From positions 1 through 49,534 of the forward strand of contig DYLP01000018.1 in NCBI GenBank assembly GCA_020722005.1: a DNA stretch of 49,534 bases, given 5' to 3'. The position numbers and the translations under genes are program-made. The stretch comes from Melioribacter roseus (GTDB taxonomy: Bacteria; Bacteroidota; Ignavibacteria; Ignavibacteriales; Melioribacteraceae). The number at the start of each line of letters is the position of its first letter. The first letter of the stretch is position 1. Positions 1 to 49,534 of the stretch are shown piece after piece. The notes beneath the pieces are model-generated. The model was not told where the DNA came from, did not search any database, and saw only the letters and a program-made list of their open reading frames with translations.

Positions 1-1080
1 TTCAATATTTTTTTAAAGAAAATAGTTGACATCAAATATAGTTAAACCGATTCAATTAGACAAAATTAGGACAAATTTATAAGGTTATTATTGATATCAG
101 TGCAAAATACTAATACAAGTCGAAAAGAGTTTTTATCTTCTAATGTGGAGTTATTGTTTAATTTAAGATGCCATTTTCGTTAACGATGTATATGAAGGAG
201 TTATGCCGAAAAATATGTAAACAAAATTAAGGGCTGACAATTTGAACCTGACGGAATAGTCTATCAGAGTGAACGGAAAGAGAGTCCATTCATAAAACGG
301 CAGGTGCAAGGAGTACTTTTAATATTCTGGATTCTAAATCAATCGAAATTGAAAACGCAAGGGTTAAAACTCATTTACTTTAGAAAGGTCTAAAGCGGGA
401 TTTTCTCATAAATTTAAAAGTAGTTTTTCATATTCCTTCCCTTTGACGACAAGCAGATAATTAATCACGAAGGTATACCCGATACTATAAATTAATTTAG
501 TCCCGAACATAATTTATAAATTTAATTTGCAAGGTTGCTCTATCTGGGGTATCGAAAATCATTGATTAAATATTTATCGGGTTAGTTTTATACTCTAAAG
601 AATCGATAACATCAGCCGAAATAAAAGATATGGGAAACGAGGGATTAAATGAAAAAGCATAAAGACGTAGTATCTAAAATTAAAATAGACAAAAGTTACG
701 TTCATAACCAGGTATTCAAGAAATTCATCATACCTCTAATTATGTAACTTATTTAGTTTGTCAATAAAGTGGTAGAAAAATTGAAATATTATCGATATGC
801 AAGAAGGCGGTCATCTTAATTCTGAAGTTAAAAGCAAAAGGATCGACGGCTGAGTTAAAAGTAAACTTATAACTCGAACTTCAGTCCTTCTCAGTTATTC
901 CAAAAAAATTTTTCTTTTCATGATCATTGCGGGTGTAAAGTTCAAATCAACGTCGATTTACATAACACATCATTGAGTAAAGTAGAGAATTGTGCAACAG
1001 TAGAGTGTTTTTTTCGCTTATTATATAGGTTCGTTCTACTTAAACAGTTAAGTAATTTCTTTATAATAATGATAAAATTT
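1..1080. other. Gene-free AT-rich stretch, possibly decayed sequence
   Basis: No frame stays open long enough to be a credible gene; stops are dense on both strands, and I recognise no RNA gene. Short translated fragments on the plus strand (about 240-470 and 600-720) look somewhat protein-like, so this could be a heavily decayed gene, but I cannot name a family. A sequence resembling a LacI-family operator lies at 42-55. The short minus-strand ORF at 942-1139 has no homology I recognise and is probably chance. Confidence 0.5.
42..55. promoter_or_regulatory. LacI-type operator-like motif
   Basis: TTAAACCGATTCAA is a 14-mer imperfect palindrome around a central CG (five of seven positions symmetrical), the usual layout of LacI/CcpA-family operators. 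A TTGACA hexamer sits just upstream at 26-31. It resembles the sites at 1111-1124 and 16307-16320. The gene it might control is not evident. Confidence 0.25.
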
Positions 1081-1082
1081 TC

Positions 1083-1156
1083 TTGACATCTTGAACGAAT
1101 TTCCATAATATTGAAACGGTACAATAAATATTGTAACAATTAAAAAACGGTTAAAT
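1083..1156 (+). promoter_or_regulatory. Control region of the TonB receptor gene
   Basis: A TTGACA hexamer (1083-1088) is followed by CATAAT/ATAATA at 1104-1110, a plausible promoter. Immediately downstream is TTGAAACGGTACAA (1111-1124), an operator-like palindrome with central CG, then ACAATA-AA-TATTGT (1121-1134) and the perfect palindrome ATTGTAACAAT (1130-1140). A second ACGGT core occurs at 1148-1152, exactly 32 bp (about three helix turns) from the first at 1116-1120. An operator overlapping the start point would fit repression by a LacI-type protein such as the one encoded at 16349. The promoter and operators are inferred from sequence pattern only. Confidence 0.35.
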
Positions 1157-1270
1157 TTAAGATTGACATTCATAATAGGGTAGGGAGGGAAGTATTATTA
1201 TTCTATGAATAGCATGGATTAAAGTTTTTAATAAATGGATTATATCCTAAAATAAAAAGCGGGGAGTGTT

Positions 1271-4200
1271 ATGAAGATCATTTCTAAAATTATTTTTACC
1301 ATCCTTTTCTTATTAATCTCAATAAATATAACTCATGCTCAAGGGAAGGGTCGAATTACTGGGACTGTAATCGACTCGACTACAAACGAGCCTTTAGTAG
1401 GGGCAAATGTTCTCTTGGTAGGGACAAGTTTGGGGGCGGCAACAGATTTAGAAGGTAAATATGTAATTGCACAAATCGAACCCGGCACATATAAAATTTC
1501 AGTACGTTACATTGGATATGTGTCAAAGGAATTTACTGTTGAAGTGCAATCAAACAGAACAGTACAGCTCGATGTAGCTTTGGCTACGCAGGCAATCGAA
1601 GGGCAGGAAATTATAATTACAGCTCAAGCACAGGGACAAAAAGCTGCAATCAACCAGCAATTAACTTCTAATACTATTAAGAATGTTGTTTCAGCTGAAA
1701 AAATTCACGAATTACCAGACGCTAACGCAGCTACAGCTCTAAGCAGACTGCCAGGTCTATCGTTGATGAACGGCGATCAGGTAGTTATTCGAGGCATTCA
1801 GGCTAAGCAGAATTTGATACTCATTAACGGTATTCAACTTCCATCGAGCGACGTCTATACACGCGCCACGAATCTCGGATTTATTTCTGCAAATATGCTT
1901 TCCGGTATCGAAGTAGTTAAAGTAGTAACGCCCGATATGGACGCAAATGCCATTGGTGGCGTTGTCAATTTAAGACTACGCGAAGCTCCTTCCGGTTTTC
2001 ATTTCGATATGCTTTCTCAGGGAAGCTTAAATCACCAGGATAGGACTTATGACAATTACAGATTCTGGGCAAGTGTAAGTAACAGGTATTTCGACGATAA
2101 ACTCGGTGTATTTATTCAGGGTAACGCAGACAGATTTGACGACGGTTTAGACCAAATTTCAGCTTCGTATGAAAGATATGAATTTTTACCGTATGGTGAA
2201 TCTCCCTATCGTCTTACTAATTTTACATATTCAGACCAGCAAAATATAACTTCTACGTACGGTGGCAGTATACTTATCGATTATAAATTGCCCAACGGTA
2301 GCATATTGCTCCAGAATACAATTTCAAAAGGGGTAAACGATAATGCAACGCACAACACGCAGCTGAGTTTTGGAGACAACAGGGTAATCTATTCATTGAA
2401 CCGTGATAAATACAAAAGGACATTGCTGGCAAATGCATTGCAAGTGGAATACAATTTCGGAGATATAAAAGGAGAGCTAACTTTATCTCACTCTTATAGC
2501 GATCGCAATACCGACATCAGATATGGAGACCCGGGAGATAATACAAATTTTGCAAATGCTGCCGGAGCTCCATTCGGTTACGACGAAAATGGTAATAAAA
2601 TTTCATACTCTAATTTAAGAAATACTATTACTCCTGCTGAAATATTAAACATTAAGATTGACCCTGCTGACTATCAGGGAGCCGATATATCAGATTGGGC
2701 TGTAATTCGTGAAGTAGCTTTCAAGCAACATATTTACAATTCTCAACTCGATTTTACAATCCCGGTTTCATTTACTTCTGATTTCTCCTCAACTTTTAAA
2801 GTTGGTAGTAAGTTTGTAAGAACCACACGTTCAAATGATTTGAATCGATGGTATAAACGAACTGGAGACGAAGATTTCTATGCTAATGTAAGAGATTTCA
2901 TCCCGGGCAAAACATTAAGTAATCAAAATCAACTTCTCTTTACAGATGTCCAGAATAAAGATTACTCGAGAGGGGAGTACTTCTTGAACGGTGACCATCC
3001 ATATAATTATGCATTTAAGATCGATATGCTTGATGACTTTTATACAAGAGCACGTTCAGGATGGGGACAAGCCGTTCATAAAGATGGGACTGTTTCTGAT
3101 GACTTCAGTGGCGCTGAGATTTTCTCGGCAGGATATTTAATGGGTACATTCAATTTTGGAACGAAACTATCAATGATATTGGGCGGTAGATACGAGTATT
3201 ATAACATGAAATATAATGCTACTAATTTTTATGTAACGCATCCCGTTGACGGTAATGGAAGAGTACTTGATACCCTGCATACGGTTGATAGAAACGATAA
3301 CAACTTTTTCCCCAACGCTCAAATTCGTTACAAATTTACGAATTGGGCTGATCTAAGATTGGCTTATTCAAAAACAATTTCCCGACCCGATTTTTATGCA
3401 ATACTTCCCAATGTCTATTTCTCACCAGGACTTACAAGTCGTGCCGGCAATCCGTATTTAAAACCTGCAGTAGCCACCAATTACGACCTCTATTTGTCAT
3501 TCTATAACAACGAAATTGGTTTGTTTACTGTCGGAGGATTTTATAAAGAAATTGAAAATGTATTTTTCCAGACAAATATCTATTATCAAAATCTATCTTA
3601 TTATGGAGTTAGTTTCCCGGACTCTTTATTCTGGGTATCTCAGGGAATTACTCCTCCTGCACGGTCGGATAGGGTTAATACATACATTAACAATCCTAAC
3701 CCTGCTAAGATAAAAGGTCTGGAGTTCGACTGGCAAACAAACTTCTGGTATTTGCCAGGACCATTAAGTTCGCTCGTTTTGAATATCAACTATACCAGAG
3801 TTTGGTCTGAAATGGATTATCAACAATTAATTAATGAAGTAATCCGAGAAGAATATATCGACCCAATTACGCACAGAAAAAAATTCAGAGAAACTTATGT
3901 GACTACAGATACAATCAGAACAGCTCGATTGATTAATCAGGGCGACGATATTTTGAATATTGCTGTGGGTTTTGACTACAAAGGATTTTCAGCACGTCTT
4001 TCTTTCAATTTGCAGGGTAACGTAATTACCTCTGTCGGTGAGAGACCTGAAGATGACACATTTACGGGTAATATTTACAAATGGGATTTTACAATTAAAC
4101 AGCAGCTACCTATTGAAGGCTTGAGTATATCTTTGAGTGGCATCAATATTTTCCATAATCCAGTAAAAAATTATAGAAAGTTCCGAAGGACAGTGGACGG

Positions 4201-4276
4201 TCCCATTTTTGATAACGAAGCATCAACGCTTTATTCACCAAGGGTATTCGAACTTAACTTAAGGTACACACTCTAA
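1271..4276 (+). CDS. TonB-dependent outer-membrane receptor
   Basis: Predicted energised importer of a large substrate across the outer membrane. The 1001-residue protein has a signal peptide ending near AHAQ (residue 23), a carboxypeptidase-regulatory-like beta domain (about 27-115, starting RITGTVIDSTTNEPLVGANV), a plug domain (about 130-235, with LPDANAATALSRLPGLS and TPDMDANAIGGVVNL) and a C-terminal beta-barrel. The plug wording matches the TonB-Xanthomonas-Caulobacter receptor family, members of which often take up oligosaccharides. GGGGAG lies 8 bases before the ATG. It precedes a secreted beta-helix protein by 84 bp, so the two may be co-transcribed. No SusD-type partner is present. 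The substrate is unknown; carbohydrate is inferred from the neighbourhood. Confidence 0.9.
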   Translation: MKIISKIIFTILFLLISINITHAQGKGRITGTVIDSTTNEPLVGANVLLVGTSLGAATDLEGKYVIAQIEPGTYKISVRYIGYVSKEFTVEVQSNRTVQLDVALATQAIEGQEIIITAQAQGQKAAINQQLTSNTIKNVVSAEKIHELPDANAATALSRLPGLSLMNGDQVVIRGIQAKQNLILINGIQLPSSDVYTRATNLGFISANMLSGIEVVKVVTPDMDANAIGGVVNLRLREAPSGFHFDMLSQGSLNHQDRTYDNYRFWASVSNRYFDDKLGVFIQGNADRFDDGLDQISASYERYEFLPYGESPYRLTNFTYSDQQNITSTYGGSILIDYKLPNGSILLQNTISKGVNDNATHNTQLSFGDNRVIYSLNRDKYKRTLLANALQVEYNFGDIKGELTLSHSYSDRNTDIRYGDPGDNTNFANAAGAPFGYDENGNKISYSNLRNTITPAEILNIKIDPADYQGADISDWAVIREVAFKQHIYNSQLDFTIPVSFTSDFSSTFKVGSKFVRTTRSNDLNRWYKRTGDEDFYANVRDFIPGKTLSNQNQLLFTDVQNKDYSRGEYFLNGDHPYNYAFKIDMLDDFYTRARSGWGQAVHKDGTVSDDFSGAEIFSAGYLMGTFNFGTKLSMILGGRYEYYNMKYNATNFYVTHPVDGNGRVLDTLHTVDRNDNNFFPNAQIRYKFTNWADLRLAYSKTISRPDFYAILPNVYFSPGLTSRAGNPYLKPAVATNYDLYLSFYNNEIGLFTVGGFYKEIENVFFQTNIYYQNLSYYGVSFPDSLFWVSQGITPPARSDRVNTYINNPNPAKIKGLEFDWQTNFWYLPGPLSSLVLNINYTRVWSEMDYQQLINEVIREEYIDPITHRKKFRETYVTTDTIRTARLINQGDDILNIAVGFDYKGFSARLSFNLQGNVITSVGERPEDDTFTGNIYKWDFTIKQQLPIEGLSISLSGINIFHNPVKNYRKFRRTVDGPIFDNEASTLYSPRVFELNLRYTL

Positions 4277-4360
4277 AGTGCCTTATTTCTGCTGTTACAC
4301 AAAAATTGAATATCAGGGGGAAGTTATTTAATCATACAACTAATTATTAGGAGGCACATT

Positions 4361-6121
4361 ATGAAGAAGTTATTTTCCTATTTCTTAACTCTCTTGCTGC
4401 TCTCGTTCTCTTCGTCTATTGCTCAGGGGCTTATGGATTATGTCGAAGAGGTAAGAGGAGATACTCTTGTAATTAAAGACTACTACGATCTGGGGCAGGC
4501 AAATTCGTTTAGCAATGCAATTACTGCAGATAGCGTCAATGTACCTGCAGGAAGAGTCTACATGTTGAAAACAGCCGGCTGGTATCCAATGTCTGCTGGA
4601 CTTACTACCCCTGCTGACAGACCAACGGTTATTGTCGGTGAAGATGATGACATCCTGGTTAAAAGGCAGGCAGCTCCGCCGATTATATCTGGATTTACCG
4701 ACGAGGGGGGGTCGAGCATAGGCGGTATAACCTGGAGTAATGATTTAACAGTAAAAAATACCAGCATAATTTGCGGTGCTCCCGACGGTACATATGGCTG
4801 GGCATTCTTTGGTTCCGGTGCTGCGGACTGCAAAGTTGTTTTTCAAAATAATATGATGGAACACAACTGGTGGGTATTTGTTCAGTCAAATGGTAATTCA
4901 GGTACGAGGCTGTATTTCAAGGATAACTATTTTGTCAATATGAGTGGGCGCGCCTGCCGTCGTAACGGAGGTGTATACGATAACGTAGATAACAACACAG
5001 ATACTATCTACGTTGAAAACAATACTCACGTTATGGCTCAAGGCTACATTTACAAATTCAGAAATTATCCCATTAAATTTATCTACGTAAATCATAATAC
5101 TTTTGTAAACTGCTCGAATGTTATTTTTGAAACACAGGGAGTTCAAAGTAACGCTATCGTTGCTAATAACATTTTCGTTAATAGTAACGTACAACCTTTC
5201 AGACCCAATATGACAGAAGACCTTTCGGAACAAGCTTATGACGGTCAGCCACAAGGTATTATCGACGTTGCTGTTCTGCCAGAAAGTATGGAACAAGTCG
5301 ACAGAAAATGGCTGGTTGAAGCTAATTTGGTTTATTGGGATTCAAGACTGACCGATCTGGCAGCCGAAGCAAACAGTATGGCTGTTAACGGATTTACTAC
5401 ATGGTTGAATCAGGCAATGAAAATGAACAGCCGTACGAAAGCACTTTTTGATGATAATGCCAATTATCCCTATTTAACCGAAGGCAAATGGTATGAAAAA
5501 TTGCCAACCTTTGCCAATACTGCCGACCTCTTAACTGACCAGGTAGATGTACTTAAAGAATTCAGTCTTGCAACTATCGATACTACGAGCACAGCAGTAA
5601 TGCCGTTCTGGAGAGTAACCAGTGTTGGAACCGAGAACTTCATTTATTCCGATTGGCCAATTCCTATCGACCTTTCTTATAGTGATGCAGATCTAAAAGT
5701 TGGAGGTACCGATGGATTACCTATCGGCGATTTGAACTGGTTCCCTGATGCAAAAGCCACATTCATTGCAAACCATTCCCAATATTTTTCAGACCTGGTT
5801 ACTGCACTGGCAGAAGGACATACTGTAACTTCGGTTAAAGAGCTGGGTGGTATGCCAACTCAATTCGAATTATCTCAAAACTATCCAAACCCATTTAACC
5901 CGACAACTGTCATTACCTTTACTTTACCGCAGCCGGGTAATGTTACTCTTAAAGTATATAATGCTCTGGGACAGGAAGTAGCAACTCTGGTCGAAGGTTA
6001 CAAAACTGCACAGAAATACGAAGTTACATTTGATGCATCAAATCTTGCCAGCGGTTTGTATATCTACACTTTACAGAGCGATAACTTTAAACTGTCCAAG
6101 AAAATGATGCTGATCAAATAA
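4361..6121 (+). CDS. Secreted beta-helix protein with T9SS sorting domain
   Basis: A 586-residue extracellular protein. A signal peptide (residues about 1-21, ending SSSIAQ) is followed by a region rich in N-x-F/V repeats (about 125-290), the pattern of a right-handed parallel beta-helix as in pectate-lyase-like proteins. Residues 503-586 are a type A C-terminal sorting domain (NYPNPFNPTT, YNALGQEVATL, LASGLYIYTL, ending KKMMLIK), which directs export by type IX secretion and attachment at the cell surface. I see no certain catalytic residues, so polysaccharide lyase, other glycan-active enzyme or binding protein are all possible. GGAGG lies 8 bases before the ATG. It follows the TonB receptor and ends at a strong terminator. 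Confidence 0.85.
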   Translation: MKKLFSYFLTLLLLSFSSSIAQGLMDYVEEVRGDTLVIKDYYDLGQANSFSNAITADSVNVPAGRVYMLKTAGWYPMSAGLTTPADRPTVIVGEDDDILVKRQAAPPIISGFTDEGGSSIGGITWSNDLTVKNTSIICGAPDGTYGWAFFGSGAADCKVVFQNNMMEHNWWVFVQSNGNSGTRLYFKDNYFVNMSGRACRRNGGVYDNVDNNTDTIYVENNTHVMAQGYIYKFRNYPIKFIYVNHNTFVNCSNVIFETQGVQSNAIVANNIFVNSNVQPFRPNMTEDLSEQAYDGQPQGIIDVAVLPESMEQVDRKWLVEANLVYWDSRLTDLAAEANSMAVNGFTTWLNQAMKMNSRTKALFDDNANYPYLTEGKWYEKLPTFANTADLLTDQVDVLKEFSLATIDTTSTAVMPFWRVTSVGTENFIYSDWPIPIDLSYSDADLKVGGTDGLPIGDLNWFPDAKATFIANHSQYFSDLVTALAEGHTVTSVKELGGMPTQFELSQNYPNPFNPTTVITFTLPQPGNVTLKVYNALGQEVATLVEGYKTAQKYEVTFDASNLASGLYIYTLQSDNFKLSKKMMLIK

Positions 6122-6140
6122 CATTAGCTACGTTTATACT

Positions 6141-6178
6141 AAACCCCGATAATCATCTTATCGGGGTTTTATTTTTAT
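6141..6178 (+). terminator. Rho-independent terminator
   Basis: A perfect 12-bp stem (AAACCCCGATAA, 6141-6152, with TTATCGGGGTTT, 6158-6169) encloses a 5-base loop and runs into a T-rich tail. It closes the receptor/beta-helix transcription unit. Confidence 0.92.
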
Positions 6179-6251
6179 TAAATACAGATTATATAATAAT
6201 TGGTCGGCGTTTTGTAAGTCGTTATATCTATTCCTGAACGGGAGAAAATTT

Positions 6252-7988
6252 ATGCAATATTTGCGATACTTTTTTCTTTTAGTAGTGGGGGAAATTTTTC
6301 TTAGTGGCAGCATATCAGCAATTACAATTACCTCGAACGATTCAATTGTTGTAAAATATGCCGATAAATATACTTTTAAAATTGCTGAACTTAATAAGTA
6401 TATAGTCGATTGGCTATATCACAAAAAATATAAAACTAGAGAAGAAGTATATCGTAATGCTCTGCATGATATGCTGATTAATCAATTAAAGAGAATGGAC
6501 TTTTTTGATAGAGGTTTGGATAACGATACTAATTTAATAAAAAGCATAAGCCGCGTTGTAAATGAAGAATTGGTAGCGGAATACTTCAAATCCCAGTACC
6601 TAAATAAATATACTACCGAAGAAAATGTGAAAAATGTTTACAGTACGATGGGTAGAAAAATCGTTTATCGACAAATTGAATTAGTAAAGAGCGAGAACAT
6701 TACCCCGCAACAACTCGATTCGTTAGAGAAAAAAGCCTTACAGATAAAATTGGAAATCGAAAAAGGTAAAGATTTTAACGGACTAATTAAAAAATATTCC
6801 TCGAATAACATCGCAAGTATGCAGCAAGTCGATTGGAAGCAGGCACTCCTGGATCCAGTAGCAAATGTCGTATTTAAATTAAATGAAGGAGATGTGCGTA
6901 TAATAAATACACCTAACTCTCTTAAAATAGTCGAAATCACGGAAGTCCAATCTGTAAATATCCCACCTTTTGAAGTTGCTAAAAGTGAAATTTCGACGTA
7001 CCTGAAAAATATTTCTTATACACCTGCATACGAGGAATTTGAAAATGACAAAATAAAATTAATCGATGAAAATAAATTGACCTGGGATACTACTGCTTTA
7101 GAACAAATTGCATTCTGGTCATATACACCAGATTTTTATGAAGATAAATATTCGCAAGTCTTATCAGAGGAAATTAAAAAGGGAAATAACAAAATCATCT
7201 TAAAGTATGATGACCTTTCGGTTGACTACAAAAAGTTTATTTATCTGCTGGACAATATTCTGATTCTAAAAAGTAATGGGAATATTACGGCCGGGACATT
7301 GAAGAATTTTCTACTTGAAGCTTTAAGAACGGAAATGATTGTAAAGGAAGCCGAGCGTCTGAATCTTAAAAAAAATATTTTCAATGCTTTTACAGACGAT
7401 ATTGTATTAAAGAATCAAATAGTCTACCTCTACAATCAGGCGGTCATTGAATCGAAAATACCGTCGGTTACTGAACAGGCTATTTATGATTTTTATATGA
7501 AGCATAAGGACGATTTATATTATCAGCTTGAAAAAAGAAATATTTTTGTTGTGGTATTTACTTCAAAAGAAGAAGCTGAAGAGGCTTATAAAAAAATTAA
7601 TGACGGAATCCCGTTTGAAAAAGTGAAAGGCAGTTATCTGGTAAAGACGTATACTAAAGAACGCAACGGTGAGATTAAGTCATTACGAAAAGAAGAAAAA
7701 CCGTTGTTTGGAAAAATAGCATTCACTTTAAAAGAATCGGAAGTCACTAAACCAATTGAATTTACAGAAGAGAATCAAAAAAAGTATGCTCTTATCAAGT
7801 GCTATAAAATCAGACCGGAAAAACAATTAACTTTCGAAGAGGCTAAAGATTCAGTCATCGAAGACTACAAAAATTATCACAGAAATGAGATTAAGCAGGA
7901 AGTTGAAAAATATTTAATGAAAAAATACAATCCTATGGTTAATGAAGAGGTAATGAAAAAATTAATCAACGACAATAACTCGATTTAA
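6252..7988 (+). CDS. Periplasmic parvulin-type peptidyl-prolyl isomerase
   Basis: A 578-residue exported folding factor of the SurA/PpiD kind. It has a signal peptide (about 1-24), an N-terminal helical SurA-like region, and two regions that look like parvulin domains: about 133-235 (RKIVYRQIELVK ... GDVRIINTPNSLKIVEITEV) and about 425-525 (KRNIFVVVFTSKEEAEEAYKK ... FAL/FTLKESEVTKPIEF), with a charged helical tail. The first domain is degenerate and may only bind client. In this phylum such proteins help outer-membrane and secreted proteins fold. GGGAG precedes the ATG by 9 bases. It leads the run of same-strand genes to 14910, with an 82-bp gap to the next. It is not a recognisable one-to-one SurA orthologue. 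Confidence 0.75.
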   Translation: MQYLRYFFLLVVGEIFLSGSISAITITSNDSIVVKYADKYTFKIAELNKYIVDWLYHKKYKTREEVYRNALHDMLINQLKRMDFFDRGLDNDTNLIKSISRVVNEELVAEYFKSQYLNKYTTEENVKNVYSTMGRKIVYRQIELVKSENITPQQLDSLEKKALQIKLEIEKGKDFNGLIKKYSSNNIASMQQVDWKQALLDPVANVVFKLNEGDVRIINTPNSLKIVEITEVQSVNIPPFEVAKSEISTYLKNISYTPAYEEFENDKIKLIDENKLTWDTTALEQIAFWSYTPDFYEDKYSQVLSEEIKKGNNKIILKYDDLSVDYKKFIYLLDNILILKSNGNITAGTLKNFLLEALRTEMIVKEAERLNLKKNIFNAFTDDIVLKNQIVYLYNQAVIESKIPSVTEQAIYDFYMKHKDDLYYQLEKRNIFVVVFTSKEEAEEAYKKINDGIPFEKVKGSYLVKTYTKERNGEIKSLRKEEKPLFGKIAFTLKESEVTKPIEFTEENQKKYALIKCYKIRPEKQLTFEEAKDSVIEDYKNYHRNEIKQEVEKYLMKKYNPMVNEEVMKKLINDNNSI

Positions 7989-8070
7989 TCCTTTTTAGAC
8001 TGAATAAATTTGTTGTATCTACTTAGTGAATTATTTTATCTTAAAAACATTAGATCCGGAATAATAATCT

Positions 8071-10014
8071 GTGATTAATTCTGAAGATAAAAAAAATATT
8101 AAGAAGAAAATATTGGCTGATCGTAAAAACTTCACTCCGGAACAACTTTCTAAAAAGTATAATATTCCCGTTAAAGAAATCAAAGAAATATTAAAGATTT
8201 CAGCTCGCAAGTACCCTAAATGGTTTTACCTGATCTTTATAGCTATTCCGGTAGCATTTTTAGTTTTACTGGAAATATCTCTAAAAGCATTTAATTACGG
8301 ATATAATCTGGAGCAATGGGTAGATGCAGGCAACGGCAAGCTTATAATTAATACGGAAATAGGCAGAAGATATTTCCCGAGCGGCAATTTTGTTCCGAAT
8401 ACTATCGAAGATATGTTTGACATCCATAAAAAGCCAGATGCGTTTAGAGTGTTTGTGCTGGGTGAGAGCAGTGCTCAGGGTTATCCTTTTAATCCGATGG
8501 GAGCTTTTTCACGATATATTCGAAAAAGATTGGAGCTTGTCTATCCTCAAGCTAAAATTGAAATTGTAAATATCAGTATGACAGCAGTCAATTCATATAC
8601 GATTCTGGATTTACTACCGGGAGTATTGGAACAAAAGCCTGATTTAATATTGATCTACGCTGGGCATAATGAATACTATGGTGCTCTGGGTGTCGGTTCT
8701 ATTGAATCGTTTGGTACATCTCGAAATCTGGTTAAGTTGATGCTATTTTTAAATAAATTCAAAACCACGCAATTGTTGAGAGATGCAGTCAATTCACTAC
8801 TATCATTTCTTTCATCTGAAAAGACAAAGCCGCGTGGCACTCTTATGTCGGAAATTGCAGAAGATAAATTAATCCCGATTAATTCAGATAAATATTACAA
8901 AGGTGTGGAGCAATTCAGAGAAAATTTAGATGAGATTTTACAATTAGCTAAAGAAAAAGGAACGCCTGTAATTATTGGAAAGCTTGTAAGTAATTTGAAA
9001 GACCAGAAACCTTTCGCGTCAATCAAATATCGTGGGAATAAAGCTGCCATTGAAATTTATGAACTTGCAAAAGAGGAATTGTTAAAAAACAATTTTTCGA
9101 AAGCTGAATCGTTATTTGTTCTGGCTAAAGACCTGGACGCTCTCAGATTTCGGGCTCCTCAGATATTGAATAAAGTAATAGTACAGCTCGGCAATAAATA
9201 TAAAGTTCCTGTTGTTCCGCTGGATTCAATATTTAACAGTGTGAGTCCTTTTAAGATTGCCGGAGACAATCTCTTTGTCGATCACCTGCACCCGAATTTG
9301 CAAGGGTATCAATTAATTGGAAAATCATTTTATGATTACATGTACAAGTACGGTTATTTGAATTCACTCGGCAAAGAACAATTTCCATATGAGCAGCAGG
9401 ACAGCATTACACTGGCAAATTTTGTGTTCACACGATTGGACTCTGTTTTGGGTACTTATTATGTCAAACTGTTAAAGTCGGATTGGCCTTTTACCAAAAA
9501 AAGGAGTGAGAAATTTAATCAACAAGATTTTATGGGAATGTTGAATCCAAAAGATTTTATCGATTCAATTGCAGTAGCAAGAATTGAAAACAAGATATCA
9601 TGGGTCGATGCGCACTTAATAGCAGCTACTTATCATCTTAGAAGAGATGAAATTAAAGACTATCTTAAATATATGAATGTAATTATTTATCAATATCCCA
9701 TATTAAAAGATCTCGACGGCGCGCTGAGATTTTTTTACGCTCAAAATAAAATTAATCTGAACGATTACATACCGCGTAGAAACGGGTTGATGGCTCTCTA
9801 CATCGGCAACTACGGCAATGCAATTAGATATTTAAAACTGGCTGCTGAATCGGAACCAGACAACTCAGTTATTTTATATAATCTGGCATTAGCTTTTTAT
9901 AAAAAAAATAATTTCGACTCAGCCACCGTGTATCTTAATAAATGCTTAATGCTAAACCCGCACAACAAAGAAGCAATGGAGTTAAAAAAATTAATTAAAA
10001 AGAATAAAAAATAG
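8071..10014 (+). CDS. Membrane-anchored SGNH hydrolase with TPR tail
   Basis: A 647-residue protein starting at GTG. Residues about 20-43 (FTPEQLSKKYNIPVKEIKEI) resemble a helix-turn-helix and would face the cytoplasm; a transmembrane helix follows at about 52-70. The extracytoplasmic part is an SGNH/GDSL-like hydrolase: block I GESSAQG with Ser133, block III GHNE at 198-201, and block V DHLH with Asp404 and His407. Such enzymes act as esterases or acyltransferases on glycans or lipids. Residues about 575-640 form at least two TPR units. It lies 23 bp before the spermidine-synthase-like membrane protein, suggesting one transcript. The substrate is unknown; the fold call is firm, the role is not. 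Confidence 0.75.
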   Translation: MINSEDKKNIKKKILADRKNFTPEQLSKKYNIPVKEIKEILKISARKYPKWFYLIFIAIPVAFLVLLEISLKAFNYGYNLEQWVDAGNGKLIINTEIGRRYFPSGNFVPNTIEDMFDIHKKPDAFRVFVLGESSAQGYPFNPMGAFSRYIRKRLELVYPQAKIEIVNISMTAVNSYTILDLLPGVLEQKPDLILIYAGHNEYYGALGVGSIESFGTSRNLVKLMLFLNKFKTTQLLRDAVNSLLSFLSSEKTKPRGTLMSEIAEDKLIPINSDKYYKGVEQFRENLDEILQLAKEKGTPVIIGKLVSNLKDQKPFASIKYRGNKAAIEIYELAKEELLKNNFSKAESLFVLAKDLDALRFRAPQILNKVIVQLGNKYKVPVVPLDSIFNSVSPFKIAGDNLFVDHLHPNLQGYQLIGKSFYDYMYKYGYLNSLGKEQFPYEQQDSITLANFVFTRLDSVLGTYYVKLLKSDWPFTKKRSEKFNQQDFMGMLNPKDFIDSIAVARIENKISWVDAHLIAATYHLRRDEIKDYLKYMNVIIYQYPILKDLDGALRFFYAQNKINLNDYIPRRNGLMALYIGNYGNAIRYLKLAAESEPDNSVILYNLALAFYKKNNFDSATVYLNKCLMLNPHNKEAMELKKLIKKNKK

Positions 10015-10037
10015 TCATATCTTATTTTCCGAGTACA

Positions 10038-12365
10038 ATGAACGGTAAAAAAATTTATTTCATAATATTAACACTTTCTCTCTCTATCATTAGCTTCGAA
10101 ATTGTATCGACTCGCATATCGTCTGTAATTTTCGTCAGCAACTATGCATTCTTAATTCTATCACTTGCCATGCTGGGTATTGGACTGGGAAGTATATATG
10201 CACATTATAAGATTAAGCAAAACGAAGCAGAAAAAATTATATTCTTTTTGAAGAAGTTGATTTTTGCATTAAGTCTCTGTCTTATTCTTTTTATCTTATT
10301 GGTAATAATCTTCAAAATTACTAGTCCGTTTGTCTACTTCATACTGCAAACCATACCATTTTTCGTAGCGGGTATAGTTTATTCACAAATTTATAAAGTA
10401 TTTTCATTAGAAGGTTTTCGATTATATGCTTATGATCTGGTGGGAGCAGCGCTTGGTGCGGTAATATCAATTATTCTTCTAAATTATCTCGGAGCCCAAA
10501 ATAGCGTATTGTTCATTTCTTTAGTATTACTCTTGATGACGATAAATATGTTGCCAGATAAATTATCTTCTAAGGTTAAACTGTCACTCAACATCTTTTT
10601 ATTATTGCTTGCGGCACTACTTCTTATTAACCGAGACACTGAACTGATCGGAGAAATACCAATAGGATATTATCCCGAAAAAGATTTTTATTTTGTTTAT
10701 CCAGACGCAAAAAATATTTCCGAAATAGAAGAAAGCAGATGGAGCATTAACGGTCGTTCGGACCTTGTTAGGTATACTGATCAGGATATTGTTAAACAAT
10801 TATTTGTGGATGGTTCCGCAGGTTCGCAAATGTACCGATTTAATGGCGACGTTAGAAATCCCGGTAGTATACTTGGCAGACTCTTGATACAACATTCTAC
10901 TTCAATTCCTTTTTTATTTCTCAAAGAGAATGAGAAAAATAATATGCTTGTAATAGGACCTGGAGGTGGAAAGGAAATTTTGATTGGTTTAATCGAGGGA
11001 GTGAAACAAATATATGGGGTGGAAGTTAATTCAGATTTTGTCCGGATTGTCAAAGATTATAAAGACTTCAACGGTGGTATTTATACCGATTTTAATAATG
11101 TCACTATTCAAGTTGATGAAGGGCGTAACTATGTTAAACGCACTGATAAAAATTTCGACATAATCGTAATGGCTCTCCCTTCGACTGAACAATTACAAAA
11201 TATTGACAACCTGGCATCAAACGAAAATTATTTGCTTACAGTAGAAGCTATAAAAGATTATTTGAACAAGCTTTCTTTACACGGTAAGTTGATTTTTACG
11301 TTACATAACAGATGGGAATTAATTCGACTATTGGTTACTACACTCTACGCATTTGAAGAAATGGGTATTGAAAATCAGGCAGCTCTGAATCACTTAATTA
11401 TTATTGGACAGGATTATGCACCTACTCTTGTAATAAAAAAAATAGCTTTTTTACAAGAAGAAATAAATGATATCAAAAATACTGCGCAAAAAATTCCTCG
11501 TAGTTTACCGCAAGTAACTTATCTTCCATACAATTGGGATAAGTTAGAAAAGTCGCCGGAAAATCGATTCTTGCTATCAATCAAAGAGAATACTTATTCA
11601 CTCGGAGATTTAATAAAAAAGGATAAGTACGATATATCTCCTGTTCGAGACGACAATCCGTTCTTTTACAAAATAAAACGAGGTGCGCCGGATGATTTTG
11701 AGAAACTTTTTTTGGGTATGTTGATTATTGCTTCCCTGTTTATAGCCATTCCCATAGTTAAAATAATCCGAAATAGAAAAGAAAAAATAAATCGAACAGT
11801 ACTTTCTTTCACGCTTTTGCTTTTTGCTTGCATTGGTGCAGGTTTTATGATTATTGAAGTTGCTTTGTTTCAGAAATTAATTCTTTATCTGGGTGTCCCT
11901 GCGATATCGTTATCTGTTTTGCTCACGTCTATGTTGATTGGAATGGGGCTTGGAAGTTTTTACAGTCATAAGATAATCAAAGAAAAAATTTATTATCGTT
12001 TAATTATAATCTCTTTTTTTATTATCGCCTATGGAATATTACTATTCGCAACCTATCCATCAATAATGAGTGGAGTAGTTGAATTAAGTCTTTTTTATCG
12101 GGCTTTAATAATTTTTATCTTATTACTACCTTTAGCTTTTTTACTCGGATTCCCGTTTCCCACAGGCATCCAGTTGCTTAAACAAAATGGTCTTTCAAAT
12201 TACATCCCGTGGTTGTATGGTATAAATGGTATTATGTCGGTTACAGGTTCAGTTTTAGCAGTAATCTTATCAATGACGTTTGGATTTACAGCGTCTTTTT
12301 TGGTAGGTCTATTTTTCTATTTAGTTATAACTATTGGTGCATGGAAAGCAACTTGCAATAAATAA
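10038..12365 (+). CDS. Multipass membrane protein with spermidine-synthase-like domain
   Basis: A 775-residue protein with an N-terminal block of about seven transmembrane helices (1-195), a central Rossmann domain of the spermidine synthase/methyltransferase fold (about 225-430) and a C-terminal block of about six helices (550-770). The nucleotide-binding loop GPGGG is at 307-311. Where true spermidine synthases have the catalytic Asp-Ser/Thr-x-Asp stretch after strand 4, this protein reads DIIVMALPST (374-383), so the usual proton-accepting Asp is absent. Polyamine synthesis is therefore doubtful; S-adenosyl ligand binding remains possible. It sits between the SGNH hydrolase and GH9 genes, 16 bp before the latter start. 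Function unknown. Confidence 0.7.
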   Translation: MNGKKIYFIILTLSLSIISFEIVSTRISSVIFVSNYAFLILSLAMLGIGLGSIYAHYKIKQNEAEKIIFFLKKLIFALSLCLILFILLVIIFKITSPFVYFILQTIPFFVAGIVYSQIYKVFSLEGFRLYAYDLVGAALGAVISIILLNYLGAQNSVLFISLVLLLMTINMLPDKLSSKVKLSLNIFLLLLAALLLINRDTELIGEIPIGYYPEKDFYFVYPDAKNISEIEESRWSINGRSDLVRYTDQDIVKQLFVDGSAGSQMYRFNGDVRNPGSILGRLLIQHSTSIPFLFLKENEKNNMLVIGPGGGKEILIGLIEGVKQIYGVEVNSDFVRIVKDYKDFNGGIYTDFNNVTIQVDEGRNYVKRTDKNFDIIVMALPSTEQLQNIDNLASNENYLLTVEAIKDYLNKLSLHGKLIFTLHNRWELIRLLVTTLYAFEEMGIENQAALNHLIIIGQDYAPTLVIKKIAFLQEEINDIKNTAQKIPRSLPQVTYLPYNWDKLEKSPENRFLLSIKENTYSLGDLIKKDKYDISPVRDDNPFFYKIKRGAPDDFEKLFLGMLIIASLFIAIPIVKIIRNRKEKINRTVLSFTLLLFACIGAGFMIIEVALFQKLILYLGVPAISLSVLLTSMLIGMGLGSFYSHKIIKEKIYYRLIIISFFIIAYGILLFATYPSIMSGVVELSLFYRALIIFILLLPLAFLLGFPFPTGIQLLKQNGLSNYIPWLYGINGIMSVTGSVLAVILSMTFGFTASFLVGLFFYLVITIGAWKATCNK

Positions 12366-12381
12366 TAATTGGAGAGGTGAA

Positions 12382-14910
12382 ATGAAAAAACTATTTCTTC
12401 TTATAGTGATTTTATTTTTAAGCCACTGTTCAATATCGTCACAAACATTAAAAATCAATGAAAAAGAATATTTTGAAACACGCGGTGTGAATTTATTGGT
12501 TTTCAGCAATCAATATACGGGCTACTTTTTCGACGAAAAAACTGCAGGCATCGAACTGATTCATCATGGAGTAAGAACTGCTACAGGAGGTGCCGTACGT
12601 CTTCAGCCCACGCCAGAGCAGTGGGATCAAATACCTATGGTGATTGAGAGAAAGGTTGACAGGGAGAATAATTCCATAGAGGTATTGCTACGTTATAACG
12701 AATTCGATTTTAATTCCAGGGTGAAAGTTGAGGCATTTGAAGACGGTGTGATTATAAAAGTAATTCTTGATGAACCGTTACCCGATAAATTAGTCGGGCA
12801 TGCAGGTTTTAATATTGAATTTTTGCCGTCGGCTTATTTTGAAAAAACTTATTTGATTGATGGAGAACCCGGTATATTTCCATTATATCCGACAGGTCCT
12901 GTGGAAGCCAGGCCTATTGAAGAAAAGATACCTCAGTTTGCCGGTCATTCAACTTTTGACGATAAAGGTCGCGGAGAATTTATAAAGCCGCTTCCCATTG
13001 CAGAAGGTAAGGTCTTAACACTGGCTCCCGAAGACCCTGAACGTCTTGTAACAATTAAATCGATGACGGGACAACTGATGTTGTATGATGGAAGAAACCT
13101 TGCTCAAAATGGCTGGTACGTTGTAAGGTCATTACTACCTGCCAATAAAAGTGGAGTGGTTCTAAAATGGTTCTTAAAAGCAAATTCAATTAAAGATTGG
13201 ATACGAGAGCCTGTAATAACATATTCTCAAGTTGGATATCATCCAGATCAAAATAAAATTGCTGTTATTGAACTGGATAATAACGATACACCACTTGAAA
13301 CGGCTGCTCTATATAAAATTGACGAAAGTGGGAATACAAAACTTGTCTTAGAACGAAAAGTTGAACAATGGGGAGAGTTCCTCAGATACAAATACGTGAC
13401 TTTTAATTTTAGTGACATAAAAGAGAGCGGTTTATACTGCATCAAATATGGAGAGTTAACAACCAAACCTTTCCCGATAAGCAAAGATGTATATAAATCG
13501 GCTTGGCATGCTACGCTCGATGTATGGTTTCCTGTTCAGATGGACCATATGTTTGTCAACGAAGCTTACAGAGTGTGGCATGGCTTGCCCAGCCGGGACG
13601 ATGCACGTCAGGCTCCTGTAAATCATATCCATTTTGACGGTTACAGAATGGGACCGAGTACGGATACCAAATACAAACCGGGCGAACATATTCCGGGACT
13701 AGATGTTGGTGGCTGGTTCGATGCGGGCGACTTTGATATTCAAACGGGGCATCATTGTACAGCTATTATGAGTTTTGTCGATAGCTGGGAAAACTTTCGA
13801 ATTGACAGAGATCAAACGTATATTGATCAAAAAATTAGATATACTGATATTCATCATTCCGATGGGAAAGCCGATTTGTTGCAACAAATCGAACACGGCG
13901 CGTTGCAACTTGTCGCTCAACATAAATCTGTTGGTCATGCTTTTAGAGGGATAGTAGTACCTAATCTTCATCAATATCACCATCTCGGCGACCCATCTAC
14001 TATGACAGATAATATGATTTTTAACCCTGATATGGGTGTTAATGAAAATGATGGTAAATATAGTGGAGTTAATGACGATAGATGGGCTTTTACAGGTAAA
14101 GACCCTGCATTGAATTATTCTTCGATGGCGGCTATGGCTGCTGCATACAGGGCTTTGAAAGGATTCAACGATTCGCTTGCCAGCGAAGCTTTGTCGATGG
14201 CAGAAAATGCATGGATTAGAGAACACAATGAATCTGGCTGGGAAATACAGGATACCGGCAGGTTTGCATTGTACAGAATCAAAGGCGAAATCGATGCGGC
14301 ATTACAATTGTTTATTTCAACTGGCAATAGTAAATATAAAGAACGATTTGAAAAGCTGATATGGGATGCTCTCGATTTATCGCGTATTCTTTATATCGAA
14401 GCTGCTGTAAAAGCTATCCCATATTTCAACTCGCAGTATAAAGAAAAGCTCGTTCCATACGTAGAAAAATATAAAATAGAGTGTGACGAATTCTTAAAGG
14501 AAAACCCGTATGGAGTTTTGATCGGAAAGCGTCCGTGGGCGGGCAACCATGAATTAATAAGCTGGGCAATTACAAATTATCATGTCAATAGGGCATTCCC
14601 CGAGATAATGAGTCCCGAATATACATACAGAGGATTAAGTTATATTTACGGTTTACATCCTTCATCGAACATATCTTTTGTATCGGCAGTAGGAGTTCAC
14701 TCCAAAAAAGTGGCTTATGGAGGCAATAGGGCGGATTATACTTTCATTGCCGGCGGTGTAGTTCCTGGATTATTAATGCTGAAACCGGACTTTCCCGAAA
14801 ACAAAGAGGATTGGCCATTCCTCTGGGGGGAGAATGAATATGTCGTTGACATCTGCGCCGAGTATATCTTTCTTGTAAATGCTGTAGATAATTTATTAAA
14901 CAGCAAATAG
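12382..14910 (+). CDS. Glycoside hydrolase family 9 enzyme (endoglucanase-like)
   Basis: An 842-residue exported enzyme. I take the ATG at 12382, preceded by GGAGAGGTGA and starting a signal peptide (MKKLFLLIVILFLSHC), over an upstream in-frame ATG at 12334 inside the previous gene. Domains: an uncharacterised beta-rich N-terminal region (about 25-275), the Ig-like domain typical of family 9 (about 278-375), then the alpha/alpha-barrel. The catalytic base motif DAGDFD has Asp447 and Asp450, and the acid is probably Glu819 in GENEYVVD. Family members cleave beta-1,4-glucans such as cellulose, by inversion. A Cys at residue 16 (LSHC) is a poor lipobox, so secretion to the periplasm or outside is more likely. 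No T9SS tail. Spacing suggests co-transcription with the preceding membrane protein gene. Confidence 0.85.
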   Translation: MKKLFLLIVILFLSHCSISSQTLKINEKEYFETRGVNLLVFSNQYTGYFFDEKTAGIELIHHGVRTATGGAVRLQPTPEQWDQIPMVIERKVDRENNSIEVLLRYNEFDFNSRVKVEAFEDGVIIKVILDEPLPDKLVGHAGFNIEFLPSAYFEKTYLIDGEPGIFPLYPTGPVEARPIEEKIPQFAGHSTFDDKGRGEFIKPLPIAEGKVLTLAPEDPERLVTIKSMTGQLMLYDGRNLAQNGWYVVRSLLPANKSGVVLKWFLKANSIKDWIREPVITYSQVGYHPDQNKIAVIELDNNDTPLETAALYKIDESGNTKLVLERKVEQWGEFLRYKYVTFNFSDIKESGLYCIKYGELTTKPFPISKDVYKSAWHATLDVWFPVQMDHMFVNEAYRVWHGLPSRDDARQAPVNHIHFDGYRMGPSTDTKYKPGEHIPGLDVGGWFDAGDFDIQTGHHCTAIMSFVDSWENFRIDRDQTYIDQKIRYTDIHHSDGKADLLQQIEHGALQLVAQHKSVGHAFRGIVVPNLHQYHHLGDPSTMTDNMIFNPDMGVNENDGKYSGVNDDRWAFTGKDPALNYSSMAAMAAAYRALKGFNDSLASEALSMAENAWIREHNESGWEIQDTGRFALYRIKGEIDAALQLFISTGNSKYKERFEKLIWDALDLSRILYIEAAVKAIPYFNSQYKEKLVPYVEKYKIECDEFLKENPYGVLIGKRPWAGNHELISWAITNYHVNRAFPEIMSPEYTYRGLSYIYGLHPSSNISFVSAVGVHSKKVAYGGNRADYTFIAGGVVPGLLMLKPDFPENKEDWPFLWGENEYVVDICAEYIFLVNAVDNLLNSK

Positions 14911-14916
14911 AATTTC

Positions 14917-14948
14917 CCGGGCTGCCTTTACAGTCGAAGACAGCCCGG
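14917..14948. terminator. Hairpin between convergent genes
   Basis: CCGGGCTG (14917-14924) pairs with CAGCCCGG (14941-14948), with AATT/AATT extending the stem imperfectly. It lies between the converging GH9 and alcohol dehydrogenase genes. Neither side has a good T run, so it may act as a weak bidirectional terminator or as a 3' end stabiliser. Confidence 0.55.
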
Positions 14949-14953
14949 AATTC

Positions 14954-16119
14954 TTAGTACTCGCCTTTGAAAGCAACTGAATAGATTTGATAGATGTCGT
15001 CACGTTCTAATTTTCTTATAGTGCCTAATGGCGATTGCAAAGCGGCATTGTCAGCGAGTTTATTCAATTCGTCTTTTTTAATACCAAAGTCAGTTAGTTT
15101 AACGGGAGCTCCAATAGACTTATAGAATTCAACAAGTTGTTTTATTGTTTGTCTACCTTCTTTTATGTCATGACCGAATACATTCTTTCCGAGTCGGATT
15201 AATTTTTCATTTATCAAATTTATGTTATATAACATCCAGGCAGGAAACATAACAGCCAGGCCAGCTCCATGAGCTACGTCGTAAAATGCCGAAATCGAAT
15301 GTTCAAGTGAATGCGTAGCCCAGTCGCCATAATTTCTGCCGGCGCTGATTATACCGTTTAATGCCAGGGTAGCAGACCAGGCTAAATTTGCGCGTGCATT
15401 ATAATCGTCCGGTTTATTGATTAGAGTTTTTGTACTCTTTATAATAATCCTTATGATACCTTCTGCGAGTTCATCAGGTAAATCTGTTTCTGGAGTGCCA
15501 TCGAAATACAATTCAAAGATATGTGAAAGAGCATCGATAGCACCATAAACTGTCTGTTCACGAGGTAGCGTAAATTGTACTATCGGATCGATTATAGATA
15601 CTTTCGGATACGAAGCCAATCCAGCGGTAAATGCCCATTTTTATTCTCTGCTTCATTTGTTATAACGGCGTAGCCATTCATTTCAGAGCCGGTTGCTGAA
15701 AGTGTGAGTATGGAAAATATTGGCAGGGAATTTACCAGTTGAACGTTCCCTTCAAATGCATTCCAGATATCGCCTTCGTAGAGGGCAGCTGCACCAATTG
15801 CTTTCGCAGAATCAATTACACTGCCACCACCCAATGCTAATATGGCTTCGATATTATTTCCCTTTACATAGTTTGCCGTTTCACGCACAAAACTCAATAC
15901 AGGATTCGGTTTTACCCCTCCTTTTTCAATATATCGAATATTATTTGCTTTCAATGATTCAATCACTTTTGTGTAAACTCCGTTTTTGAAAATAGAGCCT
16001 TTTCCATATAGAACAAGAACGGATTTAATATTATAATTTTTAATTTCATTCCCTATCTTTCCAATTGTTTCCCTACCAAAAACAATTTTAGTCGGATTTT
16101 GATATACAAAATTATTCAT
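14954..16119 (-). pseudogene. YqhD/BdhA-type iron alcohol dehydrogenase, frameshifted
   Basis: NAD(P)H-dependent alcohol/aldehyde oxidoreductase of the iron-containing family. The N-terminal part (from 16119, ATG with GGAGG 8 bases upstream) carries the cofactor motif ALGGGSVIDSAKAI and TLSATGSEMN. The C-terminal part (stop at 14954) carries the metal-binding histidines (DALSHIFE, SLEHSISAF, AHGAGLA). The two halves are in different frames: after ITNEAENK the expected sequence KWAFTAGLASYPK is encoded, but only if one A is added to a run of five A (T run 15638-15642 on the plus strand). As written, translation continues out of frame for about 16 residues and stops. Everything else is intact, so this is either a sequencing/assembly error or a very recent mutation. 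It is divergent from the LacI-type regulator. Confidence 0.85.
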
Positions 16120-16306
16120 ACGGCTAACCTCCGAATTAGTTTATTATTTATTCGTGCAAAAATAAAAAAAGTGTATTAAATGAATAACTTTTTAAAAAAA
16201 TAGAGTTACTCATGGCTAGAATTTCTATTCTTTATTGAGACCGAATCAAAGAAATGATTTGATTTTATGCAGATATAAAAGTATTTTTGTATGTTTTATA
16301 AGAGTA

Positions 16307-16320
16307 TTAAACCGTTTTAA
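16307..16320. promoter_or_regulatory. LacI-family operator-like palindrome
   Basis: TTAAACCGTTTTAA matches its own reverse complement at six of seven half-site positions around the central CG. It lies 29 bp before the LacI-family gene and in the shared intergenic region with the divergent alcohol dehydrogenase, the classic place for autoregulation. Resembles 42-55 and 1111-1124. Confidence 0.5.
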
Positions 16321-16348
16321 TTTGTGGAGCGCAGAGCAGGAAGCTTAA

Positions 16349-17380
16349 ATGAAGAAAATAACTATTGTTGATGTCGCCAGAAAAGCAGGGGTATCTAAAG
16401 GAACCGTATCAGCTGTTATTAATGCTAAGAATACAGTAAAGCCAGAAACACGCGACCATATCCTGCAGATAATGAAAGAGCTTAACTACAGACCCAAAGG
16501 AATGGCGCGTAATTTGAAGAACGGTAGTCAGGATAGAGCTATTGGAATTATAATTAAAGACCTGAATTATCCTTTCTATACTGCGATTGCTTCGGGAGTT
16601 AAAGAATATGCAAATTCAAAAGGTTATTCGGTCGTAGTTACAAGTTCCGAAAATGACCATGAATCCGAAATTAGATTTTCTCATATGTTCTCGGCTAAGG
16701 ATATTAAAGGTGCAATTATTGCTCCGATTGTCGAGGGAAATTCAGAAATTGAGCATTTATTTAAATTGAAGATGATTAATTATCCTTTCGTACTTCTGGA
16801 GGATGTAAGAGGTATTCAGGCAAATGTAGTAGCCATCGATAATCAGAATGCTATTAAAAAGGCTGTCAAATATCTGATTGATTGCGGACATACAAAAATT
16901 GTCCACTTTGCAGGACCGCCTCAGTCTTCACATACGCAGGAACGTATTGAAGGATTTAAGCAGGCATTCAGCGAAAGCCCTTTGATTTTACGAGACGATA
17001 TGATTGTTTCAATCGGCTCGAAATTTGAAGAAAGCTTTGGCAAAACAATCGAATATTTCAAGAACCGCAAAAAGGAAGATTATCCCACAGCAATTGTATG
17101 CTTTAACGACCAGCAGGCATTAGGAGTAATTATGGCACTTAAAGAACTACGAATTAAAGTGCCAGACGATATTTCTATTGTCGGTAACGACGATATTTAT
17201 TATGCTCGTATCTATCCGGTTCCGCTAACTACGATACGAGCGCCTCAACACGAAATAGGAAGGAAAGCTGCTGAAATACTAATCAGAAATATTGAATCGA
17301 ACGTTTTATTGCCGCCGGAAAAAGTAGTACTCGAAACAGAGCTTATCATTAGAGAATCTACAAGAGTATTGAACGAATAA
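16349..17380 (+). CDS. LacI-family transcriptional regulator
   Basis: A 343-residue DNA-binding regulator. The N-terminal helix-turn-helix and hinge (TIVDVARKAGVSKGTVSAVI, then VKPETRDHILQIMKELNYRP) are textbook LacI family, followed by a periplasmic-binding-protein-like effector domain (about 60-340, with IGIIIKDLNYPFYTAIASGV and the PDDISIVGNDD stretch). Effectors of such proteins are usually sugars. AGGA precedes the ATG. It is divergent from the alcohol dehydrogenase, with an operator-like palindrome between them, and convergent with uvrC (3 bp between stops). It probably represses itself and perhaps the carbohydrate genes to the left; effector and regulon are inferred. Confidence 0.9.
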   Translation: MKKITIVDVARKAGVSKGTVSAVINAKNTVKPETRDHILQIMKELNYRPKGMARNLKNGSQDRAIGIIIKDLNYPFYTAIASGVKEYANSKGYSVVVTSSENDHESEIRFSHMFSAKDIKGAIIAPIVEGNSEIEHLFKLKMINYPFVLLEDVRGIQANVVAIDNQNAIKKAVKYLIDCGHTKIVHFAGPPQSSHTQERIEGFKQAFSESPLILRDDMIVSIGSKFEESFGKTIEYFKNRKKEDYPTAIVCFNDQQALGVIMALKELRIKVPDDISIVGNDDIYYARIYPVPLTTIRAPQHEIGRKAAEILIRNIESNVLLPPEKVVLETELIIRESTRVLNE

Positions 17381-17383
17381 CAA

Positions 17384-19237
17384 TTACTGTTTTTCTCCAC
17401 CCACTGGATGATAATACTCATAGATAATTTTAGCTTTTGCCTGTCCGATGATAACAGAAAGTTTTTCTTCATCTGCCTGTTTTATCTCATCCAGAGTCAT
17501 TTTACTCAATAACTTTTCGGCTAATTTTTGACCCATTCCTTTTATATTGAGTAATTCAGTAGTTATTGTTCGCTTGCTTCTGCGTACTCGATGGAAAGTG
17601 ATTGCAAATCTATGAGCTTCGTCTCTAATCTGTTGTAGTAATTTCAGAACGGGCGAAGCTTTTGGAATTATATGAGGTTCTTTTTCGCCGGGTATATAAA
17701 TTTCTTCGAGCCTTTTTGCCAATCCAATGATATCGTAATTTTGAGCTCCTAATTTTTTCAGAATTTCGATAGCGCTCGACAACTGCCCTTTACCGCCATC
17801 GACCACTATCAGATCTGGCATCGGTTCACTACCATCAATTGTTTTGGAATATCGCCTCTCGATTACTTCTCGCATACTGGCAAAATCATCGGGACCGACA
17901 ACGCTGCGTATTATGAATTTTCTGTATAAACTTTTCTTTGGCTTGCCGTCTACAAATACTACCATGCTTGCTACAGGGTCACTCCCCTGAAGATTGGAAT
18001 TATCAAAGCATTCGATTTTACGAGGTAAATTTTTTAGTCCCAATTCTTTTTGCAGAGCAGCAATCACAAATGGAACGCTCCCTTCTTTTTTCATTCTTTG
18101 CAATTGAATTTCTTTTAGATGAAGCATTGAATTTTGCTTGCACATCATCAATAATGATTTTGCCTCGCTCATTTTCTTCGGTACAATAAAACGGCATTTA
18201 AAACCGGCTTTTTTGCTTAACCATTCTATTAAAGTATCACTCTCATCGGGTTCTTCTTCAAGAATAATTTCTCTGGGTATCTCAACAAAATCGTTGTAGT
18301 AAAATTTGATAATCGATGCATAAAGCGCTTTGATGTCGTTCGTTTCTCCAGTCATTGGAATAGCATCAGAAATAGTTAACGTCAATTGGCGTTTCCCGAC
18401 TAATTTGCCCGACCTGATATTCAATACTGTAGCAGCAACATCTCTTCCTTCATAGACAGCCGAAATAATATCTCGATCTTCTTTCTCTGTGGATACTACC
18501 TTTTGTTTTGATGAATATACCTGCAATTGTTCGATTCGGTCGCGTATTTCCGCTGCTTTTTCAAATTCCAATTTCTCAACTGCATTGTGCATTTGCTGTT
18601 GCAACTCGTTAATTAAATCGTCGGTTTTGCCTTTCAACACTTTTATTACTTGTGTTACCAGTTGGGCGTATTCGTTTTCTGAAATTAATCCTTCGCATGG
18701 TCCGTCGCATTTTTTAATATGATAATCGAGACACACTTTATATTTTTTCTTCTCGATCGCCTCTTGAGTAATATTGTATTTGCAGCTTCGGATCTTGAAT
18801 ATTTTGTTAATGAGACGGAGCGATTTCTTCATGCTTTTGACATCTGTATAAGGACCAAAATACTTTGAGCCGTCGTTAATTACATTGCGGGTGGGGTAAA
18901 CTTGCGGAAACGGCTCATTCGATATTTTTATGTATGGATAAGATTTGTCGTCTTTAAGATTAACGTTGTAACGTGGTTTGAGTTGTTTTATAAGATTATT
19001 TTCAAGAACAAGGGCTTCGATTTCATTATCCGTAATAATTAATTCGATATCTTCTATTTTGGAAACGAGTGCCGCAGTTTTGGGCGAGTCGATATTATTA
19101 TGGAAGTAACTTCTAACCCTATTGCGCAGGTTCTTTGCTTTGCCAACGTAGATAACTTTACCGTTTTTATCCAGAAATTGGTAAATGCCCGGCAAATTTG
19201 GAAGATTTTCCAGTTTATTTTGTAAATTTTCTTTCAT
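17384..19237 (-). CDS. uvrC: Excinuclease ABC subunit C
   Basis: Nuclease of nucleotide excision repair that makes both incisions around a lesion in the UvrB-DNA complex. The 617-residue protein has the normal length and all domains: GIY-YIG nuclease (about 13-90, LPGIYQFLDKNGKVIYVGKA), UVR helix pair binding UvrB (about 200-235), the RNase H-like endonuclease domain (CFDNSNLQGSDP, VVDGGKGQL) and C-terminal helix-hairpin-helix repeats (LLNIKGMGQKLAEKLL). It lies downstream of glgC on the same strand with 63 bp between, where a hairpin occurs. No clear Shine-Dalgarno box precedes the ATG. Confidence 0.97.
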   Translation of the reverse strand: MKENLQNKLENLPNLPGIYQFLDKNGKVIYVGKAKNLRNRVRSYFHNNIDSPKTAALVSKIEDIELIITDNEIEALVLENNLIKQLKPRYNVNLKDDKSYPYIKISNEPFPQVYPTRNVINDGSKYFGPYTDVKSMKKSLRLINKIFKIRSCKYNITQEAIEKKKYKVCLDYHIKKCDGPCEGLISENEYAQLVTQVIKVLKGKTDDLINELQQQMHNAVEKLEFEKAAEIRDRIEQLQVYSSKQKVVSTEKEDRDIISAVYEGRDVAATVLNIRSGKLVGKRQLTLTISDAIPMTGETNDIKALYASIIKFYYNDFVEIPREIILEEEPDESDTLIEWLSKKAGFKCRFIVPKKMSEAKSLLMMCKQNSMLHLKEIQLQRMKKEGSVPFVIAALQKELGLKNLPRKIECFDNSNLQGSDPVASMVVFVDGKPKKSLYRKFIIRSVVGPDDFASMREVIERRYSKTIDGSEPMPDLIVVDGGKGQLSSAIEILKKLGAQNYDIIGLAKRLEEIYIPGEKEPHIIPKASPVLKLLQQIRDEAHRFAITFHRVRRSKRTITTELLNIKGMGQKLAEKLLSKMTLDEIKQADEEKLSVIIGQAKAKIIYEYYHPVGGEKQ

Positions 19238-19265
19238 ATGGCTAAAAATAAATTAAAGAGGGGCA

Positions 19266-19296
19266 CAAGGCAAGGAAAGGATGTTTCCCTGCCTTG
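19266..19296 (-). terminator. Stem-loop downstream of glgC
   Basis: On the minus strand CAAGGCAGGGAAA pairs with TTTCCTTGCCTTG (13 bp with one G-U) around a 5-base loop. It sits between the glgC stop and the uvrC start. There is no immediate U run, so termination may be partial; it could also stabilise the glgC message. Confidence 0.6.
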
Positions 19297-19300
19297 TTAC

Positions 19301-20536
19301 TCAGAATTTATAATTCTTCGGAATTACTACGATGCCCGTTTCGGATACTTTGAATCGCTTTTTATCTTCTTCTGGATCGAAGCCGATTTCCGTGCCTTCG
19401 GGGATGTATACATTTTTATCGATAATAGCGCGTCTTATCCTCGAATACCTGCCGATGTTACAATTGTCCATTATAATCGAATCGGTAATGTATGTGTAAC
19501 TGTTAACCCTGACATTGAAACCGAGTATTGATCTTTCCACTAGACCTCCAGAAATTATCGTTCCATCTGTGATAAGCGAATTAATTGCGCGTCCGACTCG
19601 CTCGCCTTCGTGCGAAACTGTTTTGGCAGGGGGAAATTGTCTTTGCTCGGTTCTTAAGGGCCAGTGTGTATCGTAAAGATTAAAATGGGGATTAACGCTT
19701 ATTAAATCCATGCTCGCAGCATAATAGCTTTCTATTGTTCCTACGTCTACCCAATACGGTTCAGGTTTTTTATTCTCGTCTATAAAACGATAAGCCTTCA
19801 AATTATAGTTTTTCTTCAGCATATAAGGAATAACATGTTTACCGAAATCGAGGCTCGGTACTTTTTCTTCTTCCATATTGTACATCGCTTCTTTTAATGC
19901 TTTTACATTAAACACATAAATACCCATATTAACAAAACTTTGGTCTGGATTATTGGGAATTGTAGGCGGAGACTTCGGCTTTTCAATGAACGATTGAACT
20001 GCGTAATCTTCTGAAATTTGAATGACTCCGAACCTGTTCGCTTGATCTTTAGGAATATTTATAGCCGACAAAGTTAAATCGGCTTTCTTTTCGATGTGAT
20101 ACTGAATCATCTTTAGATAATCCATTTTGTAAATATGGTCACCCGATAATATCAATACCCAATCGTAAAGATGATCTTCAATCAAATTGAAGTTTTGAAA
20201 AATTGCATTTGCTGTCCCGAGATACCAATCGCTACTTTTTTTTAATTGTGGCGGAATTGAATAAATAAATTCACCCAGTTCGGGATTAAAGATATTCCAT
20301 GCTTCGTATAAGTGCCGATTCAGCGAATCGGATTTATACTGAGTAAGGACATAGATTTTTCTGAATCCCGAATTAAGGCAGTTCGACAATGTGAAGTCTA
20401 TGATTCTGTATTTCCCCCCGAAAGAAACCGAAGGCTTTGTGCGGTCCTTTGTCAATGGAAATAACCTTTCTCCCTGACCGCCTGCAAGAATCATGGTTAA
20501 GGTTTTTCTTAAAATTTCAGACCCGGTGTATGCCAT
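19301..20536 (-). CDS. glgC: Glucose-1-phosphate adenylyltransferase
   Basis: Makes ADP-glucose from ATP and glucose 1-phosphate, the committed step of bacterial glycogen synthesis. I choose the ATG at 20536 (411 residues), because GAGG lies 5 bases upstream; the ATG seven codons earlier (20557) has no ribosome site. The N-terminal nucleotidyltransferase domain shows MILAGGQGERLFPLT, RTKPSVSFGGKYRIIDFTL, LSGDHIYKMDY and FIEKPK; the C-terminal left-handed beta-helix carries the usual hexapeptide-like repeats (SIIMDNCNIG, IIDKNVYIPEGTEIG). Other glg genes are not in this window. Confidence 0.95.
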   Translation of the reverse strand: MAYTGSEILRKTLTMILAGGQGERLFPLTKDRTKPSVSFGGKYRIIDFTLSNCLNSGFRKIYVLTQYKSDSLNRHLYEAWNIFNPELGEFIYSIPPQLKKSSDWYLGTANAIFQNFNLIEDHLYDWVLILSGDHIYKMDYLKMIQYHIEKKADLTLSAINIPKDQANRFGVIQISEDYAVQSFIEKPKSPPTIPNNPDQSFVNMGIYVFNVKALKEAMYNMEEEKVPSLDFGKHVIPYMLKKNYNLKAYRFIDENKKPEPYWVDVGTIESYYAASMDLISVNPHFNLYDTHWPLRTEQRQFPPAKTVSHEGERVGRAINSLITDGTIISGGLVERSILGFNVRVNSYTYITDSIIMDNCNIGRYSRIRRAIIDKNVYIPEGTEIGFDPEEDKKRFKVSETGIVVIPKNYKF

Positions 20537-20640
20537 AGCTTCCTCGATAATTTGCATTAAAATATATCCAATTAATATTTGATTGGCAACGTCAGAAATA
20601 ATTAATTTTGTGTTAACACTAACTTATTTTTTCCGCCATA

Positions 20641-22308
20641 ATGAAAAAATTTCTGGTTCCGTTAATCATTCTTGCCATATTAGCTTTTATTCTGCTGATT
20701 GGCGCTTTTGTCTTTTTTCCGGAAATTCGGAGTTACAAATCGTTTTCTTTCTCAGATGACGATCTGGAGATACCACCAAAATCTTACATCGACGTTCTCC
20801 ATTATAATATTAAAATTAGCTTGCATCCAAAGGATAAATATATTACTGGAGAGACCGGAATTTTATTTCTTGTAAAATCGAAAGAAAATAAAGAATTGAA
20901 AATTGATTTCTATGAAAACATGCAGATAGATATTCTCAAACTCAACGGGAAGAAAGTAGAATTTGAAAGAGAGGATAACGAAATCATTATCGAATTAAAC
21001 AGCAGATTACCCGATACATCAAAACTCGAGATTAATTACAAAGGGACACCTCTTCAAAAAGGTTTCGGGTCGTTTAATTTCGAACACTTAGAAAATTCTT
21101 ATTTCGTTTATACAATGAACGAACCGACCTTTGCATCCACATGGTTTCCATGCAACGATCGTCCTAACGACAAAGCGCTGGTCGATATCTATATCGAGAA
21201 CGATTCAAATTATGTTTCGCTTTCCAATGGTAAGTTGATTAAGATCAATAAAAATGCTGATAAAAAAATTTATCACTGGAAAACATATTATCCAATTTCT
21301 ACTTATTTGATCGCTATTTATTCGGGGGATTATCAATCATATTTTACTAATTATATTTCTTCGAGTGGCGACACGGTCAACCTTCAATACTATTCACTTG
21401 GGGATAATTTTGAAAAAGCTTTGAAAGATTTCGAAGACCATCCAAATTACCTGAAGATTTTCGAAAAATTGTTCGGCGCTTATCCGTTTACAAAAGAAAA
21501 GTATGCCGTTGCGGAATTTTTATGGAAATACGGAGCTATGGAGCATCAAACTCTTACTGGTATTGGTTCTAATTTTATAACGGGCAGAAAGTTCTTCCAG
21601 GATATGCTGATTCACGAACTGGCTCATCACTGGTGGGGAAATGCAGTAAGCCCTTCCACCTGGAAGGATATCTGGCTTAATGAAGGTTTTGCAACTTATT
21701 CCGAAGCTCTTTACTGGGAAGCTAAGGCAGGAAAATCTGCACTCATTTCTACAATGAATTCAAAGATAACTGATTTCAACGATACACCTCTCTATAATCC
21801 CGGTCTTAGATTATTTAGCAGAACTGTCTACGATAAAGGCGCCTGGGTACTTCATATGCTGAGAAATGAAATCGGCGACAGCCTATTTTTTGCTTCTCTC
21901 AGGAATTACTTGAATAAATATAAATATAAGAACGCATCCACCAGAGATTTTCAAAACATTTGCGAAACAACAGCTGGAATAGATCTCGATTACTTTTTTA
22001 ATCAATGGGTTTACGAAGGCAAAGGCATAATTGAAACCAGAATTAGATGGGAAAGTCATAAAAGCGGGGATAAGTACAGGAACAAAATTCTTGTCGAACA
22101 GTTACAAAGTGGTTACAAAAATTACATATTTCCGCTGCAATTAAAATTGACCGGGGGAAAAGAATCGGACTCTAAACTTGAAAAACTCTATATCGACAAA
22201 AGTATCAAGTATTTTGAAGTGATTACTAATTTCGAACCTGCTGAAATAATTTTAGATCCTGAATCCAAATTACTTGCTAAGTTTACGGTAGATAAGAAAA
22301 ATGATTAA
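20641..22308 (+). CDS. M1-family zinc metallopeptidase
   Basis: Aminopeptidase N-like enzyme, 555 residues, with an N-terminal membrane helix (about 5-28) placing the catalytic part outside the cytoplasm. The M1 hallmarks are intact: substrate-anchoring GAMEH, the zinc site HELAH (His325, Glu326, His329) and the third ligand Glu348 in NEGF. It has the beta-saddle and thermolysin-like domains, but lacks the large C-terminal helical domain of full-size aminopeptidase N (about 850 residues). It overlaps lpxH by 8 bp, so the two are translated from one message. The peptide substrates are unknown. Confidence 0.9.
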   Translation: MKKFLVPLIILAILAFILLIGAFVFFPEIRSYKSFSFSDDDLEIPPKSYIDVLHYNIKISLHPKDKYITGETGILFLVKSKENKELKIDFYENMQIDILKLNGKKVEFEREDNEIIIELNSRLPDTSKLEINYKGTPLQKGFGSFNFEHLENSYFVYTMNEPTFASTWFPCNDRPNDKALVDIYIENDSNYVSLSNGKLIKINKNADKKIYHWKTYYPISTYLIAIYSGDYQSYFTNYISSSGDTVNLQYYSLGDNFEKALKDFEDHPNYLKIFEKLFGAYPFTKEKYAVAEFLWKYGAMEHQTLTGIGSNFITGRKFFQDMLIHELAHHWWGNAVSPSTWKDIWLNEGFATYSEALYWEAKAGKSALISTMNSKITDFNDTPLYNPGLRLFSRTVYDKGAWVLHMLRNEIGDSLFFASLRNYLNKYKYKNASTRDFQNICETTAGIDLDYFFNQWVYEGKGIIETRIRWESHKSGDKYRNKILVEQLQSGYKNYIFPLQLKLTGGKESDSKLEKLYIDKSIKYFEVITNFEPAEIILDPESKLLAKFTVDKKND

Positions 22309-23023
22309 TTCCACCTATTTTTTTATATCGGACGTTCATCTTGGTCTCGGCTTAAAAGAGAAAGAAAAAGAAAAAGAAGAAAAATTAGTTAAGCTAATTA
22401 ATCATGCTGTTGAAAACTGTGACGAACTTTTTATCCTTGGCGACCTGTTCGATTATTGGTTTGAATACAAGCGTGTAATTCAGAAAGGATATTATAAAAC
22501 GCTCGCAGCATTGATTGAATTTTCCGAATCCGGTAAAAAGATTCATTATTTTATCGGGAATCACGATTTTCTCCACCGAAACTTTTTTCGTGAGGAAATT
22601 GGAGCAATTTTATACGAAGAACCTGCGGCTTTTATATTGAATAATAAAAAATTTTACATCGGACACGGGGATGGATTGCTACCGAATGATTCGGGTTACA
22701 GAGTTCTTAAGTGGATTTTAAGAAATAAATTTTTACAGCGACTCTATTCCGCCATTCATCCTGACCTCGGCATCAAAATTGCTAGCAGAACAAGTAAAAC
22801 AAGCAGAACATATACTTCGAAAAAGGATTATGGCAAGAACGACGGTCTTATCGATACAGCGAAACAAAAAATTGACGAAGGTTACGATTACGTACTCTTC
22901 GGGCACACCCACATTCGATCCGAGCTCGAGTATAAAAAAGGGAAATATATTAATCTCGGCTCGTGGCTCGATAAACCTTGTTACGGCAAATTCATCGATA
23001 CATTTCAAATAATCGATTGGTAA
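22301..23023 (+). CDS. lpxH: UDP-2,3-diacylglucosamine diphosphatase
   Basis: Metallophosphoesterase of lipid A synthesis that hydrolyses UDP-2,3-diacylglucosamine to lipid X and UMP at the inner membrane. The 240-residue protein has the calcineurin-like metal motifs in order: SDVHLG (Asp11, His13), GDLFD (Asp48), GNHD (Asn87, His88), a GHGDG site and GHTHI near the C-terminus. Size fits LpxH or its relative LpxG-like enzymes; Bacteroidota homologues are usually annotated LpxH. It overlaps the peptidase gene by 8 bp and is followed 3 bp later by the class A PBP gene, so all three are probably one operon for envelope building. A generic metallophosphoesterase is the alternative. Confidence 0.85.
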   Translation: MINSTYFFISDVHLGLGLKEKEKEKEEKLVKLINHAVENCDELFILGDLFDYWFEYKRVIQKGYYKTLAALIEFSESGKKIHYFIGNHDFLHRNFFREEIGAILYEEPAAFILNNKKFYIGHGDGLLPNDSGYRVLKWILRNKFLQRLYSAIHPDLGIKIASRTSKTSRTYTSKKDYGKNDGLIDTAKQKIDEGYDYVLFGHTHIRSELEYKKGKYINLGSWLDKPCYGKFIDTFQIIDW

Positions 23024-23026
23024 GTT

Positions 23027-25303
23027 ATGGCTAAAACTATTAAGAAAAAAAGAAAAACACCAAGATATTTATTCATTTTATCAGGTTTTATCCTCCTTGC
23101 TTCTTTAATTCTTTTTATTCAGTACATAATTGAAGGTCTTCCGTCTCTTGAGGAGCTCGAAAATCCAAGACCAGAGCTTGCAAGCAATGTTTACAGCAGT
23201 GACGGTGTTTTAATAGGACAATTTTTTAAAGAAAATAGAATTGAAGTAAGTATAAAAAACATTCCGCCGCATGTAATTCAAGCCCTGATAGCAACGGAGG
23301 ACAGGAAATTTTATGACCATTGGGGAGTGGACCTCGAAAGATTTATAAAAGCAATGATTAAAAATGTTCTTTTGGGAAGGAGAGAAGGCGCCAGTACAAT
23401 CACTCAACAGTTAGCAAAAAATCTGTATGATCTCAAGATTCAAAACGAAACTCTTTTTGATACTGGAATAAGAAAAATTAGAGAGTGGATTACAGCGGTT
23501 CAGATCGAAAAGAATTACACTAAAGACGAAATACTTGAGATGTATTTAAATGTCCAATGGTTTGGTCACGGAGCATACGGCATCGGTATGGCTTCGAAAA
23601 TTTATTTTGACAAAAACGTTCAGGAGCTTACCGTACCAGAGGCTGCAATGCTGGTGGCTATTCTGAAATCGTGGATTTATTACGATCCCTATAATCGTTA
23701 CGAACGTGCTCTGCAACGTCGTAACCTGGTAATGGAAAAAATGGTTGAAATGGGCTACCTGAGTAAAGAAGATTACGAAAAATTTAAACTGAAGCCGATA
23801 AGATTATCGTACGAAAAAATAAAAAATGGTATCAGAAGTACAATTGCTCCTCACTTTCTGGAACATATTAGAAGACAGATGGAAAAGATTGCAGCCAAAT
23901 ACGGCTATGATTTATACAGGGACGGTTTGAATATCTATACTACACTTGATAGCAGAATGCAGGAAATAGCAAATAAAGCCGTAGAATTGCATTTGAATGA
24001 TTTCCAAAAACAGTTCGACAGAAGCTGGAAATGGAGCGAATACAAAGGGGACATAAATGAACTTATTGACAAAGCAATTCGGAACAGGATAGAATATAAA
24101 ACTGCTCAGAATTCCGAGGCAAGAAAAGAAGTTTACAACAGATTCAAATACGACAGGGAATTTGTCGATTCGGTTAAGAAAGCTGCTACGCGTATAGAAG
24201 TTGGTTTTGTAGTTCTTGACGTTAAAACAGGTGAAATAAAAGCAATGGTCGGAGGACGCAATCAGAGATTTCTTTACGGCTTAAATCACGTAACTCAAAT
24301 AAAAAGACAGCCCGGCTCTGCTTTTAAACCAATTATTTATTCTGTTGCCATCGATAACGGTCTTTATCCAGCATACCCGATATTGAATCAACCTTTTAAT
24401 TACAATGGATGGAGTCCTCGTAATTTCGATTTATCAACAGGAGGATTTACAACTTTGAGAACAGGACTGGCGCAATCTATAAACATAGTTGCTGCCAGAT
24501 TGATAATTGAAGATTATGCGCCGCTCTGGAAAATCGGTCTTTTTGCCGAAAAGATGGGTATTAAAAGTAAACTCGATTTATTCCCATCGATAGCACTTGG
24601 GACTTCGCTTGTTTCTCCTATGGAACTAACAACAGCTTTTGCAACTTTAGCCAACCGTGGTATCTATAACGAACCGATATCGATTCTAAGGATAGAAGAT
24701 AAAGACGGTATTCTCATCGATAAGTTCACCTCCGAAACCCGGGAAGCAATTCCCGAAGAGACTGCCTATTTGGTAACGGACATGATGCGAACCGCCATTG
24801 ATAAAGGCACTGGAGTTGCAATTAGATATCGCTTTAATTTCCAGCGACCCGCTGCTGGTAAAACTGGTACTACACAGGATTATGCCGACGCCTGGTTTAT
24901 CGGTTTTACGCCACAACTGGCTGCTGGTGCCTGGGTCGGTTTTGACGATCAACAGGTTTCCTTTACAGGTGACTACGGTCAGGGCGCAAGAGCCGCTCTC
25001 CCCATTTGGGCAATTTTTATGCATGACGTTTATCAACAGCTCGATCTGCCCCTTGAAGATTTTCAAATGCCTGAAAATGGTAATATCGTTACTGTCAATT
25101 ATTGCAGAGAATCGATATTTGAACTTGGTAACCCAAGACTTTATTCAAGAGAGTGCAGGAACGGAATCTATACGGATATATCGAACGTTCGGGATATCCC
25201 GGGTACTTACGATTCAATGCGCCATAACTATGTAAAAATACCAGCGAAACATGCTATAAAAGATACATCACAAACAAAAGATTCCGTTTCTATTTTTCGA
25301 TAA
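23027..25303 (+). CDS. Class A penicillin-binding protein 1A
   Basis: Bifunctional peptidoglycan synthase, 758 residues. After a short basic cytoplasmic tail and one membrane helix (about 13-35) comes the GT51 glycosyltransferase (catalytic Glu91 in ATEDRKFYDHWG, then REGASTITQQLAKNL and EMYLNVQWFGHGAYGIG). The transpeptidase has SAFK with Ser431 and Lys434, an SIN-type second motif (QSINIVA) and KTGT at 612-615. The spacer carries the usual linker. The last 80 residues include two Cys (YCRES, SREC), possibly paired in the periplasm. It belongs to the PBP1A group by organisation. It follows lpxH by 3 bp and precedes tRNA-Leu. Confidence 0.95.
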   Translation: MAKTIKKKRKTPRYLFILSGFILLASLILFIQYIIEGLPSLEELENPRPELASNVYSSDGVLIGQFFKENRIEVSIKNIPPHVIQALIATEDRKFYDHWGVDLERFIKAMIKNVLLGRREGASTITQQLAKNLYDLKIQNETLFDTGIRKIREWITAVQIEKNYTKDEILEMYLNVQWFGHGAYGIGMASKIYFDKNVQELTVPEAAMLVAILKSWIYYDPYNRYERALQRRNLVMEKMVEMGYLSKEDYEKFKLKPIRLSYEKIKNGIRSTIAPHFLEHIRRQMEKIAAKYGYDLYRDGLNIYTTLDSRMQEIANKAVELHLNDFQKQFDRSWKWSEYKGDINELIDKAIRNRIEYKTAQNSEARKEVYNRFKYDREFVDSVKKAATRIEVGFVVLDVKTGEIKAMVGGRNQRFLYGLNHVTQIKRQPGSAFKPIIYSVAIDNGLYPAYPILNQPFNYNGWSPRNFDLSTGGFTTLRTGLAQSINIVAARLIIEDYAPLWKIGLFAEKMGIKSKLDLFPSIALGTSLVSPMELTTAFATLANRGIYNEPISILRIEDKDGILIDKFTSETREAIPEETAYLVTDMMRTAIDKGTGVAIRYRFNFQRPAAGKTGTTQDYADAWFIGFTPQLAAGAWVGFDDQQVSFTGDYGQGARAALPIWAIFMHDVYQQLDLPLEDFQMPENGNIVTVNYCRESIFELGNPRLYSRECRNGIYTDISNVRDIPGTYDSMRHNYVKIPAKHAIKDTSQTKDSVSIFR

Positions 25304-25331
25304 ATTTTTTACATTTAGTTCCGTAATTTTT

Positions 25332-25418
25332 GCCCGGATGGTGGAATTGGTAGACACGCTAGCTTCAGGAGCTAGTTGGCTTACGCCAGTGCAGGTTCGA
25401 GTCCTGTTCCGGGCACCA
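25332..25418 (+). tRNA. tRNA-Leu (anticodon CAG)
   Basis: The acceptor stem GCCCGGA/TTCCGGGC, D arm, long variable arm (TTGGCTTACGCCAG) and T arm GGTTCGAGTCC are present. The anticodon stem GCTAGC/GCTAG frames the loop TTCAGGA, giving anticodon CAG. The 3' CCA is encoded (25416-25418). Confidence 0.97.
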
Positions 25419-25495
25419 ATTCTTAAGTTAATCACCACTTTATTTATTATTCCTGAAAAATTCGCTATCTTGTCTTATCATAATTTCGATGCAGT

Positions 25496-26371
25496 GTGAT
25501 TAATAAAATAATTGAAAGCGAGTATATAAAGGCGCTCGAATTTACCCGGAAGCACTATGAAAATTTTCCAGTAGCCTCTTTTCTTTTATCTCCGCACCTG
25601 CGTAAACATATTGCAATAATCTATAAATTTGCACGCATGGCTGATGATATTGCCGACGAAGGCGATACCGAAATGGCAGAAAGACTTGAGAATCTACGAT
25701 TTTACCGTCTGAAATTTTCAAATGCTCTTGGAGGCAATTATAACGATAATTTCTGGGCGGCTCTCGATAACACGATCAAAAGTTTTAACCTTTCAGAAAA
25801 AAATTTTTTTAATTTGCTAACCGCTTTTGAACTGGATATAACTATTAATCGATTTAATTCTTTTGATGATATTCTGGGATATTGCTCAAACTCTGCCAAC
25901 CCAGTCGGAAGAATTGTCCTCGAATTGTTCGGTATTCGCGATGATAATTTATTCGACTATTCAGATTCAATTTGCACTGGTTTACAATTGACCAACTTTT
26001 ATCAGGATATTTCAATTGATTACATGAAGGATAGACTATATATTCCGCTCGATGAAATGAAAAAATTTCAACTTGATCAAGGTAAATTACTTATCCTAAA
26101 TGACGAAGAAAAAGTCAGATTCAAAGAATTGATGAAAATACAAGTCGAGAGGAATAGAAAATTTTATGAAAATGGCAAGAATCTAATCCCGGCGCTCAGA
26201 AATCACCCGAATGCTACGGGAGGTTTAATTTATCAATTGAAACTAACGATCTTAGGCGGCAATAAAATTCTGGATTATATTGAAAAGAATCATTATGATA
26301 CAATTGAAAAAAGACCGACTTTGAAAGTTTACGATTTTATACTATTATTTTTTAGAGCATTATTCAAATGA
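25496..26371 (+). CDS. hpnC: Squalene/phytoene synthase-like protein HpnC
   Basis: In the three-enzyme HpnCDE route, HpnD makes presqualene diphosphate from farnesyl diphosphate, HpnC converts it to hydroxysqualene, and HpnE reduces that to squalene. This 291-residue protein has both aspartate motifs of trans-isoprenyl synthases: MADDIADEGD (about 49-57) and QLTNFYQDISIDYMKDRLYIP. The start is GTG. It overlaps the next gene by 4 bp (ATGA) and is adjacent to a second synthase and an FAD desaturase, the diagnostic hpnC-hpnD-hpnE order. HpnC identity rests on that context and on divergence from the partner. Confidence 0.85.
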   Translation: MINKIIESEYIKALEFTRKHYENFPVASFLLSPHLRKHIAIIYKFARMADDIADEGDTEMAERLENLRFYRLKFSNALGGNYNDNFWAALDNTIKSFNLSEKNFFNLLTAFELDITINRFNSFDDILGYCSNSANPVGRIVLELFGIRDDNLFDYSDSICTGLQLTNFYQDISIDYMKDRLYIPLDEMKKFQLDQGKLLILNDEEKVRFKELMKIQVERNRKFYENGKNLIPALRNHPNATGGLIYQLKLTILGGNKILDYIEKNHYDTIEKRPTLKVYDFILLFFRALFK

Positions 26372-27210
26372 AAGACGAAACCAGACAAATAGCACAAAAA
26401 AGCAGGAGTAGTTTTTATTATGCATTCTCTCTGCTCGAATCAGAAAAGCGGGATGCAATGAATGCAGTTTATGCTTTTTGTAGAACAACAGACGATATTG
26501 TTGACGAAACAACTGACCCTGATGATATTAAATACGAAAAATTAAGAACGTGGCGTCTGGAATTCGAAAAAGGATTGCGCGGCTGTTCGAACTATCCTCT
26601 TCTCAATAAATTAAATCTGATTATAAGAAGATTCAATATCCCGGTTGAACCCTTCTTCGAGTTAATTGAAGGGATGGAAATGGATTTACAAAAGAAAAGT
26701 TATCTCCGTTTTGAAGACCTGCTTCAGTATTGTTACAGAGTAGCCTCAACCGTAGGACTAATGTGTATCGAAATATTTGGATATAAAAATCGCTCCGCAA
26801 AAGATTATGCTGTTAATCTCGGTATTGCATTACAGTTAACTAATATTATCCGTGATGTAGGTAAAGACGTTGAAAACGACAGGATCTATATACCTAAACA
26901 TGACCTTGATAAATTTGACTATTCAATTGACGACCTGAGGAGAAAAAAATATAACGATAAATTTGTTCAATTAATGAAATACGAAAGTTGCCGCGCTGAA
27001 TATTATTTCCAAAAAGCAAATAACTCTCTGGATTTCGAAGATAAACCTATGATGTTTCCAGCCCGAGCAATGCAGCATATTTACGAAAAGTTATTAAGAA
27101 AAATTCAAAAAGCTAACTACGACGTCCTGAACAATAATATCAAAGTTTCTTCAACTGAAAAAATTGCCCTTTCTTTAGGAACGTGGTTAAAGTATAATCT
27201 CGTTTATTGA
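26368..27210 (+). CDS. hpnD: Presqualene diphosphate synthase HpnD
   Basis: Condenses two farnesyl diphosphates to presqualene diphosphate. The 280-residue protein carries the two magnesium-binding motifs FCRTTDDIVDE (Asp42, Asp43, Asp46) and LQLTNIIRDVGKDVENDRIYIP-like sequence, plus the conserved CYRVASTVGLMCIEIFGY stretch of the family. It is the middle gene of the hpnCDE operon, overlapping hpnC by 4 bp; hpnE starts 2 bp after its stop. A phytoene synthase role is the alternative if no hopanoid or sterol pathway exists in the genome. Confidence 0.87.
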   Translation: MKDETRQIAQKSRSSFYYAFSLLESEKRDAMNAVYAFCRTTDDIVDETTDPDDIKYEKLRTWRLEFEKGLRGCSNYPLLNKLNLIIRRFNIPVEPFFELIEGMEMDLQKKSYLRFEDLLQYCYRVASTVGLMCIEIFGYKNRSAKDYAVNLGIALQLTNIIRDVGKDVENDRIYIPKHDLDKFDYSIDDLRRKKYNDKFVQLMKYESCRAEYYFQKANNSLDFEDKPMMFPARAMQHIYEKLLRKIQKANYDVLNNNIKVSSTEKIALSLGTWLKYNLVY

Positions 27211-27212
27211 TT

Positions 27213-28508
27213 ATGAAAATTATTGTAGTAGGCGGAGGACTAACCGGTCTAGCCGCTTCTGTTTTTCTTTCTGAAAAAGGTTTCAATGTTACTCTGCTCG
27301 AAGCTTCTCCGAGATTGGGCGGCAGAGCTTATTCAATTTACAACGCTAAATCTTACATCGAATACGACAACGGGCAGCATTTATTAATGGGATGTTACCG
27401 GTCTACAATTCGTTTCCTGAAAATTATTGGCGCTCAAGCAGAAATAAAATCTATGCCACTAAAAGTGCCGTTCATCACGCCGAATAGCAAAATATCATAT
27501 CTAAGAGCGGTAGACGATTTTTACCCGCTGAATTTAATCGATGCAATTTTGAATTTTTCGACGGTAAATTGGAAAAGTCGCATAAGAATTCTTGAACTTA
27601 TGTTAAAAGTTAAATTTGATAAAGGTAATTCAGAACAGAATGAGAGTGTTTATCAATGGTTAAAAGAAAATCGTCAAACCGAAGAGTCAATTGAATATTT
27701 CTGGCAGGTATTGTGCATAGGCGCATTGAATTCAGATATAAAAAAATCTTCAGCTCTGATATTTAAAAATGTTCTCAGAAAAATATTCTTTTCTGGCACT
27801 GATGGATACAAATTTATTCTTCCCCGCAAAAATTTAAGGACAATGTATATCGACAAATCAATGAACTTTATTTTATCAAATGGCGGCACGATTAACATGT
27901 CTGAACGTCTACTCGAATGCGGTATTGAAGAAGGGGTAATTAAAAAGATTATTACAACTCGTAAAATTTATGATAATTTTGATTCAGTAGTTTTTGCAAT
28001 ACCAGCGCATGCCTTTCATAAAATAAAATTTACGGGACATCAATTAAAAAATATTCCAGCATTTGAATATTCTCCTATATTAAACATTCATCTTTTTTTA
28101 AAAGAAAATCCTTTCACTGAACCATACTATGCTTTGCTTGGGACAGATTTCCACTGGCTTTTTAATCACGGCAGGTATGTATCGATTACCAGCAGCTCTG
28201 CAGAAAAATTAATAAAAAAAAATAATACAGATTTGTTATCTGAATTATACTCGAATTTAGAATTATTTTTTCCTATATTTAACAGGAAGTTAGTGCATAA
28301 TGTTAAGGTTATGAAAGAAAAGAGAGCAACATTTGTTCCAGCAAATGGAAGATTGAAGAATAGCGTTTTTGATTCGGATATAAAAAATTTGTTTATAGGA
28401 GGCGATTGGACAATACCAGAGCTTCCAGCAACGATTGAAAGCGCCGTTCTGAGTGCAGAAATAATTTCTCGTAAAATTGAAAATTTATATCGAGTAAACG
28501 GTCGTTAG
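27213..28508 (+). CDS. hpnE: Squalene-associated FAD-dependent desaturase HpnE
   Basis: Flavin amine-oxidase-like enzyme that completes squalene formation from hydroxysqualene. The ATG at 27213 (431 residues) is preferred over a TTG two codons upstream (27207). The N-terminal dinucleotide fold reads VVGGGLTGLAASVFLSEKGF then EASPRLGGRAYS; a FAD-contacting C-terminal block reads LFIGGDWTIPELPATIESAV. Overall it resembles carotenoid desaturases, which is why the neighbouring synthases matter for the call. No squalene-hopene cyclase follows; the next gene is citrate synthase. Confidence 0.87.
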   Translation: MKIIVVGGGLTGLAASVFLSEKGFNVTLLEASPRLGGRAYSIYNAKSYIEYDNGQHLLMGCYRSTIRFLKIIGAQAEIKSMPLKVPFITPNSKISYLRAVDDFYPLNLIDAILNFSTVNWKSRIRILELMLKVKFDKGNSEQNESVYQWLKENRQTEESIEYFWQVLCIGALNSDIKKSSALIFKNVLRKIFFSGTDGYKFILPRKNLRTMYIDKSMNFILSNGGTINMSERLLECGIEEGVIKKIITTRKIYDNFDSVVFAIPAHAFHKIKFTGHQLKNIPAFEYSPILNIHLFLKENPFTEPYYALLGTDFHWLFNHGRYVSITSSSAEKLIKKNNTDLLSELYSNLELFFPIFNRKLVHNVKVMKEKRATFVPANGRLKNSVFDSDIKNLFIGGDWTIPELPATIESAVLSAEIISRKIENLYRVNGR

Positions 28509-28542
28509 TGAATAAAACACTCAAATAAAATACGGAGGGATT

Positions 28543-29853
28543 ATGTCGTTACTAAAGAAAAAACTCGAAGAAAAGATTCTACAGCACAGACCCAGAACCG
28601 AACGTCTGCTCAAAGAGTATGGAGATGTAAAGGTGGACGAGGTAAAAATCAGTCAGGTAATTGGAGGAATGAGAGGAATTAAATGTTTGGTTACTGATAT
28701 TTCGTATCTCGACCCTTTCGAAGGAATTCGTTTTAGAGGGTTCACCATACCTGAAGTCCTCGAAAAACTTCCTAAAGTTTCTGGCGCTGAAATGCCTTAT
28801 GTCGAAGGTTTTGTTTATCTTTTATTGACGGGCGATATTCCTACTATGCAGGAAGTTGAAGAAGTGCACAACGAATTTAATGCCCGCAAAAAAGTGCCTC
28901 AGTATGTTTTCGACATTCTCCATGCAATGCCCAAAGATTCTCACCCAATGACTATGTTTGCTACAGCCATCATGTCGATGCACCTCGATTCAGTATTCGA
29001 TAAAGAATATAGAAAGGGAATTCATAAGTCCGATTACTGGTCTGCGTACTATGAAGATGCAATGAATCTCCTTGCCAAAATTCCTGAAATTGCAGCACAC
29101 ATTTACAGATGGAAATATAAAAATGGTGATATAATTCCGAGCGACCCAAATCTCGATATGGGAGGCAATTTTGCTCATATGATGGGTATCGACAAACCGT
29201 ACGACGATGTAGCTCGCCTTTATTTTATACTTCACAGTGATCACGAAAGTGGTAACGTTAGCGCTCATACGGGACATCTTGTAGCCAGCGCATTATCCGA
29301 CATTTATTATTCAATAAGCGCTATGCTGAACGGTCTTGCAGGACCTTTGCATGGACTTGCAAATGAGGAAGTGCTCAGGTGGCTACATGGTGTAATGGAT
29401 TCAATGGGAGGCAAAATTCCAACTGAAGAAGGAATGAAAAAGTTCGTGTGGGATACTCTTCAATCAGGAAAAGTAGTTCCTGGATTTGGACACGCTGTGT
29501 TGAGAAAGACCGACCCAAGATATATGGCACAAAGAGAATTTTGTTTGAAACACCTACCCGATGATCCGATATTTAAATACGTCGACCTTTTATTCAAAGT
29601 TGTACCCCCAATTTTATTGGAACAGGGTAAAGCCAAAAATCCATGGCCCAACGTCGACGCCCAGTCGGGTGTTATTCAGTGGCATTATGGAGTAAGGGAA
29701 TACGAATTCTATACGGTTCTGTTTGGAATTGGAAGAGCCCTTGGAGTTTGCTCTAATATAATCTGGGCACGTGGGCTTGGTTATCCGATCGAACGTCCAA
29801 AATCGATCACAACGGATATGCTGGAAGAAATTGCATTCGGGAAAAAATCTTAA
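28543..29853 (+). CDS. gltA: Citrate synthase, eukaryote-like type
   Basis: Condenses acetyl-CoA and oxaloacetate at the entry to the TCA cycle. The 436-residue protein is closest in style to mitochondrial (dimeric, si-type) citrate synthase, also found in some Bacteroidota and Geobacter, rather than to the E. coli enzyme. Catalytic residues are His270 (GPLHGLANEE), His317 (PGFGHAVLRKTDPRY) and Asp372 (PNVDAQSG). GGAGG lies 5 bases before the ATG. An inverted-repeat element follows the stop and probably ends the transcript. Confidence 0.95.
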   Translation: MSLLKKKLEEKILQHRPRTERLLKEYGDVKVDEVKISQVIGGMRGIKCLVTDISYLDPFEGIRFRGFTIPEVLEKLPKVSGAEMPYVEGFVYLLLTGDIPTMQEVEEVHNEFNARKKVPQYVFDILHAMPKDSHPMTMFATAIMSMHLDSVFDKEYRKGIHKSDYWSAYYEDAMNLLAKIPEIAAHIYRWKYKNGDIIPSDPNLDMGGNFAHMMGIDKPYDDVARLYFILHSDHESGNVSAHTGHLVASALSDIYYSISAMLNGLAGPLHGLANEEVLRWLHGVMDSMGGKIPTEEGMKKFVWDTLQSGKVVPGFGHAVLRKTDPRYMAQREFCLKHLPDDPIFKYVDLLFKVVPPILLEQGKAKNPWPNVDAQSGVIQWHYGVREYEFYTVLFGIGRALGVCSNIIWARGLGYPIERPKSITTDMLEEIAFGKKS

Positions 29854-29860
29854 TGAATTT

Positions 29861-29965
29861 AGGGGCTGTCTAAGAATTATCTCTTTGAGAGGAAAAAGAC
29901 ACTAATTTCAAGTTTTTTCATGAAAAATTAAGTGAACTTTTTACTTTTTGGACAGCCCTTTTTTT
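29861..29965. repeat. 100-bp inverted-repeat element, MITE-like or large terminator
   Basis: Imperfect terminal inverted repeats of about 18 bp bound the element: GGGGCTGTCTAAGAATTA at 29862-29879 and the reverse complement of GGGCTGTCCAAAAAGTA ending at 29958. Inside are smaller palindromes (CTCTTTGAGAG; TTTTTTCATGAAAAA) and no ORF. GGGCTGTC ends of this kind occur on non-autonomous transposon derivatives. The right arm is followed by seven T, so on the plus strand it can also terminate citrate synthase transcription. No convincing target duplication is visible in the T-rich flanks. Confidence 0.5.
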
Positions 29966-29967
29966 AA

Positions 29968-30888
29968 ATGAAAAGAGAAAATTTATTTTACTTACCAGTA
30001 ATTTTAATGTCGGTAGCGGTAATAACGCTGGCACTGGCTTTAATTTTTATTAAACGCAAAGAAGAAAACCTAAAAATTTCCGTAGAATTTAAAAATCCAG
30101 AGTACAGGGTATTTATCCCCGGAATTCCGCTCCAACTCGAATTTTGCGGAGAACCCGTCCCGATGCAGGTTGAAGATGTCTATGAGAGGGTCGAGCGAGA
30201 AATATTGGTTAATACTTACTGGAATTCTTCGACTCTGCTTAATATTAAGAGAGCAAACAGATGGTTTCCCGTAATTGAGCCGATTCTTAAAAAGTACGGT
30301 ATCCCGGATGATTTCAAATATATGGCGGTAATCGAAAGTAATTTAACGAATATGGTTTCAGCTGCAGGTGCTGCAGGATTCTGGCAGCTTACTCCACCAG
30401 CTGCAAAAAAATATGGATTGGAAATTTCTAATACTGTTGATGAAAGATATGATGTCGAGAAAGCTACCGAAGCGGCATGTAAATATCTGAAAGATTCTTA
30501 CGCAAAATATAAAAACTGGACGATGGCAGCTGCATCGTATAATTATGGTACGAACGGTATTGACCGCCAGATAAAAAATCAAAAAAGCAATAACTACTAC
30601 AAACTTTACCTGAACCAGGAAACTTTTCGTTTTCTAGCTCGTATAGTGGCTTTAAAAGAAATAATGACCAATCCTGAAAAATATGGATTTTCCCTTGATG
30701 ACAAAGAGCTGTATAAACCGTATAAATACAAAATAGTTAATGTAAGGTATGCTATAAAAAATCTAACTGAATTTGCCGAACATTACGGTACTACATATAA
30801 AAAACTCAAACTATTGAATCCCTGGTTACGGGATAGTTATTTGCCTGCTCGGAAGGGTAAAGTCTATCGTGTTAAAATTCCTGACTAA
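29968..30888 (+). CDS. Membrane-anchored lytic transglycosylase
   Basis: Cleaves peptidoglycan between MurNAc and GlcNAc with formation of an anhydro end. The 306-residue protein has one N-terminal membrane helix (about 8-28) and an SLT domain (about 95-225) with catalytic Glu123 in MAVIESNL followed by GAAGFWQLTPPAAKKYGL and AAASYNYG, the MltD-like signature. The last 60 residues resemble a LysM repeat (YAIKNLTEFAEHYGTTYKKL ... LPARKGKVYRVKIP). No ribosome site is evident; the ATG lies just after the T run of the inverted-repeat element. Confidence 0.9.
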   Translation: MKRENLFYLPVILMSVAVITLALALIFIKRKEENLKISVEFKNPEYRVFIPGIPLQLEFCGEPVPMQVEDVYERVEREILVNTYWNSSTLLNIKRANRWFPVIEPILKKYGIPDDFKYMAVIESNLTNMVSAAGAAGFWQLTPPAAKKYGLEISNTVDERYDVEKATEAACKYLKDSYAKYKNWTMAAASYNYGTNGIDRQIKNQKSNNYYKLYLNQETFRFLARIVALKEIMTNPEKYGFSLDDKELYKPYKYKIVNVRYAIKNLTEFAEHYGTTYKKLKLLNPWLRDSYLPARKGKVYRVKIPD

Positions 30889-30899
30889 TAGAATTTTAG

Positions 30900-34096
<3,197 letters not shown>

Positions 34097-34121
34097 TGGC
34101 AAGTAATTTTATTGATTGTGT

Positions 34122-34733
34122 ATGATTAATATTGCTGTGTTTGTGTCGGGACGGGGTTCAAATTTCAGAGCCATTAATGAAAAAGTTTCCGGTGATAAAA
34201 TTAAAATCGTTGCTCTCGTCAGTAATCATATTGATTGCGAAGCTGTCGACTATGCAATGCGAAATAATATCCCGGTATTCTTTGTTGCCGAGAAAACTTC
34301 CGGCAAGTTTATCAGTTACGATGAATTAACGAATATATTTAAAGATAAAAATATAGAACTAATTGTCCTTGCCGGTTTCTTGAAAAAACTACCCGATAAG
34401 TTCGTGGATTCTTTTGAATACAAGATTATTAATATACATCCCGCTCTTCTTCCTGCTTTTGGCGGGAAAGGAATGTACGGTCTCAATGTACACAATGCGG
34501 TATTTAATTCATCCGCAAAAGTGTCGGGCGCCACAGTCCATTTCGTGGATAAAATTTATGACAATGGCAAAATAATTATGCAAAAATGTGTCGATATCTC
34601 AGATGTGAAATCTCCACACGAAATTGCTGAAAGGGTATTGAAAATCGAACATGAAATCCTTCCGTATGTTGTACAAAAATTCGCCGATGGTAAAATTATT
34701 ATCGAGGATAACAGAGTAATTATTATGGAGTAA
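34122..34733 (+). CDS. purN: Phosphoribosylglycinamide formyltransferase
   Basis: Transfers a formyl group from 10-formyl-tetrahydrofolate to GAR in purine synthesis. The ATG at 34122 (203 residues) is preferred to a TTG two codons earlier. The phosphate loop is GRGSN (10-14), and the active-site residues are in NIHPALLPAFGG (Asn104, His106) and SGATVHFVD (Asp143). Size is normal for monofunctional PurN. It is followed 4 bp later by purH. Confidence 0.95.
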   Translation: MINIAVFVSGRGSNFRAINEKVSGDKIKIVALVSNHIDCEAVDYAMRNNIPVFFVAEKTSGKFISYDELTNIFKDKNIELIVLAGFLKKLPDKFVDSFEYKIINIHPALLPAFGGKGMYGLNVHNAVFNSSAKVSGATVHFVDKIYDNGKIIMQKCVDISDVKSPHEIAERVLKIEHEILPYVVQKFADGKIIIEDNRVIIME

Positions 34734-34737
34734 TAAG

Positions 34738-36255
34738 TTGAATAAATTAGCATTAATAAGCGTTTCGGATAAAACAAAAATAGTTGAATTCGCTTCTAAT
34801 CTTATTAACAATGGATACGATATACTTGCAACTGGTAAAACAGCAAAGACTTTGATGGATAGCGGCATCAGATGTAGAGAAATTAGCGATTTCACTTCTT
34901 CTCCGGAAATATTCTCAGGACGTGTTAAAACTCTGGACCCCAAAATCTTCGGGGGTATTCTTATGCGCCGTGATGTGCAGGAAGATATTCAACAAGCTCG
35001 TGAAAACAATATCCTGCCAATTGATATCGTTTGTGTTAACCTGTACCCTTTTCCCGAAGTTGTAAATCGTAAAGATATTTCGCTCGATGTGAAAATTGAG
35101 AATATAGACATTGGGGGACCGAGCTTGATTAGAGCTGCTGCGAAAAATTATAAATATGTATCAGTACTAACTAATCCTGAACAGTACGATCCCTTTATAG
35201 AAGAATTAAATAATGGAACAATTAGTATCGAAACGCGCATTAAACTTGCAGCCGAAGCGTTTTCTCATACTTCGATGTACGACACAATTATTGCCAACTT
35301 TTTCGAAAAAGAATTTTTATCCGAACCGAAGGCAATAAGATTGAATTACAAGACTGCCTTTAATCTAAGATATGGAGAAAATCCGCATCAAAAAGCAACA
35401 TTGTTTGGCAATTTTTCTGAATACTTCGAAATTTTACACGGTAAAGAATTGTCTTACAATAACATAATTGACCTTACTGCAGCTATTGAGCTTGTTTCAG
35501 AATTTGATAAAACGGGATGCGCTATTATAAAACATACAAATCCCTGCGGTGCATCGATTGCAGGCTCTGTACTGGAAGCTTACGAAAAAGCATTATCGGG
35601 GGATCCAGTATCTGCATTCGGAGGAATTGTAGCTTTCAATAATGAAGTTGATTTCCAAACTGCACAAAAATTGAACGATGTTTTCCTGGAAATTATTTGT
35701 GCACCTTCTTACACCCGAGAAGCTCTTGATGAATTAAAAAAGAAAAAGAACAGAAGGTTGATACTTATTAAAAAATATCCTGCTGATGACCAGCAAGTAA
35801 TCAGAAGCGTTCCTGGCGGACTATTGGTTCAGGATAAAGATAATTCAAAAATATCCGATGACATGTTAAAGGTAGTAACAGAAAAGAAACCGACGCCATC
35901 TGAAATTGAGGACCTTAAATTTGCGTGGGTGGTTTGTAAGCATACCAAGTCGAATGCAATTGTTTTTGTTAAAAATGGCAAGGTACTTGGTGTTGGAGCT
36001 GGACAAATGTCACGCGTCGATTCTGCAAAAATTGCTGCTATAAAAGCTAATCAATTCGGACATCAGCTCGAGGGTGCAGTGGCGGCGTCTGATGCTTTCT
36101 TCCCATTTGCCGATGGACTGCTTGAAATTGCCAAATATGGAATTACCTCCGTTATTCAACCAGGAGGTTCGGTACGTGATGAAGAAGTTATCAAGGCAGC
36201 CGATGGAAATAATTTATCGATGATATTTACAGGAATTAGAAATTTTAAACACTGA
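34738..36255 (+). CDS. purH: AICAR transformylase / IMP cyclohydrolase
   Basis: Bifunctional enzyme for the last two steps of IMP synthesis. The 505-residue protein has the N-terminal MGS-like cyclohydrolase domain (ALISVSDKTKIVEFASNL, STGKT-like LATGKTAKTL, KTLDPKIFGGIL) and the C-terminal transformylase domain (IKHTNPCGASIAGS; GAGQMSRVDS; ending FTGIRNFKH). The start is TTG, supported by GGAG 7 bases upstream and by alignment of the first residues with the family. It follows purN directly and precedes mreB by 25 bp. Confidence 0.96.
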   Translation: MNKLALISVSDKTKIVEFASNLINNGYDILATGKTAKTLMDSGIRCREISDFTSSPEIFSGRVKTLDPKIFGGILMRRDVQEDIQQARENNILPIDIVCVNLYPFPEVVNRKDISLDVKIENIDIGGPSLIRAAAKNYKYVSVLTNPEQYDPFIEELNNGTISIETRIKLAAEAFSHTSMYDTIIANFFEKEFLSEPKAIRLNYKTAFNLRYGENPHQKATLFGNFSEYFEILHGKELSYNNIIDLTAAIELVSEFDKTGCAIIKHTNPCGASIAGSVLEAYEKALSGDPVSAFGGIVAFNNEVDFQTAQKLNDVFLEIICAPSYTREALDELKKKKNRRLILIKKYPADDQQVIRSVPGGLLVQDKDNSKISDDMLKVVTEKKPTPSEIEDLKFAWVVCKHTKSNAIVFVKNGKVLGVGAGQMSRVDSAKIAAIKANQFGHQLEGAVAASDAFFPFADGLLEIAKYGITSVIQPGGSVRDEEVIKAADGNNLSMIFTGIRNFKH

Positions 36256-36280
36256 CCTCTTTTGTGAGGTGGGAGGATAT

Positions 36281-37306
36281 ATGGGATTATTTGACTTTTT
36301 TATGACAGATCTGGCTATCGACCTTGGCACCGCAAATACTCTTATCTATATAAAAGGTAAAGGAATTGTGCTGAACGAGCCTTCGATAGTAGCTTACGAC
36401 AGAAATACAAAAAGGATAATAGAACTTGGAAATAAAGCTAAAGAGATGCAGGGCAGAGAGCATCGGGATATAAGAGTTACACGTCCAATGCGCGACGGCG
36501 TTATAGCAGATTTTGAAATTGCCGAGGGAATGATAAGAGCGTTTATTAAAAAGGTTACCTCTAACAGTTTTGCAAGTAAAAGAATTGTTATTGCCGTGCC
36601 CAGTGGTGTAACTGAAGTAGAAAAACGTGCAGTACGCGATGCAGCTGAACACGCCGGTGCGAAAGAAGTTCATTTAATAGCAGAACCTATGGCGGGCGCT
36701 ATCGGTATTGGTATTGACGTCGAAGCCCCTGCAGGTAATATGATAATTGATATTGGTGGTGGAACAACTGAAATTGCAGTTATTGCTCTAGGCGGTATTG
36801 TAAACGAGGAATCGGTCAGAATTGCAGGAGACGAAATGAATAATGCCATTATGCAATTCTTCAAGAAAAACTATAATCTATTGATAGGCGAACGCACTGC
36901 CGAAGCTATTAAGTGTGAGGTCGGTTCCGCTGTGCCCCTTAAAGAAGAAGTGACAATACAGGTTAAAGGAAGGGACCTTGTAGGCGGTATTCCGAAAACA
37001 ACAGAAGTTAGTTCCGTCGAAATCCGTGAAGCACTCAATGAAAATATTATACAAATTATCGATGCAGTCAAACAAACTCTCGAACGCACACCACCTGAAT
37101 TATCGGCAGATATTCTCGATCGGGGCGTAATGTTGACAGGCGGAGGCGCTCTCTTGAAAGGGCTGGACGAAAGGATACGAATGGAAACCAATTTACCTGT
37201 TCACGTTGCGGATGACCCCCTTACAGCCGTTGTGAGAGGCACGGGTAAAGCTCTGGAAAATATCAATAAATATTCGAAAGTTTTTTTGCGTAAAAGAACA
37301 TACTGA
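36281..37306 (+). CDS. mreB: Rod-shape actin-like protein MreB
   Basis: Actin-like filament that organises lateral wall growth under the inner membrane. I use the ATG at 36281 (341 residues) because GGGAGG lies 6 bases before it; an in-frame GTG four codons earlier overlaps that box. Signature segments: LAIDLGTANTLIYIKGKGIV (phosphate 1), GNMIIDIGGGTTEIAVIAL (phosphate 2) and MLTGGGALLKGLDERI (adenosine). The amphipathic start MGLFDFFMTD fits membrane binding. First gene of mreB-mreC-mreD-mrdA-rodA, all overlapping. Confidence 0.97.
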   Translation: MGLFDFFMTDLAIDLGTANTLIYIKGKGIVLNEPSIVAYDRNTKRIIELGNKAKEMQGREHRDIRVTRPMRDGVIADFEIAEGMIRAFIKKVTSNSFASKRIVIAVPSGVTEVEKRAVRDAAEHAGAKEVHLIAEPMAGAIGIGIDVEAPAGNMIIDIGGGTTEIAVIALGGIVNEESVRIAGDEMNNAIMQFFKKNYNLLIGERTAEAIKCEVGSAVPLKEEVTIQVKGRDLVGGIPKTTEVSSVEIREALNENIIQIIDAVKQTLERTPPELSADILDRGVMLTGGGALLKGLDERIRMETNLPVHVADDPLTAVVRGTGKALENINKYSKVFLRKRTY

Positions 37307-38136
37307 TGATAAGATTTTTGCTTAAGATAATTAATACCTATAAAGAATATTTACTGCTTTTTGTGCTTTCTACAATTAGCTTGCTTGTGCTCTCTTTTAA
37401 TGATAATCCCCAATTGATTCGATTAAAACAATTCGCCTTCGGAAATTTTGCGGTTGTTAGCGAATTAATAAATTATCCTCTTTCGCTCATCCAGAAACGC
37501 GAATCAATTGAAAAACTCAAAAGAGAAAATGCCAGACTGATGCTTGAATTGAGTAGACTCAAAAACCGAGTGGATGAAAATAGGGAATTGAGAGCAATAT
37601 TTAATTTAAAAGATTCTCTCAACTATCCGCTTGTTGCTGCAGACATTATTTCTAAAACAGTCAACAATATCGATGGTTCATTCATAGTTAACAAAGGCTT
37701 GAATGACAGTATTAATATCGGTATGCCTGCGTTATGTTCCGGCGGCCTGGTTGGAATTGTTACGAACATCTCAAATGATTATGCGGTTGTAAGAAGTCTT
37801 TACAATACTAAACTAAAAATCGCAGTTGCAATTAAACCGTTAAATATTAACGGAATTATGACATGGGACGGCAGTAAACTGGTAATTAAAAATATTCCAT
37901 CTACATATGATATAAAGATAGGGAGCCTGGTCGAAACATCTGAATTTAGTACTATCTTTCCACCCCGCATTCCCATAGGGAAAGTAATCGAGAGGGAAGA
38001 AGTACCTGTCGGATCTCTACATAACGTTACAGTACGTCCTGATACCGACATTCGAACACTTTATAATCTTTTTATAATGCATATTGTACCGGATAAAGAA
38101 CTTGAAGACATAAAACTCAATCTTATAAGTAAATGA
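37306..38136 (+). CDS. mreC: Rod-shape protein MreC
   Basis: Bitopic inner-membrane protein linking MreB to the periplasmic wall synthases. The 276-residue protein has one membrane helix (about 13-31), a coiled coil (about 63-95, IEKLKRENARLMLELSRLKN) and the beta-barrel pair of MreC (about 105-265; VNKGLNDSINIGMPALCSGGL, RIPIGKVIEREE). It overlaps mreB by one base and mreD by 4. Confidence 0.93.
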   Translation: MIRFLLKIINTYKEYLLLFVLSTISLLVLSFNDNPQLIRLKQFAFGNFAVVSELINYPLSLIQKRESIEKLKRENARLMLELSRLKNRVDENRELRAIFNLKDSLNYPLVAADIISKTVNNIDGSFIVNKGLNDSINIGMPALCSGGLVGIVTNISNDYAVVRSLYNTKLKIAVAIKPLNINGIMTWDGSKLVIKNIPSTYDIKIGSLVETSEFSTIFPPRIPIGKVIEREEVPVGSLHNVTVRPDTDIRTLYNLFIMHIVPDKELEDIKLNLISK

Positions 38137-38621
38137 TAAAGCAAATACTAATACTTATATTTTTGTTTACTTTGCTGGCTGCTCTACAGATTACAGTAGT
38201 ACCTCTTATCAGTATATCAGGAATAGCGCCCAACCTATTGATTGTATTAATTACATTTTATGCTTTGAAGAACGGTCAATCCTTTGCTATTCTTTTGGGA
38301 TTTACTTTTGGATTTCTATTTGATTTAATTTCAGGGGGTGTTATAGGCGTAAATATGTTTGCCATGACTATAAGTGGTTTTATTGCAGGTTATTTTTATA
38401 ATGAAAATAAAATTGAAATAAATATCGCAACGATGAATCTTTTTTATATTAATCTGGTAGTTGCTACTGTATATTCTTTTTTATATACGTTGATTGCTGC
38501 AGCAGGGCCAGAGCTTAATCTATTTATTCTTTTGGTTGAAGGTAGTTTTCTCCCTGCTGTTTATACTTCTGTCTTTGCATTGCCTGTATTAGTTGCAATG
38601 CCTAAAAGGGAATTAAGATGA
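38133..38621 (+). CDS. mreD: Rod-shape protein MreD
   Basis: Small integral membrane partner of MreC in the elongasome. The 162-residue protein is almost entirely hydrophobic with about five membrane helices; the stretch GFTFGFLFDLISGGVIGVNM is the conserved MreD region. Identification rests on that stretch, topology and position between mreC and mrdA, overlapping each by 4 bp. Confidence 0.9.
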   Translation: MIKQILILIFLFTLLAALQITVVPLISISGIAPNLLIVLITFYALKNGQSFAILLGFTFGFLFDLISGGVIGVNMFAMTISGFIAGYFYNENKIEINIATMNLFYINLVVATVYSFLYTLIAAAGPELNLFILLVEGSFLPAVYTSVFALPVLVAMPKRELR

Positions 38622-40426
38622 AAGAACAAATTTTCGGACAGGACGTTCGAAGGAGATTATTATTTCTGATAATAATCGCATTCTTTCTTATTTCACTTAT
38701 TCAATTGTTTAATATGCAGGTATTACAGGGTAGCATTTATACTGCCAAAGCCAACGAAAACAGCATTAAACCAATTTATGAGACTGCTCCGAGGGGCATA
38801 CTTTACGACAGAAATAAAAATGTACTTGTAGGAAATAAACCATCTTTTACTTTGAGAATTACACCCGATAAGTACGACACTTCCCTTAATCGTTATTTAG
38901 AAACCATGCTTGGCTTCGAAAAAGGTTATATCAACAATCTGCTCAAAAAGAACAGGCATATGTCACCTTACGTACCTATAAGATTAGCAAAAAATGTAGA
39001 TTACAAAGTTATTGCTTGGTATGAAGAAAATTCGGAAAAGCTAACAGGTGTTGATTATGTAATAGAAATGCGTAGGGACTATACTTTTGGAGTCAGGGGT
39101 TCTCATCTATTCGGATACTTGAGAGAAATCAACAAAAGCCTGTTGGATAAAATGACCGGCTATAGTCTCGGAGATGAAATTGGCTATGTTGGAATAGAAA
39201 AAAAATATGAATCAGTGCTCCGCGGCGAAAAGGGTATTCAATACCTATTGGTTGATTCTCATCAAAAGACAATTGGCAGATACAACTCCGGTAAAAGCGA
39301 TATAGTTCCCGTTAAGGGATTCGATTTAATGCTTACGATTGATAAGTATACCCAGCAAGTTGCCGAATCGTTATTTACCGATAAACGAGGTGCCCTTGTT
39401 GCAATTGAACCTACCACTGGCGAAATTCTGGCTATGGTTAGTTCACCTATGTATGATCTGGAAAATTTCTCTTCAATGGATTTTTCGAAGGTTTGGAAAG
39501 GACTAAATGAAGACGAGGATAAACCCCTATTTAACAGGGCGACAATGTCAATTTATTCACCTGGTTCTACGTTTAAAATGGTTTCGGCAATAGCCGGACT
39601 TGAAGAAGGAATAATAACAGAAAAAAATCGTTTTTATTGTAACGGTGGCTACTATTTTGGTAATCGTTTTTTTAAATGTCTCCATAATCACGGCAGTCTA
39701 GACCTTATAACTTCAATTGAGAAATCGTGCAATTCATATTATTATCAACTGGCTCTTAAAATAGGACTTGATAATTGGTCAAAATATGCGGCTAAATTTG
39801 GTTTCGGAAGGAGAACCGGAATTGATATAGGAGAAGAAACTGACGGCTTATTACCCACAAAAAAATATTATGAAAATGCTTTTGGTAAAGATCGCTGGCC
39901 AAAAGGGATTTTATTGAGCCTGGGAATCGGGCAGGGCGAGCTGAGTGTTACGCCTCTCCAGTTAGCGCAATATGTAGCACTGATTGCAAACTATGGAAAA
40001 TCTGCAAAACCGCATCTGGTTAAAGGCATTTATCAAAAAAGGGGCTTCCAGAAAATTGAACCTGAATATTATGACACTGGAATTAGTAAAAGTACTTTTG
40101 ATATAGTTAGAAATGCAATGTATCTTGTTGTCAACGGAGCTGGCACGGCAACTAATATAAGATTGCCGGATATAAAAATTTCAGGTAAAACTGGTACGGC
40201 TCAAAATCCCCATGGTGATGACCATTCTCTCTTTATTGGTTTTGCACCGTATGAAAATCCCAAAATTGCTGTTGCAGTCGTAGTTGAAAATGCTGGTTAT
40301 GGAAGCACTGTTGCCGCTCCGATTGCACGGGATGTAATTAAAGCCTATTTAAGTAATCGCATTGCAAAGGATAATAAAATAATTAAAAAGGAAGTCATGG
40401 CAGGAGTGAACAAAATTGAAAATTGA
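38618..40426 (+). CDS. mrdA: Penicillin-binding protein 2 (elongation transpeptidase)
   Basis: Class B PBP that crosslinks peptidoglycan for lateral growth together with RodA. The 602-residue protein has an N-terminal membrane helix (about 12-30), a PBP dimerisation domain (about 50-215) and the transpeptidase with SPGSTFK (Ser317, Lys320), the SCN motif in EKSCNSYYY, and KTGT at 524-527. Its start overlaps mreD and its 3' end overlaps rodA by 11 bases. Confidence 0.96.
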   Translation: MKEQIFGQDVRRRLLFLIIIAFFLISLIQLFNMQVLQGSIYTAKANENSIKPIYETAPRGILYDRNKNVLVGNKPSFTLRITPDKYDTSLNRYLETMLGFEKGYINNLLKKNRHMSPYVPIRLAKNVDYKVIAWYEENSEKLTGVDYVIEMRRDYTFGVRGSHLFGYLREINKSLLDKMTGYSLGDEIGYVGIEKKYESVLRGEKGIQYLLVDSHQKTIGRYNSGKSDIVPVKGFDLMLTIDKYTQQVAESLFTDKRGALVAIEPTTGEILAMVSSPMYDLENFSSMDFSKVWKGLNEDEDKPLFNRATMSIYSPGSTFKMVSAIAGLEEGIITEKNRFYCNGGYYFGNRFFKCLHNHGSLDLITSIEKSCNSYYYQLALKIGLDNWSKYAAKFGFGRRTGIDIGEETDGLLPTKKYYENAFGKDRWPKGILLSLGIGQGELSVTPLQLAQYVALIANYGKSAKPHLVKGIYQKRGFQKIEPEYYDTGISKSTFDIVRNAMYLVVNGAGTATNIRLPDIKISGKTGTAQNPHGDDHSLFIGFAPYENPKIAVAVVVENAGYGSTVAAPIARDVIKAYLSNRIAKDNKIIKKEVMAGVNKIEN

Positions 40427-41645
40427 TTATGAATTAAACGATCGATTCGACATTTTATTTTTTGTATCTGTTTTTCTTCTAATATTATTTGGCTTGGCTG
40501 CAATTTACAGTTCAACTGCAAATCATCCTACTGCATCACAGAATTTCGAGAAACAGTTAGTATTTAGTTTCATTTCTTTGCTCACATTTCTGGTAATTTA
40601 TAATCTTCCAGAACAAGTTTTCAAAAATATGGCTTTATCTTTTTATGCGGTTTCATTATTAATGTTGGTTGTAGTTTTAATTGCGGGTAAGACAGTCTAC
40701 GGTGCTAAGAGCTGGCTCGATTTTGGCCCTATTGGATCTCAGCCTTCTGAATTTGCAAAGGTCGGGACAATCCTGGGTATATCCTATTGGATATCTTACA
40801 AAGAACGGGATATAAATAACATTAAAGATATAGCAATCGCGATTGGAATTGGATTTTTTCCAGCTTTACTGATATTATTGGAGCCGGACACAGGTACATC
40901 AATAATATTTATCATACTTACCATTTCGATTGTCTACTGGAGCGGTATAAGCTTGTTTGCATTATTCGTAGTCCTTTCACCCATAGTTGTTGTCTTTGCA
41001 TCTTTACTAGGGACGGTCTACTTCATAATTTCGTTAATCGCAGTAATTATAGCCCTCTTTATTTTTAAGAGAGATTTATTCAACAGTATTGCCATTTTTA
41101 TGCTGAATTTAGGAGCATCCTTCTTTTTCGAATATGGCTTCCGTTTATTAAAACCTCACCAGCAAAAGAGAATTGAAACGTTTATAAATCCATATGCAGA
41201 TCCCCTCGGCGCAGGTTATAATGCATTACAGGCAAAACTTGCAATTGGTTCAGGTGGTATATTCGGTAAAGGATTTATGCAGGGCAACCAAACACAATTA
41301 CGTTTTATACCAGAACAATGGACCGACTTTATCTATTGTGTTATAGGCGAGGAGTTCGGTTTTATAGGAAGCACGATTGTATTGCTCCTTTTCTTTATAA
41401 TTTTTATGCGACTTCTCTATTTTGCGTCTGTATCAAAAGATAAATTTGGCTCGCTAATAATTATTGGAACATTGATGCTTTATTTTTCACATTTTGCAAT
41501 TAATATCGGGATGAATTTGGGTATAACACCAGTGATTGGTATTCCGTTGCCTTTTTTAAGTTACGGTGGTAGCTCTTTGCTGGTTAATATGGTTTTAGCT
41601 GGAATTGTGATGAACATCTATAAAAACAGAAAATTACATACTTGA
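40416..41645 (+). CDS. rodA: Peptidoglycan glycosyltransferase RodA
   Basis: SEDS-family polymerase that builds glycan strands with PBP2. The 409-residue protein has about ten or more membrane helices and the SEDS motifs KSWLDFGPIGSQPSEFAKV, ALILLEPDTGTS and GIPLPFLSYGGSSL. It is about 40 residues longer than E. coli RodA owing to an extra hydrophobic segment near 175-240, between the EPDTGTS motif and the QQKRIETFINP region. Start is TTG at 40416, supported by AGGAG 9 bases upstream; no other in-frame start is possible without losing the first helix. It overlaps mrdA. Confidence 0.95.
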   Translation: MKIDYELNDRFDILFFVSVFLLILFGLAAIYSSTANHPTASQNFEKQLVFSFISLLTFLVIYNLPEQVFKNMALSFYAVSLLMLVVVLIAGKTVYGAKSWLDFGPIGSQPSEFAKVGTILGISYWISYKERDINNIKDIAIAIGIGFFPALLILLEPDTGTSIIFIILTISIVYWSGISLFALFVVLSPIVVVFASLLGTVYFIISLIAVIIALFIFKRDLFNSIAIFMLNLGASFFFEYGFRLLKPHQQKRIETFINPYADPLGAGYNALQAKLAIGSGGIFGKGFMQGNQTQLRFIPEQWTDFIYCVIGEEFGFIGSTIVLLLFFIIFMRLLYFASVSKDKFGSLIIIGTLMLYFSHFAINIGMNLGITPVIGIPLPFLSYGGSSLLVNMVLAGIVMNIYKNRKLHT

Positions 41646-41652
41646 GGTACTT

Positions 41653-42189
41653 ATGATACTTTCAGATAAAAAAATATTAGAAGAAATAGAAAGAGGGAAT
41701 ATTATCATTGAACCTTTCAAACGTGAAAATCTGGGTTCGAATAGTTATGATGTTCATCTAGGAAAATGGTTGGGTATATATAAAGATGATATACTCGATG
41801 CCAAAAAGCATAATAAAATCGATATATTTGAAATACCTGAAGAAGGTTTTATCCTTCTTCCGACAAAGTTGTATCTAGGCGTGACGCAAGAATACACAGA
41901 AACTTATAATTATGTGCCATTCCTCGAAGGTAAATCGAGTATTGGCCGTTTAGGTATTGATATTCATTCCACTGCAGGTAAAGGGGACGAAGGCTTTTGC
42001 AATACATGGACATTGGAAATCAGTGTAAAACAACCTGTAAGGATCTACGCGGGAATGCCAATAGGACAGATTATTTATTTCAAATTAGACGGCAAGGTTG
42101 AAGTTTCATACAATAAAAAATCTTCAGCTAAGTATAATAAACGCACTGAATATCCCGTTGAATCGATGATGTTCAAGAACTTTAAATAA
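41653..42189 (+). CDS. dcd: dCTP deaminase family protein
   Basis: Predicted to deaminate dCTP to dUTP for thymidylate synthesis. The 178-residue protein has the trimeric dUTPase-like fold with NLGSNSYDVHLG (27-37), EGKSSIGRLGIDIHSTAG (92-109) and WTLEI with the catalytic Glu122. The sequence resembles the archaeal and Chlamydia-type branch, some of which also hydrolyse dUTP (bifunctional), so the exact reaction is open. GAGG lies 7 bases before the ATG. It follows rodA by 7 bp and precedes pyrF by 12 bp. Confidence 0.88.
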   Translation: MILSDKKILEEIERGNIIIEPFKRENLGSNSYDVHLGKWLGIYKDDILDAKKHNKIDIFEIPEEGFILLPTKLYLGVTQEYTETYNYVPFLEGKSSIGRLGIDIHSTAGKGDEGFCNTWTLEISVKQPVRIYAGMPIGQIIYFKLDGKVEVSYNKKSSAKYNKRTEYPVESMMFKNFK

Positions 42190-42201
42190 AATGAAACTCA
42201 T

Positions 42202-42993
42202 ATGACTGCCCAGGAAAAATTATATAATAAAATAAACGCTGGACTACATGTTTGTGTAGGCCTTGATACTGATTTATCTAAAATACCAGAATATTTTAAG
42301 AATAATCCAAATCCTATACTGGCTTTTAATAAAACTGTAATTGAAAATACGTATGAATATGCTGCAGCGTATAAAATTAATTTTGCTTTCTACGAAAGAG
42401 ATGGATTAGAGGGATTAAGGAATTTACTCGAAACAATAAAACTGATACCTGAAGATATACTTACTATAGCTGATGCAAAAAGAGGGGATATCGGTAACAC
42501 TTCCCGATTTTATGCCAAATCTATTTTTAATTATTTTAATTGTGATGCTGTCACACTTCACCCTTACATGGGATTTGATTCGCTTCAACCTTTTTTCGAA
42601 TTTGAAGATAAATTAAATTTTGTATTAGCTCTTACTTCAAACCCGGGCGCCCAAGATTTTGAAAAACTAAAACTTACGAATGGCAGATTTTTATATAATG
42701 TTGTTATTGAAAAACTGAATGAATGGAATGTTCATAATAATATAGGACTTGTATTTGGTGCTACCAATCCCTTGGAACTTCGTAATGCTATTGATGCATT
42801 TGGCAATATGCCGGTACTATTGCCTGGTGTAGGCGTTCAAGGAGGAAGTTACGAAGAGGTAGTTTCGATATTCAGAAATAAAGGAAAGCGCAATTTCATT
42901 GTAAACATTAGTCGAGGATTGCTTTATTGCGATCCAACTGATAAATTTCCAGAAACATTGAGAGAGAAAATAATGAGCTATATCAATTTATAA
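42202..42993 (+). CDS. pyrF: Orotidine 5'-phosphate decarboxylase (type 2)
   Basis: Last step of UMP synthesis. The 263-residue protein has the catalytic Asp-x-Lys-x-x-Asp motif in ADAKRGDIGNTS (Asp91, Lys93, Asp96), an N-terminal VGLDTDLSKIP block and the phosphate-binding end LLPGVGVQGGSYEEV ... VNISRGLLY. Length and the DAKRGD wording place it in the long (type 2) subfamily found in mycobacteria, Myxococcus and Bacteroidota. It is probably co-transcribed with dcd. Confidence 0.95.
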   Translation: MTAQEKLYNKINAGLHVCVGLDTDLSKIPEYFKNNPNPILAFNKTVIENTYEYAAAYKINFAFYERDGLEGLRNLLETIKLIPEDILTIADAKRGDIGNTSRFYAKSIFNYFNCDAVTLHPYMGFDSLQPFFEFEDKLNFVLALTSNPGAQDFEKLKLTNGRFLYNVVIEKLNEWNVHNNIGLVFGATNPLELRNAIDAFGNMPVLLPGVGVQGGSYEEVVSIFRNKGKRNFIVNISRGLLYCDPTDKFPETLREKIMSYINL

Positions 42994-43076
42994 AATTGTG
43001 GATTTTACAAAAATAATATCTTAATTTTATACACAATCGAATCATCAGTTCATTCTCAATTAAAATTGGCGGACCA

Positions 43077-44558
43077 ATGGGTTCAGAATCAAAATTTCAT
43101 GAAGGGTATCTCTACGAAATCTGGCAGAAATTAGATCACAACACAATTCTTGAAACACTAAACGGAGAAGAAATTGCAGTCCTCGACTGTGGAACGCCTA
43201 ATCATGAGTCTGCCGGACCGGACTTTAAAAATGCAAGAATCAGAATAGGCAATCTAACATATGTGGGCGATATTGAAATAGACTATGACTATTCAGATTG
43301 GAAACTTCATGGACATAATATCGATAATAAGTACAATAGTGTAATACTCCACGTTACATTCGAAAATAAAAATAATCATGGGTATGTTTATACGAGAAGC
43401 GGACGTAAAATTCCTTCGATTAAAATAGCAAGTTTAATTAGCAGCGATGATGTTAAAAAGATTAAGGAAATACACTCCGAAGAAAAGAATAATATTTCAG
43501 GCATTCTCAAATGTTCTGCTGTTGCATTGAATGCTCCCTCCGAATTACGTAATTCACATTTGTACAAATTGGGAATTGAACGTTTTAACAAAAAATGCAA
43601 TAAAATTTATGAGCGTCTGAAAGAAATCCAATTTTTGAAAGATGTCGGAATTAAGGAACCTGTTGTTGGTTATGATATAACGGAGGCATTTCAGAAAAGA
43701 GAATTTCATTATAAGGATTTTCATCGTAAAGATGTCTGGCAGCAATTATTGTACGAATTGCTGTTCGAAGCATTAGGCTATTCAAAGAATAAAAATCCAA
43801 TGGTAACTCTGGCGAGAAAAGCCGATATAGAGTTCCTTATGAAGATTGAAAAAGACGGCATATTAGTACAAAAATACGAGTCGGCTCTTCTGCATATATC
43901 TGGATTACTTAATTCACTTCCCAAAGTTATAGACGAAAACACAACTGATTATCTGGATAAGTCCAGATTATACTGGAATTCCATTAAGCCTTTTTATGAC
44001 GGTGACTATTTGGAAAATAATCAATGGCAATTTTTTAGAATTCGTCCACAGAATTTTCCAACCGTTAGAATTGCAGGCGGAGCCAGAATTATTTATCAAT
44101 TATTGCATAACGATTTAATTGGAATTATTATTAAAAAGGTCAGAGAGATTCGCAATCTCAGTGTACTAATTAATTCGATAAGGTCACTCTTTGTAATAAA
44201 AGCAGATGGATACTGGAAACAACATTATGTGCTGGGCGAGCCAGCATCGAATGAAATAAAATATTTTGTGGGAGTTTCGCGAGCTGATGAAATAATGATA
44301 AATGTTATACTGCCGTTCTTTGCTGTTTATTTTAAAATATTTGGACACGAGCAATTGACAGATAAATTAGTAAAGACATATGGAATTTATGAACAACGGG
44401 ATGATAACCAGGTAATTCATAATGTAGCCAATGCCCTGGGATTGCAGGATAAAGTTAAGAAAACGGTATATGCACAAGGAATGATAGACCTATTTAGAAA
44501 TTATTGCTCTAAGAATAAATGCCTTGAATGTGAGATCGGTAAAGTTGTATTCGAATAA
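43077..44558 (+). CDS. DUF2851 family protein
   Basis: A 493-residue protein of a family common in Bacteroidota and Chlorobi, with no known function. Family hallmarks are the N-terminal FHEGYLYEIWQ, CGTPNHESAGPDFKNARIRI and GDIEIDYDYSDWKLHGH. The GDIEI/H pattern with Asp/Glu and DxH residues looks like a metal-dependent site, but I cannot assign it. The C-terminus has a Cys cluster (Cys477, Cys482, Cys485) that could bind metal. No signal peptide. It follows pyrF by 83 bp and converges with the nuclease gene, with one base between stops. Confidence 0.8.
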   Translation: MGSESKFHEGYLYEIWQKLDHNTILETLNGEEIAVLDCGTPNHESAGPDFKNARIRIGNLTYVGDIEIDYDYSDWKLHGHNIDNKYNSVILHVTFENKNNHGYVYTRSGRKIPSIKIASLISSDDVKKIKEIHSEEKNNISGILKCSAVALNAPSELRNSHLYKLGIERFNKKCNKIYERLKEIQFLKDVGIKEPVVGYDITEAFQKREFHYKDFHRKDVWQQLLYELLFEALGYSKNKNPMVTLARKADIEFLMKIEKDGILVQKYESALLHISGLLNSLPKVIDENTTDYLDKSRLYWNSIKPFYDGDYLENNQWQFFRIRPQNFPTVRIAGGARIIYQLLHNDLIGIIIKKVREIRNLSVLINSIRSLFVIKADGYWKQHYVLGEPASNEIKYFVGVSRADEIMINVILPFFAVYFKIFGHEQLTDKLVKTYGIYEQRDDNQVIHNVANALGLQDKVKKTVYAQGMIDLFRNYCSKNKCLECEIGKVVFE

Positions 44559-44559
44559 A

Positions 44560-45174
44560 TTAATTATTCCCTTTTAATCTGTTAATTTCGTCGCGTAATT
44601 TAGCAGCTCTTTCATAATCCTCTTTTTCGATAGCTTCTCTTAATTGATCCTGCAACTCGGCTAATCTTCCTTCTTTCGATAGAGGTTTTTTTTCAGGCAT
44701 CGGTTTCGGCTCTTCAAATTCATCATCATCTTCTTCTGGATTTGTACTTTCCTCTAAGTCTTCACTGGAAGGAACGAAAGAAGCCAATCTCATAACGTCT
44801 TCCGAAACATAGATAGGCGAACCAGTTCTAACCGCAAGAGCAATTGCATCGCTTGGACGGGAATCTATTTCGTGCGTTAATGATGAGACTTCAAGCTTAA
44901 TTTTGGCATAGAATGTATTGTCTCTTAATTCGTTGATTAGTACTTCGGTAACAGTAGCACCTAAATGGTCTAATAGAATTTTCATTAAATCGTGTGTCAA
45001 AGGACGGGGCGCTTTTATTCCCTCTATTTCAAGGGCTATCGATTGTGCTTCGAACGAACCAATGATTATTGGCAGCCTGCGTAAGCCATAAACTTCTTTC
45101 AATAAAAGGGCATAAGCGCCTCCAGTTGACGGGCTGGCAGATAATCCTAATATTTCAACTTGAACTTTGTCCAT
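44560..45174 (-). CDS. Bifunctional nuclease domain protein with UVR motif
   Basis: A 204-residue protein. Residues about 1-135 are a bifunctional nuclease (BFN, DUF151) domain, with GGAYALLLKEVYGLRRLPI, EAQSIALEIEGIKAPRPLTH and SRPSDAIALAVRTGSPIYV. An acidic linker (about 140-160, many Glu and Asp) leads to a C-terminal UVR helix pair (about 168-202, LAELQDQLREAIEKEDYERA) like that of UvrB and UvrC. Plant and archaeal BFN homologues cut RNA and DNA; the UVR part suggests docking to another protein. It starts 2 bp after etfA, so it may be co-transcribed. Natural role unknown. Confidence 0.85.
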   Translation of the reverse strand: MDKVQVEILGLSASPSTGGAYALLLKEVYGLRRLPIIIGSFEAQSIALEIEGIKAPRPLTHDLMKILLDHLGATVTEVLINELRDNTFYAKIKLEVSSLTHEIDSRPSDAIALAVRTGSPIYVSEDVMRLASFVPSSEDLEESTNPEEDDDEFEEPKPMPEKKPLSKEGRLAELQDQLREAIEKEDYERAAKLRDEINRLKGNN

Positions 45175-45176
45175 AG

Positions 45177-46148
45177 TTAAGAATTCTTAATTTTTTTTAT
45201 TTCTTCAATCATAGCAGGTACAATTTCGAAAAGATCACCGACAATTCCATAATCTGCAACTTGAAAGATTGGAGCGTCTTTGTCTTTATTTATTGCAACA
45301 ATATACTTAGATGACCTCATCCCTGCAAGGTGTTGAATTGCACCAGAAATACCTAATGCGATGTAAAGAGTTGGCGAAACCGTCTTGCCGGTTTGTCCAA
45401 CTTGCTCGCTATGTGGTCGCCACCCGGCATCTACAACTGCTCTTGAAGCTCCTGTGGCTGCCCCTAACAAATCGGCTAACTCCTCTATAAGTTTGAAATT
45501 TTCTGGGGCTTTCACACCTCTTCCACCGGAGACAATAATATCAGCTTCAGCCACATCAAGTTTAGTATCTGATTTTATTATCTCAATTACTTTTGTTCTA
45601 AGATTTGGGTTATCTACCTTTTTTATTTCTATTGTTGCAGCCTGTTCCGTAATTTTTTCTGCCTTGAATACATTTGGTCTTAGAGTAAAAATTTTCTTGT
45701 CGGATTTAATTTTAACATCTGTTAAAGCTTTCCCGGCGTAAACGGGTCGTGTAGCAATAATTTCGCTGTTATCTACTTTCCAATCGATAACGTCATTAAC
45801 AATTCCACAATCTAGTTTTGCGGCTATGCGCGGTGCAAGGTCTTTTCCCATCGATGTGGCTGAAAAAATTATTATTTGAGAATCAATTGATTTAATTAAA
45901 TCAATGAGTATATCTGTATAAGCGCTGGATGAATAGTTTGCAAGTTGTTCGTTTTTTATGTGATATACCTTTTTAAGTCCATAATTTCCAACAATATTGG
46001 GATTCTCAACTTCACTGCCGATAACAACACCTTCAACTTCTGCATTCAAATCTTTAGACACTTTCCATGCAGCGGCAGAGACTTCATATGAAGATTTTTT
46101 AATTTGTCCATCTCTTTGTTCGAGAAAAACTAATATTTTATTTGCCAT
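45177..46148 (-). CDS. etfA: Electron transfer flavoprotein subunit alpha
   Basis: FAD-binding subunit of the soluble heterodimer that carries electrons from acyl-CoA dehydrogenases (or in bifurcating complexes) to the quinone pool. The 323-residue protein has the N-terminal ETF fold and the C-terminal FAD domain with VSGGRGVKAPENF, GAATGASRAVVDAGW, QVGQTGKTVSPTLYIALGIS and NKDKDAPIFQVADYGIVGD. Length is normal. It lies 9 bp after etfB. Confidence 0.97.
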   Translation of the reverse strand: MANKILVFLEQRDGQIKKSSYEVSAAAWKVSKDLNAEVEGVVIGSEVENPNIVGNYGLKKVYHIKNEQLANYSSSAYTDILIDLIKSIDSQIIIFSATSMGKDLAPRIAAKLDCGIVNDVIDWKVDNSEIIATRPVYAGKALTDVKIKSDKKIFTLRPNVFKAEKITEQAATIEIKKVDNPNLRTKVIEIIKSDTKLDVAEADIIVSGGRGVKAPENFKLIEELADLLGAATGASRAVVDAGWRPHSEQVGQTGKTVSPTLYIALGISGAIQHLAGMRSSKYIVAINKDKDAPIFQVADYGIVGDLFEIVPAMIEEIKKIKNS

Positions 46149-46157
46149 AAGTCACCT

Positions 46158-46904
46158 TTAGATAACCTTTACTTCTTCTTTTAATAGTCGTATTAATTCA
46201 GGTACAGCCGTAGCGTCTGTTCCGATAATTCTACCGGGTTGTTTTGCTGGCGGTTTTTTCATGCTAATAGTTTCGGTGTAGTTTGAGCAGTTTTCAGGAA
46301 TCTTTTCATCGATTATTTTTTTCTTTGCAGCCATAATACCTTTTAGCGATGCATAACGCGGTTCGTTCAAGCCTTTTTGAGTTGTTATAACCACAGGTAA
46401 TTCTGTTTCAACAATTTCTCGCCCGCCTTCAATTTCTCTTTCCGCTCTGACTTTATTTCCATTGATTTCCAAGCCGACTACAACTGATACCGAATTGTAT
46501 CCAAGCAATTCAGCGCACATCTGTCCTACTGCACCGTTATCATAATCAACCGATTGTTTCCCGAAGAAAACTATTTCCGCATTCTGAGTTTTAATTTCGT
46601 TTGCAAGAATTTTTGCAACCGAAAGTGAATCGTATATTTCATTCGTTTTTAGTAATACAGCATTATCAACACCCATGGCAAGAGCTTTTTTAATCGATTC
46701 TTTATTGTTGTCGTTACCCAAACTGATTACAACTGTGTCTCCTCCAACTTTTTCTTTGGTTTTCAATGCTTCTTCAACAGCAAATTCGTCATAAGGATTG
46801 ACAACGAATGTTACACCTGAAGTGTCGATTGATTGATTGTCTTGTCCGACACTAATTTTTGAGGCTGTATCCGGTACATGATTGAGACAAACGGCTATTT
46901 TCAT
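46158..46904 (-). CDS. etfB: Electron transfer flavoprotein subunit beta
   Basis: Partner of EtfA; binds AMP and docks the dehydrogenases. The 248-residue protein shows AVCLNHVPDTASKI at the start, NPYDEFAVEEALK, and the AMP/recognition region TTQKGLNEPRYASLKGIMAAKKK. A strong AGGAGG box lies 5 bases upstream of the ATG (minus strand). It leads the etfB-etfA-nuclease unit. Confidence 0.97.
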   Translation of the reverse strand: MKIAVCLNHVPDTASKISVGQDNQSIDTSGVTFVVNPYDEFAVEEALKTKEKVGGDTVVISLGNDNNKESIKKALAMGVDNAVLLKTNEIYDSLSVAKILANEIKTQNAEIVFFGKQSVDYDNGAVGQMCAELLGYNSVSVVVGLEINGNKVRAEREIEGGREIVETELPVVITTQKGLNEPRYASLKGIMAAKKKIIDEKIPENCSNYTETISMKKPPAKQPGRIIGTDATAVPELIRLLKEEVKVI

Positions 46905-47002
46905 TTATCCTCCTGATAATTCTATAGGACAATATATAATGATGAGTCGAAAAATCAAAAATCAATATACTAAAAACAAGGGAGAAGAATATTTAAAATA
47001 AA

Positions 47003-47026
47003 AAAGAGGCTTAAAAAAGCCCCTTT
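47003..47026 (-). terminator. Rho-independent terminator of rpmB
   Basis: On the minus strand AAAGGGGCTT pairs with AAGCCTCTTT (one G-U) around four T, followed by a run of T. It lies 28 bp past the rpmB stop and separates rpmB from etfB. Confidence 0.85.
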
Positions 47027-47054
47027 CGAAACTCAAAGACACAAATATTTTTGA

Positions 47055-47294
47055 TTATCTAACTTTGATCTTACCGGAAGTAATTAATTTAGCCAATTCG
47101 CCGGTACCATTTTTTGCCAATGTTCTGAGTGCGCTTGTGGTCAGTTTAACAGTAACAAATCTGTTGAGCTCTTTAACCCAGATTCTCTTTTTCTGCAAAT
47201 TTGGCAAAAATCTTCTTTTTGTTCTATTGTGAGCGTGCGATATATTGTGACCACTTACGGGACCAACTCCTGTAACTTGACATCTACGCGCCAT
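47055..47294 (-). CDS. rpmB: 50S ribosomal protein L28
   Basis: Large-subunit ribosomal protein of 79 residues, with the family start [20 protein letters not shown], the basic [15 protein letters not shown] block and [14 protein letters not shown] take the ATG at 47294, which has GAGG 6 bases upstream and matches L28 starts; the ATG six codons earlier (47312) has no ribosome site. A terminator follows. The four-Cys zinc site of C+ L28 variants is absent (one Cys only). Confidence 0.96.
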
Positions 47295-47373
47295 TTTATC
47301 CTCATTATTCATTTATTATGAGATGCAAATTTAATAATTTATTTTGAATTATAAAAAGGGCTCGCACTAAAAA

Positions 47374-47862
47374 TTATTGGCGTTTCCCCAGCTCGCTATC
47401 GAGAAATAGTAAACCGTTTTTCTGGTCGCCTATATATTTCATTTTTTCGACTATAGATTTTACGGATGCTACTTCTTCAACCTGCTCAGTTACAAACCAT
47501 CGCAGGAAATTTGCAGTAGCAAAGTCATTTTCATCATCGGCTAGTTTAGCCAGCTCGTTAATCTTATTTGTAATGTGAAGTTCGTGTTTTAGTGCATCTT
47601 CGAATGCATCGAGAGGTGTGTCCCAGTCAGTTTTTGGTTTATCGAGTTGTTCAAGATTTACTTTCTTATCTACTTCATTTAGATAATCAAAAATTTTCAT
47701 TGCGTGACTGTACTCTTCTTGGGATTGTTTTTTCATCCAGTTTGCAAAGCCGTGCCAATTTTGTGATGTGAAATACGCTGCCATCGATAAATAAAGATAT
47801 GAAGAAAATAATTCTTCTTTAATCTGGTTATTAAGAGATTTTGCCATTTTTTCTGAAATCAT
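47374..47862 (-). CDS. ftnA: Non-haem ferritin
   Basis: Iron-storage protein that oxidises Fe(II) and stores it in a 24-subunit shell. The 162-residue four-helix protein keeps the ferroxidase ligands: Glu17 (NQIKEELFSSYLYLSMA), Glu50 and His53 (SQEEYSHAMKI), Glu93 and the TEQVEE segment (Gln126, Glu129). There is no Met ligand pattern of bacterioferritin. GAGG lies 7 bases before the ATG. Monocistronic by spacing. Confidence 0.95.
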   Translation of the reverse strand: MISEKMAKSLNNQIKEELFSSYLYLSMAAYFTSQNWHGFANWMKKQSQEEYSHAMKIFDYLNEVDKKVNLEQLDKPKTDWDTPLDAFEDALKHELHITNKINELAKLADDENDFATANFLRWFVTEQVEEVASVKSIVEKMKYIGDQKNGLLFLDSELGKRQ

Positions 47863-47946
47863 CTTTCACCTCTTGTTTTTTTTGTAAAGGAAATTTTATA
47901 CTATAAATAAATTTACGTAAATTTAGTTCATTTTTGTGGGAATTTT

Positions 47947-48654
47947 ATGAAAATAATTAAATTTTTACTCACATTTATCGTAATGTTTACGGCTCTAAAT
48001 TTATTGGTTATTTTATTTTTCCGATTTTTTGATCCTGCATCCACAGCAATTATAAATGAAGAACTCGAGTGGAAGGATTTTTTTAAGACGACCTATTCAG
48101 AAAATTACTCGCCTGCTAATCTATGTAATATTTCAAAATATATGCAGTTGAGTGTAGTAGCCTCTGAAGATCAGCGCTTTTTCGAACATTGGGGATTTGA
48201 CCTTAAGCAAATTCAAAAAGCACTCAAGGAAAATAAAAGAAGAAAAATTGCACGCGGTGCAAGCACAATTTCAATGCAAGTTGCAAAAAATTTATTTTTG
48301 TTTCGAAGTAAAAGTTTGATTAGAAAGGGAATCGAAATGTATTATACTCTACTAATCGAACTATTATGGAGCAAAGAACGAATCTTAGAAGTATATCTGA
48401 ACAGTGCTGAGTTCGGGCAAGGAGTCTATGGTGTGAAAGTGGCTGCTTTAAAATATTTTCGTCGAATTCCCAGTAGACTAAACATAAGCCAGTCAGCACT
48501 TCTTGCAGCAACATTGCCGAGTCCTAATAAAAGGAACCCCTCCAGAGTAACTCCATATTTACTCAGAAGGCAGGGTGAAATAATAAGACAGATGAAATTA
48601 CTCGGAGGAGTCGAATTTATAAAAAGGAACGTCAATTGCTCTTTGCTTTTTTGA
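47947..48654 (+). CDS. mtgA: Monofunctional peptidoglycan glycosyltransferase
   Basis: GT51 enzyme that polymerises lipid II without a transpeptidase domain. The 235-residue protein has an N-terminal membrane helix (about 7-27), catalytic Glu74 in ASEDQRFFEHWGFD, RGASTISMQVAKNLFLF, KERILEVYLNSAEFGQGVYGV and ALLAATLPSPNKRNP. It differs from the PBP1A at 23027 in ending after the GT51 domain. Its 3' end overlaps the adhesin-like remnant tail to tail by 23 bp. Confidence 0.95.
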   Translation: MKIIKFLLTFIVMFTALNLLVILFFRFFDPASTAIINEELEWKDFFKTTYSENYSPANLCNISKYMQLSVVASEDQRFFEHWGFDLKQIQKALKENKRRKIARGASTISMQVAKNLFLFRSKSLIRKGIEMYYTLLIELLWSKERILEVYLNSAEFGQGVYGVKVAALKYFRRIPSRLNISQSALLAATLPSPNKRNPSRVTPYLLRRQGEIIRQMKLLGGVEFIKRNVNCSLLF

Positions 48655-49057
48655 TATCGCTCAGCATTATACATTTAATCATAACGGATTCTATTTTGGA
48701 ACCTTCTAAAATGGGAGAGGCATACTTTACAGGTTCTGAAATATTATAAGAGTAGCTTTTTAATACGTTATTGTTGATATCATAAAAAATAATTTGAATG
48801 ATGTTGTAGCGCTTAGAGGGCTTGTTGATAATAAGATAAGTTCTTGTTTTATATATTTTTTTATCGATTGATTCTATTGATATGGGTGGGTCGTGCTCTT
48901 CTAAGGCCCAGACATAATAATCATCGTCGTATTTTTTAAGAGAAGAGGCGTCCACATAAATCTAACTTTCCTTGTAGTTTTCTACAGGTACCCAACTCTC
49001 GGAATTGATTTGTGCCAACAAAATTATAAATTGAAATATAAAAGTTAGGTTAAGCAA
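48632..49057 (-). pseudogene. Surface-adhesin-E-like exported protein, broken by a stop
   Basis: Reading the minus strand in one frame from a TTG at 49057 gives a signal-peptide-like start (LLNLTFIFQFIILLAQ), then INSESWVPVENYKES, an in-frame TAG at 48962-48964, and IYVDASSLKKYDDDYYVWAL continuing to the stop at 48632. The WVPV...YVDASSLKK...VWAL pattern and the later KTRTYLIINK and YSYN pieces resemble the surface-adhesin E family of small exported proteins. An ATG at 49064 is one base out of frame, suggesting a second lesion near the start. The open part after the TAG (107 codons from a GTG at 48955) would lack its export signal. Family call is by pattern and is moderate. Confidence 0.6.
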
Positions 49058-49078
49058 TATTCATTTTAATAAAATGAG

Positions 49079-49165
49079 CGGAAAGGGTGGGATTCGAACC
49101 CACGAACCGCGTAAACGGTTACACGCTCTCCAGGCGTGCCAGTTCAACCACTCCTGCACCTTTCC
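49079..49165 (-). tRNA. tRNA-Ser (anticodon GGA)
   Basis: On the minus strand the acceptor GGAAAGG/CCTTTCC, a long variable arm and T arm GTGGG-TTCGAAT-CCCAC fold normally. The anticodon stem CACGC/GCGTG frames the loop CTGGAGA, anticodon GGA. The CCA end is not encoded. Confidence 0.96.
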
Positions 49166-49348
49166 GGATTTCAAGATTTCTTGTAAACGAAAGCCAAATA
49201 TATTAATTTTTCCAAATTATAACTATATACGATTACAAATTTTTTATTATCTTTACGACGTTCTTAGAATGAAATTGTAAAAGGTGACAAAACAATTTCA
49301 TAAAAAATTAATTTCATATAGAATACAGGGTATTTGAAATTTTTTTTT

Positions 49349-49437
<89 letters not shown>

Positions 49438-49534
49438 AAGATGTGAAATCTTCTCTCTGGCTTACAAGTCTATTTTAATTAGATGAGTCTGCTCTAAAAA
49501 GCTAATTATTAAAACCAGTGGTTTTTAGATTTAT

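What the first reader, a model, noticed from the sequence alone, without database searches (positions are those of the whole stretch)
8071..12365. SGNH hydrolase/TPR protein paired with a spermidine-synthase-like membrane protein lacking the catalytic Asp
The two genes are 23 bp apart and the second is 16 bp from a GH9 gene. The membrane protein has transmembrane blocks on both sides of a Rossmann domain with a GPGGG loop, but the position of the polyamine-synthase Asp motif reads MALPST. The SGNH protein has an intact Ser-Asp-His set outside the membrane. Together they could modify an envelope or extracellular glycan or lipid by a route not described. This is the best candidate for an uncharacterised system in the window, but function is inference.
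Basis: inference. Interest (0 to 1): 0.5.

Follow-up and report, generated by a model that had tools for sequence, protein, structure and literature searches.

The report
Periplasm-facing spermidine-synthase-like protein in xylan loci
A membrane protein that resembles a polyamine-making enzyme, but has lost its catalytic acids and appears to face outward from the inner membrane, belongs to a conserved gene set for using plant cell-wall sugars in several bacterial phyla; its exact job is unknown and testable, and the neighbouring esterase is only an occasional companion.

Summary
In detail: genes 23 bp apart, GH9 16 bp on; P0002 (10038-12365) has TM blocks on both sides of a SpeE-fold domain and reads MALPST at the catalytic motif; P0001 (8071-10014) keeps its Ser-Asn-Asp-His set. 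The interpretation needs correcting. P0002's usual partners are the upstream PpiC foldase, T9SS surface protein and TonB receptor: PpiC lies within six genes in 25 of 32 close P0002 loci, full-length SGNH in 8. PpiC (E<=1e-20) occurs in 12 of 294 genomes, all 12 with close P0002. CE15, GH9, GH10, GH43 or GH127 genes in some loci point to hemicellulose. The missing acids are a family trait (41 of 41 homologues), not a lesion. New: loop charges (41 of 41) and a 7+7-helix model put the SpeE-like domain in the periplasm, while SAM-type nucleotide residues are kept, as in the fungal seven-TM methyltransferase NHMT. Best mechanism: an outward-facing SAM-type group-transfer enzyme maturing exported proteins of the locus beside PpiC (0.35); main rival: an MFS carrier with a periplasmic binding domain (0.30). 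P0001 is probably an optional anchored esterase. Function is inference throughout.

The parts
1271..4276 (+). TonB-dependent receptor of the core cassette
   Evidence: TIGR01782 338.2 bits over a cut-off of 310; homologue near P0002 in 23 of 32 loci, one of them cut by a contig end and one downstream with a lower score
4361..6121 (+). T9SS-sorted surface protein (called BHEL in the calls; beta-helix look judged by eye), possible substrate-binding partner of the receptor
   Evidence: Por_Secre_tail 508-583; homologue near P0002 in 24 of 32 loci
6252..7988 (+). PpiC/SurA-like periplasmic foldase (P0003), co-occurrence partner of P0002
   Evidence: Rotamase_2 70.5 bits, two stretches; at E<=1e-20 in 12 of 294 genomes, all 12 with close P0002; near P0002 in 25 of 32 loci
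8071..10014 (+). P0001: membrane-anchored periplasmic SGNH esterase-like domain plus TPR; optional accessory
   Evidence: Lipase_GDSL_2 42.6 bits, TPR; model pLDDT 83.7; SGNH part like Axe2 acetylxylan esterase 4jko, Z 14.3, 193 residues, rmsd 3.1, tied with other GDSL esterases
10038..12365 (+). P0002: 14-TM protein with a SpeE-fold domain between TM7 and TM8
10629..11705 (+). SpeE-fold domain of P0002 (residues about 198-556), predicted periplasmic; GPGGG at 307-311, MALPST at 378-383
   Evidence: positive-inside count 41 of 41; 1uir_A Z 20.8, 268 residues, rmsd 3.5
12382..14910 (+). GH9 enzyme (P0004) with CelD_N domain
   Evidence: Glyco_hydro_9 37 bits, CelD_N 28.2 bits; GH9 homologue near P0002 in 17 of 32 loci, one of them a fragment
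16349..17380 (+). LacI-type regulator (by sequence appearance, not scanned), possibly controlling the locus
   Evidence: ORF; 67% identical homologue in the P0002 locus of G013, 97% in G153

Best explanation
P0002 is the inner-membrane member of a conserved core (TonB receptor, T9SS-sorted surface protein, PpiC foldase, P0002) of loci that use plant cell-wall hemicellulose. SHOWN by computation: 14 predicted TM helices (7+7); a SpeE-fold domain between the halves; loop charges that place that domain on the periplasmic side; loss of both catalytic acids and of the decarboxylated-SAM acid in the 41 homologues aligned; retention of the GxG loop, ribose-binding acid and post-beta3 Glu-Gly-Arg; near-exclusive co-occurrence with this PpiC in the class sampled. 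INFERRED: the domain still binds a SAM-type nucleotide and transfers a group (most simply methyl) to an exported protein of the locus, for example the surface protein or receptor, as a maturation step beside the PpiC foldase, much as the fungal seven-TM enzyme NHMT methylates secreted lignocellulose enzymes. The membrane halves, which resemble an MFS carrier and keep polar residues in predicted TM helices, anchor the enzyme and might bring the donor across. P0001 is an optional membrane-anchored periplasmic esterase, recruited at least twice, probably deacylating imported oligosaccharides.
For: Topology: K/R in loops that would be cytosolic average 19.8 against 2.4 outside, in favour of N-in in 41 of 41 (TM borders set by me from the hydropathy); the model has 7+7 helices. 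Pocket: G307, G309, G310, G311, N331, E361, G362, R363, P381, E396 and T401 are in 41 of 41; residue 329 is E in 39 and D in 2. NHMT parallel: seven TM plus SpdS-like domain, no acid in GxG(D/E)G, SAM-binding Glu needed, ER location, secreted substrate (PMC10349129, passages and Discussion). Partner: PpiC (E<=1e-20) in 12 of 294 genomes, all with close P0002, even on another contig in G013; P0002 without it in 2 of 14 (Fisher p 1.3e-19, not corrected for relatedness). A pure importer role is not needed where GPH or SSF carriers lie near P0002: 8 of 32 loci (L067, L070, L073, L074, L118, L121, L122, L128). Three seven-TM proteins with intact SpeE motifs show the same charge pattern (3 of 3 examined), so an outward SpeE domain may be an old trait.
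Against: No activity, ligand or substrate was tested. SAM is not known to be available in the bacterial periplasm (general knowledge). No target protein or residue was found; mature N-termini of the surface proteins, read by eye, show nothing that points to a modification. The MFS-like fold and conserved E21 (40 of 41), R26, D133, Q612 (41 of 41) and E607 (39 of 41) in predicted TM helices fit a transporter equally well. Pocket conservation can persist for binding without catalysis. In 22 of 32 loci no other protein with six or more predicted TM segments lies within six genes, though several stretches are cut by contig ends, which leaves room for P0002 as the importer. The loop after the motif (384-393) is poorly modelled. 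In the two distant loci scanned (L077, L082; about 30% identical P0002) neighbours are ICMT-like, DUF302, FAD-oxidoreductase, P-II and M50 genes, so the domain's chemistry need not concern glycan loci.
Confidence: 0.35

Rival explanations
1. P0002 is an MFS-type (POT-like) inner-membrane importer for products of the TonB receptor; the SpeE-fold domain sits between two extra helices as a periplasmic capture or gating domain and no longer does chemistry.
For: 6ei3, a POT-family transporter, aligns over model residues 1-775 with Z 20.4, 385 residues, rmsd 4.8; 14 TM, N-in; conserved E21, R26, D133, E607, Q612 in predicted TM helices; a glycan locus needs an inner-membrane importer, and in 22 of 32 loci no other polytopic protein was seen within six genes.
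Against: Canonical GPH or SSF carriers lie near P0002 in 8 of 32 loci. The nucleotide pocket is conserved also in non-glycan contexts. No Pfam MFS family matches P0002 at E<=0.1; the halves are not detectably repeated by profile comparison (E 0.015-0.021). 6ei3 was the only MFS entry among the 50 rows shown.
Confidence: 0.3
2. P0002 is a non-catalytic assembly platform: its periplasmic domain docks the PpiC foldase (a lipoprotein by eye in many relatives) near the TonB receptor and the T9SS substrate while they fold and leave the cell.
For: Co-occurrence with PpiC and gene order receptor, surface protein, PpiC, P0002; catalytic acids lost.
Against: Does not explain why the nucleotide site is invariant, nor the MFS-like membrane part with conserved polar residues.
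Confidence: 0.15
3. One reading: P0001 and P0002 together modify an envelope or extracellular glycan or lipid.
For: Adjacency in 8 of 32 loci and two recruitments of SGNH on a quick tree; both parts predicted to face the periplasm.
Against: 24 of 32 P0002 loci show no full-length SGNH neighbour (2 of these have a contig-edge fragment), several with about 10 kb on both sides; P0001 relatives occur without close P0002; glycan-degrading context.
Confidence: 0.1
4. The topology is wrong and P0002 is a cytoplasm-facing SAM-dependent enzyme on small molecules or lipids.
For: SpeE-fold enzymes with known substrates are cytosolic (general knowledge).
Against: Positive-inside count 41 of 41, with a strongly positive loop right after TM8 (4.8 K/R on average).
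Confidence: 0.07

Closest known systems
NHMT (AN4663), fungal seven-TM N-terminal histidine methyltransferase of LPMOs (PMC10349129)
   Same: Seven TM helices followed by a SpeE-like domain; no acid in the GxG(D/E)G motif; SAM-type ribose acid kept; works in lignocellulose use on exported proteins
   Different: Eukaryotic, ER; no second seven-TM half; the paper reports its TM sequence only in filamentous fungi; target known (His1), whereas P0002's is not
NF002956 / PRK03612 seven-TM 'polyamine aminopropyltransferase' (members L163-L165 in relatives)
   Same: Pairwise profile alignment over residues 4-458 (E 1.4e-11); P0002's C-half matches their seven-TM part (E 3.8e-5), its N-half alone does not (E 0.2); same N-in charge pattern
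   Different: They keep GGGDG, YHE and D[LF]PDP; P0002 has GPGGG and ALPST and a second TM half, and scores 17.5 bits against a cut-off of 472
NF037959 fused MFS/spermidine synthase (MFS_SpdSyn)
   Same: By name a TM plus SpeE fusion
   Different: No match anywhere in the window's genome at E up to 1
POT-family MFS transporter 6ei3
   Same: Membrane part aligns, Z 20.4 over 385 residues, rmsd 4.8
   Different: 10% identity; the SpeE domain lies outside what this match explains
Polysaccharide utilisation loci of Bacteroidota (SusC/SusD type)
   Same: TonB receptor, exported surface protein, glycoside hydrolases and esterases, regulator in one locus
   Different: No SusD match among the six window genes scanned; a T9SS-sorted protein in its place; dedicated PpiC and P0002
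Axe2 / AlAXEase acetylxylan esterases (SGNH)
   Same: Among the closest solved folds to P0001's SGNH part, with other GDSL esterases (Z about 14)
   Different: P0001 is membrane-anchored and has a TPR tail; 14-17% identity; Z values tied with general GDSL esterases

Membership tests
Spermidine synthase / aminopropyltransferase | SpeE fold | tested here: met
   1uir_A Z 20.8, 268 residues, rmsd 3.5; 3o4f E 1.7e-9 by profile
Spermidine synthase / aminopropyltransferase | Curated family cut-off (PF01564, NF002956, NF037959) | tested here: not met
   14.8 of 22.9 bits; 17.5 of 472 bits; no NF037959 match in the genome at E<=1
Spermidine synthase / aminopropyltransferase | Acid in GxG(D/E)G for decarboxylated SAM | tested here: not met
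   Gly310 in 41 of 41; criterion from PMC10349129
Spermidine synthase / aminopropyltransferase | Catalytic D..D in the beta4 motif | tested here: not met
   A/S/T/V/F at 379 and S/I/V at 382 in 41 of 41; mapped on DLPDP of L163
NHMT-like outward-facing methyltransferase | Seven TM helices before a SpeE-like domain | tested here: met
NHMT-like outward-facing methyltransferase | Ribose-binding acid kept, GxG(D/E)G acid absent | tested here: met
   Position 329: 39 E and 2 D; G310 41 of 41
NHMT-like outward-facing methyltransferase | Sequence kinship of the TM part with NHMT; methyltransferase activity | not testable with these tools
   No fungal sequence collection and no bench here
Major facilitator superfamily (POT-like) | MFS fold of the TM part | tested here: inconclusive
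   6ei3 Z 20.4, rmsd 4.8, 385 residues, but the TM part was not folded and searched alone; no Pfam MFS match at E<=0.1; internal repeat not significant
SGNH/GDSL hydrolase (P0001) | Ser, Asn, Asp, His set and curated family match | tested here: met
   S133, N200, D404, H407 in 30 of 30; PF13472 42.6 over 32.9 bits
SusC/SusD-type polysaccharide utilisation locus | TonB receptor with hydrolases | tested here: met
SusC/SusD-type polysaccharide utilisation locus | SusD-family protein beside the receptor | tested here: not met
   In the window: the gene next to the receptor has Por_Secre_tail and weak hits, none of the six genes scanned is SusD. Other loci were not scanned for SusD

The most novel reading that the evidence does not exclude
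P0002 is a self-supplied outward-facing SAM enzyme: its MFS-like 7+7-helix part carries SAM (or a relative) across the inner membrane to its own periplasmic SpeE-fold domain, which methylates an exported protein of the hemicellulose locus held by a dedicated PpiC foldase. It would give bacteria a periplasmic counterpart of the fungal ER enzyme NHMT, and may hold for the wider 7TM-SpeE superfamily.
Probability: 0.17. Interest if true: 0.85.

Novelty: new variant of a known kind. Interest (0 to 1): 0.52.

Why it matters
Membrane proteins with a spermidine-synthase-like part are easily annotated as polyamine enzymes. Here the catalytic acids are missing in every homologue aligned, the domain is predicted to face the periplasm, and its partners are a foldase, a TonB receptor and a T9SS surface protein of plant-fibre loci. 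If the domain uses SAM there, SAM chemistry outside the bacterial cytoplasm becomes directly testable; if it does not, these are carriers with a recycled enzyme as periplasmic domain. Either way a gene core found, whole or in part, in genomes filed under Ignavibacteriota, Balneolota, Rhodothermota, Fidelibacterota, Calditrichota and KSB1 gets a defined, unexplained component, with Gracilimonas mengyeensis DSM 21985 as a named strain.

Tried and rejected
Pair as the functional unit: rejected as the main reading by the tally and trees.

Lesion in the catalytic motif: rejected; the change is in 41 of 41 homologues.

P0001 N-terminal segment as a DNA-binding helix-turn-helix: considered because of its look; dropped because several homologues lack it and no Pfam HTH family matched P0001 at E<=0.1.

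Acetylxylan specificity of P0001: the fold is near Axe2-type esterases but tied with general GDSL esterases. P0001 relatives elsewhere sit near a protein with CBM48/CBM20 matches (one scanned, L084) and one that looks like GH13 by eye (L088), so specificity is left open.

Internal MFS repeat by profile comparison of the two halves: not significant (E 0.015-0.021; reversed control 0.13). N-half alone against the seven-TM part of L163-L165: E 0.2; C-half: E 3.8e-5.

Defence-system link: one weak TPR-region match for P0001 only (E 0.0015). RNA families in 1-20000: none at the gathering score. Sequence search of solved structures with P0001 or A4 showed, in the rows listed, matches to the TPR-side C-terminal region only.

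Papers: no paper on this cassette or on an outward-facing bacterial SpeE/MFS fusion was seen in the listings of searches (open-licence PMC only). Read: PMC10349129 (passages, outline, Discussion), PMC3534657 (passages), PMC11107197 (passages), PMC5492636 (abstract and outline). The rest were seen as search listings only.

Weak points: gene calls in the loci are my own mechanical ORF picks, and the families were scored with HMMs built partly from the same loci, so absence calls are rough. One search started from the window, L063-L075 and L103-L139. Rows dropped before the count of 32: 11 loci that repeat others (L105, L108, L109, L111, L113, L117, L126, L127, L129, L130, L133), the split P0002 of G216 (L075), and homologues under 900 bits (L131, L132, L134-L138). 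L123 and L124 are near-copies and both are counted. A slip in notebook entry 6: it gives 23 for BHEL; the rows count to 24. In the class searches only the best candidates of each genome are scored and the match lists are cut. The genome scan found only loci holding one of two peptide patterns, so its numbers are lower bounds. Only some of the proteins near P0002 were scanned with Pfam; polytopic neighbours of L120 and L139 and some of L118 and L128 were not. Trees are 'quick' trees with SH-aLRT only; P0002's tree has three long rows. That G153 is Melioribacter roseus is a guess from size and kinship, not shown.

Full report
WHAT IS THERE. Both genes are at the stated coordinates, with gaps of 23 and 16 bp. 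P0001 (8071-10014) has a short N-terminal segment, one TM helix (50-73), an SGNH domain and a TPR tail. P0002 (10038-12365) has seven helices, a SpeE-fold domain and seven more helices. The six genes from 1271 to 14910 lie on one strand with gaps of 16-130 bp: TonB receptor, T9SS-sorted protein, PpiC foldase, P0001, P0002, GH9. The genome has one P0002 match; besides P0001 it has one partial homologue on C14 and a weak hit on C51.

THE REAL UNIT. P0002 was searched in 294 genomes drawn from the class. Fourteen have a close homologue (13 with E at or below 1e-170 plus G216, where it is split); the next best genome has E 2.5e-120. The PpiC protein P0003 is found at E<=1e-20 in 12 of the same 294 and all 12 are among these 14. 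In G013 the two are on different contigs (C38, C80), so shared presence is not just linkage. The six P0001 hits with E below 1e-200 are all next to P0002, in both orders: P0001 first in G000, G153 and G058, P0002 first in G257, G134 and G283. A scan of genome contigs with the close family brought 37 loci. Together with the class loci, and after removing repeats, 32 close P0002 loci remain, the window included. Within six genes: PpiC 25, T9SS protein 24, TonB receptor 23, GH9 17 (one a fragment), full-length SGNH 8 plus 2 contig-edge fragments, CE15 4. Of the 7 loci without PpiC, 5 hold less than 4.3 kb upstream, one is G013 (PpiC on another contig), and one (L121) has 10 kb upstream without it. 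The core is therefore receptor, surface protein, PpiC, P0002; SGNH is optional.

TREES. Seven of the 8 P0002-adjacent P0001 proteins form one clade (SH-aLRT 100) among 30 rows; the eighth (L112, a KSB1 MAG) falls elsewhere, so on this quick tree SGNH joined P0002 at least twice. On the P0002 tree the SGNH neighbour needs 5 changes, at least 3 forced by well-supported branches. A link that forms repeatedly suggests compatibility of function, not dependence.

THE PATHWAY. Proteins beside close P0002 that I scanned include glucuronoyl esterase CE15 (L066, L069, L070), two GH43 and an esterase (L064), an alpha-L-arabinofuranosidase C-terminal domain (L069), GH127 and GH95 (L071), GH3 and a xylose-isomerase-like protein (L074). 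In Gracilimonas mengyeensis DSM 21985 (L128) they include GH10, an FGGY kinase, a xylose-isomerase-like protein and a GPH sugar carrier. This is a hemicellulose, mainly xylan-type, context in the loci examined; other loci were not scanned and some may differ.

P0002 ANATOMY. The SpeE domain matches solved spermidine synthases (1uir_A Z 20.8, 268 residues, rmsd 3.5). The whole model also aligns with the POT-family carrier 6ei3 over residues 1-775 (Z 20.4, 385 residues, rmsd 4.8), so the membrane part looks MFS-like, with the SpeE domain where POT carriers have two extra helices (recalled, not computed). The TM part was not searched alone, profile comparison of the two halves is not significant, and no Pfam MFS family matches at E<=0.1. 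Counting K+R in loops over 41 homologues gives 19.8 on the side of the N-terminus against 2.4 on the other, the same way in 41 of 41. The loop after TM8 alone averages 4.8, so the domain is on the outer side judged from either end. Three seven-TM proteins of relatives with intact SpeE motifs (L163-L165) show the same pattern, 10-13 against 0.

THE POCKET. At the two Asp positions of the DLPDP motif P0002 has A379 and S382, and no homologue of 41 has an acid there. The acid of GxG(D/E)G is Gly310 in 41 of 41. Kept in 41 of 41 are G307, G309, G311, N331, E361, G362, R363, P381, E396 and T401; residue 329 is E in 39 and D in 2. In the membrane part R26, Y130, D133, Q612 and S640 are in 41 of 41, E21 in 40 and E607 in 39. 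PMC10349129 reports that the fungal enzyme NHMT has seven TM helices and a SpeE-like domain, lacks the acid of GxG(D/E)G, needs the SAM-binding Glu, resides in the ER and methylates the N-terminal His of secreted LPMOs; its Discussion raises SAM supply in the ER as a possible limit. P0002 shares the architecture, the missing acid and the kept ribose acid, by sequence and model.

MECHANISM. I prefer an outward-facing group-transfer enzyme that matures exported proteins of the locus beside PpiC (0.35), narrowly over a carrier with a periplasmic SpeE-derived domain (0.30). The nucleotide site is conserved in all 41, glycan context or not; the strictest partner is a foldase rather than a hydrolase; and recognised GPH or SSF carriers lie near P0002 in 8 of 32 loci. 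Against it, no periplasmic SAM is known, no target was found, and in 22 of 32 loci no other polytopic protein was seen within six genes. The two readings can be one: a carrier that feeds its own enzyme domain.

P0001. Its SGNH set is complete and invariant in 30 of 30, although the model is weak right at two catalytic loops. Near solved folds are acetylxylan esterase Axe2 and other GDSL esterases, all near Z 14. In 20 other loci its relatives sit beside families whose representatives match PorV (15 of 20 loci), carbamoyltransferase (10 of 20) and SxtJ (9 of 20), and in L084 a protein with CBM48/CBM20 matches, so a narrow xylan role is not established.

NOVELTY. In ten searches of open-licence PMC texts I saw nothing on this cassette or on outward-facing bacterial SpeE/MFS fusions. 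The parts are of known kinds; the combination and the predicted side of the membrane are the new points. In the two distant loci scanned (L077, L082; P0002 about 30% identical) the neighbours are ICMT-like, DUF302, FAD-oxidoreductase, P-II and M50 genes, so the family is wider than glycan loci.

Noticed in passing
window 14954-15619 (-) and 15592-16119 (-): An alcohol-dehydrogenase-like gene (by appearance) is split into two overlapping frames here; the same gene is one 388-residue frame in the same-genus genome G153 (L063:4618-5784), 86-87% identical.
   Followed up: partly
L065 about 2820-6443 (G283, contig C112): A degraded second copy with fragments of P0001 and P0002, with internal stops, lies next to a carbamoyltransferase-family and an SxtJ-family gene.
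   Followed up: no
L083-L102 (loci of P0001 relatives): P0001 relatives recur beside a family of about 1,230 residues whose scanned member has no Pfam match at E<=0.001 (15 of 20 loci), a PorV-like family (15 of 20), carbamoyltransferase (10 of 20) and SxtJ (9 of 20); CBM48/CBM20 in L084 suggests an alpha-glucan locus there.
   Followed up: partly
P0003 homologues, e.g. L103, L106, L118, L128: The PpiC partner looks like a lipoprotein (lipobox judged by eye) in many relatives, but not in the window, where an ordinary signal peptide is seen.
   Followed up: no
L163-L165: Seven-TM spermidine-synthase-like proteins with intact GGGDG, YHE and D[LF]PDP motifs also have the charge pattern of an outward-facing SpeE domain, which raises the same question for a curated polyamine-enzyme family.
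   Followed up: partly
P0001 residues 1-49: A helix-turn-helix-like cytosolic segment precedes the TM helix in many but not all P0001 homologues.
   Followed up: no
L110: A close P0002 locus is filed under a Methanosarcina MAG; its nearest relatives in the tree are bacterial, so the contig is probably misbinned.
   Followed up: no
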